Part shown: positions 1 through 64,000 of the stretch, one piece after another
How positions within the stretch are numbered: the first letter of the stretch is position 1
Layout of the letters: each line of letters begins with the position of its first letter
The notes under the pieces: model-generated
Databases searched by the model: none
The model's input: the letters and a program-made list of their open reading frames with translations, nothing else
What the model was told of the DNA's origin: nothing
Origin: Tubiluchus corallicola
Lineage: Eukaryota; Priapulida; Priapulimorpha; Priapulimorphida; Tubiluchidae
Length of the DNA stretch: 64,000 nucleotides
NCBI GenBank assembly: GCA_030141605.1
Contig: JAQGDQ010000273.1
Coordinates: forward strand, 117,001 to 181,000
Direction of reading: 5' to 3'
Translations under genes and position numbers: made by a program

Positions 1-913
1 AGCAAAACAGCTAAAACTTCGAAAAAAAGGATAGTCGCTCAAGGAAGAGCAAACAGCTTCTATAAAGCAGTTGAATTCAAAACCAATTCTCCAAAAAAAA
101 CACGAACAAGTTCTCTCCATTTCACAAAAAATAGCGTCTATTTATCATGTACATCAAGATAGAGCAAGAAATGGCAAAAGCACTTGAAAATAATAACTGC
201 CGGAGTTCGAAAACTGTTTATTTTGAAAACAGGAAAAAGTGGCGCATAACCTCAAAAAGTAACTTGTTATTGTTACCAATTATTATGAGACAAAAGTAAC
301 ATATTACTGTCACATATTTGCACATTTTTTGTATGAAAAATGTTTTCTTGTACTGTTTGGAGATCTAAAGAATGTAATAAGCATTTGAATTGGACACTAA
401 AGTAAAATACAGTTACGTTACAGGCTTTCCCAAATGCAACACACAAAAAAGCTAACAAATTACTGTAGAGCACTTGAAATGTGCTATTCATATACACTTA
501 CCTTACTGAGGTACCTAAACACCTAGCAATAGCTGTCCTGGCAGCTCAGTTTATATCAGTCTCCAAAGACCTTGTTTCACAAGTTTTTTTTGCTGTTAAT
601 GATTTTAAATTTTTAATGATGAGAATGGATTAAAAAATTCAGATGATTTTGATCATTTCTTGCTCATGGCATGTCTAGCAGTGACATTAACTACAAAATG
701 AGAGAATATAATTTATGCAAGCACACAACATCAAATGTGCAAGCAGTTTCAATAATAACAAATAAAGAAAAATTATATCCACATACTTAATATGTGTTTT
801 TGTGCAACAAATAATAAATTCACATACCTTTCCTTCTGGTGCATAAAGCCCTTCAAAATGGCCACTTTTTCCACAAAAATTAGTGTTATAATATTACATC
901 TGAAAAAACTTAC
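1..913. other. Intron downstream of exon 66
   Basis: AT-rich. No exon with matching phase and an Ig signature could be found. Two possible donors on the minus strand (near 500 and 827) lack convincing coding sequence. Confidence 0.6.
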
Positions 914-1083
914 CTCCGATAACAGTTAAGGTGACACGACCCTCTACTGTGCCAGCTGCATTGGTTGCCACACAGACATAGACTCCATCATTTGAACTGT
1001 CCACATTGGAAATAATTAAGCTGCCACTGCTGTCTGCACGAGCATTTCCTGGTAATGGTCCTTGTGCTATGCCAAAACTCCAT
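914..1083 (-). CDS. HSPG2: Perlecan exon 66: Ig D, second half (last exon seen)
   Basis: Reads [20 protein letters not shown], then [20 protein letters not shown] and VTLTVIG. Phase 2-1; donor GTAAGT. The frame must continue into an exon outside the window, or one I could not identify in 1-913. Confidence 0.93.
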
Positions 1084-4000
1084 CTGTAAAAGAGTATATA
1101 ACCATAGAACATTTTTGCATTCAGTACTTGTCATACACAATTTCTCATAACTTGCAGACAAAATACAAAGAAGTTCCATGTAAGAAATGGTCGACTAAAA
1201 ACTGAAAAGGTGTTGATTTTGCCTAGCAAACAAACTTTGACGTTGCTTAGTTACAAACTTTCACAGACATATTGGAGCAATAATCCCTCTATTTTGTTTT
1301 TGGCAACATCAAAACTATTGCATCCTTAGCTCTATGCTCTAAATTTAAACTAATTAAGAAAATGTGTAAATGTAATTAAAAACTTGTGTTATATCTGCAC
1401 TTTCAGCTATCGAGGATAAGTGCTCGTAAAGACTTAAAAGTGGTCAATGTGTCGGTAATACATAGACTTTTGGGGCTCTACCTAGACCAAACTGGTAGCA
1501 CTTACAGCCGTCTTACAATACATTAGCTGTTTTTTGCACCTCTCGCCCCGAATGAGCTCAAGTACCCACTCCATTAAACATGACAATGTGGACTCTTAAC
1601 ATGTTTGTTAAGTGACAGGTAACCGAGGCAGATATAGGGAGAAAACCTATTCAAATTACAATATAAAAAATCATAATCAGGGATAAATTAATGTATCACT
1701 CCATTTTTGAAAAATAAGTACTGTCCATAAAATACTATACAGTCAACCCTCGTTAAACCGGACTAATTGGGGGGGTGGGTGGTCCAGTTTAGCCGATTGT
1801 CCGATTTATCCGATATACCTATACAGTATATGGTCTATATTATACAGGAATAATCACCTTAATAAGGCCTATATACATTGCACTATATACTATACTGTAT
1901 ATTACTTTAAAATAGTTAACTTGTGAGGATAAAGAAATTATTGTACAGTTGGTAGGCCGTGTTGTGTTTAGCGCTCCTGCTCGGACGGAAATCGGTCAGT
2001 TTCCTTTACCACGGATGACGTCCGTCTTATCCGATATCCGGGCTAACGGGGTCCGGTTTAACGAGGGTCGACTGTATAGAGTAGATGCGAAGATATAAGA
2101 AAAAACCTCACCTCATCACGGGTGCTGGTTCACCCTGAGCTCGACAGCTAAATGTTGCCGTCTCTCCGTATTCGATCTCTAAACTGTTTGGAGAAACAGT
2201 AATGGCTGGGTATCCAGGCTCTATAGTATAAGCAAATGTTGAAAATTTAAAACATTACAAAACCCAATACAAGGACCTGAGCATTATGAAAGCAAAATGC
2301 AACAATACATTTTTCAATACATTCTTCTGCATAGTATAAGACCAGATGTTCAACTAACTGAAAAGGTGAAATTACGGGCTCTATACACCGTATTTTCAGA
2401 CTAAACTTTTTATAGTCCCTTTGCATTTCAAGTTAACAATCTTACCTATTCGCACAAAAAGGATCGTCCGTATTGAAGCATCACCAGCATTATTTGTCGC
2501 CTTACAACTGTACTCAGCTTCATCCTGTTTCTGTGTCGATGGGATGCGGAAGATGCCAGTCTCAGCATCCCAAGTTGATTCAGGATTCAACTGATTGTTT
2601 TGACCACCACTCCACTATAAATGCAAAATTAATATTTCGCATTATTTATGAAAATGACAAAAACTTTTATTTGGCCCAGTGCTACCACAGAAAGTGACCA
2701 CTGTCGCCATTGACTACAAAATAAAATGACAAGAATTCATCAAGGTTTAACTGAGTTGTTGCTAAATGGGGTATCATCAAGCAAAGACTTACTGATATCC
2801 AGTCGCCCAATCCAATATTATACCTTGTGTTCCTATTACCTAACCTAAAATAACCTAACTTACCTAACCTAATCCAACTAACTGATACTGGTGTAATAGC
2901 CTAATCTGACCTAGATTAATCCGACTTAATCTAATTAAACTTCAAAACAATTAATCTTGTCCACACCACTTGGTAAATTCCTTAAATGGAGGCAACGAAA
3001 CCTAATTCAACTAGCAATATCCAATTAACAATATTCAGGCAAGCCAATTCATTGCTATCTATGCTATCCAATCTGATTATTCCACTTCAACTGTAACCAA
3101 TCCATAGCATAATCTAATATAAACCAGTCCAGTCTAACCTTAGCTGGTAGAATGACACACACATACAATGTAAAATATTCAAGAAACGATATACCTCAAG
3201 CGTAGGCCGTGGGTTGCCTTCAGCAATGCACTGAAATTCCACAGGTTCACCCTGATTAACAGTAAGGAATCTTGGTTCAATACGAACAGTTGGCGGAGTG
3301 CTCACCACTGAAAGAACAACCATTGAAAGAATACTTAAAATGATTCTTAAGAATACTTAAGACTACTTAATCCTTCTCAGTACAAGCTCAACATGTTCAA
3401 ATACTACAAACAATTAAAAATTTACAGTTGTCGTATACATTTGCAATTAGCTTCTTAGCATTCAGTTTATATGGCCATAACATTGCTTCAAATGTTACGC
3501 TAAAATACACAGACTGGAGCAATCATTTATCACAAACTTTCTCCACTTGCGGAGTAGCCAGTCAGTAAAATACAACGATCTGAAAACAGTGATAATATAC
3601 ATACAGCCAACCGTTAACGTTGCCTGATCTTCATCGATGTCGTAAAGATTTGATCCCGTACAAGTGTAGCTGCCCGCATCTTCTTCCCGCACATCGCGAA
3701 TAGTCAGCACCCCGTTCTCATCCGTAGCCTGGTTGGGCAAAGGTCTCCCATTTCTCGTCCAAACGAGGGTGTATGTAACCTAGAAGATGCTATTGTAATA
3801 ATGAGGAGCTCCAGAAAACAACAATACTTTAACATGCAGGTGACACAAACAACAGATCTCTTCTGCACAACCACATAAATGAACAATGCATTTGTGCATC
3901 TGTCACTTAGTATATACAACATTGTTATACACAAATGAGCAATGCAGTTGTGCATCTGTCAGTTAGTAAAGTTTTTTTGCACAATAATAACTGAGTAAAC

Positions 4001-7000
4001 ATGGTAAACCAAGAACACATACTGCACATGCTGTTAGTTTAGTGCATTCAAAAAATAGTGAGAAATGCAAGAGGATACATTTAAAGCAACAGTAATAGTT
4101 AAAGGTCTGCCTAGACGGCATGGTGGGGATTAACACACCATGCTTTTCAATGATGTTCCAAGATTGTAGTGTCATAGTAGAATGACATCTTAAACATAGA
4201 GAAAGTCATCATCTGAAGTGAGAGAGGGCAGTCGGAGGCCCATTTTTCTTCCACAGTATATTTAGTAATAATTTTTGAAAAGTTACAAAATGAGTGTACA
4301 AAACTTAGTGTTCTTATATTTTTCTTAGGAATTTCAAGTATCCTGAATAAAACAAGACAGAACTTCTCAGGGTTTTCAAAACTCAAACTAAGTAATCTTG
4401 CTACTTAAGCCAAAATAAACTAGGGGTGTTCCAACACTGCGAATATTATAGGGGTGCTGCAATGCCATTATGAATATAATATAGGAATATTGTATGAATA
4501 TTTAATACTATATAGAAATACTTAATCATAGTGAAGTGATAAAAATTAAATGCTAGGCATTTTAAACTTAACCAATACGCAGTAAAATTTAATGTAGCTT
4601 ATCCATGACCAAGAAATTAAACCACTGTGCTAAACTCAGGGAGCTCATATGCACTATACATACTAGTTTCTGGCCTAGGTTAGCAGACAAATTTACCGTT
4701 GTACAGTTAGTTTTCACATGGTTATTAAATCTGCAATGTGATGGTCAACAATCAAGAGCTGCAATTACTTCGAGGAAAAACTTCAACAATCAAACAAGAG
4801 CAGGCAGATTTAGTTTCCAAAATTCTATAGTCATTTCTAATAATGAGATTAAGCTCAATAGTCTAACAGGAACACCAATAGAACTTGCACAAACTGACAA
4901 GAAATGGTGAAACAATTCAAATGATTAGCAGTTCAATCAAAACTGATCAATTTAAAAAGATCTTTTGTTACAATTTTATATAACTACAAGACATAGACAA
5001 ATCTAAATAATTACAAACACACATACAATTATTAATATTAGTTATGAGGCACAAACAAAACCATTATATCACAAGGTTACAAAATTTGACACCACAAAAG
5101 GAAGCAAGGGTAGGAGAGTTTAAAAAAGAAGGTTAGTTTTTCCATTAAATTGCAATGATCACGTATCTTCACCACTAAAAACGAAAAAGCTTGACTAAAT
5201 GCGCATCATTAAACAACTTACAAAACAGTTATTGTTCTTATGTCATTACATTAATTATACAGACTAAATTGTTTAGAAATCTGGTACAAAGATATAAGCT
5301 CATACAAAAAATGATAAAAACTTTAATTTTTCAGTATTCGTAAGTTTTTTAATAAAAATCTGTTGAAAAAAAACTCCATATTGTTTACTACGATTTGTAC
5401 ACAGACCTTCGCCAGTAATTAGTGAAATGGAAAAGCTAAAAATTTCATCATTCTATCAAATAACTGCTCACCTTTATTAGAATGTTAAATTGATAAGTAA
5501 GAGGTGGTTGTCAAAGCGTCATTTTTCTTCCACAATTAAAACATAAGGTAAATTTAACTTGACTAATACCCAAGGAATTAAATAATGCTAAAGAAAAGAA
5601 AATTTAAAACAAAGCCAAATGTAGCAAACGACACGATATCATCACAATGCACAAACAACTAGTATAAAAAAAGTAAATACGTAAATAAGCTGCAGTGTTG
5701 AACTAAAGTATAGAATATAATAATCAAAATTCCCATTATATTAAAGCCTAAAAGAAAATAGATTGTTTCATTTGATTTTCATCAAAAAAATAATAAACTC
5801 TGTTCTTGTAAAAAAAGATAATGATAAAAATAATTCTTAAAAAATGAGAGTTTGTTTTTAATGTACAGACAATGATAATGCATTAAATTAGAAAATAAAT
5901 TTGCTACGAAAAAATGTCTGCAAAATTATCTCTAGCTATAAAACACGAAAAGAAGCAGCAAACAGATGAAAATCGAATGAAAAATCATCGTCTACGAAGC
6001 GTTCAACTTACATCAGCCCGCAACTGCTCATCACAACAACAGACAGAGAGAAACAGAAGTAAACCATGAGTGACAAGTCGTCAGGTGGTTACCATGGCAA
6101 CGAAAAAAATACACAGTTCATCAGTAAACATGCAAAAACTGTGCAGTACAGCAAATAGACCATTTTTACAGACTGTCAGATCCAAGCTGCCAATGTGAAT
6201 GTGTGAACTGTTTCTGTCATGCAGTTATTATGACAGCTGCAGGTCAGTAAAGACAGCATGAGCCTGACAATCAGTGCTGGCATTCTGACTACATTCAGAG
6301 AAAAGAAATTAAAAATTTAAACTTTAATCGACTGTACATTGCAGAACATCTAATAATAAGCAAAATGACTACTATTAAAAATTGGGTACAAGCAAGCCCC
6401 AGAAGCTTATAATGTTTCAGCAATTATCTAACAGAGAAAGAAATATTAAAAACAATCATGCCGGCAGCTTCTAAAGGTAATATTTTAATAAAGCCTCGTG
6501 CAGACAGAACAGAAAAGTTAAGAAGCGAACAAATAATTAAAAGAATGAACAAGTGTTCAATTTTCCAACCTCAAGACATGCTATCGATGTTAACATTGCA
6601 TAACCCACAAAGCATATTTAGCTAATTCTAAACACAACCACCACCATAGCGACATTTTCAGCCACTGCTTCCATATTTCAGCTACACTAAATCAGCAGCT
6701 TTTATTAATTTCCTGAAGGTATGACCAAACTATCATCTATAGCTAGAGAAAAATTGGACTTGCCATCTGCCTTGCTGACTTATTTAACTGTCTCTTTGTG
6801 AAGAAAGAAATAAGGTTTTTTATCATAAAATCTCAGAAAAATTGTTTAAATTAATTATTTTCTAAGTTATACTGTCATAAATGAGCAAACAAATAAATGT
6901 CAGATATAGGTGTTTTGATACCCTTGCCATAGGATAACTACGAGGGACATTCATGCGACAGTGGATAATCCAGGGACAAATAGGACAGCATGTTCCCCAG

Positions 7001-10000
7001 CCAGCTGCTGCCACCTGTTGACTGGTTTAGTTGAGATTCCAAACAAAGTGCATAGTGATAATCCAAAATCAAAGATACGGAGTAAATAAAAAGATAAACA
7101 CATGCCTTTGGAGCAAGCAAATTTTCACTCATATAATTAGTAGTTTTTCTTTCAAAAAACAAAAACAAAAAAAATCAGTGACATTAAAAAATAACAGCAT
7201 GTGCAGTAAAAAGTTGGCTTGAAAAAACATAACACAAGCAATTCAAAAAACAAGTGAACGTGAAATTATAATTCAATAAATGTCACTTCATAAATAAATA
7301 TGAAATTCAAACTCATAAATGCAAGTTTCTCATCCAAACCAATTCAAATTGGTAGCTGTTAGTAATATGCCCAATCTAAATGCTATAAGCTAGGAAAAGT
7401 TGGGGAAAAAGGGGTCACACGTACGGTCGGGCGCCCAACCTGGCTTTCACCGATGCAGACGAAGCTGACAGTCGAACCGGCACTAACTGTGACTTCCTTT
7501 GGTTCTTGTATGTAAACCCTAATGGGTTCCATGGCTAAAAAATGAAACCAGAGTTGATAAATAAAATATCACTACCAAAAATCAAAAAGTACATGTAGAA
7601 GCTACTATTTTTGTGAGTATTCATGTTACAAAGACTAGACTTAAACCATTAGAATGTTTAAGTGTAACTAGTGTAGTTTAGTAGTCTGTACTACTCATAT
7701 TCTTACCAGAGTTGGCCTGCAGTCTGACTGTACCAGTACTAGCACCATACTGGTTGCGGACGTTGCATACATATTGACCACTGTCTGATAATTGCAAATT
7801 GTAGATGACTAACGAATGATCAGGCCCTAAAAGCAAATTCTAACATTAATGATTATCTACGTCATCTCGTTTAGAATTTCAGCGTGCAAAAGTATAGTGT
7901 CTGACACAAAGAAAAACAATCTTTTCAAGTACAAAAAAATGTTATCAAAGGCAATAAGTGAACGAATACAGTGTGCGTTTGCTAACAAAAATTAAAAATG
8001 CAAAGCCCGATTAGCAAATAGATGGGTGACAGTTCTGGTCCTGCTACCACAATTTACATTAAGAATGCCTTGTCACTTAGTATCAGATTTTGTTACGCAG
8101 AACATACTTTTAGGAAAAACTTATATACACCCAAAACATCTGTTTTGGATAATGTGAACAACGTTTGTAAGTCATAAATTTATGAGAAAAAAGAAAGCAG
8201 TGGGAGAAAAACACAAACAGAGAGAGTGAGACAGAAGGAAAGAAGGGGAGAGAAAAATGCAGAGAAAAGGACAGAGGGAGAGAAAGAAAGAAGGAGAGCT
8301 GAAAAAGAGGTTAAATTATACCATGTGTCATTCTATCAGTTAGTTGACGACCATCAGTGCGTGTCCATTGAACAGCATACGGTTCTTGTGCTCTGATTGT
8401 GCAGCTAAAAGTTACAGTAGCACCAACATTTTCCCGAATTTCACGTGGGTAAACGACCACTTCGGGTTTTCCGGAGACAGAGGCTGAAGTGCACTTTTCA
8501 CCTAGCCTGGGGTTGCCCGAGTAACCAGGGGCACAACTGGAAATCAAACACAGCAAGTTACAGATTAGTAACTTAATAATTACAAAATGAGCTGTCAACA
8601 CTTTCTTCTTTTTCATGACAAATAGACATAAAAATGTACAACACTAAGCGACTAATTTATGAAATGAAGAGCAAAAGACTTGCCAACATGATTTCCTTAT
8701 TGTTCTATTAAGTTGTACAGAAATTTTGATATATTTTGCATGGCAATAATATGCTTTTAAAGACAAAATCAATATTTGAAATATTGACACAGTAGTCTGT
8801 TTAAATAAAAAGTTATCATTAGCAATTCAAACGAAAAATTTTGTCTAGTTACAAACATTAATAAATCTAGTAATTAATAAATAGCATGCAAATCTTCTAA
8901 TACATGACCATGATTATACATACGTGCCACAATCCCTGCCAGTATATCCTGTCTCACAGCCAATACAAGTTAACTGATTGTCACGATCCATATAGCAAGA
9001 TCTGGCCACACTAGAAAATGCAAAATACAACATAAAATTAAACTGTCAAAGATGCTCAGTACAAAACAAAAGCATGTGCAAACAATAACATTTTATGGCA
9101 GTTAAATAAAAAATATCTCTTATACAGTAAAAATCGAAAAATGTAAGGTATATTGATTGGAAATTGCAACCAGATATGTTCAGTAATTAATGCCTGGGCA
9201 CATGTACAGCTAAGAGCAACAAATCTCTTAATTATATAACATCATCTCATGTAACTACTAAATTTCCATAGAATAACTACAATATAGAATACGATTATGT
9301 AAAAGCAAACTTTTTTTATTTAACATATGCAAAATATAATCAAATACATTTAACATACACCTAGTTAACTCTAATTTCCCAATAAGTTATATCAGGTCTT
9401 AGATACTGACATAGGCATTGCTGCAAGTATGTTAAACCAACTAACGTTTGATCAGATCAGCACAAAACAGCTCACTGTCAAGTATAACTCTCTAAGATGA
9501 AACATTAAACTGCTAGAGTTGTCTTAGCCATGGTCAAAGTTGAGCAAAGTTGCACGATTATCAATTAGCCTTATAAATAGAAGGAAAAGCAAGAAAACTC
9601 ACTTGTTTGAGACTGACGGACAAGCGCACGGACGACAGTCATTTGGTGTTCCTGCAGTAGGGTCTCCATAGAAGCCTGATCGACATCTTTCACATCTATC
9701 ACCTTCAGTGTTGTGTTGGCATCGCTGCATACACAAACAAGTGATAATCAAAGTTATGAGACAAGTAGAAGCTTAAAGAACTATTCTTTGAAAATGCACT
9801 TTAGTGGTCTTTTAAGTTTAGTAGATTTGTCACTTCATTCAAACTCTTTACAAACATTTAAGTATTTGGGTTGTGATATTGTGACCAATAACAGTTTTGT
9901 TATTGATGTTTCGAGATTAGAAGGAAAATTTATTGGTTTGATGAATAATATTCTGTCAAGTATGGGCCACAGTCGTAATGACACAGTAGGTAAGACTTTG

Positions 10001-13000
10001 ATCAATACATACTGTCTATTGATGAAACAACGAATACAATCCTATCAGGGTAAAGTAAAACACTGCTTATAGAAAATATTCGGTTTTAGATAGAATGAAA
10101 GCGTCAAATTGCTAATGTACTTTTGTGGCACAATGCCTGGGAATTATTTAACACGTGGCTGTAAATTTATTTTTTTGAGAAAAATTGCAGTCTAGCACAT
10201 TGAAAATTCCAAAGCTAAGCTACTATGTAAATAACAGTCAAGTAAATTTAAGATTAAAATATTGTTGTGCTGCAGATCTAAACGAAAGTATAAAGTTAAA
10301 GGCAAAGAACTCATTTAAAGATTATGTTTTTAAGATACTTGACATAGATTCTTGCAACACAGTATATTGTAATACAATTACAGGAGTATTGAAATGAGTG
10401 TATATTACAAAGTTGAATTCCCGTAGATATGTCATTTTACTAACATCCTGTTATCTATTTTACTAACATTCTGTTGTGTTTGTAAACTGTATATGTTTAT
10501 GGGAAACTAATAATAACAATAATAAACTACAGTGATACTAGATTTTGTTTTTAAATCTATCAACCAAAAGTCTAGACGTAGAAAGGCCTTACTGCAAAAT
10601 TTGAGTGTAAATATAGCATGGTGGCTAAAAGTTTGCAGTATAAACTAATGAAAATGTTTCTTATAATGGTTATTATTTACCAGACAGGCTCCAGTGTCGG
10701 GATGGCATTCAGTGGCATGATTGTAACAACGGCAGGTAACACACTTGAAACCGGCTATACCAGAGTCGGGCGTCTTCACATAACCAGGTGCACATTTCTA
10801 CATATAAATAATTAAATATTGTTATAAATTTTAAGCACATCCTCATGTTCTCATAATAAAGAGCTGAGGCTACAATCCTAGTTGAAAATCTAGTCCCAAA
10901 TTATATTGTTGAAATACCCAATTAATTACTTTCCATTAATATTTACGAATACTAAAAAATGTATAGACCCGTAAATCAAGTCTTGACAAGTCTTTTGGGA
11001 ACAAAATTAATTAAAAATATCTTTCATACAAAAAAAATTGAAAACGTAAGGTTCACTGATTGGCAAATACAACCAGAGATGCACAGCAATTAATGCCTGG
11101 GCACTTGTGTACAACTAAGAGAAACAAATATCATACTAATATTACAATATATAACATAGCTCATGTAGCTACTAAATTTCCATTGAATAACTGCAATATA
11201 GAATATGATTATGTGAAAGCAACTTTTTTTATTTAACATATACAAAGTATAATCAAATAACCGTAACACATACCTAGTTAACTCTAATTTACCGATAATT
11301 TATATCAGGTCTTAGATATTGGCATAGTTTGGCAATTGCAAAACTTTATAAATGAAATGCGGCAAAAAAAATGCAAAACAGCCCAATACAATACACATAC
11401 TGTACAACACAACACAGCACAGCACAGCACAGCAGAATATAACACAACATACCACGACACAACACGACAAAGCATAATACAGCACACAACAACACAAGTA
11501 AACCAATATCAGGCATACCTGACAAGATAATCCACTGTAACCTGCTGGACACTCACACTGCTCAATATGGAATGCCAGAGCTTGACCTGTATTCGTAGGC
11601 ACGGCAGAACTAAGGGAAACATCTTGAAGAGCACAATTACGAGTATTAGCATAATAAGTAGCACGAATCAACATGTTTTTAACATTGGAAAGAACGCGCA
11701 TCATGTCGTTACGTGTAGCATCTCGTACACCGGGTGTACGATCATCCGACACCTGCCAACCAGTGCCCTAAAAAAATTAACAGAAAAAATGAAAGAGTAG
11801 TATAAAAGAAAAAACAGGTAACACAGTAATACGTAGCTAAAGATGTTGCATCTGTAGTTTTTACTTTCACTGCCCTACACTGAAATAATTATAAACGAAG
11901 TTAAGCAACTCACCAAGAATTCACTATCCAGCTTTAGTACATTTTAAAATTGCAAAGTTGTCCAAAACTAGAACTTCGCTGAACAAATATTCGTTTATAA
12001 ATTGTCCGGAGATCAAAAACTTTCAAAAAAATCACTCAAGTACGCTCAAGCAGTAAGAATTACAACTAAATATGAATATTGTTTACTAAAAGAAATGAAG
12101 AACATTTTATTTACATTTGCTGGTGCAGATACATTAGGTGCCATGGACACCTTTTCCTCCTCTACCTGATTGAAGCTTACCTCTCTTATAGGAACAGTAA
12201 CTGTCTCTATAGTGTCTGGGCGCGGCGGCTGGCGGCTGGACCTAAACAAAGATACTTTATCGCCCTGCAAACAAAAAAAACGTTTCATAGCTCTGCAATT
12301 GACTTAATTAGGCACTTTTATCATACTAGAAGATTGTAAAAACCATGCAACATCATAATCAATGATTAAGCTGCTCATTTAAGCGAGATTTTTATTGATG
12401 CAGCAGCTAAAAGGACTTCTCCAACTTATTTTTCACACAAACCATATTTATGGAAAATGTACATACAAATTTGTTAAAATAGAATGGAATAAAATATCAT
12501 AGACATTCTGACAAGCAACATGTTTATAGAGAAATGGCGACAAATGACGTTTCGTTACGTCGTACTTTATAATTTAACACGCAAAACTGATGCAAATTGG
12601 CCAACTAGAAAGAAGCACTACTTGCCTCGATTTTGACGTCCACGTCTCTAAACTGTTCTCCACGACCAGCAAGAGTGTAGTATATCACATAGCTTAGTTC
12701 ACCTCCATAAGATGTTACCTAAAGTACAAGTAATTACAATCAGCATAATGAATTAAGTTCAATTTGCACAACATTTGCAGTGCCAGCTTTTATAGTCATC
12801 TGCAATTGAGTCATTTTGAGTCCACCTTGCTAAAATATATTATCTGGACACAAAATCCAAGACTCTCTGCAGCAGTGTGCATCAAAAGTTTTAAAGTATG
12901 AGGCATGCTCAGGTAATAGCAGCTATACAGGACCAGGTATTTATAGTTTATCAGAGGTGCTAGCTTTTGGATACTGTACTTTTGATTCAAACAACTTTAG

Positions 13001-16000
13001 AGTTGGGTGAATAGACACCTGAAGATTTTACGACTTTAATTAATAAAAAACAGAAAACAAACTACATTTCTGATACTGTCATTACTAGTACTTTAACAAG
13101 GAAGCATGTTCCGAAAATGGACTTTGACATACACATAATTTTTAGTACAAGCACGTACCAAGTCACCACGGAACAATGGTGGCAACACCCAGAAGTACGA
13201 CTCTGATGGAAGTGCGTGGAAGCCCTGGAAGACTATTTCATTCACATCAGAATTTACAACAAACTCGTCATTTGTCACTAAGTTGCCTTGACGATCAGCT
13301 ATCGCAAAGTTGTGTCGATTTGGATCTCGAAGTCGAGCAGTAATCTGTAACACACAAAGCACTCACAATGGCACAGCGTTTAAATGAAATCAAAGCTTTT
13401 TTAAAAAAACCTTATTTTTGTTAAAATTAAAATATTAATTTTAATTTCTTTAACATTTTATTTTATATATTAAAAATTAAAAAATTAAAATTTAACTGTT
13501 GCTATTGCATTGTATAAATTATAAAAATTCCTTGAAGCAGATCATCATTAACGGGTTAACAGAAGAAATATAATAAGGTTACCTGACTGATGTAGTATCT
13601 ACTGCTGGTACACTGCTGAGCTACGCCAGAACAATAACACTGGGTGCAGCCTTCCTCATTGTCTGCCGACAGTCCGTAGTAGCCTGATTTGCACACATTA
13701 CAACTGTCACCTTCAACATTAGCCTTGATAAACAAAAAAGATATGAATGTGCAGCATGCCGAGCAAAACTATTCATAACATACTTATAATTAGATTCTTT
13801 GCTTCAAATTGCATGAACTCTTACCTTGCAGTTACAGAACCTCGTGTTGGCATCACAGTAACCAGAAACACCTCTTGGGTCACAGGGGCAGCCAGCTAAA
13901 AGCAAAAAATATGCCACTATAGAGTCAATATAAACAAAATAAATTATGTGAAGTAGATCGACATGAAACACGAGTAGCTAATGGACAGCTGTAGGTTGGT
14001 TTTGGTAGGCCATCAAGGCCATCATCATAATAAATAAGTTAAACAAATAGGTAAGTTGTTTGATCAATCCATGAATCAGATGGCAATAAACAAAATATTG
14101 TACTAAAAAGTATATTACAAATATTATACTAAAAACAATGCAGTAAAGCAACTCCAAAAAGTTTTTCACTTTTCAGAGCGACGTGATTTTTCAGATCTAA
14201 CGCAAATTTGAGTTTCAAATATTCAAATTTTGACTTCTGTCATTTCACATGAGCCAAAGCTTATAAAACGGTGATATTCTGAAACACTAAACAAAATAGT
14301 GATGTCAGTAAATCGTAATTTACAAAAACTCTTAATATAATTAATTTAAGTAAAATAGCATGTGCATAAAACATAAATGTGCTTTAAGTATTTTAAATTA
14401 AAATATACTTAAAAGTATTCTGTCTTTTTGGAAAGATATTTATCTAACTAATCTCTGGAATATTTATGGAATTTTCAAATACTGTTATGCTAAGTAATTA
14501 TGTATTTAAAAATATTGAACAAGTCGGTCTATCGCTTACCAAATCTTAACATGGCGGCATCACTTAAATAACCTCGTGCTGCATTGAAACAAAAAATTTC
14601 AATGCAATTATAAACAGTGATTTGTAAAATCAGAAAATTATTGTAAAATAACAATAAGCTTATTTGCAGCAAACTAACAAAGTCAAATCATATATCAGAC
14701 ACTACCGTTTTAAACATGGTAGAAGCAATTAACCTCCCAAAGCAACCACAGAAAAATGAAACACTTCTTGAGTTTATTGAACCAACAAGAATGACATTAT
14801 TCCCAGGCTTGAGAGCTCTACCTCTCAAGATTGTCTTATGAATATGATTTCTCAAAACTTGCTGGTGGGTCAGAAAAATGGTAAACCTCTACTGCACACA
14901 AACCTACAAGCACAGTAATATCAACATGCAAGCATGTCACTAAGCATAAAAGATGAGACAATACCCAATAAGAACTGCTTATTGCTGCTGCGATCAACTT
15001 TATAACAACTAACTAAATACACAGATGTCATAAAAAAATTATAAATTACATTCTGGTTTGCAGAAATCGCCTGGTTCCATCGGATTGCCTATGTAACCAA
15101 AAGTGCATGATTCACAGCGACGCCCTTGGTAGCCGTCTGGGCAAGCATCACATGTCGGATATCCATCAGAATCTTGATAGCAAGTGGGTGAAAATCTGTA
15201 CAGAAACAACCCAAATTACTGAATCACATATTTTAAGCCTACTTCATAGTTTATAAAGTTATACAAAAAAAATAATTAGTACCAACTTCAAGGTACATGC
15301 GTATAAGTTATAACATCAGGCACTGTTTATTACAAAAAATACGAACAAAAAACGAAAAATTAGACATGGAAAGCTCGCAGCAAATTTATCGACTTACTGG
15401 TTAGATGGATCAGTAAGTGGACATGGACAGGGTCTGCAATATCCCGAATCATCTTCATAATACCCAGGCTTACATTCGTCACAGTAGTCCCCTACAGTGT
15501 TATCTCTGCAATTCTGAGAAAAACAACAGCATTAGTTGTATGCATCGGCCTTTGCTTATTCACCAAACTTACAGACGCAAAAAATGTTAGCAATACGCGG
15601 TAGTGATAACAACGTTACTCACAGAGCAAACTCCTGTCTCCGGATCACAAGTGTTAGAATGTCCATTGCACTGACAGGGTTCACAACGACCAAGGTACAA
15701 AGCTGGTACACGTGTGTATCCAGTAGCACAATCCTGCAGAAAAAGAAGTTATTTATGCCAAAAAGCCACAAACTTACAAAAATTTAGTATTTCTGGTACT
15801 GGCTCACATTTGCACGAGTTCAGCAGTCTGATTTTCATATGTAGCCATCATTCTAAATCCTACTTTTCTTCACAATTCTTTCCACTGAAGTCGCTTTCTC
15901 TCCTTGCAAATGGCTAATTGAGAAGATGAGCTGATAACGCAACTAATAACAATACATAAAATACCTCACAAGAAAGCCCAATATATCCTGCAGGGCATAA

Positions 16001-19000
16001 GCACTCCTCTACTGCATAAGCCTGCTCCTGGCCCGTTTCCTCGTCTACAGCGATGTCCATGGACACCGATTTCAAACTGAAAAAATTTAAAATTTAATTT
16101 AAATATGTAGTAATAGTATTCCTTTGGATATATGAATTTATATGGTTAACAAACATTTATTTACTATTAAATTGAAGTGAACACGAAGTGTGTCTAGCAC
16201 CTGGAATTCGGACTTTCAGAAGGAGTAAAAGCAAGGTATTTTTGAAATATCTAGAGACCGGAACTGGAGTCAATCATTAATCCAAAAGATTCTACATCAC
16301 GTCAAAATGTATCAAATCAGTTTGAATTCAACTGGACCTGATAAATATAGATCAAACATTTTACTGCAACGTGCAATCACATGACAAGACATAGAGAGGC
16401 TGAGAGGCTATGCAGTGTTAAATACCTAATAAACTTAAACATACGAAATACAAAGTTTCTAAATTACACCCTACCTAGTCTCTTGCATTTGTGATGAGTA
16501 CGATGCTTTGACAAGAATGTATTTCAAATCAGCAAGAGCCATCATAAGATGTTCTCGAGTCGTAAACTGTCCATCAGGCCGTTTCCAAACATTCTATTTT
16601 CAAAAAAAAATCAGGAAACAATATAGGAAAGTTGTACCTATTGTGATATATGACAAAATACTGCAAACACGCCTATGCATATTCATAACTGTGCACCCTT
16701 TTTCCTCTATGCAAAACTTTTCGTTCAACTCCTAGTAATATTTGAATAATGAAACACCCAAATTTTAACCTGTATCAAAAAATTAGAAAGCAATTTTCAT
16801 TAGGATGGCAATGTAATATTAAGAAACAATTCCACAAACAGTTTTGATTACAGTTTAGCACTACAGAAGAATTGCAAACAAAGTTATAAAAAACAAAAAA
16901 CCATTCAATTACCTCATACATCGGTACTTGATATGCCTGTTCTGTGTCAGGTCTTGGTTTCTGTCCAGCATTGTGAAAGAGAAGGATGTCATTTCCCTAC
17001 ACAACAAACCAGCAGAAATGCTTAGAATATTTTCTATCAAGTTTATTATTCAAATTTTTCCATTATTGTTTCTCATCTACGTACAATAGTCTTGAAAATT
17101 AGATGCATTAACTTGCACAAAAATGTGCAAACAGTAGCTTCTAAAAAAAGTAGAAAGATCTAGTACACTTTGACAATAACACCGAAAGTTATCACTGAGA
17201 CCAAAGTGACGCCAATGTTACCATTGATGGAAAAAGTATTTTCTGTAGATTATAACAGGAAAAAGATACTCGAAGCAAACAGATGTAAAACTTACAAATA
17301 TTTCCACATCAGATGAAGTATCATTGTATATAGCAGCTGAACTACCCCTATAAGAAATGGTGTAACGAATGGTTCCACCATAAGCTGTCACCTAAAACAT
17401 AAAGTTCAACGTTGATCACAGCCATAATTATAGCATTGACGATAACTTTTATAGTGCATTTACACAGTACAATTTACAAAAAAAAACATTTAAAATATGT
17501 TTTGCAAAAATGACACCAAAAGAGTTAACATACACCTCTTAAATTGCTTTTTTCTCCCTAAGTAAATTTACTTCAACCTTAAGGAAACAAAATGATAAAG
17601 TAGTTATAAAGAACTAAAATTCTAACACAGTAATTAAAAACACTTTTAGACAAAATACTTTTTAAATTAACATATAAAAACAAAATATGTCAATTCCTGG
17701 TTTGCACAACTAGAGCAGTATTCTAAAGAAACGTGTTTCAATTGATTCTCAAATATTACTAGTGCAAGACATTTATAACTGAGGAATAAATATTTGGAAT
17801 TACCACATGACTTAGATAAAACTAATGTGTTATTAACAAAACAGTTGACAGTTCATTTAAATGACTTGTCTAATACAGTGGCCGCCGCTTATTGTGGACA
17901 CCTCGGGCCAGCAGTGTATGTCCATATTAAGCGGCTGTCCATATTAAGCGAAGTGACCCATGAAGACCCTTCCCCTTCATTAAAAAAGGCAAAAAACTGT
18001 CTGTATCAACTCGTCTCCTGTTTTATTGAAAAAAAGAAGTCAGACGAGTTTGTTTGGCAGGAAACTTTTCTCTCAACCTTGAACGGAAGGAAGTTATCAC
18101 AGTTTCGAAGCTCTCAAGGCCACGGAAAACGGCGAACTGACTGATGCAATGACTCACACAGGCAGCAGAGCGGGAAGCTCTTTTCAATCACGCGCGCAGG
18201 CCGTGGTTGGCACGGCTGGTCACGTGCCAAGAATGTTCGCTGTCCATATTAAGCGGCGGTTGTCCATATTAACCGGCGGATTTTATTAGGGGAAAATTCC
18301 GTCCCTCGCGAGTTGTCCACAATAACCGGCTGTCCACAATAACCGTGTCCATAATAAGCGGCGGCCACTGTACATCAGTCAATGATTGTTTCATTAGCAG
18401 CGCTGCTTAAAAATTAATTTTCTAACTTAATTAATACACTGACCTTGTCACCTAAAAATGCTTCAGGTAAAGACCAATAATAAACAGTGTCCCTGTCTAA
18501 GGCACGGAAATTGGCAAACTGCAATGATGCCTCGTTGGGGTTCGTCTGTATGCCACTAGTGACATCTTGCAGTCGTGACCGGTCAGTCAACTTGAAAGCT
18601 TCTGCACCCACCCTGAAATTTGCTGACACCTAAAGAAGAAAAACCTTGTACTGAGATTATTCTAGAAATAGTTACAAAATATCAGGTCACAAACTATATG
18701 CAGCTTTAAAGTGGCGATTAATAAAATAAGACGTGACTGGTATTAAAGCTTCCTGATGAGTTTAAAGTACACAAAAAGTTCACGCAGCGTCAATTCACAT
18801 CTTCAGAACAAAATGAAGAAATATGCCTAACAGAAGCAAACAAAAATTTTAGCTCTGCACATACATTTACAGATGCATACAGATTGTTTCAAATTTGAGA
18901 TTTTATAAAACACATTAACAAGCTAATTTAATACAAAAAATAAGAAAATGAATTTTCAACTACAACAAAAACAAACTTGACAAAATTGCATTTACCTGAT

Positions 19001-22000
19001 CACGGTTCCAGTCTGTACTACTGCACTGATCTGTAATGCCCATACAGAAACACCGCACACATCCGTACGGATTCTTTGCATGCAAGTGGTATGTACTTGC
19101 TGCACAACGATCACACCGAGGCCCGACAACATTCGGCTGTAAAAAATTGGATTTTTGACTTTGAATGCTCAATTAATACCAGAAAATAAAGTTGAAAACA
19201 TGCAGTAACTGTTAAACTTTCAATATGTACAGATTTACAAAAATAAAAATATGGATATTAAAATGTAGTAAAGTGGTTGAAGAATCACTACCCACTTATT
19301 TTAACGTTTATCACAGTGTGCGTTTGTTTTAAATACATTAAGCAACGTCATAACACATTACATTTCTCAGGAATGTAACTAAAAGAACAAATCAATGCAA
19401 TTTACAATAGCATGACAACAAAAGATTACATTGTAAGTGACATTCACATAAAAATGTCAGTATTTAAAACAACATTTAACTGTTTTCATAGAGCAATGAT
19501 ATTAAATGCACTTAATATTGTAGACCTTCATGTATGTGTGCTGCACAATGACATCTTGTACAGCAGATGTATTGCAATCATAACGAAAATGTGAAACTCG
19601 TGTTTTAATGTACTACGCTGTGTTCACATACCATAGCATCTGGACAACCAGATGTGGTAGCAATGTCAATGACAATTGCTCGAATGCAGAAAGGCAACCA
19701 GATGAAAACAGACGTGAATCAACAAATTTCTTTTTCAGTTGTCACGTTCTCGAAATGTTGCGCTAATATGATGGTAAAAAATTTAACCTGACGCACTTAA
19801 AACAGCCGCTGCCTAAGGAATGTGAACAGAGCTTTACAAAGCTTGCATACAATTACAACCACTAAACTCAAATTCGTTAGCTGAGGGTTAGAATAGTGAT
19901 CACAAAAATGCATCGAAGCTGTGTATGTCTGACCAGAAATGAAATCTTGATTAGTCAAACATCATGTTTCAGAGAACTGATGAAGAATACTTTTGGAAAA
20001 ATGTTATATAATCTAATAACTAAACTTTTATATTTCTTGAGACAAACAACAGAACCAATTGTCTTATATTACAATTGTACAATATTTTACTTTACAGCTA
20101 CCATTAACTGCCTATTCATAAAATGTCAAAGCATTTACAATAGACAGAATATCTGATTTTTTATACATCTATTATTTTTACAGCATTAGTTAAAATATAA
20201 GAAGACATCTTGAAATGTCTTTGCAATATTTAGGATATTAATGATTATCAATAAGCAATAACCGTAGTACATCTGCAAAAAGTAATTTAATATACAAGAA
20301 ACACAAGTTTTTGAAATTAAATGATAACAATAACTTAAGCATTGGCATTATGCATGGACGTCAACACCTCTCATTTACATTCAGGAATATTGCTGGTTAG
20401 CTGAGCAGTTACCTTGAAGCCTTTTGTTGCATAATTGTGGCTAGCAGCTATGTCATACTAATTTTAGTATCACATAGTAGCCATAAAATACCACAACTCA
20501 TGACTCACAACATTGTTCTTTGGGATGATAATGAAAAAATTCTACGAACTATAACTAAGCCACTGGATTTACTAAAAAATTTTATTTAGCAGCAAAAAAC
20601 TAGATTTGAAATAATTAAAATGTGACATTTAACATTTGAACTACAAGATGCAACATTGAAGTTTATCAGCTGTCAGAAGATATACATCTTATAAACTTTT
20701 TCTGGATGATAATAATATGAATCATATAATGTGACACCTGGTCCCATACAGATATATTATACAATAAGGAAAACAGACGATACTGGGGCTGGTATTTATA
20801 ATAAAAATATTCTGTTTAATTATAATGCGTAACTATATGTGCCATCTAGAAACATCAGACAATGACAATCAAGATTTCAAAGCAAATCACCACATTTATT
20901 TGTATATCCGAGCTAAGTGTTTATTATTTTTTTATGCTAACTTAAGCAGCGAAAATTAGTCATAGGAGGGCCAAGCTACAGTGATGCACAATGCACCAAA
21001 TTACTTGCGGCACCATATCAGCTTTATATTATTTTGTGCTATTACACGCCCACCTCTGCCCCATTACGAATTGTTAAGAAAGCATTAAGCTCAATCCACA
21101 ACACGCGTATAGTAGTAACACTCGGGCAAAATTCCACAGAAACGCTTTCCACACTTTGATGAACCTGCTACACTTTTTTAAAAAATTGTACTCAACTCTA
21201 CGTAAGCTCACAAATAAAGTTCACAGGAGCCATTTACTGGATGAAGAAGACGTTACTAACTTATCAAAATAATGTCGTTAACTTTTTTTGACTTCTAAAA
21301 TGTGACACTGAAAAAACATGATTTATATTAAAAACTAGGCCACAAATGTGATACAAAGTTTCATAAATATCTAGTAAGTCAGAACAATGGGTTTGAACTG
21401 CAATGTGAAGCGCACTTTTTTGAAAAGGTGACTGGCAAAGAGTAATCTTGCAGCATAGTATAGTCTGCATTAGATAACAGTGAGTGATAAAAACAAGAAA
21501 CTCAGGCACGGAAGGCAAGCTAGCAATTTAGGTTACTCACAAGCTTAGGGTGAAATATAAAAGACAAGAAAATTGTTTCTCGTAAACCAGCAGTCCAGCA
21601 GGACTATAGCTTCAATTCACAGTTACGAACCAAAACACTGAGTACTTATTAACTACTGATAACTGACGGCTGGAATTTCTAGCAGGTAGATCTAGCACAC
21701 TCAGTGTTGTCTCTGCAACCGAATAGCGATAAATTAAGCTATCTAAATTAGTTTTGGTCCTGAAGATAACAAGTTGGTAATTGATCATTAATTGATTAAT
21801 GATCATGAGTTGATCAATCATTTAAAAAAGAGAATGCTAGTATACAGCTTATGGAATGGTAGCAGTAAGTCTGAAAAACACACAGTATATTGGGAATACT
21901 TTTAGGTAGAGGGGAATGCTTTAACTCAATCATCACGTTCCATTACCATTACATTCAACTCTAGTTGCACAATATCCAATTTTCCACTACTACACACAAT

Positions 22001-25000
22001 TAAGGAAGTTACACCATTAATAAAGAAGTGTGCCTGTATTGGAATTGAATAATTAGCACATTTTTCAGTGCACTGCTAGTTACGAGACTTCACAGTTTGC
22101 TACCCACTAGTACCGCTGTCCTTGTGCAATGATATAAACTAGTATGAACCCGTGCATGCACCGCTGTGCGAAAAATGCTTACCCGATCCAGGTCTGCCAT
22201 CTTAGGTCCACATGTACAGTAGCAAAAGGCGACAAGTAATAGACTGATTAGTAGTGAAAAACAAGGATGAATCCGGCAGCCATGGTTATATGGAGCATCT
22301 TGTGGGGGTGGGGAATCCTGCGTCTGTGGTTAATACAGACCCGAGATGCAGCAATTTAACAGAAACAAACATGACCTGTTAGTAACGAACCATTAGACAA
22401 TAGCTGTAACACCCGAAGAGTATGCTAAAACTGTGAACATATATGAAAGTCGTTATAAGTGTGACTATGCTAGCAACGACATGGGAAGGAATGTTTCAGA
22501 AGAGAAACACTTGGCAAACCAACTCCAAAGAAAGACAGATGAACTGATTTAAGTGCGCAACAAAAACGGTTTCAAATACAAAAAGTTTAAACCTAACTAC
22601 TGCAATTAAAAAACAAAATATAAGATAAAAGAAAGATGAGAAATTTGACAGAAATGAGTTGATACCTAAATGAGTTAGTTTATGAGATATTAATACTTAC
22701 TACTAGTCAAATAAATGAACGCATCATTAAAAAGACAAATCATAAAAACAGAGAAAAAAGCTGGTAAACTACCTAGGTTCTTACTCTTAATGACGACACT
22801 GCAGATCATTTTACTTGCATTTATGTAGAACTAAATATAAACTGTACATAATATCTTACGAAATTAATAGCAAAGCTGATGAAATGTTAGTATAATTAAA
22901 TCAAGGCATGTTTAATTCTAACATTAAGTTAGAGATTGCACAAGATGCTGCTCTTACAAAGATGTGGAACTAAATAACGTGATGAAATTTAAGATTTACT
23001 GCTGTACAAAATAGTGACCAGTGACCATGAAAACAAAATTACTGAAAGGATAATTACATAATCACTGCACGACTAAAACAACAGTCGGCTCTGAGAAATC
23101 TGTCATAAGGTGTTCGCTCTTACATATATCACAATTGAAATGGTCAATACCACCATAACATTCACTGAAGGTTTAATTATATTATTGAATATAATTCGAC
23201 CTAAAAATACTAAATGTTTCTCTGTGATAAAAATGTCTGATAAAATTTCAAATGTTGGACACTTTCAAGTGCACATGCTTTCAGAAATAAAATTCAGTTT
23301 TTAATAAAATATGTGATACGTATTAAAATTAATAGAAAAAATCCCACAATGAAGACATTAATTTTTTTTCAATTCTTCATAAGAATTTTCAATTGGAAAA
23401 AGGTACTGCTGCAGTTATTAATATTATATTTAAAAACTAAGAAAAATTTGTGTAACAATGACAAGAAAAGTCTCACCAACTTTTCACCACTTCACATTTA
23501 AAATGTTTACAAAACTACCGTAGGTATTGTGCCAAAAATTATGGCATGTTTTGTGCACAGCAAACAATCTAAAAATGTGTTTCAGAATGTGTTTCAAGTA
23601 CGAGTAGATTTGTTGATTTCATCATGAGTGCAAACGTGCACATAAGTCCACCTCAGTTTTTGCAGTGCTGTTGTTTTGGTTCCACTGCAGTGACATTGCA
23701 TATATAAGGTGAAAAATAAACCATAACAACAAACTTTGAAAACTCATGCTCGGTGGGAGATGTACAATGGATAGTAGCGACACCGGGACACTGGGTTTAC
23801 CCACTACGTTCACTACGTATAAACTATGGGTCAGTCCAATAACGGGGTTACTATGGGCCTCGGTAAATCAGTAGCCACCAAAAAACAAAACAAACTAAAT
23901 TCTGCAGTGACAGTGCACTGCAAGTTAATCTGTAACCATTTACAATGGTTATAAACTACAGGGACTAATTTACCAGACCTTTGCTTCTACAGTGCCACAT
24001 CTCGGGGTACCACACACGACACGACAAAACCACAAGTTTTATTTGTGCTTCCATAAAAACCATGGCTGTGCAATAATTACATGATATGAACAATTGAACA
24101 TAGACATGCATCAGACATGTTATAAACAATAGTATTCGATACTTCAGAGATTAATAGAAATTTTTCCAAAATCATTTTTGCCAAAAATCATTTTATAACG
24201 TTTTTAAGTTAAGCAGTTTTAGTTACACACATCCAGTTTACAGTTTAACTCTTACGCATTCAACGTTACAGACATTCATTAATTAATTAAACAACACAGT
24301 TAGAAATTAGTTAACTGCCTCGTGCACGACAACGACAACAGTGCATCGGGCGAGCAAAATCAACAGTGTCGACAACTAGTGCCAAGTGATTGAGTGACAC
24401 AACAATGCATGAAATGCAAATTTACCTTGCACTTGCACTGTTGGGTAACAGGATCCGGATTGGGAGACACGCTGCCAATTGGATCGCACTGACTGGGACG
24501 CTCTAAAAAAACAAATGACATAATATTGTTAACTTACACGGCTTAAAAATCCCATGTTACAAATAATTACATACATAGATAAAACTAAAATAAAAGGAAC
24601 ATAAAAATAATTAAAAAGTCAGTAAAATGCTCTAAAACCCATAAATAAAAGTTTGAAGATAAAAGTTCATTCCATAATTTGAACAACCTCAATATACATA
24701 TTGCATCGAAATTCACAACGTTAACAACATAGACATTATTTGAAAATAGCAGCCTATTTCTGAGTCTGCTAATTTTACAAGGCACCAAAAAACCTTGCTA
24801 TTATTTGCATATGTTTTACAGGCAAAAATTTTATATACTCATATCCAATAGCGTTTCTGTTATCTTATCTAAATTAGCTACTACAGAGCATTAGGCATCC
24901 ATACAAAAATATTTTACATATTTAGTAATATTAAGACTTTAATGCTATATTCTTAAGAAAATATTTTATTCCTGTAACATTAGAGCAAATGACTTATTTA

Positions 25001-28000
25001 TTTGGATTGCCCAAGTTTACAAATAATTTCATTTTAAAGATAACATTACCAAAATTACAAAGAAATCCTTGACTATGAAATTAACTAAGAAAGACTAGCT
25101 AAATGTTAAAAAAGGAAACTTTCTTTTAAATCTATAAAGCACAAACTAAGTTTTCTTTGAAATAAATGAGGCATTGCAGGGGATTACATGTATATAAGCA
25201 TTTGCGTAATGCTAACAACAGCAGAAAATGGACTTCCGGAGATATACCTTTAACAAAAGTATGATAAAAAGATGATTACAAATTTACAGGCATGCACTAA
25301 ACACAATACTGCTAATACCTTTTCCTTTTGCCTTCGTGAGCGGATAATAAACTGTGAAAAACCATAATTAGTCCAAGGTAAAACAGGTTACACCAAATTA
25401 GATAAACAAGTATAAAATGTATGGAGGTATATTTCCCAATTATTAACTCAAACATCCGGCACTCATATTGTGTGGCATTAGTTTCTAAATTAGCATCTAC
25501 ACTTTGTGACAATCAGAACAACCATAAATAATGAACTAACATTGTAAAATGTCAATGAAAAGTTTTCCCTACTGAAGAAAGAATAACCTGCTGTTCGAAA
25601 AAAGTATGGGAATCTGTGTAAAGCCTGTCAAGTGAACGATTTAGCTGCACATTAGACTTCCTGAAATCTTGACAAGCATTAATTAATGCTAGGGTAGTAT
25701 GCTTGTAAGTGTGACTTTTAACGAAAAAATTTCATAATTTAAGTGATAGTCAAACCATAACAATAACGGTAAAAATTGCTCCATGCAAAACAATCTATTT
25801 CAAAATCCAGGGTACTTACCATGCACAAAAGTATAGTAATCAAATCCGTGAATTCAAAAACATTTGCTGAGGCAGGAGAATTTCTGTGTTGAAAAACCGA
25901 GTGACATCAGGACTTTTCAGTTTTTGGCAAATTCACTGAGAATTTTACAACGGACAAAGCCACGCGATACCATTTTTCTTACTTTAACGTGCAGCAAAGT
26001 ACCAAAATTTTTATGCAATGACAATTATCCCAAAAAATATCAAAGCCTCCTACCTCTTACACATCTTTCTCCTGGATTATAAGGGTTTCCTGTGTAACCT
26101 GGAGCACACCTGTCGCATTGTCGACCCTCATAGCCTGCCTCACAAGCATCACACGTTACCTGTTGATCTCGATCCAAGAAGCAAGTTGGTGAAAATCTAT
26201 AGAGAAAAAACAAAGTATGTTACATATAGCTATAAAGCTACTTGATCATGCAAACAAACAATAAAATAATAACAGTGATTATCTTTCACATAGTTTAACC
26301 GAATTGAGTTTTATCACTGCTCAGATTTAGACCGCTCAGATTAATTAAAAGTCTGTAACTAAAGACAAGATCCGGGAAGATCATTTGAATTCCTGATACG
26401 CCTGATTTGTGAAACATCCAGTGTTCAAGTATATGTATCTAGAAAACATTTTACTGTTGATTTCTTATACAAGTATATCAGAGAACTAATTCACAAGTTA
26501 TTAAACCTATGAATTTATTAGGTAACTGAATTTTAAATTTAAAGGAGAACAGGGTCCCATGATACAAATTGTTCTAACTCACAGAACACTGAACCTTTAA
26601 TTTAATTTCATGTTCGCGGGATTATGTTCGCGTGATTAGCATTTCACTGTTGCACACGTTTTACCATTCCTTGGTTAGAAGGACATCAATGTGCATATTA
26701 AAAATGTGTGGCCAAAAAATAGGCAATGTGGCTGATCGTAAGAAGACAGTTCAATTGTGATGTGGCGCACAGTCTCACAAGTACAGTGGTAAATTTGAAA
26801 TTTTAATTTTTAAAGTTAAAATTTTCTGAGTATTTGTGAATCATAGTCAATAGTTCACACTAGAGCTGTATTTAAATTTTTACTCTCGCAATATGCGCAA
26901 CACGTTCATGGAATGTTTCTGCGTTAGCCCGCTAGAAAATTATATTCAGTTGTGATGTCATCACTGGCTGTGCTTCCCCGGCAATAATTAAGGTTTCAAC
27001 GCTACTATTTAATTATCAGTAGCATTTTGGCATTATTCTAGGTGATAAAATGTATATTTTCGCCGTACTTCAAAATGGGATAGGATCTGAAAAATCATCC
27101 TGTTTTGCTTTATTCATTATTATAAGTTCTGTAAAACATCCAAAAAATCTTCAAAAAGATGCAATTAATCTGACCTATAATTTAACATTATAAAATGAAA
27201 CTCTACATTGTGTTTTGGAACTCAGCAGTTTCTATAACAAGTCTGTCCCCCTTAAGAAATGCATTAAATTGCACTTACTGATTGTGTTTTGGAACTCAGC
27301 AGTTTCTATAACAAGTCTGTCCCCCTTAAGAAATGCATTAAATTGCACTTACTGGTTTGGTGGTCGTGAAAGAGGGCAAGGACATGGTCTGCATGTGTTG
27401 TCCCTGTCACGGTAGTAACCACGGATACATCTTTCACACCTCGGCCCCTCTGTATTGTCCCTACAATTCTGAAAAAACATTCTAGTGTGAAAAACACAAA
27501 TTTTCTCAACCATAATCTACTGTAAACATTAGTACTCTGAACTTAAGATGGAAATCATTTTTTCCAAAAAAGCGATTAAATGGTTCATTTAATGAAATCA
27601 TTACTCAGTGATTATATTTCCTTCACAATTTTAGACATTTAGTGTTAAAATAGAGAACACATTGGAAATAGAATTAGAGTTATCTAGTATATGTGTTTTT
27701 TCCAAAGTACGTTGAAATACATTTTGTATTATATTTAGTTTTTGTTTCATCCTAAAAGTTTACTGACATTGACCGTGCCATGTCAATGTTGGATGAACTA
27801 CAACAGTTGCTGAGCACTCAGCATATAACTCAAAGGTGTCAAACGAATACCAGGTAATGATTTTTTCAGGGTATAAGACAATCATGTAAAATACCCTGAA
27901 ATGTAAAAGACAACCAATCCAAATTAATTGCATCACAGTTTTGCTTATTTTTAAGTCAGAGATTTTAATTGGAAGAGGAGCATGTCACGTGACTCATAAT

Positions 28001-31000
28001 TCATCCATGAAAGATCACCCTCCTAAATATTCCATACAATCATAATTTTAGTCAATCTCATTACAAGTTAGTGATGAGTGCCACGCCAGTCTTCATGGAC
28101 AGGTCCAGCGTAATGTGATGATAAAACATGACCGCATGCTAGTACTATAGGTGCACTTATAATTAAAAAAGGCAAACTGCTAAGACCTAATAACCTTTAA
28201 TAAAAAAAGCTGTGGAGTACTTACAATGCAGACTCCAGTGACTGGATCACATTCGTTGGAATGACCATTGCATTCACAGCCTACACATCGTCCTAGTGCA
28301 GGCCCACTAGCTTGCCTGTTAAATCCAGGGGCGCAGTACTAAAAATTTCAAATAATGTTAAGTAGCACATGGTACAATTTCTGACAAACCAGAAAAATCC
28401 AGCAACATGCGTTATTTTTGCTTCTTTACTTACTCAAGCTCAGCAAGCTACAGTAAGTTATATTTAGTGGAAATAATAAATTGCTATTATCTTGACTTTG
28501 GTCTAATATAAGCTCTTTGGCAAATATGTGCAACTCTATTATTACACAAGCTTGGAAAGTATAGGAAAATGCACAAATTTTCTTAGTAAAAATTGTCACA
28601 ATAGTTTGAAAAGCTATGATCTTAACTATGAAAATTCTTGGACTAACATGGATTCAGTTGTCTGAGCTCCTGTGTGGTCTGCACAAACTCACATAAACAG
28701 GGCATCTACATTCGTATTGTTTACTGAATTTTGGCATAGATGGTAAGACAAAAGAAACCTAATGCAAATCGCAGACATAAATAAGCAACTGGACAACTCA
28801 GTAAACTTTTCTGCCAGCAGATAAAACATGATCCATTTCACAAATAAATTTTTAAATTAATTGCACATTGAAAATTCGGTAAAGTAGTTTTAACACACAA
28901 ATTTACCTCACAAGAATGTCCAGTATATCCAGTAGGGCAAACACACTTCTCAACTTCTACAGCACGTGGTCGACCAGTATCCTGGGGTACAGCAATATCA
29001 AGCTCTATGTTGCTAATCCTAAAAACAGACATTTTATTAATCAGAATGTTTTATCAAAAGTCAAAAATATCAAATAATGTTAATAAATAATACATACAAA
29101 GATTCAAATTCACAAGTGACATGATTCTACATTGGAACACTGCATATTGCAAGTACACTCATATCTCGGTTTGCCACACCTCGTTTTTACAGATATCGGA
29201 AAATTCAGACAAAACATGGTTCGTTAAAAGTCCGGCATAATACGGACGCAGTCCGTTGTTTCGCGAGCTGACTGCGAGTTGGCGGGCCATTACTTTCTTT
29301 TCACATGTATCTCTTGATGTAAAAAAAACTTAGAATCAATTATTCAGAGTTATTTGAGTCAACTGCCGACAGTTAGGCGACTGATTCTACATTACCGCGA
29401 ATCTAACACACGGTAATCTACTGCATTAGTTTAGAATCGGAAAAAATGGACAATCGGCAAATTCAGGCCGACATCTTCCTGCACCGAGACGAGTGAAATG
29501 GGTTCAAGAAAATGAAAAATTTGCAATAGACAGCAGTAATATGCAATTAACATAGTTAGCCAATTCAAACAAACTCTTCCTAAGATGCTCCAATGTTTGA
29601 GAACTGTATTCGTAGCTCCTTACGATGAGTGCTGCAGATATTTGTTCACCAAATAGTTCAGGATATAAAAAGCTACAAGACAACATTTCACCTGGTCTCT
29701 TCCATGTACTCATCATAAGAAGCTCGGATTTGGATAGCAGTCAGATTCTGTAGAACCATCATGAAGTCTGATCTGCTGACAGGACGACCAACCGGTACAT
29801 CACCCCTGCCAGAGTATGTGTCATCTTTTAACCACTCACCCTGTGGAAATTTAAAATCAATAAATTGTGAAATGTAAATTTACAAAGCATCAGATGACAA
29901 AAGAGTAATGGGTAGCTGCTTAAACTTAAGTAATACAAAAATAAAGACAAAAAAGAAGTTGTATAGAGCATACAGATTAAATGATTTTAATGCTATTACT
30001 ACCCAAATATAATCTGTGAACTGCATAACTATTAAGCACAGAGAAATGTATGTGGTGACCCACGGAATGAACGAAAGTCAGGATGTTAAAAGCCATCAAT
30101 GAAAAACCTATCCCCATTTATTCATGATTAATAATACGCACGAATTATTCTCTCAAGTTTACATTGTACATTGTAAGACATTGATCTTTCATAGGTCAAC
30201 AAATTCTTTGGTTATGTAATTCTAGACCAGTTGTTACAAAAGTCATTCAAATATTGAAAGTTTTACACATTTCTGCACAATTTCCACCATATGTCAAAAA
30301 CAATGCTAGTTATCAAGATAATTGCAACTAATCTTATGACATACTTGCATATTATGACATGCCTGGCACATACTGAATATATTTCAATAAAAGACACACA
30401 AATCACGAAAGAGAGACAAAATACCTTCAACGTTATTTCCTGATGTGCGTAAAAATAAAAACAATTTTAAATTAGACTAAGGGAAGCCAGAATTAAAATA
30501 ACAGTGAAAGAGTTCATTTTTCAGATCACCAACTACTTCAACACGATTGTTAAAACCTGTTATTCAAACTAAGAATTACATTTTTCCGCATTCTGTAAAT
30601 GGTGAATTCACTGTAGAATGTCATGCATTATAGCAATTGCAGACTGGTTATAAGAGTTCTTTTTCAGGACATGCAGTAATATTTTCACTTCTTGACTACA
30701 GACTCTTATCTTGAGAGACCCAAGGTCTTATTTCAGGTGATTTGCATAAAAAATTCTATAAATCTGTCATTTTTGCCACAATGGTCTGTTCTTGGTTCCT
30801 CTGTAGCAAAATTCAATCATTGCTCTGTAATAATATAATTAATGTTAGGTCGACCATAATGTATAGTAAAAAACGAATGAAAAAGGTTAATACCTCCATG
30901 AACTTCACGCTAACTGGATTGTTTTGATCAGGAATAGGAGCTGCATTGCTTTTGTAGTAAAGCACCAAATTATTGCCCTAAAATAAAAAACAGAACAGTT

Positions 31001-34000
31001 AATGATTTTTCTACATGGCAGACAAACTGAGTGTTACAGTTTTCCTAATCAGTAAAAGCAACAACTCCCCTCCACATATAGACATAAGTGATAAATACAA
31101 GCTATTACTGAAACATTCAGCAAATGTTATAAAGTAAAAACGTGTAAAAGTTATAAAATGTAACAATATAGAAAACAGGTATTACATATGAATGTTTTCT
31201 ATTGTTACGTCATTTATATGGGTTTGTCCAGAAATAAAAAATTGCTTACTTCATCATCAGTTTACTGTTCTTAAATTAATTAAGTTTGTAAACTAATAAC
31301 TTACTATTACTAATGAATTAAAGCAATGTACTATAAAAAATCATAAAAACAAAACATTCTTTACCGTCATAATGACGTCAGCTTGTTCGGTTGGAATTGT
31401 TCGGCCTCTTGGTCCTCTATAATAGTATTCATATGACAGATCACCACCATAACTAACCAACTACAGAAGAAAAAGTCATTTTAACAATCAAGTTTTATTA
31501 AATAAATTTTTAACTCCTGCAAAGCACTTCAATTCTATGTCAACTGTCAATTCTTCCTTAAAATGCACACAATTGACAGAATTATTTTTGATAGAAGAAA
31601 TTTTGCTAAATTTGAAATTTGAAATCACACATGCTATACAGGCAGTATAAAATTCTTTACATTCACAATTTGCTTTATTCACCTGTGGTGATATTATATA
31701 AAATGAAATGCTTTGCTGTTGCAAATCTCGACGTTATTTTGTTATTTGAAGTGTACAAGGCATTGATTAATGACTGAACGTTAAGCATCAATAGTTTGTA
31801 AAACCTCCATATTACTAAACAACTAATCAGTTTGTAATAGTGTATGCCTGATAAACTCATGGTTTGTTGAGACAAGAAACTGAAAAACATGAACTTATCT
31901 GTCAGAGGACTTTTTTGCTAATAATTTTGATTATTATTATTAACATCCTTTCAATTTTTTTTAAATAAGTGATCAATGCAACCTGCCAGATTCTATTCCA
32001 CTTTTGACACTTTTTCTGTGCTAAAAAAAGACAACACATTATAGAAATATTAGCAGCATATTTGAGGAAATCATAGTATTGTTGCCCCATTAAAAGTTTC
32101 CACAATAAAAGCCCATAAATGTAACAAACCTTGTTGCCGAGGAATTCACGTGGAAGGTCCCAGAACAGATGCCCTCTTGGTACCACATTGTGGAAATCTC
32201 GTACGATGAACTGTCTAGACGATGGTCTGTACTCAATCAAACTTTCATCGACATCGTAATCCGTGTCAGCACTGAACATACCAATCTCATTGCCAATTGG
32301 AATCTGAGGAAATATAGGTAAGTTACTGAGTGCATAAAGATGGTCTTGAAATAATCTTCAGATGAATGTTTAACTTCCACAAAAAAAAATACAGGGCAAA
32401 GAAAAAATGTTACAAGTATACTAAAAAACTAGTGAAAATTATTTTTTCATAGCATGGGAAAATTACACTTGGCTTCTATAGTTGCACAATGTGGTAAAAA
32501 GTATTACTAACAACTAACAATTCCATGACATGAATTAATTGAATTTTGTACGTGTATCATGTCATGTCATGTCACGTCACGTCATGTCATGTCATGTCAC
32601 ATCATATCATACCATATCATATCCATTCAGTCCTGTGTTAGGCATCCCTGCCTGTTGACCGATCATTACTATCTAACACTTTAAAATCTGTTTATTGACT
32701 ACTTAGTGCGTATTGGTGGTTCTGCCATGTGTCACCATGTGTTCAAGCACAAAAATTTAGCACAAGCACTTTATTAATCACGAAATTTAAACTTTTATTG
32801 GTGAAGGAGGGTTAAAAAACCACAGGAATATTAGAAATAAATCCAACTGAAATAAACAACATTAATGCAGTAGCTACACTACTGTACTTACCGACGACCT
32901 GAAGTACTCAATACTATTGCAATCCTGAATGACACCAAAACAATAGCAAGCTATGCACTGTGAAATATCTTGGGCTCCAACGTTAAATAATGGTGGAGAG
33001 CACACATCACCTTCCGCTGTTTAATAAAAAACTCCTTAGTTTAAAAACTGATAAAAACACAATTTATTATCCTACCTGAATACTTCCTTGGTAGGATAAC
33101 ACCAATATTGTCAAGCCATATAAAAATAAAGATATATTCGCCATTTTCATTTTGGAAATTTTCCAAAGAAAATTTTGTACTGATTTTGGAAATTTTGCAA
33201 CAAATTTATAATAATTGTGACTTCAGAATAGCAGTTATTGTAATTCAGTAATCAAATCTGTACAATGTATGAGGTAAAAATGCAAATTTCACAAAAATTG
33301 GTCATGCATATTTAGAAATAAAAGAGAATGATGCGATCAGAATTTAAGATGTAAAATGTACTTTGGAGGACAACAGACTTAATAATTCAATTTACTTAGT
33401 TTAGTTTATTTCTGCCATCATAAAGGATGAACATTTATACTGAAAAGATTGGTATAACACAAATTATAACAACACCAGGTTAAGAAATCATTTTTACACT
33501 TAAATGTTCAACAGAAAGGTAGCTTGTTGTTCCCAGTTTTCATTTGCTCAAAAAACTTCATTTATCACAAAGCTTCATCATCTTAAAAAAAGTAAATTAT
33601 TATTTAATTTAATAAAATGCTTAACATTCTTTGCATGGTCTGAAATTTTATCATAAAGCATTGTTTTGGACAGCATTGTTAGGCGAGCTCAGTTGAATTT
33701 AGCAGAAGTAAATGATATGCTATATGGTAACAGTGATAATCATTAATAGTAGTAGTGCCTGTATATGTCACTTGAGTTCTAGTTCTACGTACTTTTAATT
33801 GTAAGTATGGCATCTGGTACTGCAAACACACTTCCCTTGTTGTTAATAGCTTCACAACTGTAGGCACCTTGATCAGTGAGTTGAACATTCCTATAAAAAT
33901 GATGTCACAGCTATAGTAACTACATATTAATCAATCAATCAATTGGTTAAATGCTGGAAGTAAATATAGAAAACTTTTAATGTAAATGTAGAATCAGAAA

Positions 34001-37000
34001 AAATAAACATTTTATTTAGCCTTGCAGTAACTCTTACACACTTTTGCTATCAAATCAAGAACCGTTTTCTTACATTAAGAATAAGAATAATGTTTTAGAG
34101 TGTCGATAAATTCATCTTTGCATCACGTACGAATCTGTATTTTCACAAGTACAGTAGGTGCTGCTTAATAGACTCACAGTTAATAGATTCAATCGCTTAA
34201 TTGACACAAAAATGCCTGGTACGAGCTGCTTCTATTCTAATGTGCATAAAAACTGTCGGTAATTGACTCAAATAACTCCGCATAATTGACTCAATATTTT
34301 TGCTTCACATGCTTCTATAAGACTTTCATGTGACTAATAAGCTTTTATGACTTTTATATCATTTTAGTTCACTTTTGTCCTATAATATACATAGAAACAA
34401 TCTACGCTACACTAATATGCTAGCTTAATGGTTTCCTTTGACCCGTCCGTCCACTGCAATTAACCTCCGTTACCCAAGAATTCCTGGAAGCTAAATATTT
34501 AATTACTTGCCTAGTGGTTTGCTTTTGAAACTCTGGTTGTCTTTGCCAGAAAGTTTAATCAGGTAGATGTTGCTGGTATGCCAGGGATGCAGGTACAGCA
34601 CAGAAAGTGCGTCACAATAGCAAGTGGGAGCTTAGGCGAAACTACAGACAAAGCTATTTGCGGGGAAACAGGGGCACCACCAACTGTTTAAGCATGCCAT
34701 GTACTAAGAATTTTACAAGAATTTATGCATCATACAACAGATTTTCAGTGTTTTATCATTACGTGAACTTCTTCGCGATGAAATGAAGCAGCCGACTTTG
34801 AAGGAATTTTTGTAATTTTTGCAAATTAATAAGTTAATAGGTTCAGTCAGTTAACTGGGTCAAAACACTTCGGTCCCAAAGTGAGTCTGTTAAGCGGCAC
34901 CTACTGTACCTACCAGAGTTTTATACAAGAACATATGCACAAGGCCACTAGCTTTTCATCATACGTTAGCTTTGCTCTGTTACCACACACCCGCTTAGCT
35001 ATTGATCAAATACTTTTACTTATTACAGTTTAAGTGCAGTTTTTTGTAATGTATCTAATGTATTTAATGTCCTTAGAAAGAGCATTTGTACAGTAATTTC
35101 ATTGAACTGCTGATGGAATTTAACAAGTTAAATCTTTGTATCATCAACCTACACTTTTATACTCAGTGCATCATCAGTCTAATTTAAATTATTCAAGATT
35201 GAAAAAAGATACCTGATAATGATTTTGCCATAGCCGTCCTCGCTAGTGCTGGTCACCCGAGGTGGCGGTGGGACATGCCCCCAATTTAGCCTCCAGTTGA
35301 TGAATGGCATGGGGACGCCAACAGCTTGACATTCTATTGTAACAGTTTCTCCGATTCGTGCCATTATCATTCTGATGGGTGGCTTAACAATTGTCGGTGT
35401 AGCTAGACAAAATGAAGAAGATTATACCAAGAAAACAATATCACTTATGTAACCTTATCAAGACCGAGTTGATGTAAACTTAGATATTATCAGAGTACAA
35501 ACACAGATTTATGCAATGATTATCTATGCCAGGACAGTGTATGCTAAAATGCATGTTTCTAAACTTCAGCAAAATGGTTTATTTTGGCTTAAAAGTTACA
35601 TGTTATGGTGCATCAGAAATGAGTAAAAGATACAGTACAAAATGGCAGAAGACCTCATGGTCACCTAGTCAGTCAGTCCTTAGTAGAAACTGACTGCATT
35701 GCTACCTCTAATGCCAATAAAATGATATAGAAAAGCTAGACAACTTTACAAAATTATCCCTTGAACAATGAGGTTGTTTCTTCCATTACAATGTCACTGG
35801 AATATAACCATGGCACATGCTAACTGGCACAATGGCTTAACAAACTGATTATGATTATAATGTTAATCTTAGGTTTCCTTTCTAGGCTACCAGGCATTAT
35901 GAAAGCAACATCAGTCAGAAAGACTTGCTGAAACAACTAACATGATGCCAAAATTTGCAATCTTTAGATCAGAATTTCAGCACCCAACTAATTAAGCAAA
36001 CTGACTGATACATATTTAATAATAATGCCAATGGTACACTAAGGAAAACATTAACTGCTAGTTGGCATGCAAATAAACTATGTGGAAGAATATCAGTAAT
36101 AAAAAGGATTGGTGAAATGTTGTTTCCAAATATTCTTACCACAGCCAATTTCGTCACTGCGATCCTGGCAGTCGAATTCTCCATCACACTGATATCCAGA
36201 TGGGATGCACTGGTCAACATTTAAGCATTCAAACTCATCGTAGTCACATTTTGACCCAGGAGTTCGTGTGGCTAAACATAAGGAAACACTGTGTAATTAG
36301 TAAACAATACAAAATAAAAGGCAAAAAATATCACCAAATCACAAGATTTTCAGCTGATACAGTAGGCGCCGCTTAATAGACTCACGGTTAATAGACTCAA
36401 TCGCTTAATTCCCGGAACGGGCTGCTTCTATTCAAATATACATAAAAACTATCGGTAATTGACTCAAATAACTCCGCATAACTGACTCAATATTTATCCT
36501 TCACCAACTTAAAATAAGATATTTGTATGTGCCCAAAGAGCCTTTCCTACTTTTATGTCATCTTTACTTCCCTTTTGTGCACTATGTATACTAAGTGTAC
36601 ATGATTACCATTTTGTTTGTAAGCAGGGTACATTTATCATGCACTAATACGCTAGCATAGCAATTTTGCTTTGAATCTGCTGCCCGCTCGCCCACTGTTA
36701 CCCAAAGAATTCCTGCAAGCTAAACATTTAATCACTTGCCTAGCTGTTTCCTTTTGACGTTCTCGTTGCAAATCACGCTTTCAGGCTTAATGACTTAACA
36801 GTCAAAGATGCGGGTACAGTATAATCAGCCGGTATTCCTTGTGACTTACAAGAATAAACATCGGACAGCAAATAAGAGCAATGTAAGTGAGCAGAACAGA
36901 TTTTCAACGGATTTATAATTACGAGAACTTTGTGGGCCAACTTCTTCGCGGAAAATGAAGCAGCTAACTTTGAAGGAATTTTTGTAAATTTTGCAAATAA

Positions 37001-40000
37001 GCAGACTTAGAAAAGTCTGTGATTTAGAAAAGTATACTTTTTAATTTATTGCTAATTCACTTATGTAAATTAATATTTTAAAATATTTTTTCTAATTTTT
37101 AACTGCACAACGGAATTTAGGTATTACTTCGTTTCTAAAATTCATTAAAAACCTTTGCAGTGCATACTAAGCTGATGGCTCATACTTCTATACCTGTAAT
37201 ACTACACCCATCGGTTAACATGTTCAATTGGTTAATTGGGTCAAAACACGTCAGTCCCAAAGTGAGTCTATTAAGCGGCATCTACTGTATTTCTAACATA
37301 ATTAGAGCAGCATATTTTAATATCAGATAAAATGTAATACACACTAAAATAGACATACGTAATGTAGATTAAATTTACTAATTTATGTTTGATTTACACC
37401 CATAAATAACTGAACAGAAACCAGGCTGTGGGGCTTGTGTATTCAGAATATCTAAACTTATTGTCTTCAGAATATAAAAAAATCAAAAACATTCTTGTTC
37501 AAACTTAGCTAACACCAATCAGAATCCTATTGTAACCAAACCATAAAACAGAAATAAAAAGGCTGAGCAGTGCTTTTCATATGTTTTGTTTAGCTATGTT
37601 TCTGACAAGCACTTAAGTTTGAGAGTTAAACCAAATATTGCATCACAGTTTTTAAGCTTAGTCCAATTTAGACTTATCAGTGCAAATCAGACCAAATGGG
37701 CAAAAAAACAACAATGTCGGCTCTGCTCTCTAATCAAATGAACCAGGCATCAAGATACAACAATTATGACTCACATATTTTTAAAATAATACCATGATTT
37801 TTAAGAGGTGCAAGTAAAAACATAAATGATCACTGTACTCACGGCACGTTGCCTCATCACTGCCGTCGCCACAGTCATTATCACCGTCACATCGCCAGAT
37901 TTTCTGCACGCATCGCCCATTAGCGCATCGGAACTCATTCGGTTCACATCGTCCAGGTAAAGCTGTAACAATAAACAATTTATTGAAATGCTCTTGTTAT
38001 AATTGAATGACTCAGCGATAATCAAATTTATCATTTCGGTATTTATTAATCTTCAATTGAAGAAGGTACAAGTTCTGCGCACAGGAAGAAAATTTAATAT
38101 TCATACCTCTACCATCGTTTCCTATTGTGTTATGAGCTGCGTAAAAATAAATTAGAGAAAAGGTACAGAATAGAAAAAACGAAGCAAACATAACAGAAAT
38201 GAGTGGAATTTCCTTTTGCATTGAGGGACGTGCACATGAACTAGACTCTTGTCAACTCATGTCACAAATTAAGACTTCAACGAGCTTTTTCAATATGTTT
38301 AGGAGAAATAAATAAGTAACATGAAATAGATTAATCGCATTTTCTTACTATGAGTGACTAGTGTTAAGCTTAACTGAAATAACAATTAAGTACAGCCTCA
38401 AATTCTAAACAACAAAGTTCAATGTAAACACAAACTTCAAATCTCTACCAGCTTACGTAAAAATATTGATTTTTCTATGCACTACATCAACATAAAGTGA
38501 ACTTACGGAAATCTATTTCACAAATAGTAAAAGTGCTAAATAGTACAGCAGCACAAACCTGATATTCATGTTATCAAAACCAAACAAACTTGAGTTGAAT
38601 GCCATCAAAGTTTTGTACTGAATTTATAAACACTTTTGTACAAGTTGGAAACACTACACTGAGGTGCAATTTTGCATAAGATAGAAACTGACGTACATGT
38701 AACACAGTCACGCTCGTCACTTCCATCACTACAATCCAGATCCCCATCGCACAAGTAAGCTCGGAGGATACACTCTCCATTACCGCACGTTGCTTCCTCC
38801 TCCGTGCATTGACCAATTGGTGGTCGTCTCGTAGGTCCAACTAAAACAAACATCAACAATACTATCAAAAAACTACAGGAAAGCAACTAAAACATGATAA
38901 CTATGTGGATGGTACTGATGAAAACAATGATGTTTAGAAATATTTTCGTAAATGACAAAGTACTTTTTCATCATTAATGACATTTTTTGAAAGATTAAGA
39001 AATTTTTTAATTGGCTTATCAATGGTTTAGTATTTCAGTGTCAGAGTTTTTTTTTAGGTAACTGATATAAGACACTAGAGGCCAAGACAACTTTTTTGCA
39101 TTTTCAATGAAACAGGATTAGTTCAATATCTTCAAAACAAGACTTGGATACCTTTATAAGAACCCGAGTGAAATGACAGGTAATTAAAACTTTAAAACCC
39201 TGCTTACACTATGGAGAAGATATATATAGTCCTAGAGTCCTAGATCCTCTTAATCCCTTTCACACTTTTAATAATTTATGGCCACATGATCCCTGTTTAT
39301 ACTACCTGTAAAGAGGATAGATATGTGGACTTGTTTTTCCTCTGTGTCATTAAAAGGATCAATTGTCAAGACCCCAACAGTATCATGAAAAATGCCTGGT
39401 CAGAGCTGCACTGTGCCAGCAAAGCATAGAGAAAAGATACATAATGGGTATATATTGTGTCCACTTTACAAAATTATGCAGATCTTCAGAGACCACATAC
39501 AGGAGGTACTTACTACAGTCGAATGCCTGAAGTGCTGCTTAAATTAGATTCAGATTGAGAAAGCCTATAACAGGAGGTTTAAGTTTCAAGATCAGCAATG
39601 AAAAGACATTTAACACATGATACGATTTACATACACGGTTCAACAGTTAGCTGAGCAGTGACTTCAAAAGTAGTCGGCTGTCCTATAATTGAACACTTAT
39701 AGGTTCCCTGGTCATTCCTGGTGACAGAGGATATCGTTAGCCGTCCTCGACCATCATCAGAAGCTTGCAGTGGTAGCTGACGTCCATCTGCCCGACTCCA
39801 TCGCAAGACGGGTGTAGGTTCTCCTTGGACGCGACACTGCATAACAACTTCAGAGCCTTCCCGCACTGTCTGTGACTCAGGATAGATTTCCATTCTATAC
39901 TGAGCTCCAGCTATAAAACAGACATAAAAAATATATCAATTTAATAGAAAATTAAAGTAAAATAACATATTAATTAAATAAATTACTAGGGAAAAAATAC

Positions 40001-43000
40001 AAATACTTAATGGATACTTAAACAATTTTCGATGAAAAAAAAAACAACGTAACAATTAGACAACAAAAAATTGTAGGAACTACACACTGTATTCACGGTA
40101 TTTTCCCAAACATATAGCTTGGTCCTTACAGCTCACGTTAATACTTTTTTATCTAAAACACATGCATCAATTATGACTACCTAAAACATACAACATGTTA
40201 AAAGTGATTCTTAAACAACATTAAATGAAATTTCACTTACCAAAGTCATATACTAAAGTGAGTGCAAGTGAAAAATAAAAACAAATAAATCAAAACAGCA
40301 ATTCTGTTCAAAATGGATTTGTTAATACAAAGACCAATAAACAGTGAAAAGGTTATGTTATTGCAACTCATAATAAAAAAAGTGAAAATTAAAATCGAAA
40401 GTGAAAAAAGTGCAAAAAAGTTGCGGCAGTTATGTATTTTATATTCACAAATATAAAAAAGTGATAATCTCAATCATTACCAAATTTGTGATACAGCAAA
40501 CAATTACATTAGCAGAACATGAAACTTTGAGTTGCTTGTCAGCATTTGTACTACGTATTTTACCAGGAAAATTTTGTAGGCACGAATCATACGCACGCAC
40601 GCATGATGATCAAGCAACTTAGCGTAAACATTGTAAAAGCATTAACTACAAAACAGTTCCTCAAAATAAATAATAAAATTCTACATCAATTAAGCGAACA
40701 GAAGCACTAGTTTGCCATGTAATTTCAACCTTTGTTCACTATCACTCACTATTAACACGCCACACTGTAACTCATAGTAAGGATATCGACATGTACTTAA
40801 AACTGAATAACATAGTTTGAGTAGTTTCTAAGGTTGGCACCAGAAGCAAAATGCACCGACAAAGAATCTTACTATCTTTATAGAGTGAGAGTCAACAGGA
40901 TCACCAAAAAGATTCTGGAAGACATTACGCCTGAATTATCGAAGTACAACTTCAAAAGTCAACAGTCAACTAATAATAGATTCACCTGTGGCCTCAAAAG
41001 CTTGTGCTACTAAATTTTTGAATGAAACAATATTAAGGTTTCATCAATAAAACCATGCTGCATTCTTTCTCTCACAATTAAGTGATTTGGCCTATGAATG
41101 AGCCACTTCGCCAAAGTTAACAGTGCACTATGCTGTGTAATCATACCAAACATATGTGGCCTTGCCTCACAAACGTGATAAGTCAGCAGTTTTTTGAGAA
41201 GATCTGTAGAACACAAACACATGGCATTATGCTGATCTCTACTTGAAAACATCCACACTTACGACAATCCAGCTCGTCAGATGCATCGAGACAATTTATA
41301 ATGCCATCACAAAGTAACTGCAGCAGAATGCATTCACTAGATTCTTCACAACGACAAGTGCCAAAACCACATCCAATCAAATCTAAAATTAGTGGCAGAC
41401 AATGCACCAGTATTTTTCCAAGTTAACAACATTGTAGGTGCAGCCATATACGGTGCACTGTACTTCAAGGGTAGTTGAGTAATGTGTACTGTAATGTATG
41501 AGCAGCTCTTTACTTACAGTAGGCAGTACACATAAGCTTATTATGATGCTATGCACGGTACATTATTTGATTATTAGAAACAAGAAGGCAGATCGTCAAA
41601 TTTTTCTTCAACCAATATAAAAGTAAAGCAAACTAATCTAAAGTAAAGCAAATCAATCTAAAGTAAAGCAAACTATGCCAAGAAACTAATATTTCTCTTG
41701 GAAAGTGCAATTCCAGGCAATTAACGCTGTAGCTTTTCTGGAAACCACGTTCATTTAACACGTATGACAAGATGTATTACTTTCGAACTTTGAATTCCAG
41801 AATAGAGATTTAAGACACATTAAGCACACACAATGAAATACGCCCGACTATCCGATGTTTGAGATACACAGAGCTAGTGGATATGAAACAGATCAAAGTC
41901 AGCGCACTAGTCTTCAGACTTATACCTTGAAAGCTGTTATACTTACGACAGTTTTCTTCATCGGACGAGTCTCTGCAGTTCGGTTGACCATCGCAGCGAT
42001 ATCTAGCATCAACACATTCACCACTGTTGCAGGTGAAATCACTTGGCAGACATCTAGAAACTGCAATGAAATACTGATTATTTAATAAAATTAGTTAATC
42101 AGTTTATCAAAATTAACTGATAACAACAATAGAAAAAACAAAGTGACTATAAAGACACATAACAGAATGATGAATAGAAGTGAATGTGGTCCAAGGTTAC
42201 TCTTAATGATTATCAGTGCCAGCTAATTTCAAAAGATTAGAGCGATATATTGCTTACAAATGACATACATAGATGAAATGTGATAAAGCAAACAATTTTG
42301 CATGCTGTCACAAAGTATAAACTACATATTGGTATAGTACATTTGTGTTGCTAGTGTAAACATCAGCATTCTCGGCTTGTGACGTCATGCCTCTTACACC
42401 CGTAGTGCAACAGTTTTGCTCAATGACAGCCTATATAAATGTGAGTTTTGAAGGCAATATTGTCTAAACTTTTGTCTGTGTTTGTATTTGCAACATATGT
42501 GCAAGTTATTGAAGCTTAAGCTAACTTTGGTGATATTACTCCTTTAATACAAGTTTGTATTCTTGACAATAATATTTAAATGATAAAAAAACAAATATAC
42601 TGTACAAAATTAAATTCGAGTCACGCTGTTTTCCTATAATAAAGCTGAAGACTGCAAAGGGTGTCTATTCCTTGTAACATTAAGTGCAAAGTGTTCAGAG
42701 AAAGCTTGTGCTATAAAGTGCAGTGTAATGTGTAAGCAGTGCATCCTTAATATAACACTGTGCCCGAAAAGGTGCAAATAAAGACAGTACTGTGCCAGTG
42801 CAGCATCTCAGCACCAACCTGGACAACAAACAGCAGGTGTATCCTGTAAGGCAGTGTTACATACATAACCCTCTGGACATGGGTTAGTGTCCGAGCACGT
42901 TAGTGCCTGCAGCGTGAATGAGCTTATGAAAGGTTCATGCAAACCACATGGCGAAGTTGGAGGAGCCACTGTAGCATTAGTGGTCACTATCAGTAAACAA

Positions 43001-46000
43001 TAACACAAATAAACAAACTACATTGGATAAATAAGGAAAAATAGAAAGTAATTCCAAGTAACTTAGTTAACTAGTTAAGCTACAATTCACTTGTCTGCTT
43101 TTGTAACCAAAATAAAATTATAAAAGATCATTATGACATTACCACCCAACTTGAAAACAGCAAATCAATGCAGATCTACTATAATGGCTGCTATACAAAA
43201 ATGATTTTTTAACAACAATCAACAAAAATATATTAATGGCGATTTTTGATCTTATACAACTCTGAAAAAAGTGCATACGACAGACATACTAAATACTAAA
43301 TGTATCTGCTAAAGTAAATTATAACAAGGAACAGAACAAACGAAATACATTTATTCAAACCAATTTAACTAGCAAATTGGTTATGTAGCAAACAAATTTT
43401 TCCTATATTGACAGAAAGGCACATATGAATAAAGTGATAGCTGAAACAAAAGAAAAGTTGGAAGAACTGAAAGTGTTTTTAACGTTTAGAAAAGTAAAAC
43501 TAAACACAACTCTAGCAGTTTTAACCATAAAAGTTTGCAACTTTGCTCAACGTTTAAGCTAACATACCAAAATTATTAACAAAGTCATAATGGCAATGTT
43601 TTCAAAAATATTAGCTTCATCCTGCACATTGGCAAATAAGACAACAACAAATTTCTCTAATGACTTATTTAAATTACCATTATAAGAGTGAGTGTTAACC
43701 TTACAGACACCAACTGCTACGATAATCACAGTTATCACAGAGCTACCTTATTCATAGTTAAATTTAATTCAAACCCTTTAGCTAAACTGAATTTACAAAT
43801 ATGTAATCAATAAATTAACAACTACACTGGAATAAGGAGATGAAGAGTACATCAAGGACAGTCACAGTAATCAAAAAATGAGAATACAATTTTACAAAAA
43901 CCACAAATAAAAGTAGCAAAATAATGTACATATATCTAGCTACATCTACTACAACTATAAGTAGGAACAAAAACCAAATCAGTACTTTTAAAATTTAAAT
44001 ACTGTCAAATGTTAGCAAGCTCCACCAAATTACAGGTAAAAAAAGAAAAAGACAACGCAGGCTAAATAACCCATCTAACAAAAATAAAGCTAACGCACAA
44101 TTAAAATCATTTTAAAAATTAATAATTACCAACAGCACAGCACAATGAGCCTGGATGCTCAAAATAACGGACACATTCGTATCGCGGTGGGCATCCAATT
44201 TCTTGAGTACACGACCTTGGTCCTCCACCAGCTGAGTCCAAAAGTGGCTGCGACCCATCAGGACAGATGGCTACGGAAAATCAGTCACCATAAATTCATT
44301 TCTTCATTTGATGAAATGTACATTTAAAATCCCTCTTGAACGAAAAACTAAAAACTAGCTTTGTTTGTAATTTCGAATATGCACTACTAGAAGCACCTCT
44401 TAAGATAAACATAACTGCTACAGTCATGTAGGTCGAACTGGAAATCCATTCAAAATGGCAAAGAATACCATTTTCCCTCAAAAATGATCATGCTTTCCAT
44501 CTCGCAAGACATTTCTTTTATATGTAATACTATGTAGGTCATGAACTGACCTGGATTTGTACAGCACACTCCACTATCTGCCACTTCCACATCGTTGCTG
44601 CTGATGCTGCCTCGATGACAGAAATATCCACTCAGCAAACACTGAAGATCGCTTGAACATCTTCGTACACGTCCGCTCTCATCAGTCATTGGTGTTGCGC
44701 CAGATGGACATGCGTCCGCTGTATATACTAGGATATTATCAATGATGTCTCCTGCTTAACGTTAACTGTTGACCACCTTAACCTTCTTGATACACACAAT
44801 TCAAGTTAGGTGGTAACAGTCTAATGCTATCCACTTAAGCTTCATGCGATGTACAATTTGAGTTTAAAAGGTTATAGATACAACGATATGGTATAAACTA
44901 GTAATAACACAGAGATAAAGACAAAGACAAAAAAGTATATCAAGTATTATTAAGATCAGTGTATCAAGGAACTTATCAGCACATGTATATTAATGTGTTA
45001 ATGTTACTGCCCAAACTGACCAGTGCATACAGACAGAAATATAAGTCAGTACAATTACAAAAATCTGGTTTTAAAGTTAACCATCAGCATAAACACGCAA
45101 ATCTTATTTCTCAAAGTCACTAACTACTGCCAGCAGGAAGAATGTGACATACACAATGCAAGATTTTAGATTAAGTAGTTTAAAAATGAAAGGCATTAAG
45201 GTAATTTCAGTGAGTCGAAAATTTCAAAATTATGCAACAAAAAGATTACATTTTACAGCATGAATTGAGGCACAACAAGAAGTTAAAATTAAGAAACTTA
45301 CCTTCAGCTGGGCAACAGACAGCAGCACGATCAGCAATATCAGTATTACATTCGTATCCTGATGGGCATGGGTCCCTGAAAGAACACGCCACTTCGTCGC
45401 CATAGCGATCGGTTAAAGGAGATCCTTGACGACATGGATTAAACGTCTCAGGTGGCCTTGTCGATGGGCAACATACTGCTGGACGATCGGCAACATCTGT
45501 GTTACATTCGTATCCCGAAGGGCAAGGGTCTCTAAAAGAGCATGTTTGTTGGTCGCCATAGCGATCTGTCAGTGGTGTTCCTTGACGACAAGGATTAAAT
45601 GGCTCAGGTGGCGGAAGAGTTTGGGGTTCTGTGAAACAAAGAAAAAATTACCATAATTGATTACTATGCTACAAAGCCACTTACCTACAACCTACTAATA
45701 ATTTTTCATGGAATGGTTTCCTAGTGTAACTCAATTATCAGTCAGCAGAGCAGGAAGTGTGGTGTATCCAGATCACACAGGGTGGCCACTTTGGGGAGGA
45801 GGGAACCAATTTTGCACTGCGATACAGTAAGATGAGTATTTAATCAAAAATCGCAGTAGGATATTTTCTACAAGGTACAGTATGGTACAGTATATTATGA
45901 ATGTGCATTATGTTTAAGGAAAAAATGACAAATTTGTCTGCTGCACAGATGGACAAAACTCACATTAAGCTCAGTGCAATTAGTAGTACAAACTTTTCTA

Positions 46001-49000
46001 ATGTCCTCCAAAGCTGTCTGGCTAACACAGTACACAGTCACTGCAATGTATAGTCAACAGCAACACACTTAAAGGTAGCAGACTTTCTGGCATATTTTGG
46101 ACATTTTGTCACCCTCATTAGTTCAATCAATTACTTTATCAAGTGTCAGAGTTCAAAATCAGAGCTCCGATCTTTGCTCTACGAGAATACTGAAATAATG
46201 AAAGCTATATCTACAAATACATTTGCTATCTCTTCAGTTAAATGGCAAAGGCTATTAACTGAAAAGGAAATACAATACCAATACAAAATTATGCAAAGAA
46301 GCAGCCATGGCAAAAAAAATCATTCTCTGCTAAAAGAAGTCAATACATTGATTTGACTCACATGGATCTCATTTAATTGCACAATAGTAAGCAAGAAAAT
46401 GCATACCTTCACAATCATGTTCATCGGATCGGTCTAAACAGTCATAGTTTCCATCGCATTTCTGTGCCAGAGGTACGCAGAATCCGCTACCGCACTTAAA
46501 CTCGTCCGATCTGCACTCACGGCCATCTGCAAGGAAAAAGAAAATTACGACATCAATGCTTGAAAGTCTGTATTGTAACACTAGTATTGCCCAAGTAATT
46601 AATGTCTGTTGAGTGCATCAAAGTGTTAAAATTTACCATATAAACAAGTAGATAGAAAAGTTCTATTTACATTGAAATATTTTATTCAGTGCAAGATTTT
46701 ACCACCTAAAGCTGTATGATTTATTATATAATTAAGGTACAATTTTACATCGTAAAAATTCTTTCGTAAATATTAAAGAAAAAACGTTTAATGAATTGAA
46801 CTGTAATTATCATTATGAATTACACAAATAATATTTAAAACACAACCAATAAGTAAAACTATCAAACTAAAGACTGTAACTGAAAGAGTTTGTATACTGG
46901 TATTGGTGGTGAACATCAACTAATGGATGGTTCACATACCACAATCCGATTCATCCTGGCCATCTCGACAGTCATTGTTACCATCGCAACGCCGTCGCTT
47001 ATCGACACAATTTGTGCCGCCGTCACACGACATCTCATACCACTGACATTCCTGGATTTCTGTATGATTGTGGAAACATGCATAAATAGAAGACCCAAAT
47101 TGCATAGGATGGTCATTGGCAGCAAAGAACAAGAAAAGACTCAATACATGTTTCTATCTTTTTTTTTGAAATAAAGTGCAATTTGGGTCTCAAAGCTGTG
47201 AATTCAAAAATTAACCTGCTGGTAATGGCCATCAAAAAAGTTATTGAAGAAAAACAAAATAGAAAATTATGTATTACAACCTAAAATATTTGCTAGATTG
47301 AGAAAACTTCAGGAATGCAGAAAAAAATCTCTGCTCTAAAAATATTATTTCTTATAGAAAAATCCACCCTAGCAGAAATAATAACTGCATTTTGAAAAAA
47401 GGTAGATTAAACAAAAGCAAAACAATATATAATATATTGAAGTATGTGTAATTGCAGAGAAGGATATAAACAACAAATAATCCTCTTAAAAAAACTGCCA
47501 AAGTATTTTTAAAAGTGGAAAGCAAGACAGATAGGTGAACAGATATTAAATTAATTAAAGAGAAATACAGTTTTTTGAAGAAAAGAAAATTGGCACAGCA
47601 CAAAAGCATCTTAAGGCTTAACCAGCAGGTTGACTTATTATCAAAAAAATATATGTGAAAAATTGTAACTGCGTGGAGAAATGTAATAGAAATAAATGCT
47701 TATGTCTGCAAAAAAAAATCATAAAAATAGGTGAAAATTATGTAATTTAAAGGAATGTCTGGCAATTTCTTTTCAAAGTAAAAAAACTTGTCAAAATAAA
47801 TAAATTTTTAACACATTACCTACAAACAATTTTTCTATTGCAGCACAAAACTCATCTGCAAGTGTAAGAAATCTTTAGTTTGATTCTGTCTGTGTAAAAT
47901 TTTGTTAATAAGTCTTAATAAAATTAGGCAGTATAACCAATTGTTGTGAGAAAACTTGATTGAAATGATGATATGGCATGTAATAAAAATCATTAAGATG
48001 TAAATCTAAAATATTTGGTGAAAAAATAAGCCATATCATTAAATATCAAAAATCCTAAAATTAAATACAAAAAAGTGTGACTTCTATGAATAAGTTCACA
48101 AGTTAGGCAGTTGATTCTTACACTCTGCATGGTAACTGCTTATTCTGATAAGATGAGTGCGCAAATGAGTAAAAAACATTATTCATTAAAAAACAAGTAG
48201 AAATTTGCAAGACAGGTTTTTACTTTAAAAAAACCTGAACATTTCCTTTAATGACATCAGATGACTACATCAAACCAAATATTTGTACTTGAAAACAAAA
48301 TACAGCCTAAGCCCGATGCACGGTTTATAAAATCATCATGACACCCTAATGTTTCACAATATTACATTACCAGATCAAAATAATAATAATAATAATAACA
48401 AAAAACTAACAATATTTTTCTTGAGGACTTCGGCCAGGAATAACACCTAAAGTGTCAAACACTTATTTCAAAGATGGTCCCAAAAAAGTGAAATTTGGTT
48501 ATCATTGGCAGAGCTGTATTAAACTTTCAAGCCAACACTAATTAAGATTGTTTTTTGCAAAACAAACTCAAACAAACAAACTCAATAAAAACCACAATTA
48601 AATTATGTATAGCCAATAAACAATAATAATATAATTAACAACAATTAAATTATAACCAATAAGTAATCAAAATTCTAACGCATCAAATATAACAGTGATG
48701 CTTAGAAACATGTGACAATTGTACACTCAAAAGTGCAAAATTTAAGGTACTAAAAGCTTATAAGAAGAGGTAATAACACTTTCAAACTAATAATTTCTAC
48801 CACTCTGAAACCCACGATAATTCTACATCTCGCTCAACAAAATAGAATGTAACAGCCAAAGACCACAAAATTCTATTTTGTTCAAGATGGTTCTAGAAAA
48901 ACTTAAAATGAAAAAAATCTTAATACCACAACTGTCCTCGTCAGAACGATCTCGACACTGCGGTATGCCATCACAACGCTGACCACTATAGATGCACTCG

Positions 49001-52000
49001 CCGCTGTCGCACTGGAATTGATCATCACGGCAACCTACTTGTGGCCTGCTTGTTGGTGTCGCAGGTGTAAAAATTTCATCAGGTGGCAGTGTGGTTTGTG
49101 GCTGATCCGCTTTATCACAAAATAAAATTGTCGCAGGTGAGACACAATATTTCAAATGCAGTTTTTAGAAGCTGAAATCATAACAATACCCCAAAACCCA
49201 GACCCGCTACATTTACTAATCCATCCAAGAGTCAAGAATAAAAATATTTTTCCTCTTATTATTTTGTTAAGATGCCCAAGTTTGAAACGTAAACCACTAA
49301 TGGGAGACGATCGAAAATCACGATAGAAACACGTTGTGCGTCACATCTAGCTAGATACACACTTATACAATAAACATCAATGCAGGAAAGAAGGTAAGTG
49401 CGTGACATACTTATCAACAGAAATGGTAGAAACAGGCTTCTTTCTTTTCACGAAACACGAGTTCATGAAAAAGGAGTTCAAAGTCAATCCAGCAAGTGTA
49501 TTAATAAGTGCATGAAAAGATGTCATTAGGCAAATGTTGTGTAGCACTTCTACACTGATTGAAGTGGCCTATCAATATAATAAACAGTTTGCCACAAAAT
49601 TACTAGGCACTAAATTACATTAATAGGATTTAGTTTGTGAATCAAAGCATTGTGGAAAATGGATGGAAAAAACTGTTATTTTTGGTCACTTTTAACATTT
49701 ACGCAAAAATAAAAAGACGAAAAGATAAAAAAACAGGATTATACATTGCAATTAAGCAGCAAACACTTTGTGTCAAATTGTGTGCTAGAAGGGCTTGCAC
49801 ATTTTATGAACAAGATGTAGCACATTCAGTACCAGTCTACAAGAATTACGCTACGTGTGAAGCGCTTTTCTATCACCCCCTTCCTATATAAATAATAAGT
49901 CATATCTCATATAATCAGAGATAAAAAGCAGTAAAAAAGCATTCAATAATTATAAGTTTCTCACAAATTTTGATTATTTGCAATCACATTTGTCTACAAG
50001 TTTCTAACAAAAACATTTGATCGTATATTTAAATTTCACAGTCATACCTTCCACATTGACTTCGATGAATCGATTCACAGGTGGCACTGAGTTCACTCTC
50101 ACCTCATAGCGGCCATTGTCGGACCAGGCTGCACCCAATATGGTCAGGTAGAATTCCTTGCGTTCGGCATCACCACGTGTTCGAAGGTAAATGCGATCAT
50201 CACTCGTCACTTTTTCATCGTCACGCGTCAATGTTTCCAATCCAGGTGCTACACCCCTACCATGCCTTATCCATTCAATCTAACATTAAAAATATTATTG
50301 GTATTCAGCTTTGTGACATTATTTTGTAACATCCGAACATATACCTGCACAAGCAACCAAGCTTGGTGCAAAGTAAGTTCTATGTCCAAAGCCCAAACCA
50401 CAATTACGAGACTGTTCTTCTTAAAGTCAAAACTGATATTCTTAATTCACTGGACAAGGGCAGTGTTGTAGCACTCGTAATGTTAGATTTATCAGCTGCA
50501 TTTGATACCATGGATCACGAGATTTTGCTGGATAGGCTCGATTATAGGTGTGGAATAAATGGAACTGCACTTCTGTTTCTTTCCTCTTACCTATCCAATA
50601 GATTTCAGCAAGTCAGTATTAATGGGGTCAGGTCGATGGATATGGAGCAACATTGAGGTGTTCCCCAAGGGTCTGTTTTAGGCCCGATGTTGTTTTCCAT
50701 ATATTCTTTCCCTTTGGGCAATATTCTTAGGCTGCATGGTGTTGGTTATCATCTATACGCTGATAACACACAGATTTATCTAGCGTTTAATCCTAAAATT
50801 GATATGGATGAAATAGAAACTTTGAATGTTATTCAAAACTACATTGCAGATATACGTCACTCGATGCTGCATGATTATCTGAAGCTTAATGATGATAAAA
50901 ACGATTTTATCACTTTTGGAAGTAAAAACCAATTAACAAAAGTTAAACAGTCATCTGTCCTTGTGGGCACTGATCTAATTGCAGTGTCCGATACAGTGAA
51001 AAACCTTGGAGTTATTCTAGATCATCATTTACCTATGTCTACCTGTATTAATAATGCGTGCAAAACTTCGTATTTCTATTTAAGGTACACTTCTAAAATT
51101 AGACCTTGTTTATCAAAACCAGCCAGTGAAACTCTTAACCACACGTCTGTCAGTTCTCGATTAGACAATTGTAACAGCACACTTTTTAGTATTCCTCAGT
51201 ATCAGATTGATAAACTGCTACATGTCCTCAACACAGCAGCCCGAATTATTACAGGCACTCATAAATATGATCACATAACTCCTGCTCTCATACAATTGCA
51301 CTGGTTGCCTGTTTCTTTCAGAATAAAATACAAAATTCTCTTATTAACATTCAAGGCTTTGAATGATTTAGCGCTCTCCTATATATCTGATTTTTTGAAG
51401 CAATACATGCCCAATCGCAATCTTAGATCAATTAATTCATCGACACTTTTTGTACCACATTATAATTTAGTCACATATAGTTTTCATAGTTTTAGTGTAG
51501 CAGCACTAAAATTATGGAATGATTTACCAATTCATACACGTAAAATCAATAATGTTCAAAAGTTCAAATCATTCCTTAAAACATATTTTAAATAAAGAAG
51601 CCTTTTTAATTAATTAAAAATTTATTATAGACTTATGGGTTTAATTATGGCTGATTTTTATATACATGTATTACGATTCTAGTTTTATTTATAACAGCCT
51701 ATTGTGTATATACTATTTACATGTCAATATTTTAAGTATGTAAAATGCATTTGTCCATTTTTAATGTTAATTCATTTTAAATATTCAATAAATTAAAATG
51801 AATTAAATTAAATTATGTTAATGGCAGTAGTCTGTTAAAGCCAATAGAAAGTAATGTAAATGCATAGTATGCAAACCAACAGTAATTCCGAAAAAATAAC
51901 TACTTCTACAGCTTATACATTTCAAGGACTATACACGCTATCGATAGCACACGGAATTTAATTCACTTCTTTTATTTATATGAGACTTCACATTAAAGGT

Positions 52001-55000
52001 AAGAATCTCTCTGCTGATATCTACTTCTGGAAAATATAAATTAATGAGATGCAAGCGGGTATGCTTGGTATGCAAATGAGAATTACAAATGAAACTACTT
52101 GCTGTGGCACAGGATGTGTAGGACTGTTTAGTTAGTATGTCATTAAACTTCTAATCATACAACACCATCTGCCCAACTTCTGTTTAATGTAATGTATATT
52201 TGTTTATGTTTTTATCATTTTTTTCTGCTCACATGATAAAGAATGCCCAAAAATGCACAAGAGTTCTCTAGACAAATTTAAAGATATCACATCTGCAGTG
52301 CTGCCTGTAAAGCGCCGATTTTAATGTGAAGCAAACTTACAGAAAATGACTGTGAATTTGTAACAACAGCTCTCAAGTTCAAGAATTCGTCCTCTTCCAC
52401 GTTTTGAGTGTCACTGATTTCTATAATTGTTGGTTGCTGTGATTCTGGAGCTATAACAAAAAGCAATGCAGTAAATATACACAAATAATGCACTATTAAA
52501 AACAAACAAAGTACACCTTTCAGATTAAATTTCATCCATAAAATTCATCGTATGCCAAGAAAAGAAAGCAAACGAAAACCACCTACACAAATAGCTAATC
52601 TTCGACAGCACTAGCTCAAAGTCAAATGTAACCTAATATCACAAATGTTGGCAGAAAGTGTTAAAACTAACAAACAGATGATATAAAATGGCGCAAATTC
52701 GAAGCCAAGCTATCCATTAAAATTATGGCAAACCCTCGATATACAAGCTAAGGGAAGAAGCGAAAGAGAGTATGTAGTAACTGACAGTCCACAATAACAG
52801 AGTGACGTGTGTACAACAGACATTACTAAAAAATAATCAGTAAGCCTATACAGAACACAAAAAAACATGATACAAACACACCTATAACATAATAAACAAC
52901 ATGCACAGTAAATGAACGACTCAGTCATGTGAGATGGTGACTGCTATATATAGCGCACAGCACGTCATTTGCCAATCAAATACTGGCTGTTATTACTGGA
53001 ACTTAATAATAAATGTAGCCACAATGGAGCGGCTAAAGCAAAAACAGTCCATCATATTCACATTCTATTGTAATGTGAGTTGATTCCAGTAAAAATTACA
53101 TTACATAGTGTGTTGGGCCCAATGAAAGACATATGGAAGCTGTGTTTTATACAATTTATGCATTAGATACTTACGACAATTGGCTTCGTCTCGACCATCA
53201 GCACAGTCATAAGACCTATCACAGGCCAGATTAGAATCTATGCATGAGCCATCACCGCAGGTGAATTCATTAGACCGACACTCTCCTGGTCCAGGAGTAG
53301 GTTCTGAAAAACAGATGTTATTATAAATTTCCAAAAGTGTAACTGTTTTGTAACATGCTATAAACTCATTGTCTTCAAAAGTAAAAACTCTTACGTGTTT
53401 GTTGTATCAGTGTTGTTTATGGTTGATTTATTTATCACATTGTACGCTCACAAAAGCAAAAAATCATGAACTACAATGATACTGTATTTTTGGAGGAGCA
53501 CTCAACAGCAGGCCAGAAAGTTTTAATGCAGTAAAACATTACTATAAGTAATGTACATTCACTATTTAGTGTACTGGCCTTCAGACTCTCATGCTGCAGG
53601 CAAGTTTAAGGTGTGTGATCCAAGAGTTTTAGAGACCACTGTAAAGCTCATAAAGCTCAAGACTCTCCAGCATATCTAGTGGAAGCTTCACGAATTTATT
53701 TTATTAGCATTTGTAAGAAATAAGTTACTTTTTCTTTGATTAGTAGTTGGTGCTAATAGTACAAATCTGAAACGTATTTTACTTTCTGAAAAGCCCCGAA
53801 ATTTATTTAAACTTTTGAGAGTCTGCTACTCCCTATTTTGATTGCAATTTGCTGAAAAAAATACTCTAGGATTGCACATTAAATATTACATACATAAAAG
53901 ATTTGTAATTTCTTTATATTAAAACATATAGCTTTTTACACTAAACATTTTTATAAAACTGTCTGTAGCTTTTATGGTAATACCAACTTGCAGCTATGAA
54001 ATAAACTGTAGGAAATCAATGTATAAATCTATGGTATTGGTTAGTTTAACAAAACAAACAAAAAATTTTTGCCCAAGCCAAGTATTGCTACATTATACCT
54101 TCGCCATCATCACAGTCCTCCTCGTCGGACCCGTCACCACAATCATTTCGGTCATCACATTTCCGTCGTGGGTCGATGCACCCACCATCATTACATTGCC
54201 AATAACCGGGAGGACACGTGGATACTATAGAATATGTGTACTAGCGCTCAATGGTCAAACAGAAACAAACTTACATAGATTACACAAAAAAGCATTCAAG
54301 TTTAAACTATTCAGAGATCCTTAAAGCACCAAAAGTACAATTTGTCAAAATCACTTTACAGTAATTTTTTTATTTTGACTTGTCACAAGTCCAAGTACGC
54401 TGCCGGACAAAAGCAGAGAGACATCGGGCCGAATTTACCAATACTAACCTAATACAGTAGGTGCTGTGTATTAGACTCACTGTCACCTAACTGTCTCAAA
54501 AACGTCTAGTATGGGCCACTCGTGTGCAAAAGTATATACAAACTGTCAGAAACTGACTTAAATAACTTCGCATAATTGACTCTATATTTTTATGTATAGA
54601 GATATACACATGGTTACACTGATGTAATGATGTAAACAAGTGACGGCCAGCCAACTAGCGGTCAGCTTATGAAACAACGGACTGTGCCCATACTATGCGG
54701 ACAGTCCAGGTTTTGTCCAATTCTTCCGATATCCGTAAAAGCAAGGTCCAGGAAGCTGAAATATGATTGTAAATTGAACTGCAGCTTTCAAAATTTTCGC
54801 TTAGAGAAACTCGAGTTCCAGTCAGCAGTTTACTATACTGCAGAGGCTCTCCAGCAGTAGTTTAATGACAGAAAAATATACAAAATCAAAAATATTTCAG
54901 TGTCATTAGCAATGCACGAGTAAAAAAGGCATCTAAAGATTACAAAGAGAAAATGTAGCGTATTTCATAAACAAAACCCTTTAATTTTTGTTGCCAGAAA

Positions 55001-58000
55001 TGATCCAAAGTTCTCTAAAGCTCAAGATGTGTTTGTCTCAGAGGCGTTGTCATAGACGTTACTGTATAAGTTTACAGTTATAAGTTTGCTCTAGCTGCTG
55101 GCGCAATTAAAACTAGTTGCCATGTTTGTACGTCAAGATGATCAAGTATTTGATGTGTTCTGTGCTTTAAGGATACGATATTTTATACAAGGTTAAAAGC
55201 AAGCAAATAAAAACTCAAATGACTAAACATCTAAACTTAGCAGAACCAAATGAGTTATGTTTATCTTTTGAGCAAAAGATACAATACAATAAACAAATCT
55301 TAAACAAAAAGAACTGAAAAATACACTCTGATCCTAAAAACAGTGAAATCACTTTTCATAAAGCGCACACTTTTGTCCATATAACTTTTGCATTAAACTG
55401 TAAACATTTGCGCAGTTTTGCTAGCTCACCATTACACGGGGCTGCCAAAAATGTTCAGATATTCACAATCAGAAGCTAATATGACTCAAACCATGCAAAG
55501 ATCTCTGTCTGAAGTCATCAAAAAAATATGGAAAATAAAAAGTGAAGCAGAGACCTTGTAGCCCCTTGTTGTATGAGTTACTATCAGTCATGAGTATGTG
55601 TGAAAGCAAATACTGAATGACTTAAAAAAAATTACAAATAAATACAGGGAAAGGAATTTTTCACGTTGAAATTTTTGTCTATTCCAGCTAACTGGTAGAA
55701 AAACAAAGTGGTGGGTTAAAATTGCAATTGTTGTAGTTCAAAACATGATACTGCATAAAATGCAACCTCATGCAACAATGCAAATTATTAGAGCTACTAG
55801 ACAAACCTGCAGGACAACAGACAGCAGAAGCATCTTGTAAATCAGTGTTGCATTCATAACCGTCGGGACAAGGGTCTCTAAACGAACATGTTTGCGGTTG
55901 TTGAGTCCAAGGGTCCATTAACGGGTCACTGTCACCACAACGCTTAAATTCGGGTTGCACTAAGAACGAAAAAACAAATATTCAAACATAAACATGACTC
56001 TTCAGAAAACAAAAACACAATCAGTTGCTGATTACGAGGAGCACATGCCAAGATTACTGTTTTTCAGACAATTTTCTCTAATAGAACATGATCAAAACAA
56101 AGGTTTCGTGTTTATAGTTCAAGCAGCTAGGTAAGAAAGTGCTTCATGCAAGGCTGGTGTTCCGGAACAAGTTGTGACATTATAATTCAACTTTTTTGCA
56201 AAGCAACCAAGAACTTCTGCAACTAAGATCTTGCTGAACTATGTAATATGGATGCACACGTAAAATTTTCATCTTCTACAAAACTTTACGAGATGCTTAA
56301 AAGTGAAATTCTTGCTGATGACTTTTGCATATATCAATCAATTTCTAGGGTGAAAATATCAAGCAATTTCTACGATGACCTGCACAAATTTGTGGAGTAC
56401 AGATTTTCAGGAAGGCAGCACAAGATTAGCAAATAGTAATCTATCACTTTCATTTTGAACGCCCATTTTTCTACCAACGATATCAGTCATCGACTCAAGA
56501 AAAGGAGCTCGTCAAGTTCTGTCAAAAGTATATAAAGGTTTTATAAAAAATTAGATGGCCAATTTTGTGGTAATGCTGCATGACCATTAGGCAAGCTGCA
56601 AAAGTCTAAATTAGGTTAATTGGCAAGCACTTATGAAAAGTCACGAAGTCCACCAGTTATGTCATAGTATTCAAGTGAATGGCGGCTACTACCATGTCTG
56701 AAAGTTTTTATACAGCAGTAGTATAAAATACCTTTATAGTTTACAGATAGCTTTTTGCAATTTTCCTTTTTGTTATTTTTTATAGGTTTAAGTGAGAATA
56801 GTAAAATAAACCCAACATGCTAAATGACGTTGCTTCCTTTTAAGTATTTTATGCTGTTAAATGAATACTAAGGGGCATTTTAAGATATGACACAAACAAA
56901 ACTAAATTCATTAAAAAGCGGCAGATTCTACCTTCACAGTCCTGCTCATCAGACCCGTCACCACAATCGTTTTGGTCGTCGCACTTCCGACGTGGGTCAA
57001 TGCATCCGCCATCGTTACACTGCCAGTAACCAGGCGGACAAGTAGCTTCTATTACATAAAAATCAAACAACAAAAAACTAAATAAGCAAATAAATATTAG
57101 TAAATGTTTTGTGATGGCAGACTATTAAATAAGCATCGCGAAAGATGGTTAATTATAGTATACCATGCCACAAACTGAATCATATATTCAAAAGTAATAA
57201 ACAAAGTAAAACCAAATACTGTTTTATTAATTCTAAAATAATTTATACACCACAAAATATAATAACAGTTAACAACATAAGTGACGTTAGCCATACTGAA
57301 GAATAGAATCAATTACTGGTTCTATACCTTCAGTGTCACAGTCTGTTTCATCGGAACGATCATTGCAATCGTCTCTCATGTCGCACTTTCTACGTTCGTC
57401 AATGCACTCACCACTGCCGCAACGCCAGTAACCTCGTGGACACTCCTCAACTATATAATGTGCAATGGTTAGTAGCAGAAATGAAAAAAGTTGCTTTAAA
57501 TAAACAATGTTTGTGATGGTAGGCTATCAATTAAGCATCGCAAAAAATGGTTAATTATAGAGTACCATGCCACAAAGTGTATCATACAACTAAACGTAAA
57601 GAGCAAAATGTAAAAAAATGCTGTTTCAATTTCACTAATCTGCAAATTTGATAATTTATATGCCACAAAAATAATACTAGTAATAGCCTAATTAAGAAAA
57701 AAGAGCTTGAACCATGTGCTCTGTTACCTTCAGTGTCGCAGTCTGTTTCATCGGAACGATCGCTGCAGTCGGCTCTCGTGTCGCACTTTCTACGTTCGTC
57801 AATGCACTCACCACTGCTGCAACGCCAGTAACCACGCGGACACTCCTCGACTATATAATGTGCAATGATTAGTAAAGCAAATAAAAAATTAAACAGCTTT
57901 AAAATCACTGAAACTGAAACTGCTATCCAATGCAAACTAAAAACCAAAATCACTGACGTATGTACAGAGCTATTGCACTTGATTTTTACAGGTTAGCGAC

Positions 58001-58439
58001 TAAGTACACTGACCGACTGACCATTTGACACTGGACAATCCATTTGTATAACGAAAAAGAGTGAGTACAATTCTCCTCATTTTATTAAGACATTAGTAAC
58101 GTAACTAATTTTACATTAGTTTTTAAATAGTTAAAAAAATGATGAAAATTTGTCAATCAAAAGAAAAATTATCAAGTCATCTGTCAGTGGTAATAAAAAT
58201 TGATGCAAATAGCTATTAGACACCCTTACAAGCAACAGATGAGAAAGCATTAAAGCAGACTACCTCTAGAATGTAAAATGTGCATCACACATCATGATTA
58301 GCACTAAGCTGCCATCATAGGATAAATGTTACTAGCATTATTCATTGAAACAGAAAGAGAGACTGTCATAGGCGAAGAATTAAGAAAGGGAGACTTAGAG
58401 AGAAAATCAAATAGATAGTGAGAGAGAGAGAAAGAGGGG

Positions 58440-58520
<81 letters not shown>

Positions 58521-61500
58521 GGGGAAGGGAGAAAGAAAGAGAAACACTGACACAGAAAGGCTTTCTTTTTGCTTCATGTGATTAATTTACCTGCACAATC
58601 ACTCTCATCAGACTGATCCTTACAGTCAGGATGGTCGTCGCATTTTCTGCGCGAATCTATGCATTCCCCACTGCCGCATTGCCAGTATCCCTCAGGACAA
58701 GCGGCTTCTACATGCCCAAAATGAAATGACAGAATGTAACATGAGTGCTTTCATAAAACGATGTGTTTTAATGAAATGACATAAAAAATCAATTTGTCCC
58801 ATAAAATATGTAAGGCATAAAATGAAATCGAAAATACAATCAAATGATAAGTGAAATCACGAGGACTAACATGAAAACTCGGGTCAAAATGGTATGAATT
58901 GTTACTGAGTTAATTGTCTGGGATGTCAGCATTCTGTTAGATCCACGAAAACACACAGTATGAGAATGTGAAAGAACTGATGGCTGATGAATTGTACCAG
59001 TTCTATGTTGCTACCAAGCATTAAAGTAATGCACCAAATGACTTCACTTCTTTAGACTGCTACTCCAGTTTGTGTTGCACTATTGGGAGAATTCAAAAAG
59101 TGTTCATACAACTGCTTCCAGCAGTAAATTCTTGTTTGCCTTGGCAATGATTATAAGAAATCTCATGAGGTTTTAACTCACACTCAAGTTGGACATTACT
59201 GAAAGATTACCTAAGCACTAACCATCTTGCCATTTTATGATTGCGCAAATTTTTACTGCTGCATTTTAGTTACAACCATTCATTTCAATGCAGTGAAGGT
59301 CAGTCAGCCCAACTGCAAATCTCAAGTTCAAATTTTGTCAACTGTATTTGTTGCAGTAATTTGAATCCAATGAAAATTCAAAGCACGCTTTTGCCAGAGC
59401 ACAACAACAACCAGTCTCACAATTAAAACAGTATATATGCGATTAATGGCAAGATAAATGTCAATTCATTTAAACATGAAATGAATAAGCGTGTTTATGA
59501 GAATCAACCATACTGTCGTCATGAAAGTGAACTGTTTACCTTCACAATCACGCTCATCAGATTCGTCTTTACAGTCGGGTCGCTGGTCGCATTTTCTGCG
59601 CGGATCAATGCACTCTCCACTACCACACTGCCAGTAACCTTGCGGACAATCTGTGCCAAGCAATATCAAGACAAAAACTGCACTTTAAACAAACTCACTC
59701 AATTCATGCTCGTGTGCTTGTAAAAAGCAACAAAAACAATCAACAGAATTATTACGCAAATGTTAATTATGTGCAATAAAGTAACCAAGCCAGTAAATGC
59801 AATTAAAAATCCAAACTTATCAAACAGCATAAATTAACAAAAATACAAAAAAATACAAAAATTGCAAAAAGCTTGCTACTCAAACACTCCTTTGATTGCA
59901 GGTTTCAAGCATTAGGTAACAAAAATGCAAAAGATAAATGTTACGAAAAACTTTGTCTAGAGAATTGATACTGTTAATAACTGTGGAAACTATACAAGAC
60001 CAAACTATGCAAGATGTCGTGTTTTTCAATGAGTAGTAAACTAAAAAATCAAACATTCTTACCCAAGTTACCTCTCTTTAAATGGTCTATGTATTCTTAG
60101 GGAGTGTTAATTAACAGCAATCTTTCATAAAATTTTAAATCTATTCTAAGTCGACTTCAAATGAATGTATAACTTGATCAAGGTGCTAGAATAGCCACGA
60201 TGATAACATAAGCAATAGGGGAAACCAGCTCACAATCCCAAAGGTCTCATCTATTGCTTATATTAACATTTTGTCAAATGTGTCACCTTGAAGGCTCCAG
60301 ACTGAAGGCTGAGAATTTAGTGGCTTTAAAATGAAAAAGATTAAGCTGGTAGAGCAAGCTATATATTCATTTATAATGTTACCTGGCTGCAATTCATCCA
60401 TATTATCTGTTTTATAAAAGAAAATGACCTCATTCTGGCAGACAATCCAAACTAGAAACTTGAGCAGTTAAACAATCTATAGTAGTCTCACCTTGGCAGT
60501 CGGCTTCATCAGACTGATCTCGGCAGTCGGGCTGGCCATCGCACTTCCGGCGAGAGTCTATACAGTCTCCACTACCACACTGCCAATATCCCTGAGGACA
60601 ACCGGCTACTGTTCATGCAATAAATGCAGAGCTATTGTTAGTCAAGCAGCAAGTATTTCTAAACACAACTATGTTAGTCATTTTGCACTAACAGTTAATT
60701 TAATAAATGACGACATTGGTACAAAGTTAGAAATTAAATAAAAACCCGAGGCAAGTCAATTTAATAAGCTTGTTTGCAAAAATATGTAATTCAGTGTTTT
60801 TTCTAAGTGTTTGCATCCATTTTAGTGTGATGTCCTTTTTGTATATTAATAATGTAAGCAATAAACTTTGAAAAGTGAGTTCAATAGGTTTAGTACTTCC
60901 TTGTGACTTCTCTAGCCATTTTGTCCTTTTTTGTTCAGCTGAAAGATTACAGTGGCAGTTTGAAATGTTGTGCCCTTTCTTTCATTTTCCGTGTTTCTCG
61001 ATTGTGGAACTTTTTGTTTATTGTCACTATTCTTGTCATAAAAAATAATCTGTGTTATTAAGGCTATTTTCTTAATGTCATCTAATCTTTAAATGTGACA
61101 ACTATTGGAATGGAGCCAAATTTCCATGAGACAACTTCATACCACAAAACAAAAGGAAACATGGGAAGTAAGTGAGTCCCACAATGTGTCAACTGGCGTG
61201 ATCAGCATCACCATTTTGCAGCCTGCACTGCCGCAGCTGTCGTGGCACCATACCACAGCAAGTCAGGTTAGCAGATTGCGCTACATTGTAATTCAGACCA
61301 GAAAAACCTCAGTGTGCGAAACTATCAATCATCATAAAATAATGACTGTAGCATACTGACAAGCATCCTTTTTTTACTATTTTTGATCATTATACTTTGA
61401 TGTTATCTACCTTCGCAGTTTGACTCATCAGATCTGTCTGAACAATCTGGGCGATTGTCACACCTCCGTCGAGCATCAATGCATTCACCTGATTCGCATC

Positions 61501-63854
61501 TCCAAGATCCATTTGCACACTGAGCTGCATTCCAATAAACATGCACAAAAGCCATTAGTAGGATTATTAAGGTTAATAACAAAGTTAATAAAAGTATGAT
61601 GCACATGTACATTTGCAAAAACTAGCAGTTTTTTTACAGTTTCTTTTAGACAGATACTTTTTTGGTAGTTACCCAGTTTGTTCCGGAAAAATGACTGGAT
61701 AGTTACTAATTATTACTACACAATTTTTTATGCTTTGACACTCTGTAAGTGAAAATCCAGCAGTTGCCATCAGAACTTACATGATGCAGACAGTTAGAGA
61801 AACTCAGGACACCTGACACATTATCAAAAAATCATTTAGGAAAAAACACTGAATAGGCACAATACACTCAGCCATTCTCAGATACATATGCAATCGCAGC
61901 ATGGCAAATAAGATTGTCCAGAAACAGTTTACCAGGTTGCGAACAGACTCAGTGTTGCTTAGTCTTAGCTCATTAAGCGCATGCAATGAACATTCAGCAC
62001 AAGGCTCACCCCTAGCTACTTTATTCACACTGATTCTTCACATTTACCTGCACTATTCTGCGAATTAGCAGAAGATTAAAAGGTGAAACTGACCACAGCA
62101 AACCAATTCAGTGTGAATAGGGTAACTTATATAGCCACGCACCTTGACCATCGTCACAGTTCTCTTCATCTGATCCGTCTCTGCAGTCTGGTCTGTTGTC
62201 ACACTTCCTGCGTGGATCAATGCACTCCCCACTATTACACTGCCAGTACCCCGGTGGACATGTTACTATTGATAAAACACAAGCAAGCTGGGTGGTTAAA
62301 AAGATGCATGAGTTGGCTTGAAAATATACACTAGGGCTGAGTATTCTCTACCAGAAAGCGAATTCGAATCGAATCAAATTTGCGACTTTCAAACTCAAAT
62401 AAAACCGAATTTCAGCATTTCTCAATTTTAATTCAGTTAACAACGCTAATAATTTGTTTACAATCATACACAGAAATCGCAGGTAAATTGTGCTGACTGC
62501 ATGATGTTTCAAACGATAAAGAACGTATGTACTTGAAGTGCTGAATTATTTAAATTTACAATTTTAGGTTTGTATTGAATTCGAGCTAAGAAAACTTCAT
62601 TGAATCGAATTCGAACATTCAATGCTCACCCCTAACATATACATGCATATTAGAACAAAAATTAATGCATGTGCAGCAATGTGTTTTCGCACCCATACCA
62701 TAGATTTAAATGCCCTATGCACACAGACAGAGATAGCTAGACTTGCACAAAAGTAAGACAAACAAGGAGCACAATATTGTACAATACTAAAAGTGCATTC
62801 GATTGCTAGACAAAGACGGTCCTTGAGCGACACACATTTGAAGCCATGATCAATATACAAGCTAGTAATCTCTTTTTTTGTGCATGCATGGCATCCAAGA
62901 CATATAATGAAGATGAGAATGTGATTTAACATATTCATATGGAAATGAATAAGAAGTTCCAAATAAAAGAATTGCTAACATATTTGACAAAATACTTCTG
63001 TGTAAACATCTTCATAATAAAACCTAAAGCTTGACTGGTACTATAGCCCCTATTGTACAATTTTTCCCATTATTCTAAATCATTGGGACACTATCAAAAT
63101 GGATAACAAAGGTTTTTTTCAATAGGAAAATCGGTAACCCAGGAAAATGGGTAATCATAGCAGCTTTGACTAAAGAGGATAATGCTGTACCTGAACAAGC
63201 AATTCTCTCATCAGACAAATCCGCACAGTCAAGCCAACCGTCACAACATCGGAAAGACTCTATACACTCTCCGCTATTTACACACTTCCAATAAGGGTAA
63301 TCACAGGAAAGACTAGGATGAAATTAGCATAAAAACATGTATTAACAAAGGAAAAATTTTGCTAGCAAGAATGAACAAAGAGATTATAAAACTTCACATA
63401 TTTCAAGTAAATTCATTTCTTTAGTTGGTACACCTTTAATGGAGTACTGATAGGTACCTACAGAGGTAGATATGCCAATGACAGCTCAACATGTGGCAGC
63501 TTCATTAAGTTGTGTGACTACAAAGAAAATGACTATCGCCAAGAAGCATTTTACTAATACAGTCTAATTTTTTAATCACTCCTGTACATTACTATGCATA
63601 AATTAGTGCTCTTTGGTTGTCTCCATATTTAATGCCAATAGCATCTCAAGATTCATAAACTCATGCATTACATTATTACACTTGTCCTGATTCTTTGTCA
63701 AATGAGTTAAATGCTTCCGCAAATTCTCAAAGCAACTTGCTATTCTTATTAGCATACCTTTGTAAACAATGCAAGTACGTTTGAGCACACTCTCCACTAC
63801 TACACCTCCAGTAGGGGTGAGGAAAACAAGCGGAAGGGAAAAGGTCAGGAACAG
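914..63854 (-). CDS. HSPG2: Perlecan-like basement-membrane proteoglycan core protein (partial gene, 66 exons visible)
   Basis: Secreted extracellular-matrix core protein; family members carry heparan sulfate and organise basement membranes through laminin, nidogen, collagen IV and growth-factor binding. Seen here in order: about 20 LDLa modules with C..DC.D.SDE calcium motifs, interspersed Ig and Lustrin-like cysteine-rich modules, one Ig domain, three laminin IV domains each flanked by laminin-type EGF modules, then four two-exon Ig domains. This order is diagnostic for perlecan. Exon coordinates were read by hand from splice sites; all 65 junctions keep frame and total coding length is 9,033 nt. 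Signal peptide, any SEA or GAG-attachment region and the C-terminal LG domains are outside the window. Unusual relative to vertebrate perlecan (four LDLa) are the long LDLa array, closer to fly Trol, and the inserted cysteine-rich modules. Exact exon ends need transcript support. Confidence 0.93.
1739..2076. mobile_element. Pogo/Tigger-like miniature inverted-repeat element
   Basis: About 26-bp terminal inverted repeats, left at 1,738-1,763 (CAGTCAACCCTCGTTAAACC) and right at 2,051-2,076, with one mismatch, flanked by TA dinucleotides. Internal copies of a CCGATTTATCC-like motif lie near both ends. No transposase frame. Lies 36 bp from exon 65. Confidence 0.85.
2112..2220 (-). CDS. HSPG2: Perlecan exon 65: Ig D, first half
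   Basis: Reads [20 protein letters not shown], then [16 protein letters not shown]. Phase 1-2; donor GTGAGG. Confidence 0.93.
2446..2614 (-). CDS. HSPG2: Perlecan exon 64: Ig C, second half
   Basis: Reads [20 protein letters not shown], then [20 protein letters not shown]. Second Ig cysteine present. Phase 0-1. Confidence 0.93.
2830..2965. repeat. Degenerate CCTAA-rich repeat
   Basis: Clusters of CCTAACCTAA, CCTAATC and related units in the intron between exons 63 and 64. Too degenerate to call telomeric. Confidence 0.65.
3195..3307 (-). CDS. HSPG2: Perlecan exon 63: Ig C, first half
   Basis: Reads [20 protein letters not shown], then [16 protein letters not shown]. Phase 1-0; donor GTATAT. 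Confidence 0.92.
3605..3779 (-). CDS. HSPG2: Perlecan exon 62: Ig B, second half
   Basis: Reads [20 protein letters not shown], then [15 protein letters not shown] and QATLTVG. Tryptophan and second cysteine present. Donor GTATGT; phase 0-1. Confidence 0.93.
3780..7424. other. 3.6-kb intron between exons 61 and 62
   Basis: AT-rich, with only the 57-bp tandem repeat near 3.9 kb. No exon, RNA gene or bounded transposon recognised. The 101-codon plus-strand frame at 4,605-4,910 has no family features. Confidence 0.7.
3873..3970. repeat. 57-bp imperfect tandem repeat
   Basis: Two copies sharing GCAATGCAGTTGTGCATCTG-like sequence, close to the exon 62 acceptor. Confidence 0.8.
7425..7534 (-). 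CDS. HSPG2: Perlecan exon 61: Ig B, first half
   Basis: Reads [20 protein letters not shown], then [15 protein letters not shown]. The first Ig cysteine is present. Ends phase 0; donor GTACGT. The next intron is 3.6 kb. Confidence 0.92.
7707..7826 (-). CDS. HSPG2: Perlecan exon 60: Ig A, second half
   Basis: Reads [20 protein letters not shown], then [23 protein letters not shown] motif present. Phase 1-1. Confidence 0.93.
8186..8310. repeat. GA-rich low-complexity tract
   Basis: Purine-only stretches such as GAAGGAAAGAAGGGGAGAG lie just past the exon 59 donor; on the gene strand this is a pyrimidine-rich tract. Confidence 0.85.
8322..8536 (-). CDS. HSPG2: Perlecan exon 59: last LE segment fused to first Ig of the long array
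   Basis: Reads [15 protein letters not shown] (end of the final LE), then [20 protein letters not shown] and [11 protein letters not shown], the first half of an Ig domain. The border between the laminin-like region and the Ig array lies inside this exon. Ends phase 1. Confidence 0.94.
8924..9010 (-). CDS. HSPG2: Perlecan exon 58: LE module segment
   Basis: Reads [20 protein letters not shown], then GYTGRDCGT. Phase 2-2; donor GTATGT. Confidence 0.92.
9131..9418. repeat. Intronic direct repeat, copy 1 (~290 bp)
   Basis: Matches 11,034-11,328 with many shared blocks (TTAATGCCTGGGCAC, CTACTAAATTTCCAT, TTATATCAGGTCTTAGATA). Same orientation, in the intron between exons 57 and 58. Either a dispersed repeat or a local duplication. 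Confidence 0.85.
9603..9724 (-). CDS. HSPG2: Perlecan exon 57: LE module segment
   Basis: Reads [20 protein letters not shown], then [13 protein letters not shown]. Phase 0-2; donor GTGAGT. Confidence 0.94.
9760..10530 (+). mobile_element. Decayed 3' fragment of a non-LTR retrotransposon
   Basis: The stretch 9,713-10,072 encodes the C-terminal region of a LINE polyprotein (FKYLGCDI..., [27 protein letters not shown]). Related sequence continues to 10,397 in another frame with stops between, then an AT-rich 3' end with AATAATAACAATAATAAA. It lies in the intron between exons 56 and 57, antisense to perlecan. Different family or subfamily from the copy at 50.4 kb. Confidence 0.7.
10681..10797 (-). 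CDS. HSPG2: Perlecan exon 56: LE module segment
   Basis: Reads [19 protein letters not shown], then [18 protein letters not shown]. Phase 0-0; donor GTAAAT. Confidence 0.93.
11034..11328. repeat. Intronic direct repeat, copy 2 (~290 bp)
   Basis: Partner of the copy at 9,131-9,418; lies in the intron between exons 55 and 56. No inverted ends or coding capacity seen. Confidence 0.85.
11377..11500. repeat. Degenerate ACAAC/ACAGC simple repeat
   Basis: A run of CACAACACAGCACAGCACAG-type units 20-140 bp downstream of the exon 55 donor; GT-rich on the gene strand. It creates several long spurious open frames on both strands. Confidence 0.9.
11519..11767 (-). CDS. HSPG2: Perlecan exon 55: L4 domain 3 end fused with start of LE
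   Basis: Reads [20 protein letters not shown], then [20 protein letters not shown] and [12 protein letters not shown]. It covers in one 249-bp exon what cassettes 1 and 2 split across two exons, so the phase-2 intron is absent here. Phase 0-0. Confidence 0.94.
12115..12264 (-). CDS. HSPG2: Perlecan exon 54: L4 domain 3, part 3
   Basis: Reads [20 protein letters not shown], then [16 protein letters not shown]. Longer (150 bp) than the 84-bp counterparts in cassettes 1 and 2. Donor GTAAAT; phase 0-0. Confidence 0.92.
12265..12625 (-). other. HSPG2: GC-AG intron between exons 53 and 54
   Basis: The donor on the gene strand reads GAG|GCAAGT and the acceptor TTTGCAG|GGC. Only the GC donor keeps phase 0 and the continuous laminin IV homology. 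Confidence 0.85.
12626..12718 (-). CDS. HSPG2: Perlecan exon 53: L4 domain 3, part 2 (GC donor)
   Basis: Reads [20 protein letters not shown], ending VDVKIE. Frame and homology place the exon end at GAG followed by GCAAGT, a GC-type donor in the usual AG|GCAAGT context. The nearby GT alternative would break phase with exon 54. Confidence 0.9.
13159..13344 (-). CDS. HSPG2: Perlecan exon 52: L4 domain 3, part 1
   Basis: Reads [20 protein letters not shown], ending [13 protein letters not shown]. Phase 0-0; 186 bp, as in exon 42. Confidence 0.94.
13583..13723 (-). CDS. HSPG2: Perlecan exon 51: LE half-module before L4 domain 3
   Basis: Reads [20 protein letters not shown], then [14 protein letters not shown]. 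141 bp, phase 0-0. Confidence 0.94.
13825..13895 (-). CDS. HSPG2: Perlecan exon 50: LE module segment
   Basis: Reads [20 protein letters not shown] then NCK. Short 71-bp exon, phase 1-0. Confidence 0.93.
15050..15195 (-). CDS. HSPG2: Perlecan exon 49: LE module segment
   Basis: Reads [20 protein letters not shown], then [17 protein letters not shown]. Phase 2-1, matching exon 39. Confidence 0.94.
15398..15513 (-). CDS. HSPG2: Perlecan exon 48: LE module segment
   Basis: Reads [19 protein letters not shown], then [15 protein letters not shown]. 116 bp, phase 0-2, matching exon 38. Confidence 0.94.
15623..15733 (-). CDS. HSPG2: Perlecan exon 47: LE module segment
   Basis: Reads [20 protein letters not shown], then [17 protein letters not shown]. 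Phase 0-0. Confidence 0.94.
15965..16076 (-). CDS. HSPG2: Perlecan exon 46: L4 domain 2 end and start of LE
   Basis: Reads [15 protein letters not shown], then [16 protein letters not shown], the L4-to-LE junction. 112 bp, phase 2-0. Confidence 0.94.
16475..16593 (-). CDS. HSPG2: Perlecan exon 45: L4 domain 2, part 4
   Basis: Reads [20 protein letters not shown], then [19 protein letters not shown]. Conserved W and L..L..I..KASY core of laminin IV. Phase 0-2. Confidence 0.93.
16913..16996 (-). CDS. HSPG2: Perlecan exon 44: L4 domain 2, part 3
   Basis: Reads [20 protein letters not shown], ending VPMYE. 84 bp, phase 0-0. Confidence 0.92.
17296..17391 (-). CDS. HSPG2: Perlecan exon 43: L4 domain 2, part 2
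   Basis: Reads [20 protein letters not shown], ending DVEIF. 96 bp, phase 0-0. Confidence 0.93.
17876..18370. mobile_element. TA-flanked miniature inverted-repeat element, GC-rich
   Basis: Terminal inverted repeats start CAGTGGCCGCCGCTTATT at 17,876 and end with the complement at 18,370, with TA on both sides. Several internal TCCATATTAAGCGGC motifs occur near each end in both orientations. An open frame across it has no recognisable transposase features. It sits in the intron between exons 42 and 43. Confidence 0.88.
18444..18629 (-). CDS. HSPG2: Perlecan exon 42: L4 domain 2, part 1
   Basis: Reads [18 protein letters not shown], ending [14 protein letters not shown] with the L4 YWSLP..FLGD motif. 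Phase 0-0; donor GTCAGT. Confidence 0.94.
18996..19136 (-). CDS. HSPG2: Perlecan exon 41: LE half-module before L4 domain 2
   Basis: Reads [18 protein letters not shown], then [16 protein letters not shown]. This is the LE half that precedes L4 domain 2. 141 bp, phase 0-0, the same size as exon 51. Confidence 0.94.
19137..24425. other. 5.3-kb intron between exons 40 and 41, longest in the window
   Basis: Splits a laminin-EGF module. Mostly AT-rich with no recognised element apart from the candidate exon at 22,183-22,323. The last 130 bp near exon 40 are somewhat richer in G+C. Confidence 0.75.
22183..22323 (-). other. Candidate cassette or alternative exon in the intron between exons 40 and 41
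   Basis: A 141-bp segment is flanked by a good acceptor (pyrimidine-rich tract ending CCACAG) and donor (GTAAGC). It is open for all 47 codons in phase 0, exactly the phase of exons 40 and 41, and visibly richer in G+C than the surrounding intron. The reading starts [16 protein letters not shown], continues into a hydrophobic core ([15 protein letters not shown]) and ends [10 protein letters not shown]. No family is recognised. It could be a skipped cassette exon, an alternative first exon with an ATG in good context (AAGATGG), or chance. Transcript data are needed. Confidence 0.35.
24426..24502 (-). CDS. HSPG2: Perlecan exon 40: LE module segment
   Basis: Reads [13 protein letters not shown], then QQCKCK. 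Short 77-bp exon, phase 1-0; counterpart of exon 50 (71 bp). The following intron is 5.3 kb, the longest in the window, and holds the candidate cassette exon at 22,183-22,323. Confidence 0.92.
26054..26196 (-). CDS. HSPG2: Perlecan exon 39: LE module segment
   Basis: Reads [20 protein letters not shown], then [17 protein letters not shown]. Standard LE. Phase 2-1. Confidence 0.93.
27207..27354. repeat. Perfect 74-bp tandem duplication spanning a splice donor
   Basis: Units 27,207-27,280 and 27,281-27,354 are identical, each from ATTGTGTTTTGGAACTCAGC to GCACTTACTG. The second unit ends with the last two bases of exon 38 and its donor, so the first unit carries a copy of that donor. Confidence 0.95.
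27353..27468 (-). CDS. HSPG2: Perlecan exon 38: LE module segment
   Basis: Reads [19 protein letters not shown], then [14 protein letters not shown]. Standard LE continuation. The last two exon bases plus the donor lie inside a 74-bp perfect tandem duplication, so a second identical donor sits 74 bp into the intron. Phase 0-2. Confidence 0.94.
28225..28338 (-). CDS. HSPG2: Perlecan exon 37: LE module segment
   Basis: Reads [18 protein letters not shown], then [17 protein letters not shown]. Standard laminin EGF (C.CNGHS..CD..TG.C). Phase 0-0. Confidence 0.94.
28907..29018 (-). CDS. HSPG2: Perlecan exon 36: L4 domain 1 end and start of LE
   Basis: Reads [15 protein letters not shown], then [16 protein letters not shown]. 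The VE.C.CP.GY.G.SCE block is the L4-to-LE junction. 112 bp, phase 2-0, identical in layout to exon 46. Confidence 0.94.
29155..29480. repeat. Possible decayed TA-type inverted-repeat element
   Basis: A GC-richer island in AT-rich intron. Starts CTCATATCTCGGTTTGCCAC and contains TCCGGCATAATACGGACG, similar in flavour to the pogo-like element at 1.7 kb. Clear inverted ends could not be confirmed. Confidence 0.3.
29692..29840 (-). CDS. HSPG2: Perlecan exon 35: L4 domain 1, part 4
   Basis: Reads [20 protein letters not shown], then [20 protein letters not shown]. The W....G....R..FM..L..L..I.IRA motif is the C-terminal L4 core. It contains an N-x-T sequon and an SGRGD stretch; RGD at this point is a possible but untested integrin motif. 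Phase 0-2. Confidence 0.92.
30894..30977 (-). CDS. HSPG2: Perlecan exon 34: L4 domain 1, part 3
   Basis: Reads [20 protein letters not shown], ending VSVKFME. 84 bp, phase 0-0, the same size and position as exon 44. Confidence 0.92.
31365..31460 (-). CDS. HSPG2: Perlecan exon 33: L4 domain 1, part 2
   Basis: Reads [19 protein letters not shown], ending ADVIMT. The S/AYGG.L.Y motif is typical of laminin IV. 96 bp, phase 0-0, matching exon 43 in length. Confidence 0.93.
32130..32303 (-). CDS. HSPG2: Perlecan exon 32: laminin IV (L4) domain 1, part 1
   Basis: Reads [20 protein letters not shown], ending [13 protein letters not shown]. The F.WDLP..FLGN motif is the conserved laminin IV type A core. 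Phase 0-0. Equivalent to exons 42 and 52 in the other two cassettes. Confidence 0.94.
32557..32625. repeat. (ATGTC)n pentanucleotide repeat
   Basis: Tandem CATGT/CATAT units (TCATGTCATGTCATGTCACG), degenerating toward ATCATACC at the high end. Confidence 0.9.
32892..33016 (-). CDS. HSPG2: Perlecan exon 31: partial LE module leading into L4 domain 1
   Basis: Reads [12 protein letters not shown], then [15 protein letters not shown]. This is the split laminin-EGF half-module that precedes the first laminin IV domain in perlecan. Ends phase 0 at RSS. Confidence 0.92.
33793..33890 (-). CDS. HSPG2: Perlecan exon 30: domain II Ig, second part
   Basis: Reads [19 protein letters not shown], then the final strand [11 protein letters not shown]. 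Supplies the second Ig cysteine (AYSC). Ends phase 1; donor GTACGT. Confidence 0.93.
34152..34906. mobile_element. TA-flanked inverted-repeat element (family shared with 36,360)
   Basis: Left end CAGTAGGTGCTGCTTAATAG and right end GTTAAGCGGCACCTACTG are inverted repeats of about 27 bp, bounded by TA. Inner motif TTGACTCAAATAACTCCGCA is shared with the element at 36.4 kb. Non-autonomous. In the intron between exons 29 and 30. Confidence 0.87.
35213..35402 (-). CDS. HSPG2: Perlecan exon 29: domain II Ig, first part
   Basis: Reads [20 protein letters not shown], then [20 protein letters not shown] and [15 protein letters not shown]. This corresponds to the Ig domain that closes perlecan domain II. 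Ends phase 2 after the IIIR strand. Confidence 0.94.
36140..36271 (-). CDS. HSPG2: Perlecan exon 28: last LDLa module
   Basis: Reads [20 protein letters not shown] then [16 protein letters not shown]. It is the last LDLa before the Ig domain, the same order as domain II of perlecan in other animals. Phase 1-1. Confidence 0.93.
36360..37287. mobile_element. TA-flanked inverted-repeat element (same family as 34,152)
   Basis: Left end CAGTAGGCGCCGCTTAATAG, right end TATTAAGCGGCATCTACTG, TA on both sides. Shares internal blocks with the 34.2 kb copy, including a region around CAGCTAACTTTGAAGGAATT. Longer (928 versus 755 bp), so it may keep more of the parent element. In the intron between exons 27 and 28. 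Confidence 0.87.
37843..37962 (-). CDS. HSPG2: Perlecan exon 27: LDLa module
   Basis: Reads [20 protein letters not shown] then [16 protein letters not shown], close to the LDLa modules of vertebrate perlecan domain II. Phase 1-1. Confidence 0.94.
38697..38840 (-). CDS. HSPG2: Perlecan exon 26: LDLa module
   Basis: Reads [18 protein letters not shown] then [16 protein letters not shown], a complete LDLa module. Donor GTACGT was chosen because it leaves phase 1 for exon 27. Confidence 0.92.
39635..39910 (-). CDS. HSPG2: Perlecan exon 25: complete Ig domain in one exon
   Basis: Canonical Ig (I-set-like) domain: [27 protein letters not shown], then NDQGTYKCS. Both cysteines and the tryptophan are present. 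It lies whole within a single 276-bp phase 1-1 exon between LDLa exons 24 and 26, unlike the other Ig domains here, which are each split by an intron. Confidence 0.92.
39911..41262. other. 1.35-kb intron between exons 24 and 25
   Basis: AT-rich. No element or extra exon recognised. Confidence 0.65.
41263..41382 (-). CDS. HSPG2: Perlecan exon 24: atypical LDLa module
   Basis: Reads [20 protein letters not shown] then [16 protein letters not shown]. The calcium-binding half is normal. The first half has an extra cysteine (TCRC) and lacks the usual aromatic-x-C strand. Phase 1-1. Confidence 0.85.
41621..41675. repeat. 20-bp minisatellite, about 2.75 copies
   Basis: Units beginning AAGTAAAGCAAACTAATCTA repeat at 41,621, 41,641 and 41,661 in the intron between exons 23 and 24. 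Confidence 0.9.
41947..42060 (-). CDS. HSPG2: Perlecan exon 23: LDLa module
   Basis: Reads [18 protein letters not shown] then [16 protein letters not shown]. An inner CTAG acceptor 8 bp downstream would break phase, so the ATTGCAG acceptor was chosen. Phase 1-1. Confidence 0.9.
42819..42986 (-). CDS. HSPG2: Perlecan exon 22: Thr/Pro linker plus Lustrin-like module
   Basis: Linker [13 protein letters not shown] with an N-x-T sequon, then [24 protein letters not shown] and AVCCP. Donor GTTGGT is non-optimal, but the frame closes shortly after it and the exit phase matches exon 23. Phase 1-1. Confidence 0.82.
42987..44129. other. 1.1-kb intron between exons 21 and 22
   Basis: AT-rich. Nothing recognised on either strand. 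Confidence 0.7.
44130..44270 (-). CDS. HSPG2: Perlecan exon 21: Lustrin-like cysteine-rich module
   Basis: Reads [14 protein letters not shown], then [13 protein letters not shown] and a SLCC ending. The CPDG..PLLDS opening is typical of Lustrin-type repeats. Phase 1-1. Confidence 0.82.
44551..44718 (-). CDS. HSPG2: Perlecan exon 20: divergent Lustrin-like cysteine-rich module
   Basis: Reads [18 protein letters not shown], then [14 protein letters not shown] and a GVCC ending. Same six-cysteine spacing type as exon 19 but with a longer last loop and no CP.GY signature. Phase 1-1; donor GTCAGT. Confidence 0.8.
45302..45628 (-). CDS. HSPG2: Perlecan exon 19: two tandem Lustrin-like cysteine-rich modules
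   Basis: A 327-bp exon holding two near-identical modules. Each has [29 protein letters not shown] and a CCP ending, joined by a proline-rich linker (STRPPETFN). Both repeats match exon 11 closely in the CSFRDPCP block. High similarity at protein level suggests a recent intra-exon duplication. Phase 1-1. Confidence 0.87.
46407..46526 (-). CDS. HSPG2: Perlecan exon 18: LDLa module
   Basis: Reads [20 protein letters not shown] then [16 protein letters not shown], a complete LDLa module. Phase 1-1. Confidence 0.93.
46940..47059 (-). CDS. HSPG2: Perlecan exon 17: LDLa module
   Basis: Reads [20 protein letters not shown] then [16 protein letters not shown]; the calcium motif carries GQDE. Phase 1-1; donor GTATGT. 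Confidence 0.92.
47060..48926. other. 1.9-kb intron between exons 16 and 17
   Basis: Very AT-rich, with poly-A runs and one AAT microsatellite; nothing else recognised. Confidence 0.7.
48378..48399. repeat. (AAT)n microsatellite
   Basis: About seven AAT units in the intron between exons 16 and 17. Confidence 0.9.
48927..49109 (-). CDS. HSPG2: Perlecan exon 16: Thr/Pro linker plus LDLa module
   Basis: About 27 residues of Thr/Pro-rich linker ([17 protein letters not shown]), likely O-glycosylated by composition. A complete LDLa follows: [18 protein letters not shown] and [16 protein letters not shown]. Phase 1-1. Confidence 0.92.
50048..50279 (-). CDS. HSPG2: Perlecan exon 15: Ig-like domain, second half (no cysteine)
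   Basis: Begins [12 protein letters not shown], the C-strand tryptophan of an Ig fold. It ends [20 protein letters not shown], where the usual D.G.Y.C motif reads DNGRYEV with no cysteine. Both canonical cysteines are therefore absent, consistent with a disulfide-free Ig domain. The acceptor lies only about 60-80 bp from an antisense retrotransposon insertion. Confidence 0.85.
50350..51815 (+). mobile_element. 5'-truncated, inactive CR1/L2-type non-LTR retrotransposon
   Basis: Lies antisense to perlecan in the intron between exons 14 and 15. Frame from 50,363 has the reverse-transcriptase motif A ([12 protein letters not shown]) near 50,480. An in-frame TGA follows at 50,654-50,656, just before [10 protein letters not shown]. 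The same frame then runs on from about 50,687 to 51,595. The motif C box reads YADN at 50,756-50,767 instead of YADD, losing one catalytic aspartate. A 3' untranslated stretch ends in an AATTA-rich tail near 51,815. Endonuclease and ORF1 are missing. The exact 5' junction is uncertain. Confidence 0.88.
50363..51595 (+). pseudogene. Reverse transcriptase pseudogene of the non-LTR element
   Basis: RT fingers/palm and the C-terminal region are recognisable ([30 protein letters not shown]-type block near 51,290). The reading frame is broken by a single TGA and has a catalytic D-to-N change, so it should not make active enzyme. The TGA sits where a CGA arginine codon would be expected, consistent with CpG decay. 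Confidence 0.85.
52341..52450 (-). CDS. HSPG2: Perlecan exon 14: Ig-like domain, first half (no cysteine)
   Basis: Reads [15 protein letters not shown] then [14 protein letters not shown]. The B-strand position where an Ig domain has its first cysteine is occupied by NLRAVV. Ends phase 0; the tryptophan strand follows in exon 15. Confidence 0.82.
53175..53303 (-). CDS. HSPG2: Perlecan exon 13: LDLa module
   Basis: A proline/glycine linker (PTPGPG) is followed by [18 protein letters not shown] and [16 protein letters not shown]. The calcium motif has R in place of the usual S (GRDE). Phase 1-1. Confidence 0.92.
54099..54224 (-). CDS. HSPG2: Perlecan exon 12: LDLa module
   Basis: Complete LDLa with [14 protein letters not shown] and [15 protein letters not shown], followed by an acidic DDGE linker. 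Phase 1-1; near copy of exon 10. Confidence 0.93.
54462..54610. mobile_element. Partial copy of the CAGTAGGTGC inverted-repeat family
   Basis: Begins TACAGTAGGTGCTGTGTATT and shares the TAACTTCGCATAATTGACTC block with the elements at 34.2 and 36.4 kb. No matching right end was found, so it looks truncated or diverged. Confidence 0.6.
55807..55959 (-). CDS. HSPG2: Perlecan exon 11: Lustrin-like cysteine-rich module
   Basis: Reads [11 protein letters not shown], then [13 protein letters not shown], then a CCP ending. The pattern C...G..L...C....CP.GY.C.......CCP matches the Lustrin-type cysteine-rich repeat, not LDLa, EGF or Ig. Phase 1-1, so it inserts between LDLa exons 10 and 12 without disturbing frame. 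Donor GTTTGT is weaker than its neighbours. Function unknown; related repeats occur in many secreted invertebrate proteins, some with protease-inhibitor modules. Confidence 0.85.
55960..56931. other. 1-kb intron between exons 10 and 11
   Basis: AT-rich. The 62-codon plus-strand frame at 56,248-56,436 shows no family features. Confidence 0.65.
56932..57048 (-). CDS. HSPG2: Perlecan exon 10: LDLa module
   Basis: Complete LDLa with [14 protein letters not shown] and [15 protein letters not shown]. Nearly the same protein sequence as exon 12, from which it is separated only by the cysteine-rich exon 11. Phase 1-1. Confidence 0.93.
57328..57450 (-). CDS. HSPG2: Perlecan exon 9: LDLa module (duplicate of exon 8)
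   Basis: Reads [20 protein letters not shown] then [16 protein letters not shown]. Same length (123 bp), phase and linker (DTE) as exon 8. Confidence 0.93.
57728..57850 (-). CDS. HSPG2: Perlecan exon 8: LDLa module (duplicate of exon 9)
   Basis: Reads [20 protein letters not shown] then [16 protein letters not shown]. It is almost identical in DNA and protein to exon 9, and flanking intron sequence is shared as well, so the pair arose by a local tandem duplication. Phase 1-1. Confidence 0.93.
58420..58518. repeat. (AG)n microsatellite
   Basis: About 99 bp of nearly pure AG repeats with a few interruptions at the low-coordinate end. On the gene strand it is a CT tract downstream of the exon 7 donor. 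Confidence 0.97.
58591..58707 (-). CDS. HSPG2: Perlecan exon 7: LDLa module
   Basis: Reads [20 protein letters not shown] then [16 protein letters not shown], a complete LDLa module. Phase 1-1. The donor is followed in the intron by the long GA/CT microsatellite about 70 bp away. Confidence 0.93.
59540..59650 (-). CDS. HSPG2: Perlecan exon 6: LDLa module
   Basis: Reads [20 protein letters not shown] then [16 protein letters not shown], a complete LDLa module. Phase 1-1. Confidence 0.93.
60492..60608 (-). CDS. HSPG2: Perlecan exon 5: LDLa module
   Basis: Reads [20 protein letters not shown] then [16 protein letters not shown], a complete LDLa module. The SGD here lies inside the cysteine framework and is not convincing as a glycosaminoglycan site. 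Phase 1-1; donor GTGAGA. Confidence 0.93.
61411..61524 (-). CDS. HSPG2: Perlecan exon 4: LDLa module
   Basis: Reads [20 protein letters not shown] then [16 protein letters not shown], a complete LDLa module. Phase 1-1; donor GTAGAT. Confidence 0.93.
62143..62265 (-). CDS. HSPG2: Perlecan exon 3: LDLa module
   Basis: Canonical LDLa of the CPPGYWQC / [11 protein letters not shown] / [11 protein letters not shown] type, with all six cysteines and the D-x-S-D-E calcium motif, followed by a short DDGQ linker. Phase 1-1; donor GTGCGT. Confidence 0.93.
62332..62635. mobile_element. hAT-like miniature inverted-repeat element
   Basis: Left end TAGGGCTGAGTATTC, right end reads on the opposite strand TTAGGGGTGAGCATTGAAT. 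Both are followed inward by GAATTCGAATCGAAT-type sequence. Flanks ATATACAC and ATATACAT look like an 8-bp target duplication with one mismatch, typical of hAT elements. About 300 bp, no coding capacity. Confidence 0.72.
63191..63312 (-). CDS. HSPG2: Perlecan exon 2: LDLa module
   Basis: Contains [29 protein letters not shown] and a final C. It is an LDLa module with an extra cysteine (FRCCDG) and a residue inserted before the last cysteine (ERIAC). Donor GTACAG; ends phase 1. Confidence 0.85.
63758..63854 (-). CDS. HSPG2: Perlecan exon 1 (visible): degenerate half LDLa module
   Basis: Reads [15 protein letters not shown] followed by AQTYLHCLQ, so the first half of an LDLa module is present but the calcium-binding DC..SDE half is missing. 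Acceptor CTAG at the high end, donor GTATGC at the low end. It enters in phase 1 and leaves in phase 2, the only phase-2 exit in the LDLa array. The next exon starts with the matching single base. Confidence 0.75.
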
Positions 63855-64000
63855 CTAGCAAAGATAGAAACAAAATATACAATTGTATGTAACACATATA
63901 TTGCCAACAAGCTCTCTAGAAAGGATGAAATCTTAAAACAAATTCCATACATGCTTGGTTAATTTGCATAAAGATATTAAATACGATTGTATTTATTCTT

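Follow-up and report, generated by a model that had tools for sequence, protein, structure and literature searches.

The gene analysed here is, judged by its domain order, a perlecan of the HSPG2/trol/unc-52 type, and it carries at least eight cysteine-rich modules of the Lustrin family. We consider it probable (roughly 0.7) that the perlecan gene took in shuffled Lustrin exons and that these were later duplicated until at least eight modules were present, which would have given the protein an added protein-binding surface. Accounts of perlecan usually give it the same fixed module types in all animals. If our reading is correct, eight foreign, inhibitor-associated modules show that exon shuffling can alter the perlecan core, and that searches baited with human modules can miss such parts. 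A Lustrin-bearing perlecan also offers a concrete route to asking what Lustrin modules do. Among the papers searched, we found none linking Lustrin and perlecan, in keeping with the initial annotation, which knew of no vertebrate, fly or nematode perlecan with this module. The word lustrin was not found in the text of PMC4398486; the perlecan-evolution paper was baited with human modules and thus not set up to detect Lustrin.

Architecture of the host gene

The window, i.e. the whole stretch of 64,000 nucleotides under analysis, was placed in an exon model spanning C767:88001-209000, in which the first exon of the window is exon 18. The totals of 105 exons and 5,040 residues are both approximate, since stops are forbidden by construction and the model has no start or last exon assigned. 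It replaced a less strict model containing low-scoring junk exons, and itself retains doubtful exons, 57 and 60 among them, as well as exon 18, a degenerate LDLa. In the model and its Pfam matches, the domains follow the order LDLa, Ig, Laminin B/EGF, Ig array and Laminin G/EGF. Three translated pieces gave the Ldl_recept_a and I-set/V-set matches of perlecan domain II, to which type an Ig exon of phase 1-1 (39635..39910, minus strand, I-set/Ig_3) also belongs. In the first set of domain III (model exons 48-55, 26054..33016, minus strand), Laminin B (Laminin_B, 92.5 bits) is flanked by Laminin EGF (EGF_laminin, 68.3 bits). Domain IV is represented by Ig_3/I-set matches in two pieces, with more Ig-like exons recognised in the model by eye, and domain V by Laminin_G_1 (188.4 bits) and EGF (75.6 bits). 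Domain order and Pfam matches thus bear out the perlecan assignment made in the initial annotation. At either end, the model has acidic SG-rich stretches, which are taken solely as candidates for heparan sulfate attachment.

Among PDB structures, the laminin G region has its best match in agrin LG (4.8e-89), which scores above perlecan LG3 (3sh4, 2.3e-18). Agrin is a basement membrane heparan sulfate proteoglycan with inhibitor-like Kazal-type modules; it is not known to contain an LDLa run, an Ig array or Lustrin modules. According to PMC4398486, the perl genes of N. vectensis and T. adhaerens have the same domain order as this gene, and T. adhaerens and human perlecan have three LDLa repeats, whereas here 36 LDLa-like exons are counted in the exon list. 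For the SEA module of perlecan domain I, published predictions give none in trol, unc-52 or N. vectensis perl. Relative to the known perlecans (N. vectensis, T. adhaerens, trol and unc-52), the present gene adds at least eight Lustrin modules.

Lustrin exons of the perlecan gene

Six Lustrin modules were located on the minus strand of the window where the initial annotation had placed them, and the exon numbers given there (11, 19 with two modules, 20, 21 and 22) agree if the window's first exon is counted as 1. All six match the Pfam family Lustrin_cystein (PF14625; curated cut-off 27 bits), with E-values from 5.9e-6 to 1.2e-17. M1 (55807..55959, 36.3 bits) is a single exon of phase 1-1, delimited by its splice sites, with LDLa exons on either side: model exon 27 directly 5' (56932..57048, identified by its cysteine pattern) and model exon 29 directly 3' (54099..54224, Ldl_recept_a), both on the minus strand. 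M2 and M3 share one phase 1-1 exon (45302..45628), which scores 64.4 bits over two stretches; scored singly, the modules reach 36.6 and 38.1 bits. The cluster continues with M4 (44551..44718, 26.9 bits), a divergent module with a longer loop ahead of the last cysteine pair, M5 (44130..44270, 37.9 bits) and M6 (42819..42986, 29.1 bits), all of phase 1-1. It is likewise bounded by minus-strand LDLa exons, model exon 35 directly 5' (46407..46526, with PDB matches to LDL-receptor family chains) and model exon 40 directly 3' (41947..42060, Ldl_recept_a). The profile search that had been proposed for the translated exons therefore yields the expected family, with M4 a marginal 0.1 bit under the cut-off and the other five above it.

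Two further modules, M7 (C767:115418-115257) and M8 (C767:113304-113100), lie 3' of the window in the Ig-array part of the gene. M8 alone scores 32.7 bits, and the two together 44.9 bits, each stretch passing E 0.001. The gene has one Lustrin module in the LDLa run, five clustered near the end of that run and two in the Ig array, so that its Lustrin modules number at least eight and are not limited to the LDLa region. The description of the modules as inserted into the LDLa region holds for M1-M6 but proved too narrow, since M7 and M8 sit among Ig exons. In all eight, the six-cysteine pattern with the last two cysteines adjacent is present.

As the initial annotation had stated, the Lustrin exons share phase 1-1 with their LDLa neighbours: it was found in 6 of 7 Lustrin exons and, among the LDLa exons that the script classified, in 34 of 35. 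The exception among the former is the 3' boundary of M8, whose exon has no good phase-1 donor and after which stops occur in frame. The five Lustrin exons of the window have AG and GT sites with scores inside the range of the gene's remaining exons (the M6 donor, gttggt, at 5.30, lies slightly above the median of 5.10), scores that are not independent because the splice profiles were trained on the exons of the earlier model, Lustrin ones included. The joining of Lustrin to perlecan exons is predicted from genomic sequence, and the Lustrin exons could be decoys belonging to a nested or mis-assembled other gene and never spliced into perlecan mRNA. We regard this as very improbable: the modules occur at three distinct places along one strand, where phases match and splice sites are canonical, C767:88001-191000 contains 0 N, with Lustrin and host exons interleaved on one strand, and a DNA search of the assembly with the M2/M3 exon gave a single match. 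When another haplotype copy of that exon was sought for polymorphism, none was found.

The Lustrin family in the genome

By profile search, 61 Lustrin modules were found in the genome, eight in perlecan and 53 at three other loci (C2314, C1961 and C516), one LDLa exon (C767:153230, 10.7 bits with the in-house profile) having been dropped from the original 62 hits. Because the in-house profile was seeded with perlecan modules, its scores are circular, and Pfam provides the independent test. Among 54 different modules that were aligned, five of the cysteine columns do not vary and the sixth reaches 90% conservation or more, and the perlecan modules resemble PF14625 proteins in their six-cysteine pattern ending in CC. 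Searched against Pfam at E up to 1, the 54 modules matched seven families: PF14625 in 54 of 54, and six others weakly (DUF4796_N in 15 modules, Granulin in six, Hirudin and DUF5330 in two each, and two families in one each). WAP and EB were not among the seven, and both identities were rejected, in agreement with the initial annotation, which had favoured Lustrin over these two.

Granulin deserves separate consideration, since Lustrin from its second cysteine aligns with the first half of granulin, and the modules might be granulin-related signalling or adaptor units. With the module profile, granulin A gave the only two PDB matches at E up to 1 (E 0.074 and 0.093), and no entry identified as Lustrin came up in that range. 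An AF2 model of M1 (pLDDT 78.7, pTM 0.52) returned 42 Foldseek matches at E up to 10, many of them small toxins; the best had E 1.4, and granulin A stood at rank 14 with 44% identity and E 5.3. None of the granulin scores is significant, however. The Pfam Granulin matches (best E 0.008) stay below cut-off, M6 scoring 16.1 bits against 20.9, and in the aligned half Lustrin does not have the second cysteine of granulin's CC. Granulin identity was thus rejected, and we consider a granulin-like role improbable. With VIA-align, one chain reached Z >=2 against the M1 model, tick Evasin-3 (Z 2.3, rmsd 2.4, 34 aligned). When M2-M6 were searched against PDB sequences together with one LDLa, the top stretch of each of the best 60 of 77 rows fell in query residues 1-48, the LDLa part.

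At the other loci, Lustrin keeps different company. Kunitz modules occur at all three, Kazal and WAP-like modules at C2314 and C1961, and thyroglobulin at C2314; in two Pfam-scanned pieces from these loci, inhibitor modules share one open frame with Lustrin. By best-scoring sites, 43 of the 53 non-perlecan Lustrin exons are of phase 1-1 and ten otherwise, the latter including C2314:108263, which received no site pair. With Lustrin found elsewhere among protease-inhibitor modules, exon shuffling seems to have brought foreign parts into a structural matrix protein. The host here is a basement-membrane proteoglycan, whereas elsewhere it is an inhibitor array, a trypsin fusion or, in PMC2989941, a nacre protein. 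A co-occurrence of Pfam Laminin G, Lustrin and an inhibitor module is reported for ancestral pacifastin-like multidomain proteins in PMC13388995, whose main text does not contain the word perlecan; unlike these proteins, the pieces scanned here had no pacifastin among their Pfam matches.

Function of the modules

The initial annotation had offered a protease-related or a mineral/matrix-binding function. The inhibitor modules alongside Lustrin at other loci favor the protease-related half, and the perlecan modules may have an anti-protease or ligand-binding role; nothing in this analysis supports the mineral-binding half. The Lustrin family has been reported in proteins of C. elegans and N. vectensis, animals not known to have a mineralised shell. 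Since perlecan is, moreover, a basement-membrane protein, we give hardly any credence to a binding of mineral or shell matrix after the manner of abalone lustrin A, to which the family's name and first description alone point, lustrin A being a nacre protein (PMC2989941).

A comparison that bears on function is MLT-11 of C. elegans, which, according to PMC13181417, joins thyroglobulin, 3 Lustrin and 10 Kunitz domains. Like this perlecan, MLT-11 is a large secreted matrix protein with several Lustrin modules (PMC13181417); its other modules, Kunitz and thyroglobulin, set it apart, and in module types it is our C2314 locus, not perlecan, that resembles it. This arrangement, together with the 53 Lustrin modules at loci with Kunitz, would fit modules that inhibit proteases directly, making perlecan an inhibitor anchored in the basement membrane. 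The Kazal-type modules of agrin are thought to act in this way. Yet neighbourhood is not activity, the M1 model found no significant fold match, and animals whose MLT-11 had lost all 3 Lustrin domains were viable and showed no overt phenotype (PMC13181417); we therefore hold direct inhibition to be rather unlikely. Less likely again is that the lineage made perlecan, which otherwise serves as a scaffold for growth factors and adhesion, a protease regulator anchored in the basement membrane, by way of Lustrin exons that were captured from multi-inhibitor genes and spread across two domains of the core, with a possible alternative 3' end after M8 and a short, Lustrin-tipped isoform.

The tolerance of MLT-11 to Lustrin loss can also be read as a sign that the modules are structural spacers, disulfide-locked beads that give the core length, stiffness or protease resistance with no specific ligand. 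LDLa-like exons, 36 by our count, already follow one another in perlecan domain II, and the perlecan Lustrin copies are strongly diverged (22-84% identical to one another). This is a serious possibility, although we think it falls short of probable: M2 and M3 differ by 8 nonsynonymous and 21 synonymous changes over 44 codons, only 6 of which encode cysteine, so that conservation seems to extend beyond the cysteines. Their differences being mostly synonymous (dS 1.72, dN 0.084), the M2/M3 exon is, from codon comparison, under coding constraint. Under the capture reading that we prefer, each module would be a small disulfide-locked unit giving the proteoglycan extra binding surface, with proteases or other secreted proteins as the most likely partners.

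Origin of the perlecan copies

The Lustrin trees rest on 47 columns and are weakly resolved. When four long rows were removed, the six remaining perlecan modules formed one side of a branch with support 71/71, and a single clade of all eight was not rejected (p-AU 0.376). In the full tree, where M4 and M5 group with C2314 rows, 4 changes of the perlecan label are required, so more than one capture is possible. We infer that transfer ran from an inhibitor-type gene, the putative source of the phase 1-1 exons, to perlecan, and that most copies may stem from one capture with duplication afterwards.

The capture would lie long ago. Intron flanks, taken as 600 bases to either side of the seven perlecan Lustrin exons, gave no match to the other Lustrin loci. 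This suggests old copies, and recent copying from C2314, C1961 or C516 was rejected on this ground. As a separate observation, the sole non-self match of any flank was that of the M1 upstream flank to another place on C767.

Lustrin modules in a perlecan gene

The initial annotation placed six Lustrin-type modules in the LDLa region of a perlecan gene, and all six (M1 to M6, with M2 and M3 forming a double module in one exon) match the Pfam family PF14625 (Lustrin_cystein). Pfam also matches two further minus-strand modules that lie 3' of the window between Ig exons, M7 (C767:115418-115257) and M8 (C767:113304-113100), C767 being the contig that holds the window (C767:117001-181000) in an assembly of 343.5 Mb. 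Genes and introns mark the DNA as that of an animal. On the minus strand of the window, the gene appears as short exons that are richer in GC than the surrounding AT-rich DNA (G+C 34.5%, N = 0 over C767:88001-191000). Dynamic programming trained on obvious exons and run over C767:88001-209000 yielded a single chain of 105 exons and approximately 5,040 residues, in which stops are barred by construction and whose end exons need not be the true first and last of the gene. If the first exon in the window is given number 1, exons 11, 19, 20, 21 and 22 of the initial annotation correspond to exons 28, 36, 37, 38 and 39 of this model.

The 5' part of the model comprises an acidic SG-rich exon and then 36 LDLa-like exons (counted from the exon list; one degenerate), a run broken up by Ig and Lustrin exons and followed, 5' to 3', by Laminin B/EGF sets, Ig exons and Laminin G with EGF. 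Across seven pieces of the model, Pfam matched Ldl_recept_a, I-set/V-set, Laminin_B, EGF_laminin, Laminin_G and EGF. In a PDB search, the LG region has agrin as its top match, and a perlecan LG3 peptide matched too. What makes the gene a perlecan and not an agrin, given the usual architecture of agrin, is that it has an LDLa run, Laminin B and an Ig array. The same domain order is described for the perlecans of N. vectensis and T. adhaerens in a perlecan-evolution study (PMC4398486).

Acidic stretches that are candidates for glycosaminoglycan attachment lie near the N terminus of the model (C767:199066-199321, with GSGSGEHPEGSG) and near its C terminus (C767:88072-88309, with GSGELGSGELE). 5' of the window, LDLa exons and their introns are tandemly duplicated (W69200-66400 in window numbering; C767:183400-186200), and the DNA identity of 87-95% between copies, over 601 to 1,585 bases, suggests recent growth of the LDLa run. 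The intron separating the two halves of one Ig domain holds, on the plus strand (window 50330-51595), reverse-transcriptase-like frames separated by a stop, which from their motifs we take to be a LINE-type fragment.

Splicing and constraint

The AG and GT sites of M1 to M7 are canonical. Donor scores of M1-M7 range from 3.1 to 7.7 (median over 92 exons, 5.1) and acceptor scores of M1-M8 from 3.7 to 6.7 (median 4.8), scores that are not independent, as the profiles were trained partly on the Lustrin exons themselves. The proposal that the Lustrin exons share phase 1-1 with their LDLa neighbours is borne out by six of seven Lustrin exons and by 34 of the 35 LDLa exons recognised by script. M2 and M3 differ at 21 of 31.2 synonymous and 8 of 100.8 nonsynonymous sites (dS 1.72, dN 0.084); with dS close to saturation the ratio is rough, but its direction is clear, and this one pair shows constraint on that exon alone.

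The M8 exon (C767:113100-113304) starts in phase 1 and has in-frame stop codons downstream of the module. Unlike the other Lustrin exons, it has no strong donor: the sole phase-1 site found scores 1.7, and of two sites in phase 2, at 0.4 and 1.9, the model uses the second to reach an acceptor within the next Ig exon. M7 ends in phase 1, and skipping M8 by splicing M7 to the following Ig exon would preserve the natural frame; M8 may thus be an alternative last exon that yields a shortened perlecan.

Other Lustrin loci and the origin of the modules

A six-frame profile search of C767:88001-209000 and pieces of three other contigs counted 61 Lustrin modules, namely 8 in the perlecan gene, 42 on C2314, 10 on C1961 and 1 on C516; one further hit, an LDLa module, had been removed as false. 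With Pfam run against the entire assembly (E 0.001), at least 47 Lustrin places came up on these four contigs, at least 6 of them on C767. Elsewhere in the assembly, Laminin G matches have identical scores on C1787, C2138 and C2264, which suggests unmerged haplotypes.

On C2314, a WAP-like, Kunitz or Kazal module can stand in the same open frame as Lustrin, and more Kunitz and Kazal frames and one thyroglobulin module are close by. C1961 carries Lustrin within a region that also holds WAP, Kunitz and Kazal, and on C516 Lustrin adjoins Kunitz. Pfam scans of ten pieces of these loci found Kunitz and Lustrin in one frame, Kazal and Lustrin in another (that Lustrin at 24.8 bits, below cut-off) and, on C1961, a WAP example over cut-off; the WAP-like half of one C2314 piece had no Pfam match, its label being a cysteine pattern only. 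At C2314:71001-131000 all these module types (Lustrin, WAP-like, Kunitz, Kazal, thyroglobulin) form a very large array, in which some Lustrin/WAP-like frames have identical protein sequence. It resembles an expanded inhibitor locus of the type of papilin or of MLT-11, a C. elegans protein with Lustrin, Kunitz and thyroglobulin domains.

When phases are read from the best-scoring splice sites, 43 of the 53 Lustrin exons outside perlecan are 1-1, and exchange with perlecan would therefore mostly keep the frame. The Lustrin trees, built on 47 columns, are weakly resolved: with 54 different modules the perlecan label takes 4 changes, and a single clade of all eight perlecan modules is not rejected (p-AU 0.376). 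When M4, M5 and two more long rows were removed, the six remaining perlecan modules made up one side of a branch (support 71/71). The simplest reading is a single capture by the perlecan gene, followed by duplication; two or more captures are possible. The intron flanks of the perlecan Lustrin exons show no similarity to the other Lustrin loci and the perlecan copies are 22-84% identical, which together suggest that the capture is old.

Our literature search found no publication describing Lustrin modules in perlecan; protein databases such as UniProt or InterPro may hold predicted perlecans of this kind. Judged by title, the listed papers that contain both words deal with neuromuscular or clinical subjects and have one occurrence of lustrin each, and those that speak of Lustrin domains deal with nematodes. 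Absence of Lustrin from the perlecan-evolution study is not evidence, because its models were made from human modules (PMC4398486). In a study of pacifastins, pacifastin-like domains are reported to occur together with Laminin G and Lustrin, and the word perlecan is absent from its main text (PMC13388995); a Nematostella proteome study counts only 4 Lustrin_cystein domains (PMC6767649).

Possible function

The company that Lustrin keeps with inhibitor modules favours a possible protease-related role of the perlecan modules, yet Lustrin deletions in MLT-11 speak against a strong one (PMC13181417). An AF2 model (pLDDT 78.7, pTM 0.52) gave no significant fold match. In a PDB search, the first half of granulin weakly resembles Lustrin in sequence (E 0.074 and 0.093); these two granulin sequences, the only ones matched at E up to 1, offer a lead.
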